Of a DNA stretch of 64,000 bases, positions 1-64,000 are shown in pieces. The stretch lies in NCBI RefSeq assembly GCF_020215665.1, contig NZ_CP084061.1, forward strand, positions 4,989,001 through 5,053,000, given 5' to 3'. The notes beneath the pieces are model-generated. The model made no database searches, had not been told where the DNA came from, and was given only the letters and a program-made list of their open reading frames with translations. Numbering within the stretch: position 1 is the stretch's first letter; each line of letters starts with the position of its first letter. The position numbers were made by a program, and so were the translations under genes. The DNA is from Blautia parvula (GTDB lineage Bacteria; Bacillota; Clostridia; Lachnospirales; Lachnospiraceae).

Positions 1-1369
1 AGAGATTGGGATTCTTCAAAAACTCCAGTGCATGTTCCATACGGACCATACGCAGATATTCCTGAAACGGCATATGGAATGTCTTATGAAAAGACTTGCT
101 CAAATAGGAATAACTCATAAAGAAACGGTCAGCTAAAGCTGAAAGCGTCAGTTCTTCCATGTAATGCGTATCCACATAATTCTTTACCATATCCAAAGAA
201 TTGGAAGACTCAGGATGCTGGGAAATTTGCTGTGAATACCTGATCAGTTTATTATGAAGGTAGTTTTCCAGACTCTCATAATCCGCAAAAGAAGAGAGAG
301 GAGGACAGCGCTGGCTCAGTTCAAAATAGTTTAGTGTGGATAAGGCTGCACCCAGTACCTCGTTAAAGTAATGATAGAAAATGTTCAAATCTGGTATGGT
401 GAGCTCTTTGATTTTTTTAAAAAAAGTAATGCGCTGTGCACTGTTGGCAATCAGGGAAGGTGTTTGGATAAACTGATTCATCATATGTTTAAGCTTTTGA
501 GGAATACCCTGTTTTGCCATTGGCGTCATATCTGTAAAGAGATGTCCGTATCCTAGGGGAAGACGCAGACAGATATATTCCTGTGCCCTCTGAAAGTGCC
601 GGGCAATACCTGAAATGTCGGAAGGAGACATCAGACACCCCACGCAGGAATCTTTGTTTGCATCAATAGTACCCAGAAGAAAATTTCTGAGGGGTTCATA
701 ACTTTCGGCAGCGCAGATCATAACAATTTCAAACTGTGATAACGTATTGCATAAAACATGGCCGATGGTATCATAAACCGCATTGATCTTATGATTCATT
801 GCATCATAGGTCTGAGGGGAACGAAAAGCCAATATGGCAATACAGCAGTTATCTTCAATTCCTTCATTGGCAAGACCGTCAAGAAAAGATGCGGGAGGAG
901 TGCCGTTAGCGGGAAGCTGTGTCAGCTTTTGCAAAAGGTTTTCCGAAAGATGAAAAAGATTTTCCCGGAATTTGTAAGGTACATGAGGATAGCTTTGAAA
1001 AGCGGAGAAAGCTTTTGTGAGAACTTTGCACAGACTATCATTGAGAATCGGTTTTAGGAGATAGTCCATAGCCCCGTTTTGAAAAGCGCCTCTTACATAA
1101 TCAAAATCATCATATCCACTGAGCACAATAAACTGGACGGGATGAAGTTTTTTGCTTAAAGCATGAATCAGGCTGATACCATCCATGCCGTTCATTTTGA
1201 TATCAGTAAATACAATCTGAGGTTTGTAGGTCCGGCAAATTTCCAGGGCATCTTCCCCGCTCAGGCAGGTTCGGATTTCGCCGGCTTCCGGAAAATTGAG
1301 CAGGCGAATCTTGTTATGCAGGCCCTCGCAGATATAATATTCGTCATCGACAATCAGGATATTGTACAT
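1..1369 (-). CDS. YesN-type response regulator, AraC family (3' end cut by window)
   Basis: Cytoplasmic DNA-binding response regulator, partner of the kinase encoded just upstream. About 456 codons are visible; the C-terminus lies beyond base 1. The N-terminal receiver domain starts MYNILIVDDEYY and has the acidic pocket DD and the phosphoacceptor Asp in the segment IVFTDIKMNGMDG. The last visible part is an AraC helix-turn-helix (EELTLSALADRFFMSYSYLS, then a KSFHK segment). The middle ~250 residues are the poorly conserved linker usual for this class of about 500-540 residues. The ATG at 1369 was chosen because it gives the intact receiver N-terminus and lies 11-12 bases after AAGGAGG, which is embedded in the last codons of the kinase. 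It probably activates the importer operon on the opposite strand through the duplicated promoter boxes at 3274 and 4517 (inference). Confidence 0.93.
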   Translation of the reverse strand, partial: MYNILIVDDEYYICEGLHNKIRLLNFPEAGEIRTCLSGEDALEICRTYKPQIVFTDIKMNGMDGISLIHALSKKLHPVQFIVLSGYDDFDYVRGAFQNGAMDYLLKPILNDSLCKVLTKAFSAFQSYPHVPYKFRENLFHLSENLLQKLTQLPANGTPPASFLDGLANEGIEDNCCIAILAFRSPQTYDAMNHKINAVYDTIGHVLCNTLSQFEIVMICAAESYEPLRNFLLGTIDANKDSCVGCLMSPSDISGIARHFQRAQEYICLRLPLGYGHLFTDMTPMAKQGIPQKLKHMMNQFIQTPSLIANSAQRITFFKKIKELTIPDLNIFYHYFNEVLGAALSTLNYFELSQRCPPLSSFADYESLENYLHNKLIRYSQQISQHPESSNSLDMVKNYVDTHYMEELTLSALADRFFMSYSYLSKSFHKTFHMPFQEYLRMVRMEHALEFLKNPNL

Positions 1370-1375
1370 AGTTCA

Positions 1376-3169
1376 TTACTCCTCCTTTATTACGTCAGCC
1401 GGAATATAAATCATTATAGTAGTCCCATGGTGTTCCCGGCTTTCAATTGTAAGCTGAGCACGTTGGCTGTAAAAAAGTTTCAGTCGTCTATAGATGTTCT
1501 GCAGGCCGATAAAAGTACCGTTGGAAGAATCCAGTAAAGTTTCAGAAGGATGTTCCAGGCTGTATAATACCTCTGATAATCGGTCCGGTGACATGCCGTC
1601 TCCATCATCGCAAACCTTTATTTCCATAAAATCAGCCATTGGTTTAATGGAAATATGTATATGCAGCGAAGTGTTAGGCGATACCAATCCGTGTAGAATG
1701 GAATTTTCCAAAAGAGGCTGCAGTAAAAATTTAATAATCTGTATCTTTTGAACGGATTCAGGAACGTCCGTAGTCAAACGTAATTGATTAAAATAGCGGA
1801 TATTGTACACGTTGATCAAAGAGACAGCGGTGCGAAGTTCAGATTCAATCGTCGCGTACAATCCGTCATTTTTTATGTTGTAACGGAGAATCTGTCCAAA
1901 AGATGCAATGGATTCTGCAAGTATTTCCTGGCCATGCTGGGAAGCGTATCCGGAAAAAATACTCAGTGTGTTATAGATAAAATGCGGATTGATCTGATAT
2001 TGCAGAGCTTTTAGCTGAGCCTGAGTCTGAGTGGTTTCTTTCTCTACGGTTTCCTGTATCAGGGAATTTATTTTATCCAGTAAAATATTGTATCTGTGGG
2101 CAATCATACCGATTTCATCAGAACGCGTTTCCGGTATCTTTTCTTTAAAACCATGGGCAATGATTGCATCCATCAGATTCAGATCGGTGTGAAGCTGATG
2201 AAAAGATTTTCGGATAAAAATTGTTAACAGTATAAACTGAAGTACAGCAAATGAGGCCAGTACCAGGGAAAGACTGAACACAGGGCGGTTACTGGAATAA
2301 AAAGTAAGCGGCTGCGTGTTCATGATCATAATGTCAAAATGCTCCATCATACAGCAGATGTATTGTTCTTTGCCGGAGTTTATGAAAAACGGAGCGGAAT
2401 TTGCATCATCATTAAGAAGCTCCTCCAGGTTTTGGGGTGGTTCTGCCCCGTAACCTTTTTGCGAGTCCTGAAACCAGGCAAAATAATTTCCGTTTTGCGA
2501 AGGACGAAACAGAGTCGGAAATATTTTGGACGGGGAGCATTCAAAAACAATATATCCCATACAGGAACCCTGGTATTCTGTATTGATTTTTTGTATGACC
2601 AGGATGATATTTTTGTCTGCAGAACTTGTGGAGTATCCGCAGGTATCATGAAAAACTTCAGTTTGTTTCGTATCGAGATAAAAAAGGCCAAATTCGCTTT
2701 CTGCTTCCTGAAACTGTTGAAAAAAATCCAGATTTACAAGCCGGTCTGCAGACCAGAAATAGCTGCCTTCCTCCTCCAGAGGAGTTGTTGTAAAAATGTT
2801 GGCTGTGTTGACACCCAGATTTCTGTATTTTAAAGAATATTTAATGGAAGCAATGATTTCGCCCAGATATTTTTCAGACCATACAGGAAATTTATTCAGC
2901 CCCATACGATAATGTTTTCCGAGATAATTATTCAGGGGTTGTGAGTAGGCAATATCTCTTGAAAGGTCTGAAATAGAAGTAAGAATATTATCCAGTGTTT
3001 TCGTTGTCTGTTCGATCGCTATGCCCTGTTCATGAATCAACTGTGTGTGTAATTCCCGTGTTTGTTTTTTATACAGATAGAAGGAAAAAAACAGTGTGGG
3101 AATCGTCAAAAAGAGCAGGGATAATATACATATTTTTTGAACCAGTGTTCGTTTGGTGAAAAGGCTCAT
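1376..3169 (-). CDS. YesM-type sensor histidine kinase
   Basis: Membrane sensor that phosphorylates the adjacent AraC-type regulator, 597 residues. Order: membrane helix at about 8-28, an extracellular sensing region of about 260 residues, a second helix near 290-312, HAMP-like linker, His_kinase domain with the phosphoacceptor histidine in QINPHFIYNTL near residue 393, and an ATPase domain with the N-box ENSILHG and glycine box DDGDGMS. The ATG at 3169 follows GGAGG at good spacing; a TTG four codons upstream lies inside that ribosome site and is unlikely. It stops 7 bases before the regulator start, so the two are co-transcribed. The ligand is not predictable from sequence but should relate to the divergent importer. 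Confidence 0.95.
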   Translation of the reverse strand: MSLFTKRTLVQKICILSLLFLTIPTLFFSFYLYKKQTRELHTQLIHEQGIAIEQTTKTLDNILTSISDLSRDIAYSQPLNNYLGKHYRMGLNKFPVWSEKYLGEIIASIKYSLKYRNLGVNTANIFTTTPLEEEGSYFWSADRLVNLDFFQQFQEAESEFGLFYLDTKQTEVFHDTCGYSTSSADKNIILVIQKINTEYQGSCMGYIVFECSPSKIFPTLFRPSQNGNYFAWFQDSQKGYGAEPPQNLEELLNDDANSAPFFINSGKEQYICCMMEHFDIMIMNTQPLTFYSSNRPVFSLSLVLASFAVLQFILLTIFIRKSFHQLHTDLNLMDAIIAHGFKEKIPETRSDEIGMIAHRYNILLDKINSLIQETVEKETTQTQAQLKALQYQINPHFIYNTLSIFSGYASQHGQEILAESIASFGQILRYNIKNDGLYATIESELRTAVSLINVYNIRYFNQLRLTTDVPESVQKIQIIKFLLQPLLENSILHGLVSPNTSLHIHISIKPMADFMEIKVCDDGDGMSPDRLSEVLYSLEHPSETLLDSSNGTFIGLQNIYRRLKLFYSQRAQLTIESREHHGTTIMIYIPADVIKEE

Positions 3170-3230
3170 AGGCACCTCCAATATATTGGAATAATGTAAT
3201 AAATGATATAATTACTTCTAATATGTGGAC

Positions 3231-3259
3231 ATTATAACATAAGGCTTTTAATTTGTATG
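3231..3259 (-). promoter_or_regulatory. Candidate promoter of the kinase/regulator operon
   Basis: Reading leftwards, TATAAT is the complement of 3231-3236, about 62 bases before the kinase start. The -35 position (complement of 3254-3259, CATACA) is poor, so this rests mainly on the -10 match. Confidence 0.35.
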
Positions 3260-3273
3260 CATATCTATACCAA

Positions 3274-3360
3274 ATGAACAAAAGAAGATATTCAATAGCA
3301 AAAGATGATATGTAGATTAAGAAAGAAAGATGCTATACTTCAAATATAAATTTTAGAATA
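3274..3360 (+). promoter_or_regulatory. Duplicated activator-type promoter, copy 1
   Basis: An 86-base stretch aligns without gaps to 4517-4602. Both begin ATGAACAAAAGAAGA, followed by ATTCA and GCAAA, and both carry an extended -10 (TGCTATACT here, -10 hexamer at 3334-3339) exactly 60 bases after the start of the box. The -35 hexamer (TGTAGA) is weak, as expected for a promoter needing an activator. The conserved upstream box is the likely binding site of the AraC-type regulator encoded at the left edge (inference). Confidence 0.6.
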
Positions 3361-3445
3361 TAAACAATTGCAGTTGGATGTGCAAAAGCTAAGTCCAATT
3401 GCACAAAAAAGGCGCAGGCCAAAACAGCAGCTGGGGGAAAGATAT

Positions 3446-4381
3446 ATGTTGGAAACATCGGTTAATACAGACTATAACAATGACTTGCATGATTGGGCAA
3501 GTATGGAACATCAGATATGTTGTCTGGCGGAGGCGGGTTTTACGCATACACAGTGGATCCATGACTGGTCGGATGAATATATGTACAGTAAAAGTGAAAT
3601 GCTTCAGGCAGGAGCAGTTCTGAAACATTACGGAGTAAAGGGACATTCTGTTCATGCAACGGAGGGGGGAAGCCGAAAAGATTACACAAACGCAAATGAG
3701 TATTTGCGGCTGGCGGGAGCAGACCTTTTAAAAAACAGGATTGATCTGTGTACGCATATTGGAGCAAATGTAATGGTTTTACATATGCAGCTTCCATTTC
3801 GGGAATTTGAGAAAAATGAAAGTAATATGAAAGATTATTACCGGCAGGTGTACCGTTCCTTCGATGAGATACAGGGCTATGCGAAAGCGGCGGGGGTAAA
3901 AATTGCTCTGGAGAATCTTCTTCTGACACCTATGAAGTACCAGATTGATAAGTATGAGAGAATATTTGACAGGTATGATGATGATTTTATAGGATTGTGT
4001 TATGATTCCGGTCATGCCAGTATTATGAGCCAGGATAACTATTATGTATTCCTGGAAAAATATTATGACCGTCTCTATGCGACACACCTTCAAGATACAG
4101 ATTCCATTGCACCCGAAAAGTTGAATGACGAGCGGGCGGTGGTGATGGCAGATGCTCACAGAGTACCATTTACCGGAGTGCTGGATTGGAATCAGATTGC
4201 CCGCTGGGTGGCAAAAGCTCCAATAGATCTTCCTGCGGATTTTGAGGTAGGGCTGAAATATGGAGAAGCATTTGAGTCCCATGAGGAAGAGATAAGTCTG
4301 CTGAAAGACTGTCATGAGAGAGCTCTCAGATTTCATCAAATGGTACTGGATGCAAAAGCTTCGGAAAGTGTTTGTGATTGA
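3446..4381 (+). CDS. Sugar phosphate isomerase/epimerase-like TIM-barrel protein
   Basis: Cytoplasmic 311-residue protein of the xylose-isomerase-like TIM-barrel (AP_endonuc_2) superfamily, which contains sugar isomerases, epimerases and dehydratases. Candidate metal ligands are spaced as in the family: Glu in KIALENLLL, Asp/His in CYDSGHA, His in ATHLQD and Glu in ADFEVGL. The ATG at 3446 was preferred because GGGGGAAAG precedes it; an upstream TTG would add 26 basic, non-conserved residues and has no ribosome site. It is the first gene after promoter copy 1 and is separated from the importer by a terminator and promoter copy 2. It probably acts on the sugar brought in by the neighbouring importer. 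The exact reaction is unknown. Confidence 0.85.
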   Translation: MLETSVNTDYNNDLHDWASMEHQICCLAEAGFTHTQWIHDWSDEYMYSKSEMLQAGAVLKHYGVKGHSVHATEGGSRKDYTNANEYLRLAGADLLKNRIDLCTHIGANVMVLHMQLPFREFEKNESNMKDYYRQVYRSFDEIQGYAKAAGVKIALENLLLTPMKYQIDKYERIFDRYDDDFIGLCYDSGHASIMSQDNYYVFLEKYYDRLYATHLQDTDSIAPEKLNDERAVVMADAHRVPFTGVLDWNQIARWVAKAPIDLPADFEVGLKYGEAFESHEEEISLLKDCHERALRFHQMVLDAKASESVCD

Positions 4382-4393
4382 TAAGAAAATTTG

Positions 4394-4441
4394 AAGGGAC
4401 GGCGGGAACTGTATTAAAAAAGCAGTTTCTGCCGCCCTTTT
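4394..4441 (+). terminator. Rho-independent terminator after the isomerase gene
   Basis: Imperfect long stem: AAGGGACGGCGGGAACTG pairs with CAGTTTCTGCCGCCCTT around an A-rich loop and runs into a TTTTG tract. It isolates the isomerase gene from the importer operon. Confidence 0.75.
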
Positions 4442-4516
4442 GTTTTGTGTCAATCGGATATGAATTGTATAAAAATGCTATATGGTATGGAGGGGTCCCA
4501 CATATGCCTGTACGAG

Positions 4517-4602
4517 ATGAACAAAAGAAGACATTCATTGGCAAATAAAGATATGTAAATTGAATAATGCGGATGCTACAATTCAGATATGAATTTGAGT
4601 AT
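4517..4602 (+). promoter_or_regulatory. Duplicated activator-type promoter, copy 2
   Basis: Second copy of the 86-base promoter region (see 3274), gap-free against copy 1. The extended -10 is TGCTACAAT, hexamer at 4577-4582, again 60 bases after the ATGAACAAAAGAAGA box; the weak -35 is TGTAAA. It drives the ABC importer operon starting at 4632. Confidence 0.6.
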
Positions 4603-4631
4603 GAACAGAAAAGGGAAAGGAAAGTGAAAAT

Positions 4632-5540
4632 ATGCAGAAAGAGGGAAAAAGAAAAGTAAAAGTGCATTATTCACGGAAAGAGAATCTCACAGGGGTTATG
4701 TTTGTGGTGCCGGCGTTGATTCCGCTGCTTATCTTTTGGGTAATACCGGTAGTATGGTCCGGTGGGCTCAGCTTTACGGACTGGGATATGATGTCTGAAA
4801 ATATCAACTTCATGGGTCTTAAGAATTTTGCCAGTCTGTTGAGGGACCCTAAATTTGGGGACGTACTGTGGAATACACTGGTTTTTGCAGTGGGGAGCAC
4901 CGTTCCGACGATTGTCTTAGGTTTATTGGTAGCATTGCTGATGAATGGTGCAAGAAAAGGAACCGGGGTGTATCGTACCGTGATCTTCGCACCATATATC
5001 ACACCCATGGTTGCAGTCAGTGTTGTATGGTCCTGGATCTTTGAACCACGTGTGGGAATTTTGAACTATATTCTGGGTCTCTTTGGACTTCCCGGCAGTC
5101 AGTGGACACAAAGCAGCAGTACAGCGATGCTCAGTGTTTTGATCGTGACTGTATGGAAGGGTATCGGTTGGACCATGATCTTTTATATGGAAGCGCTTCG
5201 GAAGGTTCCGCAGAGTCTGAAGGAGGCAGCAGCCATTGATGGCGCCAATGGATTTCAGCAGTTTTGGAAAGTTACGCTTCCAATGATATCTCCTACAACA
5301 TTTTTCCTGGTTATCATGTCCAGTATCAGTTCGCTTCAGGCGTATGACCAGATTCAGGTACTGACACAGGGAGGTCCGGCAGGTTCCACCCGTACACTGC
5401 TGTATTATTACTATCAGGAAGCGTTCAGAAATTTTGAAACCGGAAAAGCCTCAGCGGTGGCAGTGGTGCTGGTGCTTATAACTGTGGTTCTTTCCTGGGC
5501 TGAGACTGAAATTTCCAAGAAAACCGTATTCTATAACTAG
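4632..5540 (+). CDS. CUT1 sugar ABC importer permease (MalF/UgpA type)
   Basis: 302-residue inner permease subunit of a carbohydrate ABC importer. A short basic N-terminus precedes the first helix (GVMFVVPALIPLLIFWV), with about six hydrophobic segments in all. The ATPase-docking EAA loop is clear: KEAAAIDGANGFQQFWKVTL near residues 197-217. It starts at ATG after AGGAAAG and is followed 12 bases later by the second permease. No ATPase gene is present in the operon, so a shared MsmX/MsiK-type ATPase encoded elsewhere is expected. The substrate is unknown; an oligosaccharide or glycerophosphodiester would fit the family. Confidence 0.93.
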   Translation: MQKEGKRKVKVHYSRKENLTGVMFVVPALIPLLIFWVIPVVWSGGLSFTDWDMMSENINFMGLKNFASLLRDPKFGDVLWNTLVFAVGSTVPTIVLGLLVALLMNGARKGTGVYRTVIFAPYITPMVAVSVVWSWIFEPRVGILNYILGLFGLPGSQWTQSSSTAMLSVLIVTVWKGIGWTMIFYMEALRKVPQSLKEAAAIDGANGFQQFWKVTLPMISPTTFFLVIMSSISSLQAYDQIQVLTQGGPAGSTRTLLYYYYQEAFRNFETGKASAVAVVLVLITVVLSWAETEISKKTVFYN

Positions 5541-5552
5541 GAGGTGACAACA

Positions 5553-6392
5553 GTGACGAGAAAAAAAGGAATAAAGAATAGTCTGGTTCATGTGATTCTG
5601 GTTTTGACAAGTTTTTTAATAGCATTTCCATTTCTATGGATGTTCACCAATTCCATAAAGACGAAAAATGAAATCTGGGAAGTCCCGCCAAAGGTTTTTC
5701 CTTCAGTGGCTCAGTGGATCAACTACGGAGATGCGCTGGCAGACGGAACATTTTTTAAATATATGTGGAATAGTGCTTACACAGCGGTTATTATTACAGC
5801 AGTGATCTTAATTAATTCAGCAATGTTTGCATATGCGCTGGTTCATATCCATTTTCGCGGGAAAAATATTTTGATCGCATTGATCATGATTACATACATT
5901 ATGCCGGCCAGTACAACTTATGTGCCATCATATGTGATTTTATCAAAATTAGGATTGATGAATACCCATGCCGGCTATATTTTTTCCAGTTGTGCAAGTA
6001 TTTTTAATATCTTTTTCTTAAGAACGGTATTTGCACAAATCAGTCCGGGTATTGTGGAAGCCGCACGTATTGACGGGGCAGGACATTGGAAGATTCTATG
6101 GAAGGTAGTTGCCCCCATGTCAGTTTCATCGTTTGTTACCCTGGGATTACTTTCCTTCCTGGGCAGTTATAACAGTTTTATGTGGCCTTCCTTATTGATT
6201 CACGATAAGGAAAAATACCTGGTGAGCATGGGACTGCAGGCATTCTTTACATCAGAGGGTGCTTATGGATTAAAGTGGGGAACTATTATGGCAGCATGTT
6301 GTGTGATCGTATTTCCATTGTTGTTACTGTTCTTTTTCGGACAACGTTGGATTTTAAACGGAATTACCAGTGATGCTGCGGTAAAAGAATAA
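5553..6392 (+). CDS. CUT1 sugar ABC importer permease (MalG/UgpE type)
   Basis: 279-residue second permease with about six membrane helices. The EAA loop reads VEAARIDGAGHWKILWKVVA. The GTG at 5553 was chosen because AGGAGGT at 5539-5545 is correctly spaced for it; the earlier in-frame GTG at 5544 overlaps that ribosome site. It pairs with the preceding gene and with the binding lipoprotein that follows 22 bases downstream. Confidence 0.92.
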   Translation: MTRKKGIKNSLVHVILVLTSFLIAFPFLWMFTNSIKTKNEIWEVPPKVFPSVAQWINYGDALADGTFFKYMWNSAYTAVIITAVILINSAMFAYALVHIHFRGKNILIALIMITYIMPASTTYVPSYVILSKLGLMNTHAGYIFSSCASIFNIFFLRTVFAQISPGIVEAARIDGAGHWKILWKVVAPMSVSSFVTLGLLSFLGSYNSFMWPSLLIHDKEKYLVSMGLQAFFTSEGAYGLKWGTIMAACCVIVFPLLLLFFFGQRWILNGITSDAAVKE

Positions 6393-6414
6393 AAAAGTTA
6401 AGGAGAAAACGAAA

Positions 6415-7749
6415 ATGAAAAAACGAACAATTGCACTGACACTGGCAATGCTGACAATGGTATCAGCAGTCGGATGCGGAAAGAATGATTCCGGAAGTAC
6501 AGCAAAGGGCGGAAACGAAAGCGCTTCAGGCCCGGTGGAAATTGAATTCTGGTACGGGCTGGGGGGAACTCTGGGTGAGACTATGGAAGAGATGATTGTT
6601 GCCTTTAATGAGTCACAGGATGAGGTTGTTGTGAAAGGTGTGGTTCAGTCGAGCTATGAGGAGACCAGTAAGATGCTGCAGGCGGCAATTGCATCCGGAG
6701 AGGTTCCGGCCTGTTATTTGGGAAGCCACATAGATTCCACTACGTTTGCGGAAAAAGGGGTATTGGAATATATGGATGATTATATTGCTGCAGATCCTGA
6801 GTTTGACAAAGATGACATTATAGAAGCTTTCATGGATTATTGCCGTGACAGTGAAGGCCATGTGTACAGCCTTCCGGTATGGGGAACTACACAGGTAGTT
6901 TATTATAGAAAAGATATGTTTGAGGAAGTGGGTCTGGATCCAGATGAAGTATTTGCTACCTGGCAGAATGTTGCTGATGCAGCACGTACGCTGCAGGAAC
7001 ATTATAAAACAGAGGAACCCAATTTCTTCGGATTTGAGCCAATGTCCGGACCTGACTGTCTGGTTGACATTGCATGCAGTAATGCAGGAACCATTGTAAG
7101 TGAGGACGAGAAAACCGTTACCTTTAACAGTGACGCATTTGTGGAAGCAATGGAATCTGCCCGCAAATGGATCAATGAAGAGAAAATCATGGGAATCCAC
7201 TTTGGCGGAGACGGCTGGGAATATTGGTATAAGACCATTGATGATGTAATGCAGGGAAGGGCCGGAGGATATATAGGTTCCAGCGGTGACCAGGGAGATC
7301 TGGATTTTAATATTATTGCGGCACATGTGCAGCCCGGATTTAACGACAACCCGCCAAAACCTTATGTAGACCCCATTACAGCGGCTATTGTGAAGAAAGC
7401 ACCGGATGTTGAAAAACAGGCAGCTTTCAAATTCCTCACCTATCTTAATAAAGTGGGAACAAAAAACTTCTCTATGAGTGCAGGATATGTACCGGTACGC
7501 AGCTCAGTTAAAGAAGATGAAGAATATAAAGCATATTTGGAAAAGAATCCACAGGCACTTGTGCCGATCGAACAGGCTGAACTTGGACGCAGAAAATGGC
7601 ATGATATTACCGGTGGTGATGTAATGACCGCATTGTCAGATGCATGTGACCTGATCGAGATTGAAAATGTACCGGCAAAAGAAGCGCTGGATGACGCGGC
7701 AGTCATTGCACAGCAGGCATTGGATGAATACTGGGCAAATCAGGAATAA
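6415..7749 (+). CDS. Extracellular solute-binding lipoprotein (UgpB-like, family 1)
   Basis: 444-residue substrate-binding protein of the CUT1 importer. The signal peptide ends in a lipobox with the lipidated Cys at about residue 20 (MVSAVGCGKN), followed by a Ser/Gly-rich tether and the bacterial solute-binding fold (EIEFWYGLGG near 41-50). The ribosome site AAGGAGAAAACGAA precedes the ATG. The overall pattern (two permeases, then a UgpB-like binding protein, then an MFS carrier with sugar-phosphate-transporter features) might indicate a phosphorylated or glycerol-linked ligand, but this is a weak inference. Confidence 0.93.
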   Translation: MKKRTIALTLAMLTMVSAVGCGKNDSGSTAKGGNESASGPVEIEFWYGLGGTLGETMEEMIVAFNESQDEVVVKGVVQSSYEETSKMLQAAIASGEVPACYLGSHIDSTTFAEKGVLEYMDDYIAADPEFDKDDIIEAFMDYCRDSEGHVYSLPVWGTTQVVYYRKDMFEEVGLDPDEVFATWQNVADAARTLQEHYKTEEPNFFGFEPMSGPDCLVDIACSNAGTIVSEDEKTVTFNSDAFVEAMESARKWINEEKIMGIHFGGDGWEYWYKTIDDVMQGRAGGYIGSSGDQGDLDFNIIAAHVQPGFNDNPPKPYVDPITAAIVKKAPDVEKQAAFKFLTYLNKVGTKNFSMSAGYVPVRSSVKEDEEYKAYLEKNPQALVPIEQAELGRRKWHDITGGDVMTALSDACDLIEIENVPAKEALDDAAVIAQQALDEYWANQE

Positions 7750-7758
7750 ATAAAAATT

Positions 7759-9000
7759 ATGAAAAATGCAGGAAAAAACAGTGCAGCAGCATTGGGTATG
7801 GTATGTTGGATCGTATATTTTTCTATCTATCTTGGACGTTTGAATTTTTCTGCAAGTATGGGTGATATGACTCAGACAGGATTGTGGGGGAAAACAGAGC
7901 TGGGAAGTGTTGCGGCGGCATTTTATCTGGCATACGGACTGGCTCAGATTCCCTGTGGCATTCTAGGAGACAAAATCTCGCCTAAGAAACTGGTTTCTAT
8001 TGGTCTGATTGGGACTACAGCGGCCAATTTATTATTTCCGTTTGTTGACAGTGTTACAGGAATGCAGATTCTGTGGTTTCTAAATGGTGTATCCCAGGCC
8101 ATGATCTGGCCGCCGGTGGTAAAGATGGTGATAAATCTGACTTACGGACAGCAGTCGGTAAATATTATCTTAATGTTGTCATTTACAGCTCCGGCGGGAA
8201 TGCTGGCGGCATATCTTCTGGATGCAGTTATGCTAAAGGCAGCAAACTGGAGATACTGTTTCTGGAGTGCCGGGATCTGGCTTGCTGCAGTTGTTTTGTT
8301 GTGGCAGATTGCAATTCCGATCATTGAGAAAAAAATTGAAAAAGTTCAGAAGCCAATTCAGAATACACAGCCCGGCAAAAGGCAGGTAAATAAAAAGAAA
8401 ATATCTCTGGCAGCTTCCGGGGTTTTGTGGATGCTTGCTGCTACGTTTATCCATGGCGTATTAAAAGATGGACTGACAACCTGGATACCTACTTATCTGA
8501 TAGAAAGATTTACCATCAGTTCGTCATTATCGGTTATTATTTCTATGGTGATTCCCATAGTGAATCTGTCCGGTGTCTATATGGCAGGATATGGGAACCG
8601 GACGCTTTTTAAGAATGAAACCAAGACCGGAGCAGTTTTCTTTGGGGTTTCTGTTGTATGTATTGTTTTGATGATGACAGGACTTTCCCTTCCGGGAAGT
8701 ATGGTGGTATTTGCAGTGGTTACCAGTATGATGACAGGAGTAAATACATTGTTTGTCAGTTTACTGCCCATGCATTTCCGTGGTGAAGGTAAAGTATCTA
8801 CCGCAACCGGGGTTTTAAATGCCATTACCCACCTGGGAAGTGCAGCTGCCAGTATCCTGTTCGGCGTGCTGACAGAAAAGTTTGGTTGGGGCGGAACAGA
8901 ATTTGCCTGGTGTCTGTGTGGAATTGCCGGGATGTTCTGCTGTATAATCCCTATAAAACGCTGGGGGATAAACAGAAAGAATATTTATACGGAATACTGA
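7759..9000 (+). CDS. MFS transporter, resembling organophosphate antiporters
   Basis: 413-residue, 12-helix major facilitator. The N-terminal segment YLGRLNFSASMGDM and the following YLAYGLAQIPCGILGDKISPKK (loop 2-3) resemble the GlpT/UhpC branch. It begins 9 bases after the binding protein with only a weak ribosome site, so it may be translationally coupled. It is the last gene before the terminator at 9044. It could import or export a product of the locus; substrate not determined. Confidence 0.88.
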   Translation: MKNAGKNSAAALGMVCWIVYFSIYLGRLNFSASMGDMTQTGLWGKTELGSVAAAFYLAYGLAQIPCGILGDKISPKKLVSIGLIGTTAANLLFPFVDSVTGMQILWFLNGVSQAMIWPPVVKMVINLTYGQQSVNIILMLSFTAPAGMLAAYLLDAVMLKAANWRYCFWSAGIWLAAVVLLWQIAIPIIEKKIEKVQKPIQNTQPGKRQVNKKKISLAASGVLWMLAATFIHGVLKDGLTTWIPTYLIERFTISSSLSVIISMVIPIVNLSGVYMAGYGNRTLFKNETKTGAVFFGVSVVCIVLMMTGLSLPGSMVVFAVVTSMMTGVNTLFVSLLPMHFRGEGKVSTATGVLNAITHLGSAAASILFGVLTEKFGWGGTEFAWCLCGIAGMFCCIIPIKRWGINRKNIYTEY

Positions 9001-9043
9001 TAACAGTCCGATTAAAATTATGAGGAATCAGGAATAAAAAATT

Positions 9044-9083
9044 AAGGTGTACAGATCTGTGATAAAAATCTGTACACCTTTTT
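9044..9083 (+). terminator. Rho-independent terminator ending the first importer operon
   Basis: Perfect 13-base stem AAGGTGTACAGAT (9044-9056) and ATCTGTACACCTT (9068-9080) with an 11-base loop and a T tract. The 159 bases up to the mannosidase start hold its promoter region, in which no confident -35/-10 pair was seen. Confidence 0.92.
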
Positions 9084-9242
9084 ATCGGTGCAAAAGAGGA
9101 ATGGAAAAAGCCACATGATACGGAGATAAATATTAAAATTTACACATAAAATTCACAGAAACACAAGACAAAAAGGAAGTTTTTGTTTAAAGTATAAATA
9201 AAAGAGTTGAGATAAACGAAATTCTATAAGGAGGAACAACAG

Positions 9243-12200
9243 ATGTTTTTGACACTGGACAAGTTTGAAAGAAGAGTAAGCGAACTGGGCCGGCGCAGAT
9301 ACTTTAGCCATCAGTGCATCGCGCCGTTCATATCTATGGAGGGAAATCTTCCAAAAGACGAGAGCTATTGCGGGCTGCCGGAGAAAATAGAGGGGCCGGA
9401 GTTCGGAATCAACGATTCCTTTGTGGGAAGAGACCGTTATCTGTGGATCGAAAAAGAAGTGAAATTGCCGGAAGAAAAAGAAGGCTGTGAAGTAGTTGGT
9501 TTATTTGACTTTGGTGAGACCGGAGGCGGATACAACAGCGGATTTGAGTCCCTGCTGTATGTGGATGGACATCCTTATCAGGGTGTGGACACCAACCACA
9601 ATGAAGTTATTTTCCGGGGGGAAGAGGGAAAAGCGGTACGTCTCACATTCCTTCTCTGGACCGGATTGGAAGGGGGCGGCGCGCACCGCACCTTTTTCCA
9701 TCAGTGTAAACAGGCGGATGTGGCGTATCTGCATAAGACCACAGATGAGCTGTATTATTTTGCAAAAGCCATCACCGGTACACTGCGGCTGATGCCGGAG
9801 GACAACGAGCAGTATGTGAAGCTGAAAGCCGCTCTGGACCGGGTGCTTCAGTTTATCAATTGGGATGAGGAATATTTCTATAAGACAGTGGAGACAGCCT
9901 ATGAGGTTCTGATGACTGAGCTTGACCAGATGGAGAAGCATACCGATGTGACAGTCAGCGTAGTAGGACATACCCATATTGACGTGGCATGGCTGTGGCG
10001 GCTGAAGCACACCAGAGAGAAAGCACAGCGATCTTTTTCTACTGTGCTCCGCCTGATGGAACTGTATGATGAGTTTATTTTCCTTCAGACCCAGCCTCAG
10101 CTTTACAAATATATCAAAGAGGACTGCCCGGAACTGTATGCCAAGATCAAAGAAAAAGTGTCGGAAGGCAAATGGGAACCCGACGGCGGCATGTGGGTGG
10201 AAGCTGACTGTAACATTTCCTCCGGTGAAGCACTGGTGCGCCAGTTCCTCCACGGGACCCGCTTTATGGAAAAGGAGTTTGGAAAAAAATGTGAGTATCT
10301 GTGGCTGCCTGACGTATTCGGTTACAGCTGGGCGCTGCCTCAGATTCTGAAACAGTGTGAGATAGATACATTTATGACTACCAAGATCAGTTGGAACCAG
10401 TTTAACAGCATTCCTGATGACTTGTTCCGATGGAGGGGGATTGACGGCAGTGAGGTGCTGACTTATTTTGTAAATACTCCCAGTGAGGGACAGGACTCAG
10501 ACACCAGATATGCCACATATAACGGAATGGTGACACCTCATGCAGTGATCGGAAGCTGGAAGAAATTTAAGAACAAGGAACTGAGCAGCGAGACGCTGAT
10601 CTCCTATGGTTACGGCGACGGAGGCGGCGGTGTTACCAGGGATATGCTGGAACTAAGAAGAGCCATGGACGTGATTCCTGGTCTGCCGAAAGTAAAGGCT
10701 GTACAGGCGAAAGATTTCTTCCGCAGGATGCATGAGAATGTGGACAAAACGGATCGCTACGTCCACACCTGGGATGGCGAACTGTATCTGGAATACCACA
10801 GAGGAACGTATACATCCCAGGCATACAATAAGAAAACAAACCGCCGTCTGGAAAACAAACTGGCCCGGACAGAATGGCTGTCCTCTCTGTCTTACATCCT
10901 GGGCGGAAATTACGCACAGCAGGAACTGAATAAAAGCTGGGAGTGCGTGCTGCTTCACCAGTTCCATGATATTATCCCGGGCTCTTCCATCCATGAAGTT
11001 TATGAGGATTCCCATGTCAACTATGGTATGGCGGAGGAGAGGGCAGACCGGATAACAGATGATGTGCTTAACATTGTTACAAAACCGGAAGCGCATATGT
11101 ACAGCGTATATACCACCAATAGCTTTGGCGGAAAAGAGCTGGTTCTGATTCCGGAAGAAGGGACAGGAAGATTTGTGGATGAAAAGGGACAAAAGCTGGA
11201 AGCCCAGAAGACTGCGGGCGGATACGAAGTTCTGGTAGAAGCGGAACCTTTTGGGGCGGCTGCCGTGAAGTTTGAGCCTGCCGAAGATGTGCATTTTGAA
11301 GCGGAAGATACTTCCGGCGACAGCTTTTCATTTGACGGAAATACACTGGAAACCCCAATCTACACCATTTCCTGGAATGAGGACGGACAGTTGACCGAGA
11401 TTTTCGATAAAGAGGCGGACAGGTCTGTGCTGAAAGAGGGCCAGCCCGGAAATGTACTGGAAATCTATGAGGATAAGCCCATTAATTACGATGCCTGGGA
11501 TATTGATATTTTCTATACTCAGAAAAAAGAAACAGCAAAGCTGGCAGAAGCTGTAGAACTGGTGGAAAAGGGAGAGTTAAAAGCAGTGGTACGCTTTGTA
11601 TTTAAGTACCACAAGTCCACCATCCGGCAGGATATGACAGTGTATAAAGATTCCCGAAGAATTGATTTTGTCACTCAGGCAGACTGGCAGGAGACCCAGA
11701 GACTGCTGAAAACTGCATTTTACACTAATATCCGTTCCACAAAGGCAGTCTATGATATCCAGTTCGGACATGCGGAGCGCCCCACCCACTGGAACACCAG
11801 CTGGGACTGGGCAAGATACGAAGTCTGCGGACATAAATGGGCAGACCTTTCAGAAAACGGATATGGTGTCAGCCTGTTGAATGATTGTAAATATGGATAC
11901 AGCATCAAAGACAATGCTGTAAAGCTAAGCCTGTTGAAGAGCGCAGTTTATCCGGACACCACGGCGGATAAGGGGGTGCATGAATTTATTTATTCTCTGT
12001 ATCCCCATATTGGAAATGTGACAGAAGGCGGGACCATCGAAGCTGCCAACCAGCTGAACCTGCCTGCACAGGTTATTTCCGGTGTATTTACGGACCGGAG
12101 AAAGCTTGTGGAAGTGTCTTCGGACTGTGTGCAGATTGATGCAGTGAAGAAGGCGGAGGAGGAAGACTGCCTGATCGTAAGGCTGCATGAGTGCAGGGGC

Positions 12201-12356
12201 GGAAGAAGAAAAGTGACCCTTACTTCCCAGTTTGATGTAAAACGTATCGTGCCCTGTAATTTACTGGAGCATGACACCGGAGAGGCAGTGGAAGGCTCCA
12301 AAGTATCCTTTGAGGTTACCCCGTTTATGATCAAGACCTTTAAACTGTATCTGTAA
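9243..12356 (+). CDS. Alpha-mannosidase, glycoside hydrolase family 38
   Basis: Cytoplasmic 1037-residue retaining alpha-mannosidase that removes terminal alpha-mannose from imported oligosaccharides. The zinc-binding motif is HTHIDVAW (His245 and Asp247), the nucleophile Asp357 lies in LPDVFGYSW, and a further conserved His lies in LLHQFHDIIPGSS near 571. The C-terminal half is the usual beta-sandwich region of GH38. There is no signal peptide. The length matches bacterial GH38 enzymes of the long type (about 1000-1040). AAGGAGGAACAACAG gives a strong ribosome site. It stands alone between a terminator and a pseudogene, so its link to the preceding importer is only by proximity. Confidence 0.95.
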   Translation: MFLTLDKFERRVSELGRRRYFSHQCIAPFISMEGNLPKDESYCGLPEKIEGPEFGINDSFVGRDRYLWIEKEVKLPEEKEGCEVVGLFDFGETGGGYNSGFESLLYVDGHPYQGVDTNHNEVIFRGEEGKAVRLTFLLWTGLEGGGAHRTFFHQCKQADVAYLHKTTDELYYFAKAITGTLRLMPEDNEQYVKLKAALDRVLQFINWDEEYFYKTVETAYEVLMTELDQMEKHTDVTVSVVGHTHIDVAWLWRLKHTREKAQRSFSTVLRLMELYDEFIFLQTQPQLYKYIKEDCPELYAKIKEKVSEGKWEPDGGMWVEADCNISSGEALVRQFLHGTRFMEKEFGKKCEYLWLPDVFGYSWALPQILKQCEIDTFMTTKISWNQFNSIPDDLFRWRGIDGSEVLTYFVNTPSEGQDSDTRYATYNGMVTPHAVIGSWKKFKNKELSSETLISYGYGDGGGGVTRDMLELRRAMDVIPGLPKVKAVQAKDFFRRMHENVDKTDRYVHTWDGELYLEYHRGTYTSQAYNKKTNRRLENKLARTEWLSSLSYILGGNYAQQELNKSWECVLLHQFHDIIPGSSIHEVYEDSHVNYGMAEERADRITDDVLNIVTKPEAHMYSVYTTNSFGGKELVLIPEEGTGRFVDEKGQKLEAQKTAGGYEVLVEAEPFGAAAVKFEPAEDVHFEAEDTSGDSFSFDGNTLETPIYTISWNEDGQLTEIFDKEADRSVLKEGQPGNVLEIYEDKPINYDAWDIDIFYTQKKETAKLAEAVELVEKGELKAVVRFVFKYHKSTIRQDMTVYKDSRRIDFVTQADWQETQRLLKTAFYTNIRSTKAVYDIQFGHAERPTHWNTSWDWARYEVCGHKWADLSENGYGVSLLNDCKYGYSIKDNAVKLSLLKSAVYPDTTADKGVHEFIYSLYPHIGNVTEGGTIEAANQLNLPAQVISGVFTDRRKLVEVSSDCVQIDAVKKAEEEDCLIVRLHECRGGRRKVTLTSQFDVKRIVPCNLLEHDTGEAVEGSKVSFEVTPFMIKTFKLYL

Positions 12357-12374
12357 AAGTGGAGAAAAAGGATT

Positions 12375-12813
12375 GTGAAAAACAATATATCTAACTATGA
12401 AAAGATGAAAAACCATATGGCAGGCGTATTTTTGCAGTATGAACAGGAGAGAAGAAAAGGCAGATTATAATGAAGTCATGACCATATATGATGTGCTTTG
12501 TTATTCCAAGGAGAACTGTCATCTCGCGGATGAATGGGCAACAGTATTTTGACGGAAAAATAAATAAACTGGCCCGTGCCTGTGAGAAACTTGGGGGAAG
12601 AAAAATAAAAAAGGAAATGTAGGTTATGAACTTGCATTGTTTCCTTTTCTTCCCCTGTCCTTGTGTTTCTGGGAATCTGATGAGGACTTTCCCGCCAGTC
12701 TGCAGATTCTGACAGATAAGAACATTCTTGATTATATGCATTACGAAACGCTGATGTTTGCAATCACGCATATGTTTAATCGTTTGAAAGAAGAATGTGA
12801 GGAAGGCAGATAA
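12375..12813 (+). pseudogene. Decayed DUF3786-type gene
   Basis: Fragments of one protein appear in successive frames on the plus strand: NNISNYEKMKNHMAGVFLQY from a GTG at 12375, then YNEVMTIYDVLCYSKENCHL from 12460, then FDGKINKLARACEKLGG from 12545, then GNVGYELALFPFLPLS through to a TAA at 12811 (containing CFWESDEDFPASLQIL and LDYMHYETLMF). The order and spacing match DUF3786 proteins, with a deletion after the first fragment and three frame changes. A ribosome-like site (GGAGAAAAAGG) is still present. No continuous reading frame exists, so it is not expected to make a functional protein. The family assignment is from memory of DUF3786 motifs. Confidence 0.75.
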
Positions 12814-12825
12814 CATCAGGAGCCA

Positions 12826-12858
12826 CCGCGATATGGAGCAGAATGTTCCATATCGCGG
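12826..12858. repeat. Hairpin repeat related to the element at 29473-29630
   Basis: Perfect 12-base arms CCGCGATATGGA and TCCATATCGCGG around the 9-base loop GCAGAATGT, preceded by AGCCA and followed by GGCGTGTTGCTG. The same core with the same flanks occurs at 29553-29608. There is no T tract, so it is not a classical terminator. It is probably a shortened member of a dispersed REP-like family. Confidence 0.65.
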
Positions 12859-12938
12859 CGGCGTGTTGCTGTTCCTTGATCTGTGTTTTTATAGAGAAGT
12901 GAGCAGCAGTATTTAATATAACAAAACATATAAAACTC

Positions 12939-12967
12939 TTGACAAAAATTGTAAACGCGTTTACAAT
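12939..12967 (+). promoter_or_regulatory. Promoter with overlapping 20-bp perfect palindromic operator
   Basis: TTGACA (12939-12944), 17 bases, TACAAT (12962-12967). The perfect palindrome ATTGTAAACGCGTTTACAAT spans 12948-12967, covering the spacer and the -10, so a bound protein would block the polymerase. A half-matching site GTAAACACGTTCGC lies at 12978-12991. The same core with identical geometry occurs before the MFS gene at 13860. The TetR protein encoded next is the obvious candidate; a LacI/CcpA-type protein is the alternative because the core resembles such operators. Confidence 0.75.
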
Positions 12968-13015
12968 CTAAATAAAAGTAAACACGTTCGCATTTTAAAA
13001 GAAAAACAATATTCC

Positions 13016-13067
13016 TTGACGCCCACCCCAAAGTAAGTTACTATTCATTATGAGTTAATGCGTTCAC
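13016..13067 (+). promoter_or_regulatory. Second promoter and operator-like site before the TetR gene
   Basis: TTGACG (13016-13021), 17 bases, TACTAT (13039-13044). AATGCGTTCAC at 13057-13067 follows at the expected start of transcription; its reverse complement recurs at 13827-13837. This could be the proximal, autoregulated promoter of the regulator gene. Confidence 0.55.
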
Positions 13068-13080
13068 AATTTTAACTACA

Positions 13081-13785
13081 ATGATATATCTGCAATTACA
13101 GAAAAATACATACGATATGGCTGTTTATGAAAAAGGTTATGAAACAAAGAGACGTTTGATCATGTCAATGTACAACAAATTAAAGGTACAGGATGCATCA
13201 GAAATTACTGTACGTGAGATCGCGAAGGAGAATCAATGTTCCCCGGCTGCGTTGTACCGGCATTTTGAAAGTCTGGAATATTTGATCATCCTTGGCTCCA
13301 TGAGATTTTTTATCGACTACATGGTTGAATACGGTCATCTGATGGATTCCAACAATAATCTGATGGATTCCTACATTAAAGGATGGAAATTATTCAACAA
13401 GTATGCATTTGAGAGGCCCGATCTGTATTACCGTCTATTGTGGGGGCAGTATAACGCCATGTTTTCCGATGCGTTGGTGGAATACTTTGAGTTGTTTCCG
13501 GTGTCAGGTTCGGAACGGTATCCTGCGTATTTTTATACGCTGCTTTTTACTGAGGATATCATAGAGCGTGATTTTCTGATGCTGAGGCGGGCCGTGAATT
13601 ATAATTTGTTATCTTATGAAGATGCTGTTTATTTCAGTAAATCCAATACACTGATCGTCAAGGGAATGCTTGAGATGTATATGGGGCGTGATTTGGAAAG
13701 CAGAAGGCAGGGAGAGCAGGAGTGCAATGAACTCCTTCTGAAAAATCTTGAAAAGGTTTATGTTCCATCTGAACATGGACTTTAA
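13081..13785 (+). CDS. TetR/AcrR-family transcriptional regulator
   Basis: 234-residue DNA-binding repressor. The helix-turn-helix is in EITVREIAKENQCSPAALYR with HFESLEYL directly after, near residues 41-70; the C-terminal two thirds is an alpha-helical ligand domain without a recognised signature. The start is uncertain: the ATG at 13081 has no ribosome site, and an in-frame ATG at 13117 (MAVYEKGY) is about equally poor. Operator-like palindromes before this gene and before the next one suggest it represses both itself and the transporter/methyltransferase genes downstream until a ligand, probably the transported compound, binds. Confidence 0.88.
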   Translation: MIYLQLQKNTYDMAVYEKGYETKRRLIMSMYNKLKVQDASEITVREIAKENQCSPAALYRHFESLEYLIILGSMRFFIDYMVEYGHLMDSNNNLMDSYIKGWKLFNKYAFERPDLYYRLLWGQYNAMFSDALVEYFELFPVSGSERYPAYFYTLLFTEDIIERDFLMLRRAVNYNLLSYEDAVYFSKSNTLIVKGMLEMYMGRDLESRRQGEQECNELLLKNLEKVYVPSEHGL

Positions 13786-13847
13786 ATGCAGGGAGGGATA
13801 AGAGTATTGATTTTAATTGCAGGCAGGTGAACGCATTGGCTATTTTT

Positions 13848-13876
13848 TTGAAATAAAAAGTAAACACATTTACAAT
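13848..13876 (+). promoter_or_regulatory. Promoter with operator before the MFS/SSS/MttB operon
   Basis: TTGAAA (13848-13853), 17 bases, TACAAT (13871-13876). The operator-like GTAAACACATTTAC (13860-13873) overlaps the -10 at the same offset of 11 bases as at 12951. A further site GTGAACGCATT lies just upstream at 13827-13837. Confidence 0.7.
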
Positions 13877-13963
13877 TTGCGGCGAACTGAGAATATCCTG
13901 TATGAATATTCGGTTGAAATGTAATGGGGAATACAGGCTTTAGGGAAAAAGGAGGAGGTTTCT

Positions 13964-15292
13964 ATGGTAATTACAGGTAAGAAACGATGGTTTGTGCTGG
14001 TGATAGTATCTCTGATGGCGGGTGTTATGGTGTACGTGCCGTTTTTGCGCTACAGTTATTATGATCAGATGGTTATGCTGTTTTCTGAATATAAATCGGT
14101 TGCGTCTGCAGCCAACGTAAATGAATTTATCGGTGATTTTAGTTTCTGGTTTGGCCTTGTCTGTACGATCGGATATCCGATAGGCGGGATTCTGGTAGAT
14201 AAGTTTGGTGAAAAATGGCTGCTGATCATCGGTTCCGTCATGATGGGGGCATGTTCTTTCTGGTTTGGTCTGGTCCCGGATAAACTGTCTATTATAATTA
14301 TCCATGTGTTATATGGTGTGGGCACCAGCTTCTTCATCTGGAATGCTTATCTGAAGACCACACGTAAGATGGGAAATGCGTCCGAGCAGGGGTCCATGTT
14401 CTCGACTTCTGAATTTGTCAGAGCGATCATGGGCATGCTCCTCGGTTTTCTGGGTGTTGCCCTGTTAAACCGAGCGATTATGCCGGGCAATGCAACAGAC
14501 CTTCAGGTGCTGGGGGCACAGTGGAGAAATATGCTGTTTTTCAACGGCGCTCTGTTTTTAGTATTGGCTGTCATCGTATTTTTTGTGGTTCCCAATAACA
14601 TTATTGGAGCAGAGGACGCGGAACTTGCCGCCTCCGGAAAAGCTGCGCTGACACAGGAGAAACTGACTGCGGCGTCTGTTCTCAAAGTGCTGAAAATGCC
14701 CGGTACATGGCTGTTGTCGCTGCTGATCTTTTTCTGCTTTTCTTTTACCTCAGCGGCAAACGGATACCTTGGTTCCTATACGGTAAATGTCCTCGGTATA
14801 TCCCAGACACAGGCGAGTACATTTGCAGTTGTCCGAAACTACATCATCGCAGGTCTTGCAACTCTTGCCATCGGATTTATTGCGGATAAGATTGGGTCAA
14901 AAGTTAAAACACTGGGGTATTATCTTGCCATTGCGACTGTACTGACTGTGGCGGTTCTCGTTACCAAAAACACTGCATTTCTATGCATTGGAGTTACCTT
15001 TGTATTCGCCGTTGTTTATACGGGCATGCGCGGTATCTATTTTGCGACTCTTGGCGAAGTTGGAATACCGCTGTCTCTTACAGGGGTTGCAACCGGGGTA
15101 ATCTCGCTGATCTGTTATCTGCCGGATGTGTACTTTGCTAAACTGGCCGGTATCTGGCTGGATAAATACGGGAAGTTTGGCTATGACCTGATTTGGTATT
15201 GGGTGATTGGCTGTGGAATCTTGGGTATTCTGGTTGCGTTTATTTCGGTTCGTTATTCTAAGAAGCTGAAAGCAGAAGGAAAGGTTCAGTAA
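13964..15292 (+). CDS. MFS transporter
   Basis: 442-residue carrier with about 12 hydrophobic helices. The loop 2-3 motif reads GGILVDKFGEKW, and there is a central hydrophilic loop (EDAELAASGKAALTQEK). AAAGGAGGAGG precedes the ATG. It is the first gene of the operator-controlled operon and is followed by a second, unrelated carrier, so the pair may take up related compounds or exchange a substrate for a product. Substrate not determined; a methylated amine or related small osmolyte is suggested only by the MttB gene downstream. Confidence 0.9.
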   Translation: MVITGKKRWFVLVIVSLMAGVMVYVPFLRYSYYDQMVMLFSEYKSVASAANVNEFIGDFSFWFGLVCTIGYPIGGILVDKFGEKWLLIIGSVMMGACSFWFGLVPDKLSIIIIHVLYGVGTSFFIWNAYLKTTRKMGNASEQGSMFSTSEFVRAIMGMLLGFLGVALLNRAIMPGNATDLQVLGAQWRNMLFFNGALFLVLAVIVFFVVPNNIIGAEDAELAASGKAALTQEKLTAASVLKVLKMPGTWLLSLLIFFCFSFTSAANGYLGSYTVNVLGISQTQASTFAVVRNYIIAGLATLAIGFIADKIGSKVKTLGYYLAIATVLTVAVLVTKNTAFLCIGVTFVFAVVYTGMRGIYFATLGEVGIPLSLTGVATGVISLICYLPDVYFAKLAGIWLDKYGKFGYDLIWYWVIGCGILGILVAFISVRYSKKLKAEGKVQ

Positions 15293-15348
15293 TTTGGAAA
15301 GCGTATATCAGGAAATCAATAAAGTAAACTCATGAAAGGACGATACTT

Positions 15349-16767
15349 ATGAGTACGACGCAAATGATTTTAGCGGGAGCTTTGATCGTCATTGACCTTC
15401 TGGTCTGTATGACAATCGGTATAAAAACGAGGGGCAAGGCGAAAAACGCTGAGGATTACTTTATTGGCGGGAAGAGGACAGGTACTTTTTTGCTTTTTCT
15501 TACTGCATGGGCAAGTTTCAGCGGTGCCGGTAATTTTATAGGTCAGGCCGGAAGGGGAGCATTGGAGGGAATCAGCGCTTACTGGCTTTGGCTTGGCGAG
15601 GGGCTGATGGGCGGAATCATCATGGGGTATATTCTGGCGCCTTATCTGGCCAGATTTAAATATCTGTCCATGCCTCATTTTGTGTCCGGCTATCTCTTTG
15701 GCGGGGACCACTATATCCGCAGGGTGGGCGGCCTGGCGGCTCTGATGCCCAATGTGGTCTGGCCCGGCGCACAGATTATGGGAGTGTCCTATGTTCTGGA
15801 GCAGGTGTTTGGGATAGATTACCGGATTGCGGTTATCGTGTGCGGAATTGTCTTTATCTTTTACACGGTAAGCGGCGGTCTGGAAGCTGTTATTTATGCG
15901 GATGCGCTCCATGGGACCATTCAGATGATCTTTGCTGTGGTCGTGATCTTCTTTGGTTTAAAGCTGTTTCATTTTGATTTCGGATATCTGCAGGATCAGA
16001 TCATGCAGGTTGATCCTGCAAAATGGGATCTGTTCGCAGAGAAACCCACTGTTATTGTGACAGGATTTCTGACGGGTCTTGTGGGGGCTGTTTCCAATCC
16101 TATTTTCTGGAACCGTGCATTTGCTGCAAAAGATGTGCAGACGGCAAAACGCTCCTATGGGATTACTTTTTTTATGAATATCATTATGGTCTTTATTATG
16201 ATCACCATTGGGATCGCTTCTCTCATGTATACCAATGCCGGAGACCAGGCACTTGTCTGGGTGATTTTAAATAAAATGCCGCCTGTCTGCGGTATCATCC
16301 TGGCGGAGAGTGTACTGGCTGCCTGTATGTCCTGCGCAGATACACATTTGAACTGCGCGGCAGCAAATGTGGTCTCTGATATCATAGATCCGGACTCGAA
16401 ACTGGACGGGGAAAAGAGTATCAAATATGCGAAGGCAGCCACATTGGCAGCGGGAATTGTGGCCATTTTATCGGGACTGTATGCACCGTTTATTTACGCT
16501 TTGGGTACCTACGGATACACAGTCTGCGGCGGGGTTTTGATTCCCCTGTTTGTGATGGGATTAATATTCCGGGACCGTAAATCAGAAGAATTCAGTTCCG
16601 GACTCAGCATTAAGGCTGCCAGGATCGGTGTCACTCTGGGGATTGCCGCGGCAGTTGCATTTGAGGTGATACCTCCTCTTGCTGCAGTATTCGGAGGCGG
16701 TGTGATACCTGCTATTGCAGCAACGGTACTGGGTACTTTGATACCCAATGCTTTTATAAAAGAATGA
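15349..16767 (+). CDS. Sodium:solute symporter (SSS family)
   Basis: 472-residue sodium-coupled symporter with about 13 membrane helices. It shows SSS hallmarks such as AEDYFIGGKRTGTF after helix 1, WASFSGAGNFIGQAG in helix 2, and FYTVSGGLEAVIYADALHG in the helix 5-6 region. Members carry proline, pantothenate, choline-like compounds, sugars and organic acids. It is encoded in the same operon as the MFS carrier, the TIM-barrel protein and the MttB homologue. Substrate unknown. Confidence 0.92.
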   Translation: MSTTQMILAGALIVIDLLVCMTIGIKTRGKAKNAEDYFIGGKRTGTFLLFLTAWASFSGAGNFIGQAGRGALEGISAYWLWLGEGLMGGIIMGYILAPYLARFKYLSMPHFVSGYLFGGDHYIRRVGGLAALMPNVVWPGAQIMGVSYVLEQVFGIDYRIAVIVCGIVFIFYTVSGGLEAVIYADALHGTIQMIFAVVVIFFGLKLFHFDFGYLQDQIMQVDPAKWDLFAEKPTVIVTGFLTGLVGAVSNPIFWNRAFAAKDVQTAKRSYGITFFMNIIMVFIMITIGIASLMYTNAGDQALVWVILNKMPPVCGIILAESVLAACMSCADTHLNCAAANVVSDIIDPDSKLDGEKSIKYAKAATLAAGIVAILSGLYAPFIYALGTYGYTVCGGVLIPLFVMGLIFRDRKSEEFSSGLSIKAARIGVTLGIAAAVAFEVIPPLAAVFGGGVIPAIAATVLGTLIPNAFIKE

Positions 16768-16800
16768 AGTGTATGATGATTTATGCAGAAACGGAGGTGT

Positions 16801-16857
16801 ATGTCAAAAAAAGTGAACTTGTTTGCAATAATGTGGTTTAATAAGAAAATGTTTTGA
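16801..16857 (+). CDS. Possible 18-residue peptide after the symporter gene
   Basis: An ATG directly after GGAGGTGT opens an 18-codon frame (MSKKVNLFAIMWFNKKMF) ending in TGA. The ribosome site is as good as those of the real genes around it. The peptide is basic and hydrophobic and could be membrane-associated, but it does not match the small symporter accessory proteins I know. It may be a leader peptide or chance. Confidence 0.3.
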   Translation: MSKKVNLFAIMWFNKKMF

Positions 16858-16893
16858 CAGATTCAGAACAAAGAATAAAAGGAGAGTGGAAAT

Positions 16894-17832
16894 ATGACTG
16901 ACAGGAACAGACCTTTAAGACTGGGAATGCATACCTATACGCTTCATTTCTTCGGTCTGGGAGAAAGCTGGGGATTTGGAAAGGATTATTATTTTGAGCA
17001 GACAATGTCTCTGTATGAACTGATGGATAAAGCAGTGAAATGGGAACTGGACGGGCTTCAGATCACAAAAGTGGACCTTTTGACAACTGCTGAAAAAGAC
17101 CCATTTGGAACTGAGAATCTGAAAAAGGTGGCGCAGGCAGCCAAAGAGCACGGGCTGTTTTTGGAATTTAATTCATCCTTTCAGGCAGGGAGTGATTCCC
17201 GAGTGAACTGTACGGCAGAGGAAGCTCTTCGGATAGGGCATGATCTTGACGCAGAGCTGGTAAAATTCAGTCTTGATATTATACGGCCAAGAGAACTTTA
17301 CGGCTCCTGTATGCACCCGGATGTTATGCGCCAGATGGCTGACCGGTACGATGAATTTAAAAGGACTATTCCCTTGATCGAAGAGTTCGGTATGCAGATC
17401 GCAATTGAAAATCATACGGATACCTTTGCAGACGAGATTCTATGGATCGTGGATAAGCTGAACCATCCGCTTATAGGTACCTGTGTAGATACCATGAATC
17501 CGCTCCAGGTTATAGAAAACCCGTATTATGCCATGGAACGTATGCTGCCCAAGGCATACTGCTGCCATTTCAGTGATGATATTATTGTCGTGGACCCATT
17601 GGGTGTACATGATATCGGAGCTGCGCACGGACAGGGCTCCATGGATTGTCCGAAGATGGTTTCCCAGATACGGGAGAAGTCACCAATGGATAAGATTATC
17701 TTTGAAAATGAGATTGCATTCAGGAGTATGGAGGAACCCATCGAGGAGGCCAGGGCAAGGGAACTGCAGGCCTGTGAGGAAAGCGTTCGGTACCTTCGGG
17801 ATGTATTAAAACTGGGCGTAAGAAACAGATAA
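16894..17832 (+). CDS. Sugar phosphate isomerase/epimerase-like TIM-barrel protein
   Basis: 312-residue cytoplasmic protein of the xylose-isomerase-like TIM-barrel family. Candidate metal ligands: Glu in QIAIENHTD, Asp in TCVDTMNPL, His in CCHFSDD and Glu in IIFENEIAF. It has no close similarity by eye to the homologue at 3446, so it is a separate subfamily and not a copy. AAAAGGAGAG precedes the ATG. It sits between the symporter and the MttB-family gene, with only 60 bases to the latter, so the two enzymes probably act in one pathway. The reaction is unknown. Confidence 0.85.
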   Translation: MTDRNRPLRLGMHTYTLHFFGLGESWGFGKDYYFEQTMSLYELMDKAVKWELDGLQITKVDLLTTAEKDPFGTENLKKVAQAAKEHGLFLEFNSSFQAGSDSRVNCTAEEALRIGHDLDAELVKFSLDIIRPRELYGSCMHPDVMRQMADRYDEFKRTIPLIEEFGMQIAIENHTDTFADEILWIVDKLNHPLIGTCVDTMNPLQVIENPYYAMERMLPKAYCCHFSDDIIVVDPLGVHDIGAAHGQGSMDCPKMVSQIREKSPMDKIIFENEIAFRSMEEPIEEARARELQACEESVRYLRDVLKLGVRNR

Positions 17833-17892
17833 ACATTCAATATAAAATATGGCGGGACAGAAGTTGTCCGTCAAAATTCAGGAGGAAATTAT

Positions 17893-19293
17893 ATGTCAAG
17901 AGAGCAGATGATACATGATGCGGCTATGGAAATTATGCGTGATGTGGGTGTGAGGATTCACAATCCGAAGGCAGTTGAAATCTTCAGGAAAAACGGAATC
18001 AGGGTGGAAGATAATACGGTATATTTTACAGAAGAACAGGTTATGCACTGGGTTAAAATGGCTCCGGAATCATTCACTCTTTATGCAAGAAATCCCAAAT
18101 ACAACATGACAGTAGGCGGGAATCATATCAATCCGGCTCCCACATACGGATGTGCATTTATTGATGACTGGAGCGGCCAGCGCCGCAGAGGAACCATGGA
18201 GGACTATATCAAATGCTTAAAACTTGTCCAGGCAGAGGAGAGTTATTCCATTAACGGCGGTATTATGATCCAGCCCAGTGATGTGCAGGAGGAGACTGCA
18301 GCAATAGAAATGTTTTATGCAACGCTTATGTATTCTGACAAAGCGATCATGCTGCCCACTGGTTTTAAAAACGAGATGGAGCTCATATTTGAGGCAGCCT
18401 GTGAACTCTTTGGAAGCAAAGAAAACATGGTTGAAAAACCGGGAATGATCGCGCTGATCAACACCGTATCTCCTCTGTCTCTGGATGAGAGAATGCTGGA
18501 CTGCCTGATGCTGTTGGCGGAGTACGGACAGCCTGCCATTCTCTGCCCTGCCACAATGCTGGGCGCAACAGGATCACTCTCCATGGCGGGGACTCTTGCC
18601 AGCGGAACAGCGGAAAATCTTGCCGGCATTGCCCTTGCGCAGATGATTCGTCCCGGCACACCGGTGGTCTTTGGAATCCAGTCGACAGCCGCGGACATGA
18701 GAGGCGGTATTACCTTTGCCTGTGCAGCTCCGGAGGGAACTCTTATGCAGGGGTTCGGAGCAAATATGGCCAGATTTTACGGGCTGCCGTCCAGAGGCGG
18801 CGGATGCCAGACCGATGCCCCGGTTATCAACTGTCAGGCCGGATATGAATCCATGCTGACGTTTGTTTCCGCTTATCGCCACGGTATCAATCTGGTTATG
18901 GAGGCAGGTGGTGTTATGGACAGTGTCAACGCCACTTCCTTTGAAAAAATGGTGATTGATTTTGAGATAATCCGCCAGGTCAAAGCCTCCTTTGCACCTA
19001 TTGAGGTGAATGAGGAGACGCTGAATCTCGAAGAGATCAAGGAGATCGGGCATGACGGCAGCTTTGTGACTTCAGATTATACGCTGGAAAACTACAGGGA
19101 TCTGTACTCCCCCCGCATCGGAGAGCGCAATGCCAAGAACGCGGATTACTTTAAGGAGAGCATTGACAAAGAGATTGCCAGACTGCTGAAAACTTATGAC
19201 GACAGCCGTCCGGAGGCAGACGCGGAGACTATGGATAGAGTGAGAGCAGTGCTGGAGAAGTCGGGGATAGATATGAGTTATTTTAAGAAATGA
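17893..19293 (+). CDS. MttB-family (trimethylamine-methyltransferase-like) methyltransferase, non-pyrrolysine
   Basis: 466-residue protein of the MttB superfamily, whose members move a methyl group from a quaternary amine such as glycine betaine, proline betaine or carnitine to a corrinoid protein. Recognisable segments are EIMRDVGVRIHNPKAVEIF at the N-terminus and the Gly-rich barrel segments GGGCQTDAPVINCQAGYES and EAGGVMDS. The frame is open throughout, with no in-frame amber codon, so this is a non-pyrrolysine member. CAGGAGGAAATT is a strong ribosome site. No cognate corrinoid protein or corrinoid-activating ATPase is encoded nearby, which is odd for a methyltransferase of this class. 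It may use a corrinoid partner encoded elsewhere, or catalyse something different. Confidence 0.9.
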   Translation: MSREQMIHDAAMEIMRDVGVRIHNPKAVEIFRKNGIRVEDNTVYFTEEQVMHWVKMAPESFTLYARNPKYNMTVGGNHINPAPTYGCAFIDDWSGQRRRGTMEDYIKCLKLVQAEESYSINGGIMIQPSDVQEETAAIEMFYATLMYSDKAIMLPTGFKNEMELIFEAACELFGSKENMVEKPGMIALINTVSPLSLDERMLDCLMLLAEYGQPAILCPATMLGATGSLSMAGTLASGTAENLAGIALAQMIRPGTPVVFGIQSTAADMRGGITFACAAPEGTLMQGFGANMARFYGLPSRGGGCQTDAPVINCQAGYESMLTFVSAYRHGINLVMEAGGVMDSVNATSFEKMVIDFEIIRQVKASFAPIEVNEETLNLEEIKEIGHDGSFVTSDYTLENYRDLYSPRIGERNAKNADYFKESIDKEIARLLKTYDDSRPEADAETMDRVRAVLEKSGIDMSYFKK

Positions 19294-19361
19294 CACCAGG
19301 CTGTACTGGACTTAAAAGTTTCAGTATGCTTAATTTAAGAGAATGGAATATATAGGAAAAG

Positions 19362-19397
19362 TGGCATAAACACTGGGTTTATGTCATTTTTCTTTTT
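19362..19397 (+). terminator. Rho-independent terminator after the MttB gene
   Basis: TGGCATAAAC (19362-19371) pairs with GTTTATGTCA (19377-19386), one G-U pair, followed by TTTTTCTTTTT. Confidence 0.85.
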
Positions 19398-19421
19398 ACC
19401 ATGGAAACTATATTAAATATC

Positions 19422-19450
19422 TTGCCCTTCTCGGCATAAATGTCTATAAT
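19422..19450 (+). promoter_or_regulatory. Promoter of the second kinase/regulator operon
   Basis: TTGCCC (19422-19427), 17 bases, TATAAT (19445-19450), 50 bases before the kinase start. Confidence 0.65.
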
Positions 19451-19500
19451 ATTCATCAAAGCCCCCCAAAACACTACAAAATACAAAGGAAATCAACAAA

Positions 19501-21282
19501 ATGCCCATACAAAAAAAGTTCCATAAAATATCCTGGACAAGACGTATGATCATAGCCCTGATCGTTGCCACCGTCATGCCTGCAGTCATTATTTCCTCTA
19601 TAATTTTTAATGTGGCGGCAAAGAATCTTGAAAAACAGGCCTACGAGCTGACTGATTATAAGATCACCCAGCGTGTCCGTTTTCTTGAACTGGACCTGCG
19701 GCAGGTGTTTGATCTGATTTACCAGACAGTAGTGGACCCTGCGGTGGCAGGAGCCATGGACAGCCTCAACCGTGGCAGAGAGCCGGTGGAGAGCAAAACA
19801 ACCCTGCGCAGTAAGTTCATATCCTATGGCCAGATGCTGGAGGCAGTCCAGAGTATGACATACATAGATAACCAGGGAGAAAACTACTATACCTACGAGA
19901 AATTCAACAGTGTCTATGACAATAATATGTGGTCTGACAAAAAGCGGCGTCTGGGACTGTGCAGTCAGACAAGAGAATCGGAATCAGCCGTATTTTTGCC
20001 CACAATCCAGGAAGAACTTGCCGGGGGCAGGCAGATCGATCTGTTTTATATAGCCATACCTGTTCAGGATTATGTTGCTGACAGTAATGTGGGAGTGCTT
20101 GTCATGGGAATCGGCATGGAATTTTTTCAGAACCTGGATACCGGCGATGATGAAGAGTCCCAGTGGAACGATATGGTGGAAGTTATAGACCCCCGGGGAA
20201 GAATCATATATTCCCAGGAGAAAGACAGAATAGGAAAAATATCGGAAGGCATTGATAAATCGGACAAGAACCAGTTGATAAAGGAAAATCAGATTGAAAA
20301 ATCAAACTGGACACTGCGGTCTTATGTAAACCTTAAAGAAATAAAACAAAATCTATACGGTTTCCGGCAGGTGACTATATTGATTGGTATTATTTTCATT
20401 GTACCGTTTGTCGCAGTGGTCTGGGCACTGAGCAAATACTTTACAAGGAATCTCAGCATGCTCTCCATGAACCTGAAGAAAATAGGGGAAGGGCAGGTGG
20501 GGATGCAGCTTGATGCCACCATTGAAGATGAGTTTTATCCCGTCATACAGCAATTTAACCAGATGTCAAAAAGTATTGAACGCCTGATAAAGCGGCTGAA
20601 ACGGGAGCGCGCCCAGACAGAGGAGGCGGTGACGAGGCAGAAACAGGCAGAACTTCGCGCCCTGGAATCCCAGATCAACCCACATTTTCTCTATAATACC
20701 CTGGACAGTATTAACTGGAGGGCAATTGAAAATGAGGAATATGAAATCAGTGAGATGATTTCCTGCCTTGCGGACCTGCTCAGATACAGTATTACGGATA
20801 TAGACGGGATGGTGCAGGTGAGAGAAGAAAAACAATGGCTGAACAAGTATCTTTTTCTGCAGCAGAAACGTTTTTCGGATAAATTCACCTTTATCATCCA
20901 TATACCTGAGGAGGCGGAAGATATCCTGATACATAAAATGCTGCTGCAGCCTATTATTGAAAATTGTGTGGTGCATGGCATTAATGAAATGAAAAAAGAT
21001 GGAAAGATCACAGTTGAAGCAACCATGGAGGAGGGGAATCGGCTGCGGTTTGTTATTAAGGATAATGGAAAGGGAATAGGGGAAACGACGCTGGCAAGGC
21101 TTAACCGTAAGGACAGCAGAGGGGATATCGGCACGGATAATGTACGGGCAAGGCTGGAGAGCTATTACGGGGGAGATGCGTTCATACGTTACTATAGTTC
21201 AGAGACGTCAGGAACAGTGGTAACTGTGGAAATACCTTATGGAGATGAAGTATATGCTAAAAGTAGTGATTGTGGAGGATGA
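19501..21282 (+). CDS. YesM-type sensor histidine kinase
   Basis: 593-residue membrane kinase. Helix 1 lies at about 16-38, an extracellular sensor of about 250 residues follows, helix 2 at about 290-312, a HAMP region, the phosphoacceptor His in SQINPHFLYNTLDSI near 395, and an ATPase domain with ENCVVHGIN near 487 and DNGKGIG near 521. AAGGAAA precedes the ATG. Its last 29 bases overlap the regulator gene, so the two are translationally coupled. It probably senses a glycan or oligosaccharide taken up by the importer at 22215-25376. Confidence 0.95.
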   Translation: MPIQKKFHKISWTRRMIIALIVATVMPAVIISSIIFNVAAKNLEKQAYELTDYKITQRVRFLELDLRQVFDLIYQTVVDPAVAGAMDSLNRGREPVESKTTLRSKFISYGQMLEAVQSMTYIDNQGENYYTYEKFNSVYDNNMWSDKKRRLGLCSQTRESESAVFLPTIQEELAGGRQIDLFYIAIPVQDYVADSNVGVLVMGIGMEFFQNLDTGDDEESQWNDMVEVIDPRGRIIYSQEKDRIGKISEGIDKSDKNQLIKENQIEKSNWTLRSYVNLKEIKQNLYGFRQVTILIGIIFIVPFVAVVWALSKYFTRNLSMLSMNLKKIGEGQVGMQLDATIEDEFYPVIQQFNQMSKSIERLIKRLKRERAQTEEAVTRQKQAELRALESQINPHFLYNTLDSINWRAIENEEYEISEMISCLADLLRYSITDIDGMVQVREEKQWLNKYLFLQQKRFSDKFTFIIHIPEEAEDILIHKMLLQPIIENCVVHGINEMKKDGKITVEATMEEGNRLRFVIKDNGKGIGETTLARLNRKDSRGDIGTDNVRARLESYYGGDAFIRYYSSETSGTVVTVEIPYGDEVYAKSSDCGG

Positions 21283-22000
21283 ATATATGGCCCAGACAGG
21301 ACTGGGGCATCTGATTGAGAAGATCAATCCGGAATATCATATTGCAGGTTATGCAGATAACGGCTGTGACGGAATGGTCCTGGTTAAAGAGGTGAAACCT
21401 GACATCGTTATCACGGATATTAAGATGCCCAGGATGAATGGACTGGAAATGATTGAAAGCCTGAGGAAGATTCATATGGACTGTCTGTTCGTGATCCTGA
21501 GCGGTTATGCAGAATTTTCCTATGCGCAGCAGGGCATTTCTCTGGGTGTGACGGATTATCTGTTGAAGCCGGTGACTGTGCAGAAGATCAAAGATTTGAT
21601 GGAGCGGCTGGAGAAAAAACTGAAGCCTGCCTGCCAGGAGACAAAAAAGGAGGAGGCGATTTATTCTCTTCTTGTCACAAAGGTGATCGGATATATACAT
21701 GAACACTATCAGGATAAACTGACACTGGATGATCTGGCAGAGAAGTATAAGGTAACGCCTGAATATTTGAGCCGTATGTTTTCCAGGGAGGTTGGCCGTC
21801 CTTTTGTCAATTATCTGAAAGAGTACAGGATTGGCAAGGCCAAGGAAATGCTGCAGAAGGGAAACAGGAAAATTTATGAGATTGCTTTTGAAGCGGGATA
21901 TTCGGATGTGAAATATTTCTGCAGGGTATTTAAAGAGGTTACGGGCGTATCCCCGAAAAAATATCTTCAGTATGGTGAAAACGGAGACAAAACAGAATAA
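21254..22000 (+). CDS. Compact AraC-type response regulator
   Basis: 248-residue response regulator. The receiver domain (LKVVIVEDEYMAQ, phospho-Asp in DIVITDIKMPRMNG) is joined by a short linker to an AraC helix-turn-helix pair (DKLTLDDLAEKYKVTPEYLS and KIYEIAFEAGYSDVKYFCR). It lacks the 250-residue middle region of the YesN-type regulator at the left edge, so it belongs to the short form. The ATG at 21254 follows GGAGATG and gives the intact receiver N-terminus; an ATG 15 bases earlier is inside that site. It probably activates the importer and glycosidase genes downstream. Confidence 0.94.
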   Translation: MLKVVIVEDEYMAQTGLGHLIEKINPEYHIAGYADNGCDGMVLVKEVKPDIVITDIKMPRMNGLEMIESLRKIHMDCLFVILSGYAEFSYAQQGISLGVTDYLLKPVTVQKIKDLMERLEKKLKPACQETKKEEAIYSLLVTKVIGYIHEHYQDKLTLDDLAEKYKVTPEYLSRMFSREVGRPFVNYLKEYRIGKAKEMLQKGNRKIYEIAFEAGYSDVKYFCRVFKEVTGVSPKKYLQYGENGDKTE

Positions 22001-22013
22001 TTTGAAATTGGAT

Positions 22014-22065
22014 AAAATGACCGGATATACATGGTAGGACGTGTATATTTGGTCATTTTTTTGTG
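22014..22065 (+). terminator. Rho-independent terminator after the regulator gene
   Basis: AAATGACC and ATATACA on the left pair with TGTATAT and GGTCATTT on the right, with a small internal loop, then a run of seven T. It separates regulation from the importer genes. Confidence 0.85.
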
Positions 22066-22097
22066 CAAAAGAATCCACTTTTGTTAAAATCGTATAA

Positions 22098-22126
22098 TTT
22101 TGCCTGAAAATGAAAACTGATATAAT
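22098..22126 (+). promoter_or_regulatory. Candidate promoter of the importer/glycosidase operon
   Basis: TTTTGC (22098-22103), 17 bases, TATAAT (22121-22126). The weak -35 would suit an activator-dependent promoter. Confidence 0.5.
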
Positions 22127-22214
22127 AAAATCATCTTAAAGAGAGCAGTAAAAATACCGGTATTTCAAAAAGTCAACAAGTTGTAACAAAAATACAGATT
22201 ATTGGAGGAAAGAA

Positions 22215-23507
22215 ATGAAAAAAAGATTTTTGGCGATGGCACTGACAGGAATAATGACGGCAGGTCTGCTGGCAGGCTGCGGAAGTTCAGGTGATACCCA
22301 GGCGGACACAGCAAAAGACGCAAAGGATGAAAAAACAGCAGATACAGGAAAAGATTCTGATGGTGGGGGAAAAACGGAGGTTGTACTGTGGCATAGTATG
22401 GTATCTCCTGAGGTAGAGCCGTTCCAGGAGATGATAGATAATTTTAATGCACAGAGCGAAAAGGCAACTGTTGTGACAGAATGGGTTGCCAGGGATGAGC
22501 AGACAAAGCAGCTCACGATCGGCAATATGGCAGGTGAACTGCCGGATATGGTATTTGTGGACAACCCGGAAGTGATCAATTATGGAGAGATGGGGGTATT
22601 CCAGGATATCAAGAAACAGTTTGACGGATGGGATGAAAACCAGTTCCTGGACAGTATCACAAACTCCTGTGTATATGAAGGCAAAATGTACGGTGTTCCT
22701 TATATCGGTAATAATCTTGCCCTGTTTTATGATAAGGATATGCTGGCTGCCGCAGGCGTGGAAGCGCCGACTACCTGGGATGAACTGGTGGATGCAGCCC
22801 AAAAGACTACAAAAGATGGTGTCTACGGCCTGGGATTTTCAGCGATCAAAAATGCGGAGTGTACATTCCAGTTTATGCCGTTCCTCTGGTCAGCAGAGGG
22901 GGACTGGACGGATATGGGATCGGATGACAGCATAAAGGCCATGACTTATTACTCTGATTTCGTGAAAAACGGATTGGCCAATAAAGAAGTTTTAAACTGG
23001 TCACAGGCTGACGTGTGCAAACAATTTGCCTCCGGCAACTGTGCAATGATGGTAAACGGATCCTGGAACGTGGGGACACTCAGAAATGATGCGCCGGATA
23101 AGAACTGGGGAGTTGTACCCATTCCGCAGGACAAAGTACCTGCATCCTGTCTGGGAGGTGAAGCTCTTTGTATCACAAAAAATGCCGATGCTGACGCCTG
23201 CTTTGAGTTTATTGAATATCTTTGCGGAAAGGAAATTTCTGCTCCGTACGCAAAGAGCGTAGCAAAATTCTCTCCCCGTTCTGATGTGGATATTGATAAA
23301 GAGTTTGCAGATGATCCGGAGATGAAGGTATTTGCTGAACAGATGGAAAATACAAAACCACGCGGGCCCTATCCAAAATGGACAGAGGTGGACAATGTTA
23401 TCATTGAAGCCTGCCAGAGTGCGCTGACAGAGGCAAAGACGCCGGAACAGGCATGCAAGGATGCCGCCGCAGCGATTGCGGATATTGAGGAATCGTTAAA
23501 AAAATAA
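22215..23507 (+). CDS. Extracellular solute-binding lipoprotein (CUT1 importer)
   Basis: 430-residue binding protein with a signal peptide and lipobox (GLLAGCGSS, lipidated Cys near 20), an acidic/Ser/Gly tether rich in Asp and Lys, and the family 1 solute-binding fold (EVVLWHSMVSPEVEPF near 55-70). GGAGGAAAGAA precedes the ATG. A terminator between this gene and the permeases should give more binding protein than permease. Its ligand is probably an oligosaccharide carrying alpha-linked glucose or xylose and/or beta-arabinofuranose, judging from the glycosidases encoded downstream. Confidence 0.94.
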   Translation: MKKRFLAMALTGIMTAGLLAGCGSSGDTQADTAKDAKDEKTADTGKDSDGGGKTEVVLWHSMVSPEVEPFQEMIDNFNAQSEKATVVTEWVARDEQTKQLTIGNMAGELPDMVFVDNPEVINYGEMGVFQDIKKQFDGWDENQFLDSITNSCVYEGKMYGVPYIGNNLALFYDKDMLAAAGVEAPTTWDELVDAAQKTTKDGVYGLGFSAIKNAECTFQFMPFLWSAEGDWTDMGSDDSIKAMTYYSDFVKNGLANKEVLNWSQADVCKQFASGNCAMMVNGSWNVGTLRNDAPDKNWGVVPIPQDKVPASCLGGEALCITKNADADACFEFIEYLCGKEISAPYAKSVAKFSPRSDVDIDKEFADDPEMKVFAEQMENTKPRGPYPKWTEVDNVIIEACQSALTEAKTPEQACKDAAAAIADIEESLKK

Positions 23508-23548
23508 AATGTTGCATTTGCCGGTAACAGGCAACTGACATTACCAGG

Positions 23549-23593
23549 AGTCTGCCGGGTTTTTCGGTCTTAAGAAATCCCGGCAGACTTTTT
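23549..23593 (+). terminator. Attenuating terminator between binding protein and permeases
   Basis: Perfect 11-base stem AGTCTGCCGGG (23549-23559) and CCCGGCAGACT (23579-23589) followed by TTTTT. It probably reduces read-through into the permease and glycosidase genes. Confidence 0.88.
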
Positions 23594-23625
23594 GACTCTA
23601 AATACCCTGAAAAGGAGCGGACATT

Positions 23626-24531
23626 ATGGGCAGTAAATATTCCAGAAACAGCAGGCGGGAAATACGAAACGGATATGCATATATTATGCCGGCACTGATT
23701 TTCATGGTCGCCATGATCGGATTTCCCATTCTGTATAATTTTTATATCAGTTTTTTTGACATGACAGCACAAAGCGTAGGCATGGGCCATGCGGAATTCA
23801 TCGGACTTAAGAACTATGAGGCGATTTTCAGTGACCCGACCATGTGGAAGGCTATTAAAAATACATTTTTCTATACGATTTTTTGTATTGTATTTCAGTT
23901 TATAATCGGATTTGCTTTTGCAATGTTTTTCAGCAAAAAATTTAAGGCCGCAAGGTATCTGAAGGGCCTTATGGTAATCAGCTATATGCTTCCCATGACA
24001 GTGGTAGGACTTATGTTTAAGTTCATGCTGAGCCCTACAAACGGTGTTATCAATGATATTCTTATGAATCTGCATCTTGTGAAAGCGCCCGTGGAATGGC
24101 TGCTGAACGAGAGAACAGTTATTTGGGGGCTTATCATAGCCAATACCTGGGTGGGAATTCCTTTTAATATGCTTCTGTTATCAACCGGTCTTGACAATGT
24201 TCCCCAGGACGTCTACGAGAGTGCATCTATTGACGGGGCAAATTCCGTACAGAGGTTTTTCTATATTACTGTGCCCATGATCAAGCAGTCTATTCTTTCT
24301 GTTTTGATATTGGGATTTGTATATACGTTTAAAGTCTTTGATTTGGTCTATGTAACTACAGGAGGTGGGCCGGTGGATGCCTCAGAGGTTCTTTCTACTT
24401 ACTCGTACCGTCTTTCCTTTAAGACTTATTATTTCGGACAGGGGGCGGCTGTGGCAAATGTACTGTTCCTCTGTCTGTTTGTGGTGGCATTGGTATATTT
24501 GAAATTGATCGGAAAAGATGAGGTGAGTTGA
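23626..24531 (+). CDS. CUT1 sugar ABC importer permease (MalF type)
   Basis: 301-residue permease with a basic N-terminus and about six helices. The EAA loop is YESASIDGANSVQRFFYITV. AAAAGGAGCGG lies before the ATG. Its stop overlaps the region just before the next permease start, so the pair is co-translated. No ATPase is encoded in the operon. Confidence 0.93.
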   Translation: MGSKYSRNSRREIRNGYAYIMPALIFMVAMIGFPILYNFYISFFDMTAQSVGMGHAEFIGLKNYEAIFSDPTMWKAIKNTFFYTIFCIVFQFIIGFAFAMFFSKKFKAARYLKGLMVISYMLPMTVVGLMFKFMLSPTNGVINDILMNLHLVKAPVEWLLNERTVIWGLIIANTWVGIPFNMLLLSTGLDNVPQDVYESASIDGANSVQRFFYITVPMIKQSILSVLILGFVYTFKVFDLVYVTTGGGPVDASEVLSTYSYRLSFKTYYFGQGAAVANVLFLCLFVVALVYLKLIGKDEVS

Positions 24532-24533
24532 CT

Positions 24534-25376
24534 ATGATGAAGCAGCGGACAAAAAATATAATCGATACCATAATAGCAGTTGTAATAGCGGCAATATTTC
24601 TTTTTCCAATGTATTGGATCATTATCAGTTCCCTGAAATCCGATACTGAGATTTTTGCGCAGGTGCAGACATGGTTTCCAAGGGAGATCCATTGGGAGAA
24701 TTACATAGACCAGTTCCAGAATAAATCCAATACAGCTAACATTTTCGTCCAGTTTAAGAATAGCTGGATCATAGCTATAGGTTCCATGGTTCTCTCACTT
24801 GTCCTGTCTATTCCCGCCGGATATGGACTGTCAAGATTTAAGATTCCGGGGAAGAAACCGATTCTGATGATCTTTCTGACAACACAGATGCTCCCCTGTT
24901 CCCTGGTGCTGACGCCTCTGTTCCTGATCTATAACAAAGCGGGACTTTTGAATACATATCTTGCGCCTATCCTGGCTACAGCTACAATATCCATTCCATT
25001 TGTGATCATGGTGCTCAGGCCTATTTTCATGGAATGCCCCAAGGAGATAGAGGAGGCGGCAAGAATTGACGGGTGTAATTACTTTACGGCATTTCTCAGA
25101 GTTACACTGCCGATATGTAAGAGCGGTATCATAACGGCTGCGGCATTTTCTTTTATTTTTGCATGGAATGATTTGGTGTATTCCATAACCTTTAACAACA
25201 AAGGCGATCTGCTTCCCATGACATCCGGGATCTATCAGTTTCTCGATGCATACGGAACAAAATGGAATATGATCATGGCATATGGTGTGATCATTGTGCT
25301 GCCAATCGTGGTGTTGTTTGTATGCCTGCAGAAGTATATTGTGGGCGGACTCGTGGGCGGTGCCGTGAAGGGCTGA
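24534..25376 (+). CDS. CUT1 sugar ABC importer permease (MalG type)
   Basis: 280-residue permease with about six helices; the EAA loop is IEEAARIDGCNYFTAFLRVT. The ATG at 24534 sits at good distance from AGGTGAG; a TTG two codons upstream is less likely. The C-terminus GGLVGGAVKG is typical for MalG-like subunits. Confidence 0.92.
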   Translation: MMKQRTKNIIDTIIAVVIAAIFLFPMYWIIISSLKSDTEIFAQVQTWFPREIHWENYIDQFQNKSNTANIFVQFKNSWIIAIGSMVLSLVLSIPAGYGLSRFKIPGKKPILMIFLTTQMLPCSLVLTPLFLIYNKAGLLNTYLAPILATATISIPFVIMVLRPIFMECPKEIEEAARIDGCNYFTAFLRVTLPICKSGIITAAAFSFIFAWNDLVYSITFNNKGDLLPMTSGIYQFLDAYGTKWNMIMAYGVIIVLPIVVLFVCLQKYIVGGLVGGAVKG

Positions 25377-25413
25377 TCGTTCAGGTGATTTTTGGAAAGG
25401 AGAGACACATCGG

Positions 25414-27459
25414 ATGAAAGGTATTGTAAAAGGTGAACAGGAGCGCTTAAGCTGGCGGTATGATGATGAACTGCTGTACATTGAGGCATGGGGCAGGGAC
25501 AGCCTGCGGGTCAGAAGTACACATTTGGAGAAAATGCCGGAAAAGGACTGGGCTTTGGAACCACAGGGTGAAGTGAAGCCCATCATTAAAATCTCAGAGG
25601 ATTCTGCCAGTATAACAAATGGTAAAATATGCGCAAGAATCAATACATACGGTTATATTACTTTCTATAATGAGAAGAACGAGGAAATTCTGAAGGAACG
25701 CTGGGAAACCAGGGAGGTTCCGGTGGATATGATGGCTACGGAGAATTATGCACGCGTCCTGAAAGAGTGGGGCGGCACCGTACCGAAGGCGGTTATGACT
25801 TTTGAGTCAAATAAGAACGAAAAAATTTACGGCATGGGCCAATATCAGATGGAATATCTGGACTTAAAGGGATGTGAGCTTGAACTCTGCCATAAAAATT
25901 CTCAGACAAGTATTCCTTTTTACATTTCAAATAAAGAGTATGGCTTTTTATGGAACAATCCGGCAGTGGGATCTGTTAATTTCGCGAAGAACCTGACACG
26001 ATGGACAGCAGAGGCGTCCTGCGTAATTGATTATTGGATTACGGCAGGGGAGACACCAGCCGAAATTTTGGAAAATTATACGGCAGTTTCAGGGCGGCCG
26101 GGGGAATTTCCGAAGTGGGCGTCCGGCTTCTGGCAGAGTAAGCTGCGGTATCACAACCAGGAGGAGGTACTTGAAACTGCCAGGGAATATAAGAGAAGAG
26201 GACTTCCCTTATCTGTGATAGTTATAGATTTTTTTCACTGGAAACATCAGGGGGACTGGTCATTTGACCCGGAATATTTTCCTGATCCACAAGCTATGGT
26301 GGATGAGCTGAAAGAGATGGGCGTTGAACTCATGGTATCTGTATGGCCTACAGTGGAGCCGTACAGTGAGAATTATGCCAGGCTGAAACAATTGGGATTT
26401 TTGACCAGGGCGGACCGGGGGGTGAGGACACAGTATCATTGTCTGGGCGCTCAGGTATTTTTTGATCCAACAACACAGGGAGCAAGGGAGTTTTTATATG
26501 AAAAGCTGAAAGAGAACTATGGGAAATACGGTATCCGCATTTTCTGGCTGGATGAGGCAGAACCGGAATATCAGCAGTTTGATTATGATATTTACCGTTA
26601 CCAGGCTGGCTCTGCCAGAGAAATCGGCGGCATATATCCGCTTTGTTACAGTCAGGCCATCTATGACGGAATGAAAAAAGACGGGATTGAAGACCCCATG
26701 AATCTTACTCGAAGTGCATGGGCAGGCAGTCAGAAATTCGGGACACTTTTGTGGTCCGGTGATATATATTCCAGTTTCCGTTCCTTCCGTATGCAGATTC
26801 GGGCGGGGTTAAATGCCGGTATGGCCGGAATTGCATGGTGGACAAGTGATATCGGCGGTTTCTGGGGCGGAGATCCGGAGAGTGAAGAATTCCGTGAACT
26901 TCTTGTCAGATGGTTCCAGTTTGGCGTGTTCAGTCCAATATGCCGGCTTCACGGTCATCGCCGCCCCTCAGGAACCCTGCCGGAAGTTGTGGACAGCGGG
27001 ATGTTCGACTTTAATACCTGCGGACCAAATGAGGTATGGAGTTACGGGGAGAAAAATTATGGGATTCTAAAAGAGCTGTTGATGCTGCGGGAGAGAATGC
27101 GTCCCTATGTGGAGGAAACAGCAGCCGAGGCCTCCGAAACAGGACTGCCCATGCTCAGAACCCTGTTCTTTAACTATCCGGAAGATGAAAACTGCTGGGA
27201 GACTGAAGATGAAATTATGTTGGGAAGGGATCTTCTGGCAGCACCGGTCACGTATCCGGGGATGACTTCCAGAGAAGTATATCTGCCAAACGGAGACAGA
27301 TGGATCGATTATTATAATGGGAAAGTGTATGAAGGCGGGCAGACATTGATGTACCCTACACCTCTGGAAGTGATACCGTTTTTTATCAGAGAGGGATCCG
27401 GGCAGTATGAGAAAATCAGGGGACAGGCAGAGGGAGGCTTATGCGGATGGAAAAATTAG
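25414..27459 (+). CDS. Glycoside hydrolase family 31 (alpha-xylosidase/alpha-glucosidase type)
   Basis: 681-residue cytoplasmic exo-acting enzyme that removes a terminal alpha-linked sugar. The GH31 barrel carries the nucleophile Asp380 in FWLDEAEPE and the acid/base Asp450 in LLWSGDIYSS; downstream are the conserved segments AWWTSDIGGFWGG and CRLHGHR. The N-terminal beta domain has KIYGMGQYQ. There is no signal peptide. The overall type is like alpha-xylosidases, but alpha-glucosidase activity cannot be excluded. It overlaps the next gene by 19 bases, indicating tight co-expression with a GH127 enzyme. Confidence 0.92.
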   Translation: MKGIVKGEQERLSWRYDDELLYIEAWGRDSLRVRSTHLEKMPEKDWALEPQGEVKPIIKISEDSASITNGKICARINTYGYITFYNEKNEEILKERWETREVPVDMMATENYARVLKEWGGTVPKAVMTFESNKNEKIYGMGQYQMEYLDLKGCELELCHKNSQTSIPFYISNKEYGFLWNNPAVGSVNFAKNLTRWTAEASCVIDYWITAGETPAEILENYTAVSGRPGEFPKWASGFWQSKLRYHNQEEVLETAREYKRRGLPLSVIVIDFFHWKHQGDWSFDPEYFPDPQAMVDELKEMGVELMVSVWPTVEPYSENYARLKQLGFLTRADRGVRTQYHCLGAQVFFDPTTQGAREFLYEKLKENYGKYGIRIFWLDEAEPEYQQFDYDIYRYQAGSAREIGGIYPLCYSQAIYDGMKKDGIEDPMNLTRSAWAGSQKFGTLLWSGDIYSSFRSFRMQIRAGLNAGMAGIAWWTSDIGGFWGGDPESEEFRELLVRWFQFGVFSPICRLHGHRRPSGTLPEVVDSGMFDFNTCGPNEVWSYGEKNYGILKELLMLRERMRPYVEETAAEASETGLPMLRTLFFNYPEDENCWETEDEIMLGRDLLAAPVTYPGMTSREVYLPNGDRWIDYYNGKVYEGGQTLMYPTPLEVIPFFIREGSGQYEKIRGQAEGGLCGWKN

Positions 27460-29396
27460 ATTCGCCAAAGCTGTCAGATGTGAAGATAGAGGACAGATTT
27501 TGGAGCAGATATATTATACTGGTGCGGGAGAAGATGCTTCCGTATCAATGGGAAGTATTGAATGACAGGGTAAACGATGCGGCGAAAAGCCACTGTATTG
27601 AGAACTTTAAAATTGCAGCAAAGGAGAGTACAGGAAAGTATTACGGAATGGTTTTCCAGGATACGGATGTGGCAAAATGGCTGGAAGCCCTGGCCTACAG
27701 CCTGGAAGGGGAGAAGAACGGCGAACTGGAAAAAGAGGCTGATGAAGTTATAGATTTGATCGGAAGGGCCCAGCAGCAGGACGGATATCTGGACACATAT
27801 TATACCATTCAGGAGCCTTTGGGAAGATGGAGCAATTTAAGGGAAGGACATGAATTATATACTGCCGGGCATATGATCGAGGCTGCAGCGGCATATTATC
27901 AGGCTACGGGGAAGGACAGTTTTTTAAAGATCGTATGCAGACTGGCAGACTGTATCTGTGATACCTTTGGCCCGGATGAAGGAAAGATCCACGGATGTCC
28001 CGGGCATCCTGAGATCGAGCTGGCACTTGTTAAGCTTTACCGTCTGACAAAAGATGAAAAGTATCTGAATATGGCAAAGTATTTCCTGGATATCAGGGGC
28101 AGTCAGAGTCCCAGCCACTTTGAGGAAGAGCAGAAGATGGACGGGTTCCATCACATTTTTCCTGAGTTTGAGCATCTGGGATATAATAATATACAGGCGC
28201 ATAAGCCGATACGGAAGCAGAAGAAGGCGGACGGACATGCGGTCAGGGCTTTATATTTGTATTCAGCTATGGCTGATGTGGGATACGAATGCAGAGATGA
28301 GTCTTTATTGGATGCCTGCAGAATACTATTTGATAATATTACCGGCGCGCAGATGTTTATCACCGGCAGTGTAGGGGCAGCGGCTGACGGGGAATGTTTT
28401 ACCTGTGATTATGACCTTCCTAACAATTATAACTATTCGGAGACGTGTGCTTCTGTAGCGCTTGCCATGTTCTCACTGAGAATGTTCCAGGTAGAGAGAG
28501 ACGGAAAATACATGGATATCGCCGAGAGGGCGCTTTATAATACAGTTCTTGGCGGTATGTCGTTAAACGGGACAGAATTTTTTTACGTGAATCCTCTGGA
28601 AGTGGTACCGGAACAGTTAAAGGCAAACAGAACCCTTCATCATGTACTTCCCTCCCGGAGAAAGTGGCTTGGTGTTGCCTGCTGCCCTCCGAATATTGCC
28701 CGCACACTTACCGGCCTTGGGAATTATATTTATTCTGAAAATGAGGATACTCTGTTTGTCAATCTTTTTATCGCCGGAAAGTGCTCAGTAAAATTAAAGG
28801 AAGGCACCATATCTGTGTCTGTCCAGACAGATTATCCCTATGACGGCAAGGTGAAAATAACAGTGGAAAACCATGAAGGAATTCCGTTTTCCCTGGCAGT
28901 ACGCGAGCCTGGATGGACAAAAGTAGAGCAGATGATCAGTAAGAGCGGAAAAGAAGTTTCAGTCAGACGGGAGAAGGGATATCTGTATACTGAAAAAACA
29001 GTTTGGGAGAGCCAAGCAGAGTTTATTTTTGAGATACCTTTAAAACCTGTCCTGATGTGTGCCCATCCCCGCGTTGCTTCGGATGCAGGGAAGGCAGCAA
29101 TCGTACGGGGACCGTTGGTGTATTGTCTGGAGGAAGCCGATAACGGAAAAAATCTGGGAGCTGTCGTACTGGATGCCGGCGGCAGTATAGAACCGGTATT
29201 TCAGGAGGATTTACTGGGAGGGACTACCGCTGTTTTAGCGGATGCCTGGCGTGTTAGTGAAAAGGGATGGGAAGGGAAATTATATCAGCCTGTGACGGAG
29301 CGATTGGAGAAATGCAGGGTTAAGGCTGTGCCGTACTGTATGTGGAATAACAGGGGGGAGGGGGAAATGCGTGTGTGGCTGCGGGTACGTGAGTGA
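27441..29396 (+). CDS. Beta-L-arabinofuranosidase, glycoside hydrolase family 127
   Basis: 651-residue cytoplasmic enzyme releasing terminal beta-L-arabinofuranose. Residues Glu318, Glu334, Cys336, Cys414 and Cys415 (in DGECFT, YSETCAS and VACCPPN) match the spacing of the acid/base, zinc ligands and Cys nucleophile known from Bifidobacterium HypBA1 (Glu322, Glu338, Cys340, Cys417, Cys418). The start at 27441 follows GGGAGGC; an ATG six bases later (MEKLDS) is possible. It is the last gene of the operon, followed by a terminator. With the GH31 enzyme it would strip two different side-chain sugars from imported oligosaccharides. Confidence 0.94.
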   Translation: MRMEKLDSPKLSDVKIEDRFWSRYIILVREKMLPYQWEVLNDRVNDAAKSHCIENFKIAAKESTGKYYGMVFQDTDVAKWLEALAYSLEGEKNGELEKEADEVIDLIGRAQQQDGYLDTYYTIQEPLGRWSNLREGHELYTAGHMIEAAAAYYQATGKDSFLKIVCRLADCICDTFGPDEGKIHGCPGHPEIELALVKLYRLTKDEKYLNMAKYFLDIRGSQSPSHFEEEQKMDGFHHIFPEFEHLGYNNIQAHKPIRKQKKADGHAVRALYLYSAMADVGYECRDESLLDACRILFDNITGAQMFITGSVGAAADGECFTCDYDLPNNYNYSETCASVALAMFSLRMFQVERDGKYMDIAERALYNTVLGGMSLNGTEFFYVNPLEVVPEQLKANRTLHHVLPSRRKWLGVACCPPNIARTLTGLGNYIYSENEDTLFVNLFIAGKCSVKLKEGTISVSVQTDYPYDGKVKITVENHEGIPFSLAVREPGWTKVEQMISKSGKEVSVRREKGYLYTEKTVWESQAEFIFEIPLKPVLMCAHPRVASDAGKAAIVRGPLVYCLEEADNGKNLGAVVLDAGGSIEPVFQEDLLGGTTAVLADAWRVSEKGWEGKLYQPVTERLEKCRVKAVPYCMWNNRGEGEMRVWLRVRE

Positions 29397-29437
29397 CAAA
29401 CCTGAAAGCCGGATGTGAGTATGTGCATTGAAAAAAG

Positions 29438-29473
29438 GATGGCGGACACCTATAGGGTATCTGTCATCTTTTT
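29438..29473 (+). terminator. Rho-independent terminator of the glycosidase operon
   Basis: GATGGCGGACACC (29438-29450) pairs with GGTATCTGTCATC (29456-29468), two G-U pairs and one mismatch, then TTTTT; an A tract lies before the left arm. Confidence 0.8.
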
Positions 29474-29630
29474 GTTACTGTTCACGGCCAATGTTCCGGG
29501 AGGTGTTTTCCCCAAGGGGATGCTGCGCGATGCGAAGCAAAATCCCGAGGCAGCCAGCGCGATATGGAGCGGAATGCTCCATATCTGTGCATCGCGAAGC
29601 GTGTTGCTGGGCACGCAGTGAACAGTAACA
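29473..29630. repeat. 158-bp element with nested inverted repeats (REP/MITE-like)
   Basis: Perfect 13-base outer arms TGTTACTGTTCAC (29473-29485) and GTGAACAGTAACA (29618-29630). Inside are GCGATGC (29527-29533) with GCATCGC (29589-29595), and a central hairpin GATATGGAGC (29561-29570) with GCTCCATATC (29576-29585). The core and its flanks match 12821-12869. Short overlapping frames here (for example 29428-29628) have no similarity I recognise and are not called as genes. The element fills most of the 369-base gap between the GH127 and helicase genes. Confidence 0.7.
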
Positions 29631-29675
29631 TCCTTTTTACATCCATGAATAATAAGAAAAGGATATTATTGAAAG

Positions 29676-29705
29676 TTGAAAATTCAACTGATAAAATGTT
29701 ATACT
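29676..29705 (+). promoter_or_regulatory. Promoter of the EndoQ-helicase gene
   Basis: TTGAAA (29676-29681), 18 bases, TATACT (29700-29705), about 60 bases before the start codon. Confidence 0.6.
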
Positions 29706-29765
29706 AATTGATACATGATAATCGTTATGACTTTTCAACATCAAAAAGGATAAGGTGATAAAAAA

Positions 29766-32700
29766 ATGTACATCGCAGATTTACACATCCATTCCCGCTA
29801 TTCCCGCGCCACCAGCAGGGACTGCACACCGGAATATCTGGATCTCTGGACGCGCAGAAAGGGGATTCAGATAGTCGGCACAGGTGACTTCACACATCCT
29901 GCCTGGAGGGAGGAACTTCAGGAAAAGCTGGAACCGGCGGAGGATGGGCTGTATGTGCTGAAGGAAGAATATAGAATACAGGATTCCACAGCGGCCGCAG
30001 CTATGCAGCCGCGTTTTGTCATTACAGGGGAAATCAGCTCCATTTATAAGAAAAAGGATAAAGTCCGTAAAGTACACAGTCTGATTCTCCTGCCGGGACT
30101 GGAGGAGGCGGAAATTATATCCAAAAAGCTGGAAAGCATCGGCAATATCCATTCCGACGGACGTCCCATATTGGGATTAGACTGCAGGGACCTGCTGGAA
30201 ATACTGTTGGAGCTGTGTCCCAATGCCGTCTATGTGCCGGCGCATATCTGGACACCTCATTTTTCTTTATTCGGGGCTTTTTCCGGTTTCGATACAGTGG
30301 AGGAATGCTTTGATGATTTATCACCATACATTCGGGCCATGGAGACAGGACTTTCCTCAGATCCGCCTATGAACTGGAGGATATCTGCCCTTGATAAATA
30401 CCAGCTTATATCAAATTCCGACGCGCATTCTCCTGCAAAGCTGGGCAGGGAGGCCAATCTGCTGGACATAGAACTTTCCTATGAGGGGTTAAAAAATGCC
30501 ATTCAGGAAGGAATCGGATTGGCAGGAACCATAGAGTTTTTCCCGGAAGAAGGAAAATATCACTTTGACGGACACAGAAAATGCCATCTCTGTTTAAGTC
30601 CGGCGGAGGCTGAGAAATACAACGGTAAATGCCCTGTCTGTGGAAGGAAACTCACGATCGGAGTGTCTCACAGAGTGGAACAGTTAGCTGACCGCCCGGA
30701 AGGCTTTCTAAGAGCCGATGCGAAAGCCTTTGAAAGCCTTGTACCGCTGCCGGAAGTTATCGGCGCTTCTGTGGGCTATTCCTCGGCAAGCAGAAAAGTT
30801 GTAAGACAGTATGAGGAAATGCTCCGGAAACTGGGACCTGAATTTGAAATACTGCGGGTAATGCCGCTGGAGGAGATCAGAAACGTTTCCGGGCATTTGA
30901 TCACTGAGGGAATCCAGAGGCTGCGGGAAGGAAAAGTGGAGAGAGTCCCCGGTTTTGACGGAGAGTATGGCACCATAAAATTATTTGAGCAGACAGAAAT
31001 AGAAAACCTGGATGGACAGTTGAGCCTTTTTGACAACACGGGCAGCATCCAGAATACGAATAAAATATCAGGCAATACAGGAACTGTACAGAGAAATAGA
31101 CAGCTAGATGATGTACAGGAAAACCCCCTTCCCCCTCTACCTGCCCCGCAGGCTCTGAACCCCAGGCAGCAGCAGGCCGTCCAGTCCATAGAACGGGCAG
31201 TGGCAGTCATAGCAGGTCCGGGTACCGGGAAGACTAAGACACTCATATCCCGCATCCTCTATCTTCTGGAAACCAGAAAGGTAAAGCCCTCGGAGATAAC
31301 CGCAGTAACGTTCACGAATAAAGCTGCCGCCGAGATGCAGGAACGACTGAAGCAGCAGCTGGGAAAAGGCAGATCAGCCAGGCTGATCCAGGTAGGAACC
31401 TTCCACTCCATCTGCCTTGATCTGCTGAAAAAACAAGGTATGCAGTTTACCCTTGCCGACGAGACGGAAACCCTGGATATCGCTGCAGATATAGTAAAGA
31501 GCAGGAATCTGGGAATAAAGCCCAGACAGTTCCTCCAGAAAGTATCCCGGATCAAAACAAACAGTGATGTGTTCTCAGACCTTTCAGACGACAGGAGTGA
31601 AGAGAAAGCTCCGTCAGACCATACACCGTTCACCGCCCTTGGCATAACAGAATCCGAATATGCCGCGTACATTGAATATTGTCAGATATTAAGATCCCTG
31701 CATATCCTTGACTTTGACGACCTGCTTACGGAAACTCTGAACCTCATAAAATCTGATCCAACCATTCCGGCACAGTGTTTCAGTTACCTACACGTGGACG
31801 AATTTCAGGATATCAGCCCAATCCAGTACCGGCTGATCATAGAGTGGACAAAGCAGGGCAGAGAGCTTTTTGTCATCGGTGATCCGGATCAGTCTATTTA
31901 CGGCTTCCGCGGCTCGGATGACAAATGTTTTGAACATTTAAAAAATGATTTTACAGACCTGAGCATCATCCGCCTGACCGAAAATTACCGCTCAACACCT
32001 CAGGTGATATCCGGCGCGGTCAAGGTTATTTCCCAAAATCCCGGCATGGAGAGGGTTATCCATCCCAATCGGCCGGACAGCACACCTATCCGCCTCGTTA
32101 CAGCCGGAAGTGAGATGGGGGAGGCTGTCTTTACCGCCAAAGAGATCAACCGCCTGATCGGCGGAATTGATATGCTGGATGTGCAGCAAACACAGGAAAC
32201 GCAGAAAATGCATACAGAGCATAAGACAAGAAGCTTTGCCGATATTGCAGTTTTGTACCGAACACACCGCCAGGCTGAACTTTTAGAAAAATGTCTGCAG
32301 AGGGAAGGCATTCCATATGTGATCGCCGGACGCGAGGATTTTCTTGCGGAAAAGACCGTCCGGGGATGTCTCTGTTTTTTCCGCTGTCTGACAGATCAGA
32401 CAGACACAGTGAACAGAGATATTTGCCTGAAATTACTGTGGGACCTGGAACCCAACCAGATAAGCGGCAGTATTTTTGAAACCATGCAGGAAAAATATAT
32501 TTCATTCCTGAAAAAAGGAAAACCCCAGAAAGTCCTGGCACAATGGATAGAAGATATGAATCTTACAGATGATATAGCTGTAAATAAGCTTCTCGGAATG
32601 GCCGTATTCTATAAATCCATGCAGGAATTCATGGATGCCGTCAGTCTTGGCGTGGAAAGTGATCTGAAACGCTGCGGCGGCAGGCAGTATACAGCCGACT

Positions 32701-33041
32701 GTGTCACACTTATGACACTCCACGGCTCAAAAGGCCTGGAATTTCCGGTGACGATCATCTATGGCGTCAGAAAAGGCGCTATACCCTTTGAGAGGGAATC
32801 CCATCCAAAGAAAGAAAACAGCTCTGGTATCGGGGAGACTTTCATCACGGACATAGAGGAAGAACGCCGGCTCTTCTACGTGGGAATGACCAGAGCAAAA
32901 GAGGAACTGATACTCACCACGTCCGGTGATCCCTCTGTCTTTCTGGAGGATCTGCCGGAGGAATCGCTGCTCAGGGAAAGCGCTGATAAAAGAAAGCAAA
33001 ACGACGGGGGAGAGCAGTTAAACCTTTTCGACTTCCTGTAA
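29766..33041 (+). CDS. Endonuclease Q-like (PHP) / UvrD-type helicase fusion protein
   Basis: 1091-residue DNA repair protein made of two enzymes. Residues 1-410 are an EndoQ-like PHP nuclease: DLHIHSRYS at 5-13, GTGDFTHPAW, NSDAHSP, and a zinc ribbon CHLC (273-276) and CPVC (289-292) followed by LTIGVSHRVEQLADRP. EndoQ cuts DNA 5' of deaminated bases. Residues 475-1091 are a superfamily 1 helicase: Walker A AGPGTGKTK at 483-491, TFTNKAAAEM, VDEFQD, GDPDQSIYGFRG, LTENYRST, TLHGSKGLEFPV and YVGMTRAKEEL. QLSLF (418-422) in the linker and QLNLF (1084-1088) at the C-terminus match the sliding-clamp-binding consensus. It probably nicks at deaminated bases and unwinds from the nick (inference). Confidence 0.92.
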   Translation: MYIADLHIHSRYSRATSRDCTPEYLDLWTRRKGIQIVGTGDFTHPAWREELQEKLEPAEDGLYVLKEEYRIQDSTAAAAMQPRFVITGEISSIYKKKDKVRKVHSLILLPGLEEAEIISKKLESIGNIHSDGRPILGLDCRDLLEILLELCPNAVYVPAHIWTPHFSLFGAFSGFDTVEECFDDLSPYIRAMETGLSSDPPMNWRISALDKYQLISNSDAHSPAKLGREANLLDIELSYEGLKNAIQEGIGLAGTIEFFPEEGKYHFDGHRKCHLCLSPAEAEKYNGKCPVCGRKLTIGVSHRVEQLADRPEGFLRADAKAFESLVPLPEVIGASVGYSSASRKVVRQYEEMLRKLGPEFEILRVMPLEEIRNVSGHLITEGIQRLREGKVERVPGFDGEYGTIKLFEQTEIENLDGQLSLFDNTGSIQNTNKISGNTGTVQRNRQLDDVQENPLPPLPAPQALNPRQQQAVQSIERAVAVIAGPGTGKTKTLISRILYLLETRKVKPSEITAVTFTNKAAAEMQERLKQQLGKGRSARLIQVGTFHSICLDLLKKQGMQFTLADETETLDIAADIVKSRNLGIKPRQFLQKVSRIKTNSDVFSDLSDDRSEEKAPSDHTPFTALGITESEYAAYIEYCQILRSLHILDFDDLLTETLNLIKSDPTIPAQCFSYLHVDEFQDISPIQYRLIIEWTKQGRELFVIGDPDQSIYGFRGSDDKCFEHLKNDFTDLSIIRLTENYRSTPQVISGAVKVISQNPGMERVIHPNRPDSTPIRLVTAGSEMGEAVFTAKEINRLIGGIDMLDVQQTQETQKMHTEHKTRSFADIAVLYRTHRQAELLEKCLQREGIPYVIAGREDFLAEKTVRGCLCFFRCLTDQTDTVNRDICLKLLWDLEPNQISGSIFETMQEKYISFLKKGKPQKVLAQWIEDMNLTDDIAVNKLLGMAVFYKSMQEFMDAVSLGVESDLKRCGGRQYTADCVTLMTLHGSKGLEFPVTIIYGVRKGAIPFERESHPKKENSSGIGETFITDIEEERRLFYVGMTRAKEELILTTSGDPSVFLEDLPEESLLRESADKRKQNDGGEQLNLFDFL

Positions 33042-33066
33042 AAGAAGCAGACTGAGAGGAAAAAGA

Positions 33067-34542
33067 ATGGCACAAAAGAATTTAAAACATCTTACGCTCC
33101 TGCATTCCAATGACATGCACGGCGATTTTCTGGCAGAAGAAATTGATAATGAGCTGGTGGGAGGTGTCTCCCTGCTTTCGGGTTATGTAAACCAGGTCAG
33201 GAGAGATACCCCCAATACCCTTTACATGATCGCAGGGGACATGTTCAGAGGCTCTCTTATAGATACGGAATTCAAGGGAATCTCCACCATAGAGATTATG
33301 AATGTCCTGGGGCCTGATATTGTCTCCCTGGGAAACCACGAACTGGATTACGGCATTGCGCATCTGCTCTTTTTGGAGCGCTGCTGCAAATTCCCCATTG
33401 TAAACGCCAATATCTACATCAGACCCACAGGCATGCGTCTGTTTCAGTCCCACAGGATTCTTCACGTGGACGGCATGAAGATCCTTGTCATGGGACTTTT
33501 GACGGAAGATATCATGAGCAAGGCAAAATCAGACATGCTTCTGGGGACTTTCGTGGATCTGTCCGACGCAGCCAGGGAAGTGGGAATTATCTGCAACAGC
33601 TATAAAAATGTGGACATTGACTTTACAATTCTTCTGACACACATCGGATTTGCGGAGGATTTAAAGCTTGCCGAACAGCTTGACCCCAAATGGGGTGTGG
33701 ATGTTATCATCGGCGGCCACAGCCACACCTATCTGGATGAACCGGCAGAGGTGAACAATATCCTCATTGTACAGGCCGGAATCGGAACAGACCAGATTGG
33801 CCGCTTCGAGATAGAGGTGAACACAGATACCAATTCTGTGGACAGCTATACCTGGGAGACAGTCCCCATCGATGATGCACACTGTGAGAAAAATGAAGAA
33901 CTGGAACACCTCATCTATGATTTTAAGAGAGTGACAGATGAAAAATACGGGGCGATCCTCACCAGCATGGTGAGAAAGGCGACACATCCCAGCCGCTATC
34001 AGTCAACAAGCGCAGGCAATCTGTTCTGCGATGCATTGAAAATGCAGTTCGAACTGGATATTGTCATGCTTGGCTCCGGAAGCCTGCGTGCGGAGGAAAT
34101 CGGGCCGATCATCACCGTAGGGGATCTGCTCAACATGTATCCCTATGACGAGACCCTGGTACGCATTGAACTGACGGGAAAAGAACTGAAAAAGGGAATT
34201 CTCCACGCTATGAAAAAAAGTGTCAGCGTGGATGGCAGTGATTCGGAATATTACCAGTTCAGCAAAGGCGTCCGCATGGTCTATTCCACAGGCCGGCAGG
34301 TGCTGACGGATGCAGTGTTTAACGGAGAGGAGATTCGGGACCAGGACGTATTTGCAGTGGGCCTGGAATTGTTCCATTACAATAACATTGACAGCTTTCT
34401 GGGGCTTGACCGGGAGATCATCGAACAGCGGAAACCAGCCCGGACCGTAACGGGAAATATCCGCACAGCCATTGAGGAATACTTCAGGGAACACAACGCG
34501 CTGCGCCCTGTATATGAAAAAAGAACCATAACAACAGATTGA
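33067..34542 (+). CDS. 5'-nucleotidase / metallophosphoesterase family protein, cytoplasmic
   Basis: 491-residue enzyme of the UshA/5'-nucleotidase family. The N-terminal metallophosphoesterase domain has HSNDMHGD, AGDMFRGS, GNHELDYG and GGHSHTYLDE; the C-terminal 5_nucleotid_C domain begins near 300 with STSAGNLFCDAL and GSGSLRAEE. Unlike most relatives it has no signal peptide, so it should act on intracellular nucleotides or related phosphoesters. It follows the helicase gene by 25 bases and the GNAT gene follows directly, so they look like one transcript. Whether it is functionally tied to repair is open. Confidence 0.9.
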   Translation: MAQKNLKHLTLLHSNDMHGDFLAEEIDNELVGGVSLLSGYVNQVRRDTPNTLYMIAGDMFRGSLIDTEFKGISTIEIMNVLGPDIVSLGNHELDYGIAHLLFLERCCKFPIVNANIYIRPTGMRLFQSHRILHVDGMKILVMGLLTEDIMSKAKSDMLLGTFVDLSDAAREVGIICNSYKNVDIDFTILLTHIGFAEDLKLAEQLDPKWGVDVIIGGHSHTYLDEPAEVNNILIVQAGIGTDQIGRFEIEVNTDTNSVDSYTWETVPIDDAHCEKNEELEHLIYDFKRVTDEKYGAILTSMVRKATHPSRYQSTSAGNLFCDALKMQFELDIVMLGSGSLRAEEIGPIITVGDLLNMYPYDETLVRIELTGKELKKGILHAMKKSVSVDGSDSEYYQFSKGVRMVYSTGRQVLTDAVFNGEEIRDQDVFAVGLELFHYNNIDSFLGLDREIIEQRKPARTVTGNIRTAIEEYFREHNALRPVYEKRTITTD

Positions 34543-34559
34543 GAAAGGGAGACTATAAA

Positions 34560-35048
34560 ATGCAGATAATCATAAGAAACGCACGGCCGGGGGAGGGAGA
34601 AACCCTGGCTCTCATTGAGGCGGCCTGCTTTCCGGCATCGGAAGCAGCCAGCGCGGAGGCCATAAAAGAGCGCCTGAACGCATTTCCGGAGAAGTTTTTT
34701 GTAGCGGAAACAGAGGGAAAAGCAGTGGGATTTGTAAACGGAGGCGTGACAGACGAACCGCATCTGCCGGATGAAATGTATCACGATATAAGTTTACATA
34801 ATCCAGACGGGGCCTACCAGACCGTATTCGGACTGAATGTTCTGCCTCAGTACAGAAGACAGGGAATCGCGGAAATGCTCATGAAAGCCCTGATCCAGTC
34901 TGCCCGGCAGGAGGGGAAAAAGGGAATGATCCTTACCTGTAAGGACCATATGATCCATTATTACGAAAAGTTCGGCTTTGTCTGCCACGGCAGAGCGGAT
35001 TCCTGCCATGGCAATGCAGTCTGGAATGATATGCGGCTGATTTTTTGA
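34560..35048 (+). CDS. GNAT-family N-acetyltransferase
   Basis: 162-residue acetyltransferase. The acetyl-CoA loop is in GLNVLPQYRRQGIAEMLMKA (Q/R-x-x-G-I/A motif) near residues 93-112, and a late YYEKFGFVC strand-turn is typical of the fold. The ATG at 34560 follows GAAAGGGAGA; the in-frame TTG at 34539 is part of the region before that site. The acceptor substrate is not predictable (small amine or protein N-terminus). Confidence 0.88.
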   Translation: MQIIIRNARPGEGETLALIEAACFPASEAASAEAIKERLNAFPEKFFVAETEGKAVGFVNGGVTDEPHLPDEMYHDISLHNPDGAYQTVFGLNVLPQYRRQGIAEMLMKALIQSARQEGKKGMILTCKDHMIHYYEKFGFVCHGRADSCHGNAVWNDMRLIF

Positions 35049-35053
35049 CAAGA

Positions 35054-36406
35054 CTAAGCACGCTCAAACCCATGTATCCAGTCTGCTTTCTTATAATACA
35101 GCACAAATACCACGGAGCTTAAAAACCACGTCAGAGGATAAGCCCAGAAGATCACATTGATGGACGGTATGTATTTAACGATCACAGATATGTATGACAC
35201 ACGCACAATGCACCAGAACACCAGCATGACCAGCATAGGCACAGAGGCCCGTCCGGAACCGCGCAGGATAGCCGCAATGCAGTGGGAGAGCGCCAGAAGG
35301 AAGTAAAACAAAGTGACAGTCCGCGCCTGGGCGGTTCCGAACCGGATCACATGGGCTTCATTGTTGAAGGCGGCAATGAGAACCGGGGCAAAGGTATAGA
35401 TGAGCACCCCGATGGCCTCGGCGATCAGCATGGAGCAGAGCAGGCCGAACCTGGCCCCCTTTTTTGCCCTGTCATATTCCTTTGCCCCGAGATTCTGGCT
35501 GACAAATGTGGTCAGCGCCAGGGTAAAGCAGTTGATAGGCAGGAAGACAAACCCCTCGATCTTGGAGTAAGCGCCGCATCCGGCCACTGCCATTTTCCCG
35601 AAGGCATTGATGTTGGTCTGGACGATCACGTTGGCGAAGGCAATGATAGAATTTTGAAATCCGGCCGGAAGCCCGTTTTTGATAATACGGCTGAACATGG
35701 TTCTGTCGAATCGTATCTTATTTATGTAAACCCGATAGTCCTCCGGGCAGCGTCTGAGCTTTCCGAAACACAGCACAGCGCTTAAAAACTGGGAGATGAT
35801 CGTGGCAAGAGCAGCGGAGCCTACCCCCATGTGCAGGATAAGGATAAAAAATAAATCCAGCACGACATTTACCACAGAGGAGATGATCAGGTAAACCAGC
35901 GGGTGCCTGCTGTCTCCCACAGACTGCAGGATTCCCACGAACACATTGTACATAACAAACCCCAGGGAACCGGCAAAATAGATGCGGAAATATGTGGTGG
36001 ACTGGGGAAGTACATCCGCGGGTGTTCCCATCCAGATCAGGATCTGAGGGGCCAGCACAACTCCCGCAAGAGTGAGCACAGCGCTTGCGGCAAGGCCGAG
36101 GGCTATGGTGGTGTGGATAGCTTTTTGAAGGCTTTCAATATTTCTGGCGCCGTAATATCTGGCAATTACCACGCCGGCGCCCATGGCAATGCCGTTGAAG
36201 AAGCCCACCATGAGGAAAATGAGATTCCCCGAGGAGCTTACCGCGGCCAGTGCATTGCTGTCCAGAAAATTTCCCACGATCAGGGAGTCTGCAGTGTTGT
36301 AGAGCTGCTGAAAGAGATTCCCCAGAAAAAGCGGGAGAGCGAACAGTATGATTTTTTTCCATATGGGACCTGAGGTCATCAGGGTTTTGGATTCTGCTGT
36401 ATTCAT
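35054..36406 (-). CDS. MATE-family multidrug/organic cation efflux transporter
   Basis: 450-residue, 12-helix antiporter of the MATE family. Characteristic segments are LPLFLGNLFQQLYNTADSLI in helix 1, FFNGIAMGAGVVIARYYGA in helix 2, and the second-half repeat with NLGAKEYDRAKKGAR. The ATG at 36406 (MNTAESKTLM) has GGAG upstream and gives the normal length; a TTG further upstream would add 48 residues that are not MATE-like. It is divergent from a TetR regulator with a palindrome in the shared promoter region, so it is probably under its control. Confidence 0.9.
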   Translation of the reverse strand: MNTAESKTLMTSGPIWKKIILFALPLFLGNLFQQLYNTADSLIVGNFLDSNALAAVSSSGNLIFLMVGFFNGIAMGAGVVIARYYGARNIESLQKAIHTTIALGLAASAVLTLAGVVLAPQILIWMGTPADVLPQSTTYFRIYFAGSLGFVMYNVFVGILQSVGDSRHPLVYLIISSVVNVVLDLFFILILHMGVGSAALATIISQFLSAVLCFGKLRRCPEDYRVYINKIRFDRTMFSRIIKNGLPAGFQNSIIAFANVIVQTNINAFGKMAVAGCGAYSKIEGFVFLPINCFTLALTTFVSQNLGAKEYDRAKKGARFGLLCSMLIAEAIGVLIYTFAPVLIAAFNNEAHVIRFGTAQARTVTLFYFLLALSHCIAAILRGSGRASVPMLVMLVFWCIVRVSYISVIVKYIPSINVIFWAYPLTWFLSSVVFVLYYKKADWIHGFERA

Positions 36407-36507
36407 GATAAGATAACTCCATTTATATTCAGTAAGAAAGTAAGGCCCGATAAACGGCCCTTTCATTATTTTACTCCTCATGTGGAAAAAAGCAACCGGA
36501 AAAGCTA

Positions 36508-36537
36508 TTGACAAACATACCGTTGGTATGTTAACGT
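36508..36537 (+). promoter_or_regulatory. TetR-type operator and promoter between MATE and TetR genes
   Basis: TTGACA (36508-36513) is followed by the 19-base palindrome AACATACCGTTGGTATGTT (36514-36532). The -10 is poor (TAACGT, 18 bases away). The arms ATACC and GGTAT recur before the ABC gene at 37282-37298, so one regulator probably controls both. Confidence 0.65.
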
Positions 36538-36570
36538 AAAGATAATCCAATGAAAATATGGAGGTATATT

Positions 36571-37224
36571 ATGGCACGGAATAAATATCCGGAAGAGACA
36601 GTGAATCTGATCCTGGAGACTGCAGGCCGTCTTTTTGTGGAGAAGGGATATGAGCGGACATCTATCCAGGATATTGTGGATAATCTGGGAGGACTCAGCA
36701 AAGGCGCTATTTACCACCACTTTAAGTCCAAGGAGGAAATCCTTTCGGCTGTGACAGACCGCATGACAGAGGAATCAGAGGTTTTGTTAAGTCGGATAAG
36801 AGATGATAAGACGCTCACAGGGAAGGAAAAGCTCAGGAAACTTTTCTATGAATCCCTCAACCGTCCGGAACAGAAGGATATGTTCCGTTCTGCACCGCGT
36901 CTCGGAGAGAATCCGCAGTTATTGGCCATGGTAATGCGGGAAACCATTGATATCACGGCACCTATTTATCTGACTCCGATCATGGAGGAGGGGATAAAGG
37001 ACGGCACTATCCATACCAAGTATCCGAAAGAGTTGGGCGAAGTCCTGCTTCTGCTTGGAAATGTATGGCTGAATCCCATGACAATGGATTCCACACCGGA
37101 AGAGACATACAGGAAATGCCTGTGTTTTAAGGAAATCCTGGATGCCATGGGGCTTGATATTGTGGGAGAGGAAACTGTTGAGAAACTGCAGGAACTGACA
37201 GAGATTTATAATGACCATAAATGA
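36571..37224 (+). CDS. TetR/AcrR-family transcriptional regulator
   Basis: 217-residue repressor. The helix-turn-helix lies in RTSIQDIVDNLGGLSKGAIY followed by HHFKSKEEIL near residues 28-58, with a helical ligand domain after it. The ATG at 36571 follows GGAGGTATATT; an ATG 21 bases earlier has no ribosome site. It is probably autoregulated and controls the ABC/MFS genes downstream and the divergent MATE pump, as in drug-responsive cassettes. Confidence 0.92.
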   Translation: MARNKYPEETVNLILETAGRLFVEKGYERTSIQDIVDNLGGLSKGAIYHHFKSKEEILSAVTDRMTEESEVLLSRIRDDKTLTGKEKLRKLFYESLNRPEQKDMFRSAPRLGENPQLLAMVMRETIDITAPIYLTPIMEEGIKDGTIHTKYPKELGEVLLLLGNVWLNPMTMDSTPEETYRKCLCFKEILDAMGLDIVGEETVEKLQELTEIYNDHK

Positions 37225-37229
37225 TTTTC

Positions 37230-37271
37230 GGCTGCCCGGCAGCATAGTCTGAACCGGCAGCCCATTTTTTT
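37230..37271 (+). terminator. Terminator after the TetR gene
   Basis: GGCTGCCCGG (37230-37239) pairs with CCGGCAGCC (37254-37262) with one bulged C, followed by seven T. The ABC operon restarts from its own promoter. Confidence 0.85.
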
Positions 37272-37281
37272 ATCATTATAC

Positions 37282-37298
37282 ATACCTACGGTCGGTAT
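37282..37298. promoter_or_regulatory. Second TetR-type operator, before the ABC/MFS genes
   Basis: ATACCTACGGTCGGTAT contains ATACC and GGTAT arms as in the palindrome at 36514, though spaced by 7 rather than 3 bases; the inner ATACCTACGGT has the 3-base spacing. It lies 18 bases before the ABC gene start. Confidence 0.5.
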
Positions 37299-37315
37299 TA
37301 AAAAGGAGAAAGATA

Positions 37316-38032
37316 ATGTACGCAGTAATAGAAATCAGAGAAGTGTCAAAAAGCTTCCAGGGGCAGAGTGTGCTGGAGCGCTGTTCCCTGAATCTGCAAA
37401 AAGGAGAGATTTACGGTCTTCTGGGTGTCAATGGAGCAGGCAAGACCACACTGATGAAGATAACCGGAGGCTTTCAGCAGCCGGATGAAGGAGAGGCCCT
37501 GATAGACGGCAGGGACAGTTGGGAGCACAGGGAAAAGATCCAGAGCAGAATAGGTTCTCTGATCGAGACACCCATATTTTATGAACACTTGTCAGCCCGT
37601 GAGAATCTGGAGATCCATATGGCATATATGGGGCAGAACAGGGATATCACAGGCGCACTGGAACAGGTAGGGCTTTCCCGGACGGGCAGAAAGCCCGTGG
37701 CGAAATTCTCCATGGGAATGAAGCAGAGGCTGGGGATTGCAAGGGCCATGCTCCATAACCCGGACTGTCTGCTGCTGGATGAACCCATTAACGGCCTGGA
37801 CCCTGTGGGGATACAGGAGGTGAGGGATATCCTGCTGGCCCTGGCAGAGAGAGGCACTGCAATCCTGATATCCAGCCATATTTTAAGCGAGATGGAACAG
37901 CTTGCACACAGAGTGGGAATCCTGGCACAGGGGAAAATCGTGGAAGAGTTCTCTCCCTCCATGATGAGAGCACAGTACGGAGAAGACTTTGAAAAGTATG
38001 TCATTGACATTATGAGGAGGAAACAGGTATGA
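37316..38032 (+). CDS. ABC transporter ATP-binding protein (BcrA-like)
   Basis: 238-residue ATPase of a bacitracin/lantibiotic-type exporter. Walker A is GVNGAGKTT near 38-46, the signature is FSMGMKQR near 129-136, and Walker B is CLLLDEPINGLDP near 151-163, then the switch His in ISSHI. The gene ends in an ATGA overlap with the permease gene. It energises export or removal of a membrane-active compound; the gene order with TetR, MFS and MATE suggests resistance. Confidence 0.93.
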   Translation: MYAVIEIREVSKSFQGQSVLERCSLNLQKGEIYGLLGVNGAGKTTLMKITGGFQQPDEGEALIDGRDSWEHREKIQSRIGSLIETPIFYEHLSARENLEIHMAYMGQNRDITGALEQVGLSRTGRKPVAKFSMGMKQRLGIARAMLHNPDCLLLDEPINGLDPVGIQEVRDILLALAERGTAILISSHILSEMEQLAHRVGILAQGKIVEEFSPSMMRAQYGEDFEKYVIDIMRRKQV

Positions 38033-38745
38033 AGCTGATCAAACTGGAATTAAAAAGAACGGATTTTAAGGGCTACCTTCTGGCAGCCGCGGGCATATCG
38101 GCCTTTTGTCTGATCATGGCCTTTGCCTTTCCCCTGATTCCCAAGATGGAAGAGAGAAGTGTGACCGGCGATGACGCGCTGCTGTTTGCCACGTGGAGAG
38201 GGCTGCTTCTTCCTGTCTCCGGTCTGATCATGTCCTGTTTTGCAGTCATGGGCGGAGCCATGGCAGCCAGATTGGTGGTGACAGAATATACCGGAAAGAA
38301 CGCACTTCTGCTGTTCTCCTACCCGGTGAAAAGAAAAGCTATTTTGAAGGCGAAATGTATCCTTATGTGGGGATTTGTCTTCACAGCGACCTTCTTATGT
38401 GAGACGGTCTCCTTCCTAGTGGTGGGAGTCGCTGCCAATCTGTTTCATTTCGTTCCCGAGACCTTTGGTATGGCGGAAATGGGAAGAGTGCTGGCAGCCG
38501 GCGCGGTTCTGGGAGTGATGGCAGCATCCATCGGGCAGATTTCCATGCGGGTCGGATTCTGGAAGAAATCACTGGTGGCGTCCATGGTGGCTGCTGTCAT
38601 TTTGATCTGCCCTGTGACGAACCTTTTTATGCTGGGAGCCGAAAGCGGGATGTGGGTCATGGTGGGAATCATGGTCATCACTCTGGCAGGCGGCATCGGA
38701 TGTTACACGGGACTTGCAAATAAAATAGAAAATATGGAGGTATAA
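38029..38745 (+). CDS. ABC-2 type transporter permease
   Basis: 238-residue membrane protein with about six helices (for example GYLLAAAGISAFCLIMAFAF and AAVILICPVTNLFML). It partners with the ATPase encoded immediately upstream through the four-base ATGA overlap. By size and location it is the permease of a lantibiotic/bacitracin-type exporter. Confidence 0.88.
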   Translation: MKLIKLELKRTDFKGYLLAAAGISAFCLIMAFAFPLIPKMEERSVTGDDALLFATWRGLLLPVSGLIMSCFAVMGGAMAARLVVTEYTGKNALLLFSYPVKRKAILKAKCILMWGFVFTATFLCETVSFLVVGVAANLFHFVPETFGMAEMGRVLAAGAVLGVMAASIGQISMRVGFWKKSLVASMVAAVILICPVTNLFMLGAESGMWVMVGIMVITLAGGIGCYTGLANKIENMEV

Positions 38746-38748
38746 ATA

Positions 38749-40032
38749 ATGAAGAAAAACGGGTTTTCCAGAGATTTTACACTGGTAGTCATCGGGCAGA
38801 TCATCTCTCTGTTCGGCAATGCGGTAGTCAGATTTGCCCTGCCGCTCCATCTGCTGAATATTTCCCAGTCCCCTGCTTTATACGGTCTGGTGTCAGCGCT
38901 GGCGTTTCTGCCGCTGCTTATCATGTCGCCGCTGGGCGGTGTGATCGCGGACCGGGTGAATAAGAGGAACATAATGGTGGTTCTGGATTTTACCACGGCG
39001 GGTATCATTCTCCTGTTTCTTCTGCTTTCCCGGCAGGTGAACCTTGTGGCTCTCATTCTTGTGACCCTGATTCTGCTGTTCAGTATATCCGGCCTCTATC
39101 AGCCGTCTGTACAGGCAAGTATGCCGTTCCTGGTGCCGGAGGAGAAACTGGTGCAGGCAAATGCCATGATCAATACCGTGTCTTCCCTGGCCGGTCTGCT
39201 GGGACCTGTGCTGGGCGGCATTTTCTACAGTATGAAGGGAATTCATGTGGTGCTTGCGATCAGCATGGTCTGTTTTTTCCTTTCCGCTGTGATGGAGATC
39301 TTCATCAGAATCCCCTTTGTGAAAAGGGAGACAGACAGGGGCGCATTCCGCATTATCTTCGGAGACCTGAAGGAGAGTGTGCGTTTTATTGCCAAGAGCC
39401 AGAAAGTGATAGGCAAAGTTACGGTCATTATTGCGTTTGTAAACTTATTCATCTCGTCCCTGCTGATCATCGGGCTTCCGGTTCTCTGTACACAGGTGCT
39501 GGAATTTCGGGGGGCTGACCCGAATCAGATGTATGGATATCTGTCGGGGATCATGGCCTTCGGCGGCATAGCAGGGGGAATTTCTGCCGGTGTCCTTGGC
39601 AGCAGGATCAAGATCGGGGATACCTGGAAGCTCATTCTGGGGGTGGCCCTGCTCATGTTCCCTATGGGCGGAATCCTGTCTTCCGCGGTACCGGATATGG
39701 GTAAATATATGGTATTAGCAGCAGGCGCATTTCTGATGATGCTGTGTGCGACTCTGTTCACGGTGCAGACCATGTCCTTCATCCAGATAAAAACACCGGG
39801 ACATTTGATTGGAAAGGTAATCTCCTGGGTCATGGCCATTGCCACCTGTTCTCAGCCTCTGGGCCAGGCCGTATACGGTGTGGTATTTGAACAGGCCAGG
39901 GGACAGGAATGGGCAATTTTCGCAGCAGCCGGTATCGCCAGTATAATCGTCAGTCTGTATCTGAGAAAAATATGGATCGCGGAAGGGATGCTGGACGGGG
40001 GAACAGAGGTCGTGTCCGGTGCATATAAATAA
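38749..40032 (+). CDS. MFS efflux transporter
   Basis: 427-residue, 12-helix transporter of the macrolide-efflux/enterobactin-exporter-like branch: GQIISLFGNAVVRFALPLHL in helix 1, PLGGVIADRVNKRN in loop 2-3, and NTVSSLAGLLGPVLGG in helix 5. GGAGGTATAAATA precedes the ATG. It is the third gene of the TetR-linked transport operon. Confidence 0.9.
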   Translation: MKKNGFSRDFTLVVIGQIISLFGNAVVRFALPLHLLNISQSPALYGLVSALAFLPLLIMSPLGGVIADRVNKRNIMVVLDFTTAGIILLFLLLSRQVNLVALILVTLILLFSISGLYQPSVQASMPFLVPEEKLVQANAMINTVSSLAGLLGPVLGGIFYSMKGIHVVLAISMVCFFLSAVMEIFIRIPFVKRETDRGAFRIIFGDLKESVRFIAKSQKVIGKVTVIIAFVNLFISSLLIIGLPVLCTQVLEFRGADPNQMYGYLSGIMAFGGIAGGISAGVLGSRIKIGDTWKLILGVALLMFPMGGILSSAVPDMGKYMVLAAGAFLMMLCATLFTVQTMSFIQIKTPGHLIGKVISWVMAIATCSQPLGQAVYGVVFEQARGQEWAIFAAAGIASIIVSLYLRKIWIAEGMLDGGTEVVSGAYK

Positions 40033-40052
40033 AGAAAAAAGCAGATTTCTCT

Positions 40053-40880
40053 ATGTTCTATGTAAGATCCAATGACGGCACCAGAATTGCTGTCTATGAA
40101 TGCAACAAGGGCTGTCCGAAAACCGTGTTTCTGGTTCACGGATGGCCCCTTTCACACAAGATTTATGAATATCAGATCGAACTGCTTACAAGGTGCGGGT
40201 ATCATGTGGTGGCAGTTGATCTGAGAGGATTCGGCGAGTCTGACACACCGGCCTGTGGTTATGGGTATGACCAGATGGCAGCGGATATTTACCATGTGGT
40301 AAAATCCATGGGACTGAAAAAATTTATTCTCACAGGATTTTCCATGGGAGGGGCCATTGTGCTGCGCTATATGCGGCTGTTCTGCGGCTATGGCGTGGAG
40401 AAGCTGATTCTTCTGGCAGCGGCTGCACCGTCCTGGACACAGCGGGAGGGATATCCCTATGGTCTTACCAGGAAATATGTGGATAGCCTGATCTGTCTGG
40501 CTGAGACGGACAGACCGCAGCTTGCCTGTAACTTCAGCCATGAACAGCTTTTCGCTGCGCCTCACAGAGAACCGGTGAAACAATGGTTTCGGGATATAGC
40601 TCTCTCGGCATCCGGATTAGGTACTGTCAGAAGCGCAATGGCACTCAGGGATGAGGATGGGCGCTGTGACCTTCCCTGTGTCCATGTTCCCACATGGATC
40701 ATCCACGGGGGAAAGGATGTGGTGGTATCCAATGACCTGGCCCGTATCCAGAAGGAGGGAATCCCCTGTTCCCGGCTGGTGACCCTTGAAAACAGCGGAC
40801 ACGGTATCATGTATGATGAGCTGGCCCTGTTTAACAGGATATTTTTGCGGGTAGTCAGAACCAATCCCCAGGAACGATAG
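40053..40880 (+). CDS. Alpha/beta-fold hydrolase
   Basis: 275-residue hydrolase. The oxyanion region is FLVHGWPLSH, the nucleophile Ser is in the elbow GFSMGGAI near 99-106, a late acid lies in IHGGKDVVV, and the catalytic His is in ENSGHGIMYDE near 251. The fold resembles non-haem haloperoxidase/esterases. No signal peptide. The ribosome site is weak, so coupling to the MFS gene 20 bases upstream is likely. It may inactivate an ester or lactone compound handled by the exporters (inference). Confidence 0.88.
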   Translation: MFYVRSNDGTRIAVYECNKGCPKTVFLVHGWPLSHKIYEYQIELLTRCGYHVVAVDLRGFGESDTPACGYGYDQMAADIYHVVKSMGLKKFILTGFSMGGAIVLRYMRLFCGYGVEKLILLAAAAPSWTQREGYPYGLTRKYVDSLICLAETDRPQLACNFSHEQLFAAPHREPVKQWFRDIALSASGLGTVRSAMALRDEDGRCDLPCVHVPTWIIHGGKDVVVSNDLARIQKEGIPCSRLVTLENSGHGIMYDELALFNRIFLRVVRTNPQER

Positions 40881-40901
40881 AGAAACGTTCGCATGGTTTT
40901 T

Positions 40902-40936
40902 AACCGCATGTCAGAAATGGCATGCGGTTTGTGTGT
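40902..40936 (+). terminator. Rho-independent terminator ending the transport operon
   Basis: AACCGCATGTCA and TGGCATGCGGTT pair as a 12-base stem (one G-T wobble) closed by a GAAA tetraloop, followed by the interrupted T run TTGTGTGTTT. Confidence 0.75.
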
Positions 40937-40941
40937 TTATA

Positions 40942-40950
40942 TGCTATAAT
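40942..40950 (+). promoter_or_regulatory. Extended -10 promoter of the diguanylate cyclase gene
   Basis: TGCTATAAT, a TGn extended -10, 62 bases before the GTG start; no good -35. A small GC-rich hairpin (GCCGC and GCGGC) lies in the leader at 40969-40985. Confidence 0.5.
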
Positions 40951-41011
40951 AGCTAAAAAAGCGTGAGGCCGCTTCCGAGGGCGGCGTACAGTTGAGGAAA
41001 GGGGAAATTTT

Positions 41012-42931
41012 GTGCAGAAAATTTTTACCAGGTACATCAGCTATGTTGTCGCTGTGGCTCTTCTGGCTATTTTAGTATTGAACTGGGGGCTGCAGGGGCG
41101 AAATGCCAGGAGCCAGATGGTACAGAACTCTACGCTCAAACTGGGACAGATATCGCAGACCATTGACAATAATGAGGTGGAGCTGCTGAACCTGAAGGAG
41201 AGCCTCAGTGAGGATTATTTGACAAGAGCCTATGCTTTCGCCTATATTATAGAACAGAATCCCAGTGTACTGGACAGCCAGCAGGAACTGGAGCGGATCG
41301 CGGAGCTGCTCAATGTGGATGAGCTTCATGTGATCGATGAAAACGGGATTCTCTTTGCAGGCAGTATTCCGAAATATTTCGGCATGGACTTCCATACCAC
41401 GGACCAGACAGAAGAATTTCTCAGTATTTTAGATGATCCGAGTTCCTATCTGGTGCAGGATATAAGACCGAACGGCTACGAACAGAAGGTATTCCAGTAT
41501 ATCGGTGTGGCGCGCCAGGATAAGAAGGGGATCGTACAGGTGGGAATGGCGCCGACCAGGATGCTGGAGGCCCAGAAGAGAAACCAGCTCGACTACATAT
41601 TCTCCAGAGTTCCTGTGGATGCAGGGGGTGTGCTTTTTGCCATAGATAAGGAGAGTGGTGAAGTGCTGGCCCATTCTGATGAGAGTATGGCCGGCAGCAG
41701 TATGAAGAATCTGGGATTGACGGAGGAAGAGATCGCAGACTGCAGAGACGGCGGATTTATCCATCAGGAGGGGAAAAAGATATTTTGTGTCAGCCTGGAG
41801 AAGGATAACCTGATACTGGTTTCAGGTGAAAATGAGAAGGAGCTTTATGAGGAACGGAATACGCAGACGATCCTTACTTTTTGTTATCTGGTTCTGGTGT
41901 ATCTGGTGACCATTCTGGTCATTAACCGTCTTCTGAAGCATCAGATCGTGGACGGGATACACACCATCATGGATGATCTGCATGATATTACAGACGGTGA
42001 TCTGGATACTGTGGTGAAGATGGACAGCAATCCAGAATTCAGGCAGCTCAGCCAGGGAATCAATAAAATGGTGCAGGGAATCCTGGATGCCACGGTCAAG
42101 ATCTCAAAGGTCATTGACACGCTGGACCTGCCCATAGGTGTGTTTGAATTCAATGAGGACAGCGAAAAAGTAATGGCCACAGAACGTATCCGGCTTGTGC
42201 TTGACTGGACAGAGGAGGAGATGAACCGGGCCTGCCGGGACAGGAATATCTTCCGGGTCATGCTGGAGAAGACTCTGAGGGCAGCTTTTGACAAGAGAGG
42301 CAGTGATTTTAAGATCAGGGAAAATCCCGAGAAGTGGGTCCGTATCTTTACCACCACGGAAAACGGAAGCACTTTTGGAATCATCTCAGATGTGACGGGA
42401 GAGGTACAGGAAAAGAAACGGCTGGAGCACGAGAGGGACTACGACTCCCTTACCGGGCTATGCAATCTGGATACCTTCAGAAAAGAAGTGGAGAATATCC
42501 TTACGGGCCGTGACATTGGTGAGTGTGCCATGGTCATGATGGATCTTGACAGCTTCAAGGGGATCAATGACCATTTTGGACATGACTGGGGCGATGAATA
42601 TCTGCGCGTCTGTGCAGGATTTTTGACAGAGTTCAACGGAGAAAAGGGAATCGCGGCCAGGCGTTCCGGGGATGAGTTCTGCCTCTTTCTGCATCACTAT
42701 AAGACAAAGCAGGAGATTGCCAATGATATGGAGGAATTTTACAGCAGGCTGCAGCAGAACCCTGTGGTATTTCCGGATAAGAGCAGCAGAATGCTGGAGA
42801 TATCTTCAGGTCTTGCCTGGTACGGCGGCGGTCTGAAGGAGTTCCAGACACTTTTAAAAGCAGCGGATTATGCCCTGTATGATGCAAAGAACAGCGGAAA
42901 GGGAATCATGAAACAGTATTCCCTGAACTGA
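41012..42931 (+). CDS. Membrane-bound diguanylate cyclase (Cache-HAMP-GGDEF)
   Basis: 639-residue signalling enzyme making cyclic di-GMP. Order: helix at about 5-25, extracellular Cache-like sensor to about 285, helix at about 287-308, HAMP near 310-360, a divergent PAS-like region to about 470, and a GGDEF domain (DYDSLTGLCNLDTFRKEV start; RRSGDEF at the active site near 550-556). The first Gly of GGDEF is Ser, a substitution found in active enzymes. No RxxD inhibitory site is seen five residues before the motif. The GTG start follows GAGGAAAGGGG. There is no EAL domain. Confidence 0.92.
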   Translation: MQKIFTRYISYVVAVALLAILVLNWGLQGRNARSQMVQNSTLKLGQISQTIDNNEVELLNLKESLSEDYLTRAYAFAYIIEQNPSVLDSQQELERIAELLNVDELHVIDENGILFAGSIPKYFGMDFHTTDQTEEFLSILDDPSSYLVQDIRPNGYEQKVFQYIGVARQDKKGIVQVGMAPTRMLEAQKRNQLDYIFSRVPVDAGGVLFAIDKESGEVLAHSDESMAGSSMKNLGLTEEEIADCRDGGFIHQEGKKIFCVSLEKDNLILVSGENEKELYEERNTQTILTFCYLVLVYLVTILVINRLLKHQIVDGIHTIMDDLHDITDGDLDTVVKMDSNPEFRQLSQGINKMVQGILDATVKISKVIDTLDLPIGVFEFNEDSEKVMATERIRLVLDWTEEEMNRACRDRNIFRVMLEKTLRAAFDKRGSDFKIRENPEKWVRIFTTTENGSTFGIISDVTGEVQEKKRLEHERDYDSLTGLCNLDTFRKEVENILTGRDIGECAMVMMDLDSFKGINDHFGHDWGDEYLRVCAGFLTEFNGEKGIAARRSGDEFCLFLHHYKTKQEIANDMEEFYSRLQQNPVVFPDKSSRMLEISSGLAWYGGGLKEFQTLLKAADYALYDAKNSGKGIMKQYSLN

Positions 42932-42967
42932 CACTAATCATAAAGAGAAAGAGAGGAGACAGACAAC

Positions 42968-43300
42968 ATGGATAAAGATACAACTGTGGCGGACTTAAAA
43001 AGCAGAGTATTCGATTTTTGCGAGGAGAGGCATTGGAACAAATCCCATAATCCTAAGGATTTGTCCATCGGTATTTCCACAGAGGCCAATGAACTGATGG
43101 ATTTGTTCCGTTTCAAGTCAAATGACCAGATGAAAGAAATGATGAAAGATAAGAAGAAGAGGGAGCGCATAGGGGAGGAGCTGGCAGATACCCTGATTTT
43201 TTCCTTGCGTTTTGCCCAGATGTATGCGTTTGACATTGACGATATCATCCGTGATAAGATGGTGAAAAATGCGGTGAAATATCCTAAGCCTGAGAAATAA
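42968..43300 (+). CDS. MazG-like nucleotide pyrophosphohydrolase
   Basis: 110-residue all-alpha NTP pyrophosphohydrolase of the short MazG-like type. The magnesium-binding pattern is in STEANELMDLFRF and IGEELADTLIF (E-x-x-x-E, then E-x-x-D). Such proteins hydrolyse NTPs or dNTPs, often non-canonical ones. GAGAGGAGACAGACAAC precedes the ATG. It lies between the cyclase and a HAD phosphatase with short gaps, suggesting a common transcript. Confidence 0.88.
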   Translation: MDKDTTVADLKSRVFDFCEERHWNKSHNPKDLSIGISTEANELMDLFRFKSNDQMKEMMKDKKKRERIGEELADTLIFSLRFAQMYAFDIDDIIRDKMVKNAVKYPKPEK

Positions 43301-43318
43301 CGGCGGGAAGGAGTACGG

Positions 43319-44146
43319 ATGGAGATCAGATGTATTGCCCTTGATCTGGACAGGACGACCCTGGACGGGGACGGATATCTGCCGGAGGAAAACAGAAAGG
43401 CCCTGGAGGAAGTTATGGAAAAGGGCGTGCAGGTAGTGGTGGCCAGCGGAAGGGCCCTTTCCACGCTGCCGGCGGCGATCAGGGAGATGGAAGGGATACG
43501 GTATGCCATTACATCAAACGGAGCTGCAGTATATGAACTCCACACAGGAAAATGCCTGAAACAATATAAGATGACAGAGGAGTCAGTGCGCCGCATTTTG
43601 ACGCTCACAAGGAATTTTCCTGTGACCTATGAAGCATTTGTGGATGGCGAGGCTTATGCACCCAGGGCTTATGTGGAAAGACCTGTGCAATTCGGCGCCA
43701 GTGTCCGGGCCATTCCTTATATCCAGGGAACCAGAAGGCCGGTGGAGGATATTCGGGCATTTATCTGTGACCATGCCTCTGTACTGGACGGCATGGACGT
43801 CATAACAGGGGACCGGGAGCTGAAGACCAGGCTGTGGCAGCTTCTGAACGCGGAGGTCCGGGATGTGTATATCACTTCTTCGGTGGCACAGCTTTTGGAA
43901 ATTTCTTATAAAGATGCAGGGAAACATACAGGGGCAGCCTTTCTTCTGGACTATCTCGGACTGTGCAGGGAGGAGCTTGCGGCTTTCGGGGATGGAGATA
44001 ACGATGCGGAACTTCTGGCGTTTGCGGGAATTGGGATCGCGATGGAGAATGCATCCGTAAAATGTAAGGAATCTGCAGACTGTATCACCCTGTCCAATGA
44101 GGCGTGCGGGGTTGCCCACGGCATCAGGAACATACTGAAATTATAA
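43319..44146 (+). CDS. Cof-type HAD-superfamily phosphatase
   Basis: 275-residue cytoplasmic phosphatase. HAD motif I is ALDLDRTTLDGDG (nucleophile Asp near 10), motif II ASGRALS, motif III the Lys region, and motif IV GDGDNDAELLAFAG near 221-235. It has the type IIB cap, as in Cof/YbjI sugar-phosphate phosphatases. AAGGAGTACGG precedes the ATG. Confidence 0.93.
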   Translation: MEIRCIALDLDRTTLDGDGYLPEENRKALEEVMEKGVQVVVASGRALSTLPAAIREMEGIRYAITSNGAAVYELHTGKCLKQYKMTEESVRRILTLTRNFPVTYEAFVDGEAYAPRAYVERPVQFGASVRAIPYIQGTRRPVEDIRAFICDHASVLDGMDVITGDRELKTRLWQLLNAEVRDVYITSSVAQLLEISYKDAGKHTGAAFLLDYLGLCREELAAFGDGDNDAELLAFAGIGIAMENASVKCKESADCITLSNEACGVAHGIRNILKL

Positions 44147-44160
44147 GAGAGGCAAAAAAT

Positions 44161-44685
44161 ATGATTCAAAATTGGAAACACAAGTTCAGATATATTGGCG
44201 GCATTCTGATACTGCTGCTCTGCCTGCTCACCGGATGCACCGGAACTGCGGACGGCACGGCAGGCCGGACAGAACAGGATTCTGCCAGGACAGTGCAGCA
44301 GGAGGAACAGGATGCAGAGGCATCGGCGCTGGAGGAATCGGGAACTTATACCTCGAAAGAGGATGTGGCAACTTATATCCATCGGTTTGGTCATCTTCCG
44401 GATAATTTTATTACCAAGAAGGAGGCCAAGAACGCCGGATGGGTCAGCAGTAAGGGGAACCTGTCTGAAGCCGCCCCGGGCAAGAGCATCGGCGGAGACA
44501 GATTCGGCAACTATGAGGGAATCCTGCCGGAAAAAGAGGGGCGGCAGTATTATGAATGTGACATTGACAGCGATGGAGGCTATCGGGGGGCAAAGCGGAT
44601 CGTCTATTCCGATGACGGTCTTGTGTATTACACAGAGGACCACTACGAAACCTTTGAGCTTTTGTATGGAGAGGAGAATCCATGA
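44161..44685 (+). CDS. Barnase-family secreted ribonuclease, lipoprotein-anchored
   Basis: 174-residue guanyl-type ribonuclease. The signal peptide ends in the lipobox LLTGC, so the enzyme is probably tethered outside the membrane; an acidic Gln/Glu-rich tether follows. The catalytic domain (about 62-174) has HRFGHLPDNFITKKEAKNAG and the barnase catalytic residues in order: Glu in YYECDID, Arg in GAKRIVYS and His in TEDHYETF. The ATG at 44161 was chosen since it begins the signal peptide; an earlier frame start lies inside the phosphatase gene. Its stop overlaps the barstar gene start (ATGA), the classic toxin-inhibitor arrangement. Confidence 0.93.
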   Translation: MIQNWKHKFRYIGGILILLLCLLTGCTGTADGTAGRTEQDSARTVQQEEQDAEASALEESGTYTSKEDVATYIHRFGHLPDNFITKKEAKNAGWVSSKGNLSEAAPGKSIGGDRFGNYEGILPEKEGRQYYECDIDSDGGYRGAKRIVYSDDGLVYYTEDHYETFELLYGEENP

Positions 44686-44930
44686 GGATAGTCCTGGACG
44701 CGTTATGTATGGAAGAGAAGGAGACAGCACATACATATCTGAAAGAAAAACTGCGGCTGCCGGATTATTATGGGGGCAATCTGGACGCGTTGTACGACTG
44801 TCTTACAGATGAGGAAGAGATGGAGATAGAGGTGGAGAACAGAGAGCAGGCGGGGAAATATTTTCTGCGGATATGGAACGTTCTGCTGGATGCCGCCGAA
44901 GAAAATGAAGGTCTTCAGTTGATTGGCTAG
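44682..44930 (+). CDS. Barstar-family ribonuclease inhibitor
   Basis: 82-residue cytoplasmic inhibitor that protects the cell from its own barnase. The inhibitory helix PDYYGGNLDALYDCLTDEEE carries the Tyr and two Asp residues that plug the barnase active site (equivalents of Tyr29, Asp35 and Asp39). It overlaps the barnase gene by four bases and is therefore translationally coupled. Length and order match Bacillus barstar (about 90). Confidence 0.94.
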   Translation: MRIVLDALCMEEKETAHTYLKEKLRLPDYYGGNLDALYDCLTDEEEMEIEVENREQAGKYFLRIWNVLLDAAEENEGLQLIG

Positions 44931-44951
44931 TAAAAACACAGGAGAAAGAGT

Positions 44952-45719
44952 ATGGGTAAAATGCAGAAAGACAGCAAAAAAGCATCTAAGAAATGGATAT
45001 GGATTCTTCTGGCAGTTATAGCCGTAATATTGGCAGCAGCAGTTGTGATCTTCATGAAGGGCAGAACAGAGAAAGAAGTATTTTCCGTTGACGGACAGCC
45101 GGTCTACAGGGAAGAAGTGGCATGTATCGTCAATAAGATCAAATTATACCAGAGAGAAAAAACAGCAGAGAAGGCCGGGATTGATGTGTCAGAATTTACC
45201 TGGGAGACAGAGGCCGATGGAAAGACGGGATATGAATACCTGGCTGATGCAGTGGTGGAGGAGCTTAAAGAAATTAAGACCATGCAGAAAGAGGCCATGG
45301 ATAACGGCCTTGCAGATGCGATTGATTATCCGTCCCTGATGAAGGCAATGGAAAAAGAAAACAAGGACAGGGGAGAGAAAAAGGGGAACAATGAAACCGT
45401 ATTCGGAGTGACCCGGTACACGGCGGACCAGTTCTATGATTACTTCAACGAAAATCTGTCCCTTCAGAATAAACGGGAGCTGACCAATAAAGATGTACTT
45501 ACCGCATCCGATGAGGAGGCAAGGGCTGTTTATGATGCAGACCCGGAATACTTTGACAATGAGGATTATGAGAATGTAAAGACATCTGCCCAAAATCTTG
45601 TGTTAGAGAACAAGTACCAGGAGCATTTAAAAGAAATGGCGGAAGGGGCCAAAGTAGAGATACCGGATGAACAGGCACTGTTACAGGCTGTGAAGGACGC
45701 ACTGGAAGGAAAATCGTAA
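44952..45719 (+). CDS. Membrane-anchored protein with SurA/PrsA-N-like region
   Basis: 255-residue protein: basic N-terminus, one membrane helix (about 16-36), and an extracellular alpha-helical region. The start of that region (EVFSVDGQPVYREEVACIV) resembles the N-terminal part of SurA/PrsA foldases, but no peptidyl-prolyl isomerase domain is present. CAGGAGAAAGAG precedes the ATG. It follows barstar by 21 bases and could assist export of a partner; function not known. Confidence 0.7.
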   Translation: MGKMQKDSKKASKKWIWILLAVIAVILAAAVVIFMKGRTEKEVFSVDGQPVYREEVACIVNKIKLYQREKTAEKAGIDVSEFTWETEADGKTGYEYLADAVVEELKEIKTMQKEAMDNGLADAIDYPSLMKAMEKENKDRGEKKGNNETVFGVTRYTADQFYDYFNENLSLQNKRELTNKDVLTASDEEARAVYDADPEYFDNEDYENVKTSAQNLVLENKYQEHLKEMAEGAKVEIPDEQALLQAVKDALEGKS

Positions 45720-45791
45720 AACAAAGGTGATCAATCACTGTGCATATACTGCGCTGACCGTAAGAAAACATTTAGCAGATAGATAAAAAGA

Positions 45792-45835
45792 GAGCTGTTT
45801 ACACAGAAAGCTGGAAGTGTGAACAGCTCTTTTTT
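45792..45835 (+). terminator. Rho-independent terminator
   Basis: GAGCTGTTTACAC (45792-45804) pairs with GTGTGAACAGCTC (45817-45829), one G-U pair, then TTTTTT. Confidence 0.9.
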
Positions 45836-45964
45836 ACCGGGAAAATGCCCCTAGTTTGTTTTATCTGTCATTTTTTTTGTATTATTAGTTTGCGATAAAA
45901 TATAAATGGTCGAAAATGACGAAAAATAAGTAGAAATCGTAAAAATTTATGTATATATGTGGAC

Positions 45965-46071
45965 TATAATAGAAGACACGGCAATGCAACACCTGTCAAA
46001 ATGACGGAAGCGGATCAGCGCAGCGTGTTGAAGCTCATTGCGTAAATATTCTTTTGGAAGGAGAGCAATGT
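45965..46071 (+). promoter_or_regulatory. Promoter and structured leader of the dockerin/cohesin operon
   Basis: TATAAT at 45965-45970 with no clear -35 gives a leader of about 95 bases. It contains complementary pairs CAATG-AACAC (from 45982) and GTGTT-CATTG (ending near 46040) that could fold. Apart from this and the terminator at 45792, the 352 bases between 45719 and 46072 hold nothing I recognise. Confidence 0.45.
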
Positions 46072-49000
46072 ATGAAATCATGGAAGCGATGGAACAGGGC
46101 GTTTAGTGTTACTCTGGCGACGGCTCTTGTCTGTACTTCAGTTAATTTCCCGGTTTATGTGCAGGCAGCCACAGATAACCAGGGAAGTATACCTGAAGCA
46201 GCCACGGAGAGTATCCCGGAAGTATCCGGCACGGTCTACCATGTGGACAGCGAGAACGGCAGTGATGAGAATGGGGATGGATCGATCAGTAATCCGTTCA
46301 AAACCTTGGATAAGGTGAACACCATTGAATTACAGCCGGGAGACGGCATCAGCCTGAAGAAAGGCAGCATTTTTGACAACCAGCAGCTTGCACCGAAAGG
46401 CACCGGAACGGAGGAGAAACCCATTGTAATTGATACATATGGTGAGGGAAACATGCCTGTGATCAATGCAGGAGGATTCAGAAGAACCGGTGAAAAAAAT
46501 GACGACGGCACACCTGAATATGCAGGCTACAAAGAAGCAGTCCTGATTCAGAACATGGAGTATACCTATGTGACTGGCCTGGAAGTTACAAATGACGACG
46601 CATTTAACGAGACAAGTGAAGCAAATGACCAGAACAACCTGAACTCCGGAAGTGACGATGTGATCCCGAGACGTCTCGGTATCCATGTTACCATTGACGA
46701 GAGAGAGACGGTTAACAAAACTCTGGAGGGTGACAGAGAATACAACACAGTTGTCATCGACGGCTGTTATGTACATGATGTGGACGGAAATGAGAACCGC
46801 GGTGTGAACAAAGTAGACGGCGGTATCGGCGTTGAGGTTATCTTCAGCTCAAAAGCAGGGGTATATCCTTACTTCAACGGCGTGACCATCCAGAACAACA
46901 GAATTGACCAGTGTGACCGTACAGGAATCAAGGCAATCCGCCTTTCTGACCTGGACAACTTCAGAAACAACACACCGGGTACTGACAATTATGACCCGAA
47001 TAATGATGCGGATTATAATGGGGCCAATGATGGTGTGCGCCATGACAATATCCGTTATAAAGACCAGGCACAGAGAGGCCTTCATATTGTAGGAAACTAT
47101 CTGAGCGATATCGGCGGTGACGGTATCCTTGTCTGCGAATCACAGGGCGCTTTGGTAGAGCACAATGTGGTGAACGGACAGGCCATGCGTGCGAAAGGCG
47201 CCAATGCAGGTATCTGGGCATGGAACTCTTTTGATACCTTATTCCGCTATAATGAGAGCTTTGACGGTCCTGCTTATAACCAGGATGGCTGCTCTTACGA
47301 CAGTGATTACTGGTGTGCAGGTACTACCTTTGAGTACAACTACAGCCACGATACACCTATGGGCTTTATGCTTATGATGGGCAATAACAATACAGATATT
47401 ATCCGTTATAATGTGAGCCAGAATGACGGCCTTGCATGGCGCCACGGGGCAGGAAATACCAGTTCAGAGAGCTACATTTATAATAATGTATTTTATTATG
47501 ATGGTGCGGACTGGGTATTCAACCACAGCAACGGCGGCGGTTCTGCATTAGGTGATGCATACAACTGGTGTATGTATAACAACATTTACTATAACTACAA
47601 TACAGAAGTTCCCAGTAAATGGGGCAGCGCTGAGACAACGGCTGAGAGCTGGAACAACTCTTACCTGAAACAGGCAGGAAACCTGGTATATGAAGCCAGC
47701 GGCATCCATGACCCGGGTGAGATTCCCAATGCCATCCAGGCAGATCCGCTCTTTGAAAATCCGGGCGGCGGCGAGAGTGCCACGATCAGTGAAGACGGAA
47801 TGACAGCCACCTCCAACTGGGAATCTTTGAAGGCTTACGCCCTGAAAGAAGGTTCTGCAGCAATCGGTAATGGTGTGTATGTCAATGTCGTTCCTGCATC
47901 CAGTCCGGAAAATAAAGGACTCTGGGACTACACTTCAGACAGAAATGCCAAGACAGATTTCTTCGGCAATGCTCTTTACGACGGAGCACCTGATATCGGT
48001 ATTATGGAGATGACAGGTGTGAAAGGTGCAGAATTTGCACTGGAGAGCAACGCGGCTTATAAAGTATACGATCCGGAATGCGGAGAATATCTTGCAAGCG
48101 GAGAAAACGGTCTGGAAGTAAATGCATCCGGAAGCCAGTTCGTAATGGAGAATGCAGGCGACGGATACAAAGTGAAAATCTGGGATACAGAGAACAATGC
48201 TTATCTGTACCTGAATGCCGACGGCGACAGCGCGGTTCTGTCAGAGAAAGACACAACTGTATGGTCAGCCGTTGATATGAAGAACGGACTTCATCAGCTC
48301 AAATCAGGAGACAAATTCCTTGTCTGCAATAATGACGGAACGCTTTCTCTTGGCACAGCAGGTACTGACTGGCAGTTTGTCCTTCAGGAGCACTCCAAGT
48401 CCTATAATGTGGGCGGAGATGTCATCGACGGATTCAGCGCAGACCAAGCTTATGATGAAAATAAGAAATTATCCGGCTATGTTGGTGAGTACAGCAAGCT
48501 GACAGGAAGCGGCAGCGGTGTATACGCAACAGGTGTTACTGCCGACACGATTGAGTACAAGATTTATGCATCAGACGCTGCCCACAATCTGAAACTCTAT
48601 GTTTCTGAGATGGAAAACGCTGCCGGACGTACATTTGACGTTCTGGTAAACGGTGAGGTGGCAAAAGAGAGATATACCTTAACAGGTGATACAGATGTGA
48701 TTGAAATCGGTTCTGTATATCCGGCAGGTGGTGTCATTACTGTAAAACTGCAGAGTGCATACAGTGAAGAAGCCGGAACAATGACCAATCCGATTCTGAA
48801 TGGTATTGCAGCAGACATGGCTGTTATGTCAGAAGTGAATATGAGACTGGATGCCGGTAATTCCGACACATCCAATATGGGCAACCATGACGGCCTGTTC
48901 GAGGATGCGGAATTTGAAGTTACAGGAAGCGGATGGTACGCAAACGGTGATACAACCACTGAGGAGATCAACAGTTCTCTCGGCGGACAGAAACCGGTGC

Positions 49001-52000
49001 CGGATGCAGGCCTGGGAACCGCACTGAAGAGCGGACGCGCAGGTGAGGACTTTGGCTACAAGTTCAAAGTTGCACCGGGACTTTACAGAGTGAAACTGTA
49101 CTTCAATGACACAAGCGCAGATGATTTTACACCGGGAACATTTGATGTGAGTGTAAACGGTTCTGTAGTGGAAGAAGGATTTGCCATTCCGGAACAGAAC
49201 AAAGCTTACGATATCACAGTTACCGCAGAGGCAAAAGACGGTCTGATCGATATCGGACTGAAAGCCACAGAGGGCAAAGCGATTGTCAATGCAGTTCTTG
49301 TTGAGCCTTATCAGGAGATTACAGGTGAGAATCTGGCACTGAATAAGACAACAGATACAAGCGGACAGGAAGCAGAGTCCATGGCAGCAAAATACGCAGT
49401 TGACGGCAGCCAGTCCACACGTTACAGCAGCGGTATGGGACAGAACCAGTGGATATCCATAGATTTGGATAAGAAATACATGGTAGACACTGTAGCAGTT
49501 GACTGGACACCGGGTGCCTACGCTGCAGATTATGAAGTGCAGGTATCTGCAGACGGAGAGACATGGAATACTGTTAAAACGGTTAACAGTGCATATCCGG
49601 GACTTAACCTGGTTAAATTCGAGCCAGCCGAGGCACAGTTCGTAGCAATTGTTTCTATTAACAATGCAAACGAATGGGGAATGTCCATGACAGAACTGGG
49701 CGTATACGGTGAGGAGATCACAGGAAGCCCGGCAGCAACTGTCAATACTGAGGATAAAGGAAACCATAACTATCAGGTAAATGTAGGTCTTGAGAATATC
49801 TACAACAAGTACAGAAACACAGTTGTGGAGTATACCTATGACCCGTCTCAGATCACCTTGAACACAGACAGCGCAGCAGCAAATGAAGACGCACTTCTGA
49901 AGACTGTAGAGCCGACTGTGACAGATAATGAAGACGGAACACAGACCGTGCGTTTCACCTATGGAATCAAGAAACAGGATGCATTCAAGAAGGCTGCGGA
50001 ACTTATGAATGTAACCTTTACGGCAGAAGAGGGAGCAACAAGGAAACCGGTAACTGTCAATGTATCCTTCAGCAACGCAGAGGGACATGTGACGAATCTG
50101 GAAAAAGTGATCACCTATGTACCGAATAACTTTACATATGAAGATTTAGGCGCTTTGATCCAGGATGCAGAAGCACAGATGAATGCAGCAGTGGTAGGAC
50201 CGAAACCGGGCGAATACACCCAGGAAGCAGTCGATACCTTCAAAGCTGCTGTTGACGAAGCAAAAGCAGTTCCGGAAGGAAAAGACGCGGCAGAATACGA
50301 AGCCGCATATGTAAAACTGGAAGCAGCGATGAAGGCCTTCACCGAGGCAGTCAATGTGGCCCAGTACAACACTTATTATGAAGATTTTGCAGCAGCAGAG
50401 GAGATGAACTTTGATCTCAGCAATGCGTCCGGACAGCTTACGCAGGACGGCCTGTTATTATCTGTAAATGCAGGCGGAATCGCTAAGGACATGAACGCTG
50501 CAGCAATCAGCCAGGGTGTTTTCCGCATCCGCTTCAGCACAGACAGCGTGGAAGATCAGACACTGTTTACCGTTGGTAACGGAATCATGTTCGGATATGA
50601 TGCAGGCGGCGGAAACTGGTTCTACGATAAGACGGCAGACGGAGGCTGGGGCAACTTTACTTACGGCTATGAGCTGACAGCTAACGAAGAGCATGAGATT
50701 ATCTTTAAGTTTATGCCGAGTGCCGGCAGGGCAGCAGGGGCATATGACCTGACCTTATGGTATGACGGAACAGAACTCGGTCATGCTGAGGATGTTCTTT
50801 ACAGCACAGAGCCGGGCCAGTATACACTGCAGACCAGAAGAAACGCACACAATATTACAGTAAAAGAAGTATACTACGGTGATGAGGTTCCGACACACAC
50901 CGTAACAGTAACCGCCGGCGAAAACGGAACTGTCAGCCAGACAGGCGACGTATCTGTTTACAGCGAGACGAACAAAACATTTGTAATCAAACCGGATAAA
51001 GGCTATACTGTAGATACCGTAATGCTTGACGGTGCACCGGCAGTAGTCGAGAACAACAGAGTAACTCTTGAATATGTGATCGAAGACCATACACTGGACG
51101 TTACCTTCAAGAAGATCGAGACCTCCAGTCTGGAAGCACTCATCAATGAGATGAAGGAAATAACGGCTGACGGTTATACACCGGAAAGCTACCAGAAATT
51201 CCAGGATGCAATCGCGGCAGCGGAAGCTGTTATGGAAAATGCAACATCCCAGAAGGAGATCACCGATGCGATCGTAGCCCTGGGCAATGCAAAAGATGTT
51301 CTGGTTAAGATCCAGTTGGAAAGCATTACAGTCGATACAGAGAATGCCAAGAAGGAATATCTGTTAGGCGAAGAATTCAGCGCAGAAGGAATTCAGGTAT
51401 TTGCTGTATACAATGACGGCAGCACCAAAGAGCTGAGCACAGACGATTACACAATTACCGGATTTGATTCCAGTGTGATCGGACCAAAGGAGATCACAGT
51501 TACCTATACCGAAGGTGAGCTTGAGAAGACAGCAGTATTTACCGTACAGGTTAAGCTGACTGTAGATACTACAAGTCTGGAATTGGCCATCACAATGGCT
51601 GAAAAACTGGCAGACGGAAGCCAGTCCTTCTCACCGGAGAGCTGGGCAGCCGTGGAAGAGGCTCTGAACGAAGCAAACGCGCTTCTGACAACTCTTGAAA
51701 CAACACAGGGACAGGTAGACGATGCGTTTACAAAACTCATCAATGCCATTGTTGACCTGAAACCGGGCGTACAGAAATACGGTCTGGAAGCGGCAATCGC
51801 GGGAGCAGAGGCAATCCTCGCAGATCCTGTGACAGAAGAACGCTATACGGAAGGCAGTGTGCAGGCAGTCAAAGATGCATTAGAGGCAGCCAAGACTGTA
51901 TATGATACCGTGTACGGCGAAGATGAAGTAGAAGAAGGACAGAAAGCTGTCAATGAGGCAACCACAAACCTGCTTACTGCAGTATCCCAGATGTTAGATA

Positions 52001-52602
52001 AGGATTTTGCCCGTCTGCACGCGATCATTGCACAGGCAGAAGCAATCCTTCAGGATGCCGACAAGTACACAAGTGAGTCCGTGGAGAACCTTAAGACTGT
52101 ACTGAGTGCAGCCAAAGAGACAGCAGCCAACACGGAACTGACAGGCCAGGAAGCAAGAGACGCCTATGCAGCTCTGGCAGAAGCCATTACAGGCCTTACA
52201 TTCAAGGGAAATAAGGCGGAACTGGAATCTGTTATGGCAAAAGCACAGGAGATCCTGGATAATTCGGGCAGATATCTGGCAGCCAGCATTGACGGTCTGA
52301 AGGAAGCTCTTGACAGCGCAAAGGTAATTTACGACAAACCGGATGCAGTTCAGGATGAGATCAATGCAGCGATTGCTGCACTTGTGAAAGAATGTGAAGA
52401 AGTAAGGCTTCTGGGTGATGTGGACCTGAACGGCGTTGTGAATGCAGCCGACAGTGCACTGCTGCTGAAATACAGTGTAGGTCTCACAGAGCTGACAGAG
52501 GAGCAGATCCTGATCGGTGATGTGAATGTTGACAACCAGACCAACACAACTGACGCAACCAAGATCCTGCAGATGGCAGCAGAGAAGATCACCACATTTT
52601 AA
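46072..52602 (+). CDS. Giant secreted modular protein: beta-helix, carbohydrate-binding, FIVAR and dockerin domains
   Basis: 2176 residues. A signal peptide (1-32) is followed by a right-handed beta-helix region (about 52-640, likely a glycan-active domain), a beta-trefoil-like region (650-773), a beta domain (777-912), a malectin-like domain (920-1080), an F5/8-type (CBM32-like) domain (1084-1216), a cohesin-like sandwich (1220-1351), and six FIVAR-like helical modules (1355-1430, 1685-1747, 1831-1898, 1903-1976, 1978-2044, 2047-2111). A lectin-like (1431-1606), a B-repeat-like (1608-1683) and an Ig-like Big_3 (1750-1830) domain are interspersed. A type I dockerin ends it (2113-2176), with all calcium ligands in both repeats: DVDLNGVVNAAD (2116-2127) and DVNVDNQTNTTD (2150-2161). 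There is no anchor of its own. The ATG at 46072 follows AAGGAGA; an earlier TTG overlaps that site. Domain borders are by eye. Confidence 0.9.
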   Translation: MKSWKRWNRAFSVTLATALVCTSVNFPVYVQAATDNQGSIPEAATESIPEVSGTVYHVDSENGSDENGDGSISNPFKTLDKVNTIELQPGDGISLKKGSIFDNQQLAPKGTGTEEKPIVIDTYGEGNMPVINAGGFRRTGEKNDDGTPEYAGYKEAVLIQNMEYTYVTGLEVTNDDAFNETSEANDQNNLNSGSDDVIPRRLGIHVTIDERETVNKTLEGDREYNTVVIDGCYVHDVDGNENRGVNKVDGGIGVEVIFSSKAGVYPYFNGVTIQNNRIDQCDRTGIKAIRLSDLDNFRNNTPGTDNYDPNNDADYNGANDGVRHDNIRYKDQAQRGLHIVGNYLSDIGGDGILVCESQGALVEHNVVNGQAMRAKGANAGIWAWNSFDTLFRYNESFDGPAYNQDGCSYDSDYWCAGTTFEYNYSHDTPMGFMLMMGNNNTDIIRYNVSQNDGLAWRHGAGNTSSESYIYNNVFYYDGADWVFNHSNGGGSALGDAYNWCMYNNIYYNYNTEVPSKWGSAETTAESWNNSYLKQAGNLVYEASGIHDPGEIPNAIQADPLFENPGGGESATISEDGMTATSNWESLKAYALKEGSAAIGNGVYVNVVPASSPENKGLWDYTSDRNAKTDFFGNALYDGAPDIGIMEMTGVKGAEFALESNAAYKVYDPECGEYLASGENGLEVNASGSQFVMENAGDGYKVKIWDTENNAYLYLNADGDSAVLSEKDTTVWSAVDMKNGLHQLKSGDKFLVCNNDGTLSLGTAGTDWQFVLQEHSKSYNVGGDVIDGFSADQAYDENKKLSGYVGEYSKLTGSGSGVYATGVTADTIEYKIYASDAAHNLKLYVSEMENAAGRTFDVLVNGEVAKERYTLTGDTDVIEIGSVYPAGGVITVKLQSAYSEEAGTMTNPILNGIAADMAVMSEVNMRLDAGNSDTSNMGNHDGLFEDAEFEVTGSGWYANGDTTTEEINSSLGGQKPVPDAGLGTALKSGRAGEDFGYKFKVAPGLYRVKLYFNDTSADDFTPGTFDVSVNGSVVEEGFAIPEQNKAYDITVTAEAKDGLIDIGLKATEGKAIVNAVLVEPYQEITGENLALNKTTDTSGQEAESMAAKYAVDGSQSTRYSSGMGQNQWISIDLDKKYMVDTVAVDWTPGAYAADYEVQVSADGETWNTVKTVNSAYPGLNLVKFEPAEAQFVAIVSINNANEWGMSMTELGVYGEEITGSPAATVNTEDKGNHNYQVNVGLENIYNKYRNTVVEYTYDPSQITLNTDSAAANEDALLKTVEPTVTDNEDGTQTVRFTYGIKKQDAFKKAAELMNVTFTAEEGATRKPVTVNVSFSNAEGHVTNLEKVITYVPNNFTYEDLGALIQDAEAQMNAAVVGPKPGEYTQEAVDTFKAAVDEAKAVPEGKDAAEYEAAYVKLEAAMKAFTEAVNVAQYNTYYEDFAAAEEMNFDLSNASGQLTQDGLLLSVNAGGIAKDMNAAAISQGVFRIRFSTDSVEDQTLFTVGNGIMFGYDAGGGNWFYDKTADGGWGNFTYGYELTANEEHEIIFKFMPSAGRAAGAYDLTLWYDGTELGHAEDVLYSTEPGQYTLQTRRNAHNITVKEVYYGDEVPTHTVTVTAGENGTVSQTGDVSVYSETNKTFVIKPDKGYTVDTVMLDGAPAVVENNRVTLEYVIEDHTLDVTFKKIETSSLEALINEMKEITADGYTPESYQKFQDAIAAAEAVMENATSQKEITDAIVALGNAKDVLVKIQLESITVDTENAKKEYLLGEEFSAEGIQVFAVYNDGSTKELSTDDYTITGFDSSVIGPKEITVTYTEGELEKTAVFTVQVKLTVDTTSLELAITMAEKLADGSQSFSPESWAAVEEALNEANALLTTLETTQGQVDDAFTKLINAIVDLKPGVQKYGLEAAIAGAEAILADPVTEERYTEGSVQAVKDALEAAKTVYDTVYGEDEVEEGQKAVNEATTNLLTAVSQMLDKDFARLHAIIAQAEAILQDADKYTSESVENLKTVLSAAKETAANTELTGQEARDAYAALAEAITGLTFKGNKAELESVMAKAQEILDNSGRYLAASIDGLKEALDSAKVIYDKPDAVQDEINAAIAALVKECEEVRLLGDVDLNGVVNAADSALLLKYSVGLTELTEEQILIGDVNVDNQTNTTDATKILQMAAEKITTF

Positions 52603-52642
52603 ATATCAGAGGAAAATCTAGGAGAACAGGCAGGTAACCTAT

Positions 52643-53443
52643 ATGAAAAAGAGAACCGGAAAAATTGCAATGTTATGTATGAGTGCACTTCTGTTTGTAC
52701 AGGCAATGCCTGTCTGGGCCGCAGGTGAAACAGAAATAGCATTAAACCCAGGTAAGGCCCAGGAGGGCGGTCAGGTTCAGGTGGCCTGTGAGATCACGGA
52801 CGGCCGGGAAGTGACCAATGGAAAGATCCGTATCCATTACGATGCATCTAAACTTACCCTCACTGCGGACAGCGCCGGAGGGGCGCTGTCCGGGGCCCTG
52901 TGTGAAGTCAACGACTGTCTGACAGGCAACAAGGAGGAAGGCGAGATTGTAGCGGCCTTTGCCTCATCATCACCACTTACGGAGGATGGCAGCCTGCTTG
53001 ATATGACGTTCCAGCTTGCAGACGGTGTAAAAGCCGGCGATACAGCGGACATTCAGGTGGATATTGAGGAACTGGCAGGTGACAGCGGCGATATCGGTCA
53101 CAATGAGACCCATGCAGCAGCTATCACAGTGGAAGCAAAGGGTGAGAATCCGGACCCTGGCGGAGACGACAAGGACCCGAGCGGAGATGACAACAAGAAC
53201 CCCGGCGGAGATGACAATAAGACTCCGGGCGGCGACAAAAATGATGGTACGGATGGCGATGGTAATAAAGGAACCACACCAACCCCGACACCGGCTAAGA
53301 ACAAAAAGTCCGGAACCACCACAACTTCAAAATCAGCAAAGACAGGCGATGATACGAATATGGTATTCCCGCTTCTCGGCGCCGGCGCAGCAGTGGCAGT
53401 GATCGCTGCAGTCACAGCTGCGAAAAAGAAAAAAGAATCATAA
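52643..53443 (+). CDS. Cell-wall-anchored cohesin protein (mini-scaffoldin)
   Basis: 266 residues. Signal peptide (1-27), one cohesin domain (about 30-168: IALNPGKAQEGGQVQVACEI, KIRIHYDASKLTL, EIVAAFASSSPLTEDGSLLD), then an Asp/Gly/Pro-rich wall-spanning linker with repeats of the type GGDDKxPGGDD (170-228), and a sortase-like tail SAKTGDDTN (231-239), a hydrophobic stretch of 21 residues and KKKKES. The sorting motif lacks the usual Pro (LPxTG) but resembles the PKTGD-type motifs of this family. It lies 40 bases after the dockerin gene, before a terminator, so the two are one operon. It should hold the dockerin protein on the cell surface. Confidence 0.9.
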   Translation: MKKRTGKIAMLCMSALLFVQAMPVWAAGETEIALNPGKAQEGGQVQVACEITDGREVTNGKIRIHYDASKLTLTADSAGGALSGALCEVNDCLTGNKEEGEIVAAFASSSPLTEDGSLLDMTFQLADGVKAGDTADIQVDIEELAGDSGDIGHNETHAAAITVEAKGENPDPGGDDKDPSGDDNKNPGGDDNKTPGGDKNDGTDGDGNKGTTPTPTPAKNKKSGTTTTSKSAKTGDDTNMVFPLLGAGAAVAVIAAVTAAKKKKES

Positions 53444-53457
53444 CTGTAAGGGTAATG

Positions 53458-53494
53458 CCGGTCTGTATGAGAAATCATGCAGACCGGTTTTTTT
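53458..53494 (+). terminator. Terminator of the dockerin/cohesin operon
   Basis: Twelve-base stem CCGGTCTGTATG (53458-53469) and CATGCAGACCGG (53476-53487), one G-T pair, then seven T. Confidence 0.92.
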
Positions 53495-53575
53495 GGTTAT
53501 AATTAAAAATATGAAATCATTTTCCATATCCCGATACGTTATATAGAGTAGGGGACGCCCTGTAGGAGGAGTATC

Positions 53576-54112
53576 TTGACGCGTGAAGACAAACTGATAG
53601 AAAAACTGGAAAATGGAGATATGAGCGCCCTGGATGAGCTGATATCCCTGTATTACACAGACATTCTGCGGTACTGTATCTGCCACACAGCGGACAGGCA
53701 GACCGCGGAGGATGCCGTGCAGGAGACATTTCTGAAGACCGTGCGGTATCTGGACAGGTATATACACAAGGGGAAATTCCGCGCTTTTTTATACCAGGTG
53801 GCAGCGAATACGTGTGTGGACATGTGGAGAAAGAAACATCAGGAGGAGCAGATACCGGACACTCTGGAATGCCTGGAGCGGGGATTTCAAAGGGCTGAGA
53901 CGGAGACAGACTTCATGCTGCTGGTCAGGGAACTTCCGGCAGAACAAAGGGAGATCATTTACCTGCGGTTTGCCCATGACCTGACGTTAAGGGAAATCGG
54001 GCAGATTTTGAACCAGCCGCTGAGGACAGTCCAGTCCAGGCTGCGGGCAGCACTGAAAACCATAAAAAAGGATTTGGAGAGAGGGGGGATTTCATCATAT
54101 GAAGAAATCTGA
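53576..54112 (+). CDS. ECF-type RNA polymerase sigma factor
   Basis: 178-residue sigma-70 family factor with region 2 (about 20-90: YYTDILRYCICHTADRQTAE, DAVQETFLKTVRYLDRY) and region 4 (about 118-168: LPAEQREIIYLRFAHDLTLR and EIGQILNQPLRTVQSRLRAA), without region 3. The TTG start at 53576 follows AGGAGGAG at good spacing, so it is accepted. The stop lies within the next gene (14-base overlap). It probably responds to envelope stress or an antimicrobial, controlled by the membrane protein encoded next. Confidence 0.93.
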   Translation: MTREDKLIEKLENGDMSALDELISLYYTDILRYCICHTADRQTAEDAVQETFLKTVRYLDRYIHKGKFRAFLYQVAANTCVDMWRKKHQEEQIPDTLECLERGFQRAETETDFMLLVRELPAEQREIIYLRFAHDLTLREIGQILNQPLRTVQSRLRAALKTIKKDLERGGISSYEEI

Positions 54113-54878
54113 GATAGAAAGCGGCCTCAGGAAGTGTTTTTCGGAGAATACCGTGCCGGATGCGGTCAGGGGAGGAAGAGAGAACCTGATTCTGGCAGCC
54201 AGGCAGGCATACCGCACCGCTGTAAGAGAAAAAAGGATTTCCTTTTGGCAGTTTGTGTTATATCAGATCAAATTTACAGGCCGGAGTATATGGGGAACGC
54301 AGATCGCTGTGCTGGCAGCTATCTATCTGACACTCTATATTACTGTCAATGGGGATTTTGCTTACCTGTGGAACAGACGCCTTCCCGTGCTTTTATGTTT
54401 CAGCAGTGTGTTTCTTCTGTTGCCGGCTCTGCCCGCAATTGTAAGGTCTCTGCGCTATGGAATGGCAGAGCTGGAGCAGGCGTCCAGGTTTTCCTCGATC
54501 CATCTGCTGACTGCCCGGCTGGTGATCATCAGTGCCGGGGATATCCTGATGCTGGCTGTGCTGACTGCAGGCATTGTACTGGGAATGGGCCAGAGCCTGG
54601 GGGCCGTAGTCTTATACCTGCTGGTGCCCTTTTTTTTACTGGGCAGTATCTATATTACCATAGCTCTGCACGTGGATGTACAGCATGTACTTAAAATCTG
54701 TCTGGCTGTGGGAATGGGGGCAGCGCTGCTGTTCTGGCTGCTGTTCCAGTATCATTACGGGTTTTACGAACATTCCTTTCAGACGGGCTGGGCAGCAGTC
54801 TGTGCGGCGGCTGTGATATGTGATATCATTCAGCTCCGCAGAGCGGAAAGAAAAGGGGCAGCAGAAGTGCTGTTGTGA
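54099..54878 (+). CDS. Polytopic membrane protein, possible anti-sigma partner
   Basis: 259 residues with a soluble N-terminus of about 65 residues (KKSEIESGLRKCFSENTVPD, LAARQAYRTAVREKRISFWQ) and six hydrophobic helices. No enzyme motif was seen. The overlap with the sigma gene and the cytoplasmic N-terminal helices suggest an anti-sigma or sensor role, but it could instead be part of the adjacent ABC exporter. Function not proven. Confidence 0.75.
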   Translation: MKKSEIESGLRKCFSENTVPDAVRGGRENLILAARQAYRTAVREKRISFWQFVLYQIKFTGRSIWGTQIAVLAAIYLTLYITVNGDFAYLWNRRLPVLLCFSSVFLLLPALPAIVRSLRYGMAELEQASRFSSIHLLTARLVIISAGDILMLAVLTAGIVLGMGQSLGAVVLYLLVPFFLLGSIYITIALHVDVQHVLKICLAVGMGAALLFWLLFQYHYGFYEHSFQTGWAAVCAAAVICDIIQLRRAERKGAAEVLL

Positions 54879-54889
54879 GGAGGAGTAAA

Positions 54890-55780
54890 ATGGAGCTTAT
54901 AATAGACGATTTATCAAAAAAATTTAAAGACAAGGAAGCCGTCAGCCATGTGAGCCTGAAACTGACACCGGGGGTCTGGGGACTTCTGGGAGCCAACGGT
55001 GCCGGCAAGACCACTCTTATGCGAATGCTGGGCGGAACACTGAAACCTACGGGAGGCAGGGTTCTGTACGACGGCATCTCTATCCAGGTACTGGGGGAGA
55101 AGTACAGGGATATCTTTGGGTATCTGCCTCAGGAGTTTGGATTTTATCCTGAATTTACGGTCCGGGATTACCTGGAATATATGGCAGTGCTGAAAGGCCT
55201 GCCGAAAAGGAGAAGTAAGGAGAAGATAGAAGAACTTCTGGAGAGAATGACCCTTTCGGATGTGAGAAAGAAAAAGATTGCGAAGCTCTCAGGCGGAATG
55301 AAGCGCAGGGTGGGAATCGCCCAGGCCCTTCTCAATGAGCCGGAGGTGCTGATTCTGGATGAGCCTACCAGCGGTCTTGACCCGGGGGAGCGCGTCAGAT
55401 TCCGTAATCTGCTCTCAGAGTTTGCCTCACACGACAGGATTGTGCTCATATCCACCCATATTGTCTCAGATGTGGAGTACATTGCAACCTGCAATGCGGT
55501 GATGAAGGGCGGTAAGATCCAGGCTGTGGGGACAACGGAAGAGCTGGTCACCCTAGTGAATGGGAAGGTCTGGAACGGTACGATTCCTGCCGGACAGCTT
55601 GCTGAGTATGAGAACAGACTGCAGATCGTGAACCTGAGAAATGAGGCGGACGGCCGCATCTCTGTGCGGTATCTCGCCGAGAAACCCGGGATCGAGGATT
55701 CTGTACCTGCTGTGCCGAGACTGGAAGACCTTTATCTCTGGATGTTCCCGGAGAGCCGGTTTGATAAGGAGGCGGATTAA
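54890..55780 (+). CDS. ABC transporter ATP-binding protein
   Basis: 296-residue ATPase. Walker A is GANGAGKTT near 35-43, the signature LSGGMKRRVG near 133-142, Walker B VLILDEPTSGLDPG near 152-165, and a switch His in ISTHI. The C-terminal 90 residues are a divergent extension. The ATG at 54890 follows AGGAGGAGTAAA. It pairs with the permease gene immediately downstream. Confidence 0.93.
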   Translation: MELIIDDLSKKFKDKEAVSHVSLKLTPGVWGLLGANGAGKTTLMRMLGGTLKPTGGRVLYDGISIQVLGEKYRDIFGYLPQEFGFYPEFTVRDYLEYMAVLKGLPKRRSKEKIEELLERMTLSDVRKKKIAKLSGGMKRRVGIAQALLNEPEVLILDEPTSGLDPGERVRFRNLLSEFASHDRIVLISTHIVSDVEYIATCNAVMKGGKIQAVGTTEELVTLVNGKVWNGTIPAGQLAEYENRLQIVNLRNEADGRISVRYLAEKPGIEDSVPAVPRLEDLYLWMFPESRFDKEAD

Positions 55781-57028
55781 ATGAGACTTTTAAAACTGGA
55801 ATTTAAGAGAATCCTGAAAACAAGATCCACCTGGGTTTTTCTGGGGGCAGCACTTCTTTTGTCTGTTCTCATGGCTTACATTCCCAGGACTTTTGTACAA
55901 TATTCCTACATGGATGACAGCGGTAAACAGATTACCGTAAGCGGCAGCAGGGCCATGGAGATCATAAATGAGAAACAGGCGCCCTATGCCGGAGAGGTGA
56001 CACCGGATAAAGTGCAGACCGCTTTGGAGACATATCAGGCATGCATCGCGGAATACGGGCCGACCAACAGCGAGGATTTCCCTCTGAATGTATATAATGA
56101 AAAGATTCTGCCTATTCAGCCTTATATCCACCTTTTACGTGAAGTGTATGCGGACAGCAGAACAGGTACTGCGGCTGACCTCATGAAGCTTGGTCCTGAA
56201 GATGCCGGCCGTATCTATGAACAGTGCAGAGAGCATCTGGACAGCCTCATGAAAATGGAGCAGAAGGACTACCCGGATGCGCAGAATAAAGCGGCTGCTT
56301 ACTTTGCAAAAGTGGAGCAGCCATATGAGTATTATCCCGGCTATAATAAGGACGCAACCGATTATCTGGTCCTTTATCTGCTTCTTCTGGAGTTCATCTG
56401 CGTGCTTCTGGCCGCTCCGGTCTTTTCCTCTGACTACCAGACAAAGGCGGATGATATTCAGCGCTGTACCAGGCATGGAAGAATCAGGCTGGCGGCTGTC
56501 AGGACAGCAGTTATGCTGATTCTGGCCTCTGTTATAGTGGCAGCGGGTTCCGGCATTTTTCTGCTTCTGACAAGGGCTCTGTTCGGGGAAGAGTGTATGG
56601 GAAGTTCCATGCAGATGCTTTATTCGGCAGTGAGCTTATCCAATCTGGATTTGTGGCACCTGCTTTTAGCCGGGGCGGGCACCGGGTTTCTGACCATAAC
56701 CGCTGCGGTTCTGTGTACACTTATGATATCGTCCCGATGCAGAAGTGTCACTGTGACAGCGATTTTTGGCATGGTGCTGTGTCTGCTGCCTGTCATCATC
56801 GGACAGGTGGGCAGCGGGAATCTTGCCGGCTGGATTCGCTGTATCCTGCCGACAGGAGGGCTGGGGCTTGGAAACTGCTTCCTGTACGAACTGTTTGATT
56901 TTAAATTCCTTCATCTGGGAGGACGATCCTTTTGGGTGCCCCATGCGATGCTTGCGGCGCTGGCCGTGGAGATTCCTCTCTTTTGGGGACTGACGGTTTG
57001 TTTCTATAATAGACATATGGCAAAATAA
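55781..57028 (+). CDS. ABC exporter permease with large extracytoplasmic loop
   Basis: 415 residues: helix at about 17-34, an extracytoplasmic domain of about 160 residues (42-195), then five or six helices from about 200 to the C-terminus. AAGGAGGCGGATTAA precedes the ATG. This layout is typical of ABC-2 exporters of antimicrobials or lipids. It completes the sigma-membrane protein-ATPase-permease unit. Confidence 0.88.
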   Translation: MRLLKLEFKRILKTRSTWVFLGAALLLSVLMAYIPRTFVQYSYMDDSGKQITVSGSRAMEIINEKQAPYAGEVTPDKVQTALETYQACIAEYGPTNSEDFPLNVYNEKILPIQPYIHLLREVYADSRTGTAADLMKLGPEDAGRIYEQCREHLDSLMKMEQKDYPDAQNKAAAYFAKVEQPYEYYPGYNKDATDYLVLYLLLLEFICVLLAAPVFSSDYQTKADDIQRCTRHGRIRLAAVRTAVMLILASVIVAAGSGIFLLLTRALFGEECMGSSMQMLYSAVSLSNLDLWHLLLAGAGTGFLTITAAVLCTLMISSRCRSVTVTAIFGMVLCLLPVIIGQVGSGNLAGWIRCILPTGGLGLGNCFLYELFDFKFLHLGGRSFWVPHAMLAALAVEIPLFWGLTVCFYNRHMAK

Positions 57029-57094
57029 CAGATTGCGGAGAGTGTATGAATCAGGCGCTCTCTGCAGTTGTCTTATAGGTAAAATGCACAAGAA

Positions 57095-57158
57095 GTAAGA
57101 AAATTATAGAAGGAGAACACTTTTTTTTATAGGTATTTCCCACAGAGAATGCTACTAT
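57095..57158 (+). promoter_or_regulatory. Regulator-type promoter of the first tandem binding-protein gene
   Basis: GTAAGAAAATTATA starts at 57095, then ACAC and a T-rich stretch ending TTTTAT; the extended -10 is TGCTACTAT (57150-57158). The same box and -10 position recur with a constant shift of 1509 bases before the second binding-protein gene, so both are probably controlled by the regulator encoded at the right edge. Confidence 0.5.
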
Positions 57159-57205
57159 TAATCCATAATCTTAGTTCATATTAAATAACATAAGGAGGAA
57201 AGAAT

Positions 57206-58588
57206 ATGAAAAAAAGAATGATGAAACTGGCGGCAATCTCTATGTCTGTGCTTATGGCGGCTTCCCTTGGTGCGTGCGGCTCCGGCGGCGGGGATGACAA
57301 AAGCAGCGGAAGTGATGACAGCAAAAAAGAAGAGAGCACAGCATCCGCAGATGAGAGCAAAGGCGGGGATAAGGAAATTGTAATGTGGGCCAACGGTACA
57401 GAGGACCCTGACAAAAGTATCTGGAATTATGCCATTGACAAGTATAATGAAGGTAAGGGAAAAGAGACCGGCTATCAGGTAAGCTATGTTCCCACACAGA
57501 ATGATACTTACAAAGAGAAGCTGGTGGTTGCTGTCAGCTCAGGGGAATGCCCGGATATCTATCAGACCTGGTCCGGAGGTCCTATGATCGAATACGTGGA
57601 GGCAGGATTCGGCCAGCCTCTTGACGAATATATTGATAAGTACAATCTGAAGGATGTGCTCATGGACGCGGCCCTGGAACAGGGTACCTACAACGGCAAG
57701 GTGTACGGCCTTCCCGTGCTGAATGTGGCAATCTCAGGTATTTACTATAACAAAGAGATGTTTGAACAGTATAATCTGGAAGTTCCCACGACCATAAGCG
57801 ATCTGGAGAAAGTCTGCGATACATTAGTGGAGAACGGCATCACTCCGTTTGCGCTTGCCAATGCCTCCAAATGGACAGGTTCCATGTATTTCATGAACCT
57901 GGCTACCCGTTACGGCGGACTGGAGCCTTTCCAGAAGGCAGTTTCCGGGGAGGGTACTTTTGAGGATGAGAGCTTTGTCTATGCCGGAGAAAAGATTCAG
58001 GAATGGGTGAAAAAGGGCTATTTCCCGGAGGGCGTGAACTCTCTGAGTGAGGATGACGGACAGGGCAAACAGCTTCTGTACCAGGATAAGGCAGCCATGA
58101 CCTGTATCGGCTCCTGGTATACAGGCACGATCAAACAGGACAGTGAAGAATTCTACAACAAATTAGGCTGGTTCCCATTCCCGGCAGTTGACGGTTCCTC
58201 CGCAGATGCTTCCATTATCATCGGAACCATCGGTGACGGATTCCTGACCTTCAATTGTACAGGCGAAAAGCTGGATGCTGCATTTGAGATGGCAAGCTAC
58301 TATTTCGATGATGAAGAGCTGGATTTCATGGTAGAAAACGGCAAGATTCCTCCTGTTAAAAAAGCAAAAGAGATGATCACTGATCCGGTAAGCCAGCAGA
58401 TTCTGGAAGCTGCAACGAATGCGTCCTCTGTACAGCTCTGGTACGATCAGTATCTGCCGCCGGTAGTATCTGAGGCACATAAAGATACCTGCCAGGAATT
58501 ATTTGGCCTTACCATGACACCGGAGGAGGCAAATAAAGAACTGCAGAAGGCAATGGATGAATACAACAGCAGCCACAATGAAGAATGA
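57206..58588 (+). CDS. Extracellular solute-binding lipoprotein, tandem copy 1
   Basis: 460 residues with a lipobox (LGACGSG, Cys near 23), a Ser/Asp/Lys-rich tether and the family 1 solute-binding fold (KEIVMWANGTEDPD near 55-68; NDTYKEKLVVAVSSGECPDI). TAAGGAGGAAAGAAT precedes the ATG. It is clearly paralogous to the next gene along its whole length, including AxxSKWTGSMYFM and PEGVNSLSEDDGQ. It lacks its own permeases and presumably shares those at 60264-62019. Confidence 0.94.
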   Translation: MKKRMMKLAAISMSVLMAASLGACGSGGGDDKSSGSDDSKKEESTASADESKGGDKEIVMWANGTEDPDKSIWNYAIDKYNEGKGKETGYQVSYVPTQNDTYKEKLVVAVSSGECPDIYQTWSGGPMIEYVEAGFGQPLDEYIDKYNLKDVLMDAALEQGTYNGKVYGLPVLNVAISGIYYNKEMFEQYNLEVPTTISDLEKVCDTLVENGITPFALANASKWTGSMYFMNLATRYGGLEPFQKAVSGEGTFEDESFVYAGEKIQEWVKKGYFPEGVNSLSEDDGQGKQLLYQDKAAMTCIGSWYTGTIKQDSEEFYNKLGWFPFPAVDGSSADASIIIGTIGDGFLTFNCTGEKLDAAFEMASYYFDDEELDFMVENGKIPPVKKAKEMITDPVSQQILEAATNASSVQLWYDQYLPPVVSEAHKDTCQELFGLTMTPEEANKELQKAMDEYNSSHNEE

Positions 58589-58603
58589 TCATTTTATCTC
58601 CAG

Positions 58604-58667
58604 GTAAGAAAATTATATCATGTGGACACTTTATTTTATGGTTATCAGACAGAAAAAAATATATGAT
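58604..58667 (+). promoter_or_regulatory. Regulator-type promoter of the second tandem binding-protein gene
   Basis: GTAAGAAAATTATA (58604-58617), then GGACACTTTATTTTAT; -10 TATGAT at 58662-58667. It is positioned exactly as in the copy at 57095. Confidence 0.5.
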
Positions 58668-58713
58668 ATCAGGGATAAAGTAAAAGCATGTATATAATTT
58701 CAGGAGGAAAAGT

Positions 58714-60078
58714 ATGAAAAAAAGGATGGCAAAACTGGTCGCTCTTTCCATGACAGCTCTCATGGCAGCGTCACTGACCGCATGTGGCGGTGACAGCGGA
58801 AACGCAAGTTCAAGTGAAACTTCAGGAGAAGACAAATCAGCAAAAAAAGAAGCCGGTGATGATGGAAGCAAGGAAATTGTTTACTGGAACATCGGTACAG
58901 AAAGCCCGGACAAGGATGTTATTGCAAAGGCTGTTGACAAATTCAATTCCGAGACAGAATCAGGCTATACCGTTACGGTTGTGCCTACACAGAATGATAC
59001 GTACAAAGAGAAACTGGTAGTTGCCATGAGTTCAGGCGAATGCCCGGATATGTATTCCAACTGGTCCGGCGGTCCTATGTACGAGTACATAGATTCCGGA
59101 TTCGGCCAGCCCATTGATGATCTGTTCAATGCGTCTGAGATCAAGGACAAACTTATGGATGCAGCCGTTGCACAGGCTACATACAACGACCATGTATATG
59201 CGGTTCCTTACCAGAACGTTTCTCTTGCAGGTATATTCTACAACAAGGAAATGTTTGAGAAATACGGTCTCTCAGAGCCGAAGACACTTGCGGATCTGGA
59301 GAATATCTGTAAGACATTAAAGGACAACGGCATTACACCATTTGCCCTGGCAAACGGTTCCAAATGGACAGGTTCCATGTATTTCATGAGCCTTGCGGCA
59401 CGCTACGGCGGACTGGAGCCATTCCAGAAAGCAGTTGCAGGCGAAGGCAAATTTACAGATGACTGCTTCATCAAAGCCGGTGAAAAAATCCAGGAATGGG
59501 TGAATGCAGGTTACTTCCCGGAGGGTGTAAACTCTCTGAGTGAGGATGACGGACAGGCAAAACAGCTCATGTATCAGGAGTCAGCAGGTATGCTTCTGTG
59601 TGGTTCCTGGTATACAGGTACTTTCTCCTCTGACAGTGAAGAATTCTATCAGAAGATAGACTGGTTCCCATTCCCGGCTATCGAAGGTTCCGACGCGGAT
59701 GCTTCTATCCAGATTGGTACCGTAGGTGACCAGTTCATCACATTCAACTGTGAAGGCGACAAGCTGGCAGCAGCATTTGAGTGTGCAGAGGCACATCTCT
59801 CTGATGAAGTTATAGATTTTGAGATTGAAAAAGGCAAGATACCGCCAGTCAAAGGAATCGAAGAGAAGATCACAGACCCGGTTGCCAAGAAGATCGTGGA
59901 GACCGCCAACAGTGCTCCGGAAATCCAGCTTTGGTATGACCAGTATCTGCCGCCGGCAGTTGCAACGGCTCACCTTGACGGATTACAGGAAGTGTTCGGT
60001 CTGACCATGACTCCCCAGGAAGCACAGGATTCCATGCAGACAGCAATGGATGACTATTTAAGCACAAAGGCCGAGTAA
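58714..60078 (+). CDS. Extracellular solute-binding lipoprotein, tandem copy 2
   Basis: 454 residues; lipobox LTACGGD (Cys near 23), tether rich in Ser/Glu/Lys, solute-binding fold. Long stretches match copy 1: NDTYKEKLVVA-SSGECPD, WSGGPM-EY, SKWTGSMYFM, GGLEPFQKAV, QLWYDQYLPP and EVFGLTMTP. Differences concentrate around 150-190 and 310-330, where ligand specificity would lie. CAGGAGGAAAAGT precedes the ATG. It is followed by a terminator and then the permeases. Confidence 0.94.
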   Translation: MKKRMAKLVALSMTALMAASLTACGGDSGNASSSETSGEDKSAKKEAGDDGSKEIVYWNIGTESPDKDVIAKAVDKFNSETESGYTVTVVPTQNDTYKEKLVVAMSSGECPDMYSNWSGGPMYEYIDSGFGQPIDDLFNASEIKDKLMDAAVAQATYNDHVYAVPYQNVSLAGIFYNKEMFEKYGLSEPKTLADLENICKTLKDNGITPFALANGSKWTGSMYFMSLAARYGGLEPFQKAVAGEGKFTDDCFIKAGEKIQEWVNAGYFPEGVNSLSEDDGQAKQLMYQESAGMLLCGSWYTGTFSSDSEEFYQKIDWFPFPAIEGSDADASIQIGTVGDQFITFNCEGDKLAAAFECAEAHLSDEVIDFEIEKGKIPPVKGIEEKITDPVAKKIVETANSAPEIQLWYDQYLPPAVATAHLDGLQEVFGLTMTPQEAQDSMQTAMDDYLSTKAE

Positions 60079-60096
60079 GGATCACAGATGAAAATG

Positions 60097-60127
60097 CGCT
60101 CTGTCCCCTGGGGACAGGGCGTTTTTT
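60097..60127 (+). terminator. Attenuating terminator between binding protein and permeases
   Basis: CGCTCTGTCCC (60097-60107) pairs with GGGACAGGGCG (60111-60121), one G-T pair and a very short loop, then TTTTTT. Confidence 0.88.
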
Positions 60128-60263
60128 CTATATTTTTCTGCGCTTTAAAAGACAAATATTTATAGATAATGCGTAGATTGTTCTATGTCTTTTCAGAAGT
60201 CGGTTTGTTAGTATATATAATAAGAAAAGAAAGGTTTCAGAAACAAAAAGGAGGGCTTCTATT

Positions 60264-61166
60264 ATGAAGGAAAATGGTATTTCTCTTGCCCAGATGAGGC
60301 AGAGGAACACACGGAAAGTTGCGGCGCTTTTCCTGGCACCGGTCACTGTTTTAATGGTGATATTTATTTTCTATCCCATTGTGGATACATTTATCACAAG
60401 CGGCTATCAGTGGAACGGAATTTCCGCAGCTAAGAAATTTATCGGAATCGGCAACTGGAAAAAACTGATTGCTGACACCAATTTTTGGGTCGCGTTTAAG
60501 AACAATGTTCTCATTATGATTCTGTCTATCTGTATTCAGATTCCCATCGGTCTTGCACTGGCAACATTCCTGGATTTCGGAGGAAAGAAACTGACACCTT
60601 TTAAGGTGGTCTGGTTTATTCCCCTGCTGATGTCATCTGTTGCGATTGGCTTCCTTTTTACATATGCGCTGGCAACAAACGGCGGCCTGGTCAGCACCAT
60701 CTCAGGCTGGTTCGGAGGCGGCAACATCGACCTTCTGGGTAATCCGAAAACTGCCCTATTGACGGTTATCATGGTTATCTGCTGGCAGTTCACCCCGTTC
60801 TACATGGTGTACTTCATGGCGGCATTTACCAATATTCCTTACGATGTATTTGAAGCGGCGAGGATAGACGGTGCCACCAGAGGCCAGTATTTCTGGAGAA
60901 TAGCACTTCCCCTTCTGGTTCCTTCCATGAAAAGCGCGGCAATCCTCTCCATGGTTGGTTCTCTGAAATACTTTGACTTGATCTATGTTATGACCGGCGG
61001 CGGTCCCGGAACATCTACGGAATTGATGGCAACCTACATGTACAAACAGTCCTTTAAGACATTCAACATGGGATATGGTTCTGCAGTGGCCGGCGGTATG
61101 TTTATCCTCATCAGTATGGTATCCCTGATCACCATGAAGCTGTTAAATGGAAAGAAGGAGGACTGA
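60264..61166 (+). CDS. CUT1 sugar ABC importer permease (MalF type)
   Basis: 300-residue permease with about six helices; the EAA loop is FEAARIDGATRGQYFWRIAL. AAAGGAGGGC precedes the ATG at 60264. It serves both tandem binding proteins, presumably. The next gene follows within a few bases. Confidence 0.93.
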   Translation: MKENGISLAQMRQRNTRKVAALFLAPVTVLMVIFIFYPIVDTFITSGYQWNGISAAKKFIGIGNWKKLIADTNFWVAFKNNVLIMILSICIQIPIGLALATFLDFGGKKLTPFKVVWFIPLLMSSVAIGFLFTYALATNGGLVSTISGWFGGGNIDLLGNPKTALLTVIMVICWQFTPFYMVYFMAAFTNIPYDVFEAARIDGATRGQYFWRIALPLLVPSMKSAAILSMVGSLKYFDLIYVMTGGGPGTSTELMATYMYKQSFKTFNMGYGSAVAGGMFILISMVSLITMKLLNGKKED

Positions 61167-61170
61167 AATA

Positions 61171-62019
61171 ATGGATAATTATAAGAAGAGTAAAGCAAAA
61201 AGCATCACAGCCTGGACCGTTGCCTTTATCCTGGCAATCTTCTGGCTGGTAGTATCCTTTATGCCTTTCGTATTTATGGTTCTGAACTCCTTTAAAGAGA
61301 AGTTTGAGATGCTGACAAAAGGCGTGTTCCAGCTTCCGGACAGTCTGAACTGGAACAACTACACAGAAGTGTTAAAAGGCGGATTCGGCACTTACTTCAA
61401 GAACAGTGTGATCGTTCTTGGCATCTCCCTGATACTTCTGCTGTTTATCGCTGCCTGCGCGTCTTATCCGCTGGCAAGATTTAAGTTTAAACTGGCGAAC
61501 CCCATCTATGCGCTGATCGTGGCATGTATGTCCATACCGGTTCATATCACCTTGATCCCGGTGTTCAAGATGGCAAAAAGCACAGGTCTGTATGACAGTA
61601 TCTGGGCATTGATTGGTCCTTATATTGCCTTTGCGGTACCGATTTCCGTGTTCATTCTGACCAGCTTCATGAAAGAGATTCCGCGGGAGATTGAAGAGTC
61701 TGCCGAGATAGATGGCTGCGGCAAGATTCAGATGTTTTTCTCCATGATCCTTCCTCTGGCAAAACCCGGCCTGGCCACACTGGCGATCTACAACGGTGTA
61801 AATATGTGGAATGAGTTCTCCTTTGCCTACACACTGACACAGTCATCCGCAAACCGTACCCTGCCTCTGGCAATCTGGGAATTCCAGGGCCAGTATTCCA
61901 TGAATACGCCCATGATCATGGCAGTTCTGACGCTGACACTTCTTCCCATGATCATTATGTTCATTATCTTCCAGGATAAACTGGTAAAAGGTATGACAGC
62001 CGGAGCCGTAAAAGGCTGA
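61171..62019 (+). CDS. CUT1 sugar ABC importer permease (MalG type)
   Basis: 282-residue permease with about six helices; EAA loop IEESAEIDGCGKIQMFFSMI; C-terminus GMTAGAVKG. The ATG at 61171 follows AAGGAGG; an in-frame upstream start lies inside the previous gene and is rejected. Confidence 0.92.
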   Translation: MDNYKKSKAKSITAWTVAFILAIFWLVVSFMPFVFMVLNSFKEKFEMLTKGVFQLPDSLNWNNYTEVLKGGFGTYFKNSVIVLGISLILLLFIAACASYPLARFKFKLANPIYALIVACMSIPVHITLIPVFKMAKSTGLYDSIWALIGPYIAFAVPISVFILTSFMKEIPREIEESAEIDGCGKIQMFFSMILPLAKPGLATLAIYNGVNMWNEFSFAYTLTQSSANRTLPLAIWEFQGQYSMNTPMIMAVLTLTLLPMIIMFIIFQDKLVKGMTAGAVKG

Positions 62020-62046
62020 GTTTGCGTCACCGTACAGCTTGTCTGA

Positions 62047-62065
62047 ACAGTAACGGGGTTACTGT
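62047..62065 (+). repeat. Short perfect hairpin resembling repeat ends
   Basis: ACAGTAAC and GTTACTGT around GGG, 8-base arms. GAACAGTAAC is also the end of the element at 29473-29630. It may be a relic of that repeat or just a small hairpin before the terminator. Confidence 0.3.
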
Positions 62066-62073
62066 GATTTTAG

Positions 62074-62110
62074 AGCTGCTGCCGGATTTATATCCAGGCG
62101 GCAGCTTTTT
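62074..62110 (+). terminator. Terminator after the permease genes
   Basis: AGCTGCTGCC (62074-62083) pairs with GGCGGCAGCT (62097-62106), one T-G pair, then TTTTT. Confidence 0.88.
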
Positions 62111-62189
62111 CCAACTGATAAAAATTGCCGCACTGTTGCATGGCATGGTATGATAGAGAGCAGAAAACAGAAGAAGGGCGGGAACATTT

Positions 62190-63980
62190 ATGAGAAAGTG
62201 GATGGAGAAAGTAAGCCGATGGAAGTTTGACAAAAAAATGCAGCTCCTTGTGACAGTGTCCATTATAGCCACCACCCTTATTGTGCTGGTGGTATCCACC
62301 ATATCCTCTGTCACATCCATGAAGCAGCAGTCCATAGAGCTTCTGCAGGCACAGAACAGCACAACTGCGGAAAACTTTAAAAGCTCCCTGGACAATTACA
62401 AAACCCTTGCCATTGCTACGGTCATGGATACTTCCATACAACAGTACCTGAAGGCAGTCAATTATAACAAAGAGGCAGGCGGGCTGAAGAGCAGTGCCTT
62501 CAACATTCTGGCAAGCATATCTAACATGCATTCGGATATGAATTTCATCGCTGTTGTGGGAAAATCCCCGGATGACTACATATACAAGGGGCAGATCGCC
62601 ATCTCAGCCGCACAGTTCTCCCAGGTATATACTTTTGATGCCCAACAGTGCAAGACCGTGCAGGACAGCTCCATTAAGATGTGTTTTAACAATGCGTATT
62701 TCAACGGCAGCAAATACACCCTGAACATCTATTTCCCCATCTACGACACCAACCGTGTACTGGGAGAACTGGGGCTTCTCTGCATGAACTTTACGGACCC
62801 GAGCCTGCTGCAGATCCTGGAATACGACAGCTCCAATAAGCTGGAATCCATGGTAGTTGACACAGACGGCATGATGATTTCTGCCAGGGATAAGGATAAG
62901 ATCGGAACCAATGTGGACTTTATTCCCAAGATGAAAGAAAAATCAGGCACCTTCAGCATGGGCGGCAGGCTGTACATTTACCAGAAGGTTTCTGACTGGC
63001 GGTTCTATGTGGTGAGCAGTGTACCTATGATGGAGCTTTACAAATCCAGCATCCGGACGATCTTCCTCATGGCATTTATCCTGCTGTTCCTGCTCACCAT
63101 CAGCCTTCTGGTGGTCAAGCGCATCATCAGCAAAGTCTACCGCCCTCTGGACAAGGTGGTGCGGAAGATGGATGATGTGGCTTCAGGTTCCCTGAAAACC
63201 CGCATCAACGTGGAACACATGGGAGAGGATTTCACAAAACTGGCAGTCGGTTTCAACTCCATGATGGAGGAGATCCTGGTGCTCATGGAGCAGGTGAAAA
63301 TGGAACAGCATCAGATTGAGCAGATTCGTTTCAATGCCCTGCAGTCCCAGATACAGCCCCATTTTCTGTATAATACCCTGGAGTGTATCCACTGGCAGGC
63401 CATGGTGGACGGCAACGGGGAGATATCCACGCTTGTGAAGGCACTGGCCAAGTATTACCGCATCTGCCTCAGCGGCGGCCATGATGTGATTCCGCTGAAA
63501 ATGGAGCTGGAACATGTGCGGAATTATCTGATCATCCAGAATATGCGGTACGATGACATTATCGGAAGTGAGTTTGACGTGGAGGAGGCAGCATCAGATG
63601 TAATGATTCCGAAGCTGACCCTGCAGCCCTTGGTGGAGAATTCCATCTATCACGGAATCAAGGTGAAGGAGGGTAAGACGGGAAGTCTGTTCCTGAAGGT
63701 GAGAAAGCGCAGCAGTGATGTTCTGATCACTCTGGCAGATACGGGAACCGGTATGAGCCAGCAGCAGATTGATGAGATGAACCAGCATCTCTCAGAGTAC
63801 GACGATTCTTTTGGCTACGGTGTGAGGAATGTAAATAAGAGAATAGAGCTTCTCTACGGTGAGGAGTTCGGGCTTTATTACCTGAGAAATGAATCAGGCG
63901 GCGTAACCGTGGAGATACGCCTGCCTTACGTGACACAAGTGGAAGACGGTATCATACGGGGAGAGATGATTCATGTATAA
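62190..63980 (+). CDS. YesM-type sensor histidine kinase
   Basis: 596 residues: helix at about 18-40, extracellular sensor of about 245 residues, helix at about 290-312, HAMP (RPLDKVVRKMDDVASGSLKT), phospho-His in SQIQPHFLYNTLECIHW near 391, and an ATPase domain with ENSIYHGIK near 485 and ADTGTGMS. GAAGGGCGGGAACATTT gives a moderate ribosome site. It overlaps the regulator start by 8 bases. It probably senses the ligand of the importer upstream and, via the regulator, controls the promoters at 57095 and 58604. Confidence 0.95.
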   Translation: MRKWMEKVSRWKFDKKMQLLVTVSIIATTLIVLVVSTISSVTSMKQQSIELLQAQNSTTAENFKSSLDNYKTLAIATVMDTSIQQYLKAVNYNKEAGGLKSSAFNILASISNMHSDMNFIAVVGKSPDDYIYKGQIAISAAQFSQVYTFDAQQCKTVQDSSIKMCFNNAYFNGSKYTLNIYFPIYDTNRVLGELGLLCMNFTDPSLLQILEYDSSNKLESMVVDTDGMMISARDKDKIGTNVDFIPKMKEKSGTFSMGGRLYIYQKVSDWRFYVVSSVPMMELYKSSIRTIFLMAFILLFLLTISLLVVKRIISKVYRPLDKVVRKMDDVASGSLKTRINVEHMGEDFTKLAVGFNSMMEEILVLMEQVKMEQHQIEQIRFNALQSQIQPHFLYNTLECIHWQAMVDGNGEISTLVKALAKYYRICLSGGHDVIPLKMELEHVRNYLIIQNMRYDDIIGSEFDVEEAASDVMIPKLTLQPLVENSIYHGIKVKEGKTGSLFLKVRKRSSDVLITLADTGTGMSQQQIDEMNQHLSEYDDSFGYGVRNVNKRIELLYGEEFGLYYLRNESGGVTVEIRLPYVTQVEDGIIRGEMIHV

Positions 63981-64000
63981 AATATTGATTGTAGATGACG
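63973..64000 (+). CDS. Response regulator (start only; cut by window)
   Basis: The ATG at 63973 opens MYKILIVDD, the typical first strand and acidic pocket of a receiver domain; the rest is beyond the window. The position and overlap with the YesM-type kinase imply a YesN-type AraC regulator. Confidence 0.85.

Follow-up and report, generated by a model that had tools for sequence, protein, structure and literature searches.

The window, the whole 64,000-nt stretch of the Blautia parvula genome that was analysed, carries two genes on the forward strand which are separated by 40 nt; their features are listed in Table 1. The upstream gene encodes an enzyme in which a signal peptide, a GH136-like domain, a malectin domain, an F5/8C domain, a Big_3 domain, FIVAR repeats and a dockerin follow in this order. 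The downstream gene encodes a small protein composed of a signal peptide, one cohesin, a linker rich in Gly, Asp and Pro, and a tail consisting of SAKTGD, a hydrophobic stretch and KKKK. The signal peptides of both proteins were judged by eye, and the two calcium loops of the dockerin, with intact ligands at positions 1, 3, 5, 9 and 12, were read from the sequence. The initial annotation had described a cohesin and a complete type I dockerin in adjacent genes, and the domains, the calcium ligands and the gene order confirmed this observation. It had also held that the enzyme lacks an anchor of its own, and indeed the dockerin forms the C-terminal end.

Table 1. Features of the enzyme-cohesin locus (positions in the window)
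Feature	Position	Strand	Remark
Secreted modular enzyme, 2176 aa	46072..52602	+	without anchor
GH136 lacto-N-biosidase-like domain, residues 51-648	46222..48015	+	PDB and NCBIfam matches
Putative catalytic pair D405 and D412	47284..47307	+	aligned to ErLnb136 D568, D575
Malectin-like domain	49036..49290	+	36.9 bits
F5/8 type C (CBM32-like) domain	49360..49689	+	66.5 bits; PDB CBM32 chain 5zu6
Big_3 bacterial Ig-like domain	51340..51552	+	51 bits
C-terminal anchor tail, about 346 aa, FIVAR repeats and dockerin	51562..52599	+	blastp, 18 enzymes
Type I dockerin, residues 2111-2176	52402..52599	+	both repeats with complete calcium ligands
Small wall-type protein, single cohesin, 266 aa	52643..53443	+	
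Cohesin domain, residues 28-157	52724..53113	+	fold predicted on orthologue L062
Sorting signal: KTGD (residues 233-236, in SAKTGD), hydrophobic stretch, basic tail	53339..53440	+	
Terminator-like hairpin, 14 pairs, then T run	53457..53488	+	directly 3' of the cohesin gene

A hairpin scan of the region gave 13 terminator-like patterns versus 7.2 expected, and the stem behind the cohesin gene is the longest among the matches listed. Some 4 kb past the pair, two similar proteins are encoded in tandem (57206-58588 and 58714-60078), the former a solute-binding protein by Pfam, and apparent permease genes then follow; together these genes are a possible uptake system.

The GH136-like domain matched the PDB entries 7v6m, 6kqs and 7v6i with E values of 5e-46, 9e-35 and 5e-25, respectively, and in the best of these (7v6m) the homology to GH136 lacto-N-biosidase spans the catalytic beta-helix. 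The match to the NCBIfam model LnbX (E 2e-36) reached 125 bits, far under the full-length cut-off of 2500. In ErLnb136 the acid/base is D568 and the nucleophile D575, as given in the available part of PMC7335108, and D405 and D412 of the window enzyme align with these two residues. We regard the enzyme as GH136-like with a putative lacto-N-biose-releasing activity; judged from its sequence, it points to host or milk glycans containing lacto-N-biose.

Structure prediction on the orthologue L062 gave the cohesin fold that had been proposed for the small protein. The sortase-like tail noted earlier was likewise recovered, and all the features of a sortase-anchored protein were found, namely the signal peptide, the motif, the hydrophobic stretch, the basic tail and sortases in the genome (eight matches, seven of them above the cut-off). 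The sorting motif is KTGD, without a classical LPXTG, and the PF00746 match is below its cut-off. KTGD is present in 18 of the 25 family cohesin proteins examined; three have variants (KTKD in L008, ATGD in L074 and RTGD in L075) and the motif is absent in four. The LPXTG model gave nine matches in the genome, six of which were picked by a tail filter; all six have KTGD and five are on other proteins. The KTKD protein (L008:4093-4935) is the cohesin adjoining a GH93 enzyme, and this ending could affect its anchoring. No match was found between the cohesin protein and phage records.

A genome-wide search with PF00963 and PF00404, which the initial annotation had proposed, detected three cohesins and four dockerins in the 6.25-Mb genome. 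A profile built from the four cohesin proteins retrieved four cohesins, including one missed by PF00963, which had first been spotted by eye next to the fourth dockerin. All four dockerin genes adjoin one of the four cohesin genes, the cohesin being downstream in three pairs and upstream in L010. No multi-cohesin protein was found in the genome by PF00963 and the family profile, searches that a very divergent scaffoldin may escape, and no dockerin beyond the four by PF00404 and the family profile. With four dockerins for four cohesins, many dockerin enzymes per scaffold are not what the genome holds, and the suggested non-cellulosomal layout stands. The pair had also been called self-contained, but it is one of four in the genome and not the sole one. 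Because there are four such pairs, the neighbouring cohesin is only presumed to be the dockerin's own partner and cross-binding is possible. The four cohesins are only 31-47% identical, yet they keep an invariant stretch (E-x-ND, G-x-K-x-EGE, FAS). As anticipated, the window pair is conserved in related genomes, being kept in two congeners (orthologues L060 and L062).

The four enzymes differ: they are GH136-like (window), GH93 exo-arabinanase-like (L008; PDB 2w5n, E 9e-45), DUF5695 (L009) and a GH53 galactanase (L010). Near the last three pairs there are genes for a solute-binding protein and for GH78, GH42, GH127 and GH35 enzymes, which suggests that these pairs target plant pectin side chains. 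The proposed mucin-directed role, or a host-directed one, fits the window enzyme only. Since the window enzyme points to host or milk glycans and the other three pairs to pectin, the anchoring device is not tied to mucin and looks neutral as to substrate. Adjoining the GH93 pair, a GH42 beta-galactosidase is apparently split into two frames (L008:8903-10348 and 10397-10960, minus strand). Another type of adjacent pair occurs in other Lachnospiraceae (L014, L015, L016, L017 and L020, loci of about 3.2-3.4 kb), where a PF00963 cohesin protein directly follows one that combines cadherin-like domain(s) with a dockerin at its C terminus; searches with PF00404 and PF00963 revealed no such pair in the B. 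parvula genome beyond the four described.

A blastp comparison among 18 dockerin enzymes of this family revealed a common C-terminal block of FIVAR repeats and dockerin, which is about 290-420 residues long and mostly about 345-350, and which is joined to N-terminal parts from different families. For example, L009 (DUF5695) is 49% identical to L059 (GH43) over 406 residues and 45% to L058 (GH16) over 410; L008 (GH93) is 55% identical to L056 (DUF5695) over 423; and the window enzyme is 49% identical over 350 to L069, which has a GH28 match below the cut-off. Whole-length likeness was seen within three sets, i.e. the window with L060 and L062, L064 with L066, and L070, L071 and L072.

Trees of the cohesins, of the FIVAR-plus-dockerin tails and of both joined were built from 17 loci each, L055 being left out of the counts as the same contig stretch as L066. 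Five groups were seen: the window and its two orthologues, L008/L056/L065, L009/L058/L059, L064/L066, and L070-L072. All five are present in the tail and joined trees and four in the cohesin tree, where the L008 group is not resolved; only the orthologue group and the many-dockerin set L070-L072 are starred in both single trees. Every group except the orthologues spans genera. Recent duplication was rejected as the origin of the four pairs in this genome, since the AU test rules out a single clade of the four (p 4e-92 with the cohesins, 2e-6 with the tails and 2e-40 with the joined data). In the joined tree the cohesin-first loci L010, L064 and L066 group together (84/83, not starred); L072 also has its cohesins first but lies elsewhere. 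We read the tail and the cohesin gene as a cassette whose two parts remain linked whichever enzyme precedes them, and that would have moved between enzymes.

The Mantel correlation between dockerin and cohesin distances was 0.56 (p 0.0006) in 10 one-to-one pairs, 0.77 in 12 pairs and 0.67 in 17 loci; the corresponding values between FIVAR and cohesin were 0.65, 0.89 and 0.75. As FIVAR tracks the cohesin no less closely than does the dockerin, we rejected tree agreement as proof of private binding. Linkage alone could keep the parts together, and the matching trees are no proof that binding made the two co-evolve.

In the genus, this cohesin was found in five of 20 genomes (one weakly, E 3e-4) and a PF00404 dockerin in four of 20. 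Among 397 genomes of the family, themselves part of a larger group, the cohesin was found at E <=1e-6 in nine (two weaker than 1e-8) and some PF00404 dockerin in 144. A scan of a species-genome collection with two short peptide patterns gave four loci, one of them in Robinsoniella peoriensis. At 18 of the 22 distinct cohesin loci the adjoining gene carries a family dockerin, which is internal in L074 and lies in a frame of only 161 aa in L065; at L067, L068, L073 and L075 no neighbour gene with a family dockerin was found. L067, L068 and L073 contain KTGD-tailed proteins of 539-636 aa with a divergent cohesin (7840-9549, 8287-10197 and 8514-10133, respectively). Two congeners have a large protein with an internal PF00404 match (L061:2272-9218 and L063:7816-14621), followed by a KTGD-tailed protein without a Pfam family. 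These matches were rejected as members, because they lie inside an M60-like peptidase (the family was seen by Pfam for L061), beside a different KTGD-tailed protein, and are unmatched by the family dockerin profile.

By the family profiles, the cohesin:dockerin ratio is 4:4 in B. parvula, 2:2 in G008, 1:1 in G009, 1:2 in G004, 1:0 in G218 and 1:1 in G061 (a genome 78% complete). It is 1:2 in G144 and 1:1 in G172, each including a weak dockerin match. The ratio becomes 3:7 in G221 (Robinsoniella), 3:8 in G070, 2:12 in G388 and 2:21 in G182. The dockerin totals are those of the family profile; PF00404 gives other totals, themselves lower bounds, in some genomes. When eight relatives were searched with PF00963, G182, G388, G070 and G172 each gained a cohesin and G144 gained two, so that the many-dockerin genomes G070, G388 and G182 have four, three and three cohesins, respectively. 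Given these per-genome ratios, the same parts serve in two layouts, one receptor per enzyme or few receptors for many enzymes. In each many-dockerin genome the added cohesin is the single PF00963 match of a protein 2121-2180 aa long (L149:3475-10017, plus strand; L150:6003-12452 and L151:3456-9821, minus strand); these proteins have similar C-terminal ends and are unmatched by the family profile. Beside the anchored cohesin protein, L070, L071 and L072 have a second one without a wall tail that ends in a similar basic segment (2772-3779, 9720-10823 and 5569-6618, respectively). In G144 (C1:185380-187242) the weak dockerin match is closely followed by two cohesins that PF00963 detected in adjacent reading frames, possibly a further type of pair.

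The most probable explanation, in which we have good confidence, is that the pair consists of a secreted glycan-cutting enzyme and a wall receptor that holds it, and that the tail and the cohesin gene are a reusable anchor cassette. The small protein would be fixed to the wall by sortase via its KTGD tail and would present one cohesin there; the calcium-loaded dockerin would dock on this cohesin, so that the enzyme would act at the cell surface, with FIVAR as a presumed helical stalk between the sugar-binding modules and the dockerin. The cassette would be reused in four copies on four different enzymes, with one receptor gene each and no scaffoldin found in the genome. The domains, the cohesin fold, the gene pairing in all four cases, the shared tail and the largely matching trees form the basis of this explanation. 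Against it stand the FIVAR-cohesin correlation, which is no lower than the dockerin-cohesin one (0.65 versus 0.56), the KTKD of one of the four cohesins, and the motif other than classical LPXTG. Joined dockerin-linker-cohesin chains, in which two stop codons of L062 and one of L008 were read as serine, gave pTM values of 0.50 and 0.53; the cohesins folded well, and the dockerin blocks had pLDDT values of about 43-69, most of the dockerin being at about 45-69, with only two aligned rows covering it. This outcome argues neither for docking nor against it. The dockerin was poorly supported because, apart from the two joined chains, the alignments consisted of 18 cohesin rows; an alignment mixing dockerin-only and cohesin-only rows was left out, as cohesins were aligned onto dockerins in it. 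The lack of confident docking would also agree with a cohesin whose main ligand is some partner other than the adjacent enzyme, or with a dockerin that is a relic. We consider this improbable, as the genome has no further dockerin by two models, both repeats and all calcium ligands are intact, and the pair is kept in two congeners.

If the enzyme is held by a receptor, each dockerin may bind only, or far better, the neighbouring cohesin, or any of the four dockerins may bind any of the four cohesins, the pairing then serving co-expression of receptor and enzyme. We compared the dockerins at positions 10, 11, 17, 18 and 22 of both repeats with the other non-calcium positions (background), position 22 being one that we take to be a recognition site. 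Positions 10, 11, 17 and 18 are recognition sites according to the available part of PMC4081043. Where many dockerins must fit few cohesins, these positions should stay alike. The recognition/background identity was 0.80/0.61 in G182 (20 of 21 dockerins), 0.79/0.60 in G388 (11 of 12) and 0.71/0.57 in G070 (8 of 8), whereas in B. parvula it was 0.47/0.45 (4 of 4), so that recognition here is no better conserved than background. Half-length dockerin matches (one each in G182 and G388), the weak G172 and G144 matches and L057 were left out. Four of the six B. parvula dockerin pairs, which are few and non-independent, have a recognition identity <=0.5, versus none of 22 background-matched (0.3-0.5) pairs within the many-dockerin genomes (mean 0.73) and about one of 43 pairs between them (mean 0.72). 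These values argue against shared binding; the few cohesins for 8-21 such dockerins in related genera, and the invariant stretch kept by the four cohesins despite their low identity, argue for it.

The divergence is concentrated at positions 10/11, which fall below background in B. parvula (0.21 vs 0.45) and lie at or above it in the many-dockerin genomes (0.71 vs 0.61, 0.59 vs 0.60 and 0.61 vs 0.57); together with the adjacency of all four pairs and the largely matching groups of the two trees, this favours binding restricted to the neighbour. However, positions 17/18/22 stay more alike than background (0.64 vs 0.45), as shared binding would have it, and the matching trees are explained by linkage. 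Moreover, Robinsoniella, which has three cohesins for seven dockerins, is equally without recognition conservation (0.57 vs 0.54; positions 10/11, 0.33 vs 0.54), and because it shows the same pattern with fewer cohesins than dockerins, the inference from recognition divergence is weakened. L130 was left out of the pair, subset and 10/11 analyses since its last columns are unlike a dockerin; with it, the G221 values are 0.44 vs 0.41. Random four-dockerin sets as extreme as that of B. parvula were absent in G182 and G388 but made up 1.3% in G070 and 47% in G221. We give shared binding a chance only slightly below even, hold restricted binding to be rather doubtful, and consider the former somewhat more likely than the latter.

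Non-cellulosomal modules have reportedly been surveyed by Peer and others. In Clostridium perfringens enzymes FIVAR precedes the dockerin, and in these modules the likeness to that species drawn in the initial annotation held. According to the available part of PMC12997984, the C. perfringens cohesin/dockerin glycosidases are, as here, non-cellulosomal, pairwise and host-glycan enzymes, but there the contact is between glycosidases, and the likeness does not extend to the B. parvula cohesin on a separate small wall-type protein. The same source describes, in the Limousia mucinolysome, an anchoring scaffoldin, cSca5, which carries a cohesin and is anchored by sortase. A cohesin protein with a sortase-type anchor is thus common to Limousia and B. 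parvula, and dockerin-bearing GH136 enzymes are present in Limousia; it has, however, tandem-cohesin scaffoldins and, in strain ET540, 21 CAZymes with a dockerin, compared with four dockerin enzymes and no scaffoldin found in B. parvula. As far as the available parts of PMC6118326 and PMC4081043 go, in the R. albus type (Hungate1000 category iv) isolated enzymes with a dockerin are proposed to be attached to the cell surface through a single cohesin. B. parvula is like this type in having few cohesins without a multi-cohesin scaffoldin. The R. albus type has one cohesin protein, itself with a dockerin, for dozens of dockerins, whereas in B. parvula each dockerin gene has an adjoining cohesin gene, with a wall-type tail. 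The window enzyme shares the homologous catalytic domain and the catalytic Asp pair with LnbX and ErLnb136 (available part of PMC7335108; PDB 6kqs, 7v6m, 7v6i) but, unlike these, bears a dockerin and has a separate presumed anchor, its GH136 activity being putative. An adjacent wall cohesin gene for each dockerin enzyme is not described in the available parts of PMC6118326, PMC4081043 and PMC12997984, and no paper describing such an arrangement in this family was among the matches listed in the cohesin/dockerin literature.

The usual account of a cellulosome is that many enzymes share a single scaffold. Here, inside one bacterial family, a single cohesin/dockerin family is laid out in two ways, with a receptor gene per enzyme gene or with few receptors for many enzymes. 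A bolder reading, which we put forward tentatively and think more likely wrong than right, is that the FIVAR-dockerin tail and the cohesin gene are a mobile two-part cassette that moved as a unit to enzymes of unrelated families, with a separate recognition code in each copy, giving parallel non-interfering surface complexes; sister lineages with few receptors and many tails would then mark a transition in which private anchors gave way to a common receptor like that of a cellulosome, or the opposite change. The anchor-cassette explanation itself, if true, would place the GH136-like enzyme on the cell surface. The pair provides a compact cassette for wall anchoring that comes from a gut-type bacterium, and the two layouts form a natural series for studying the rise or break-up of shared complexes and the orthogonality of neighbouring pairs.
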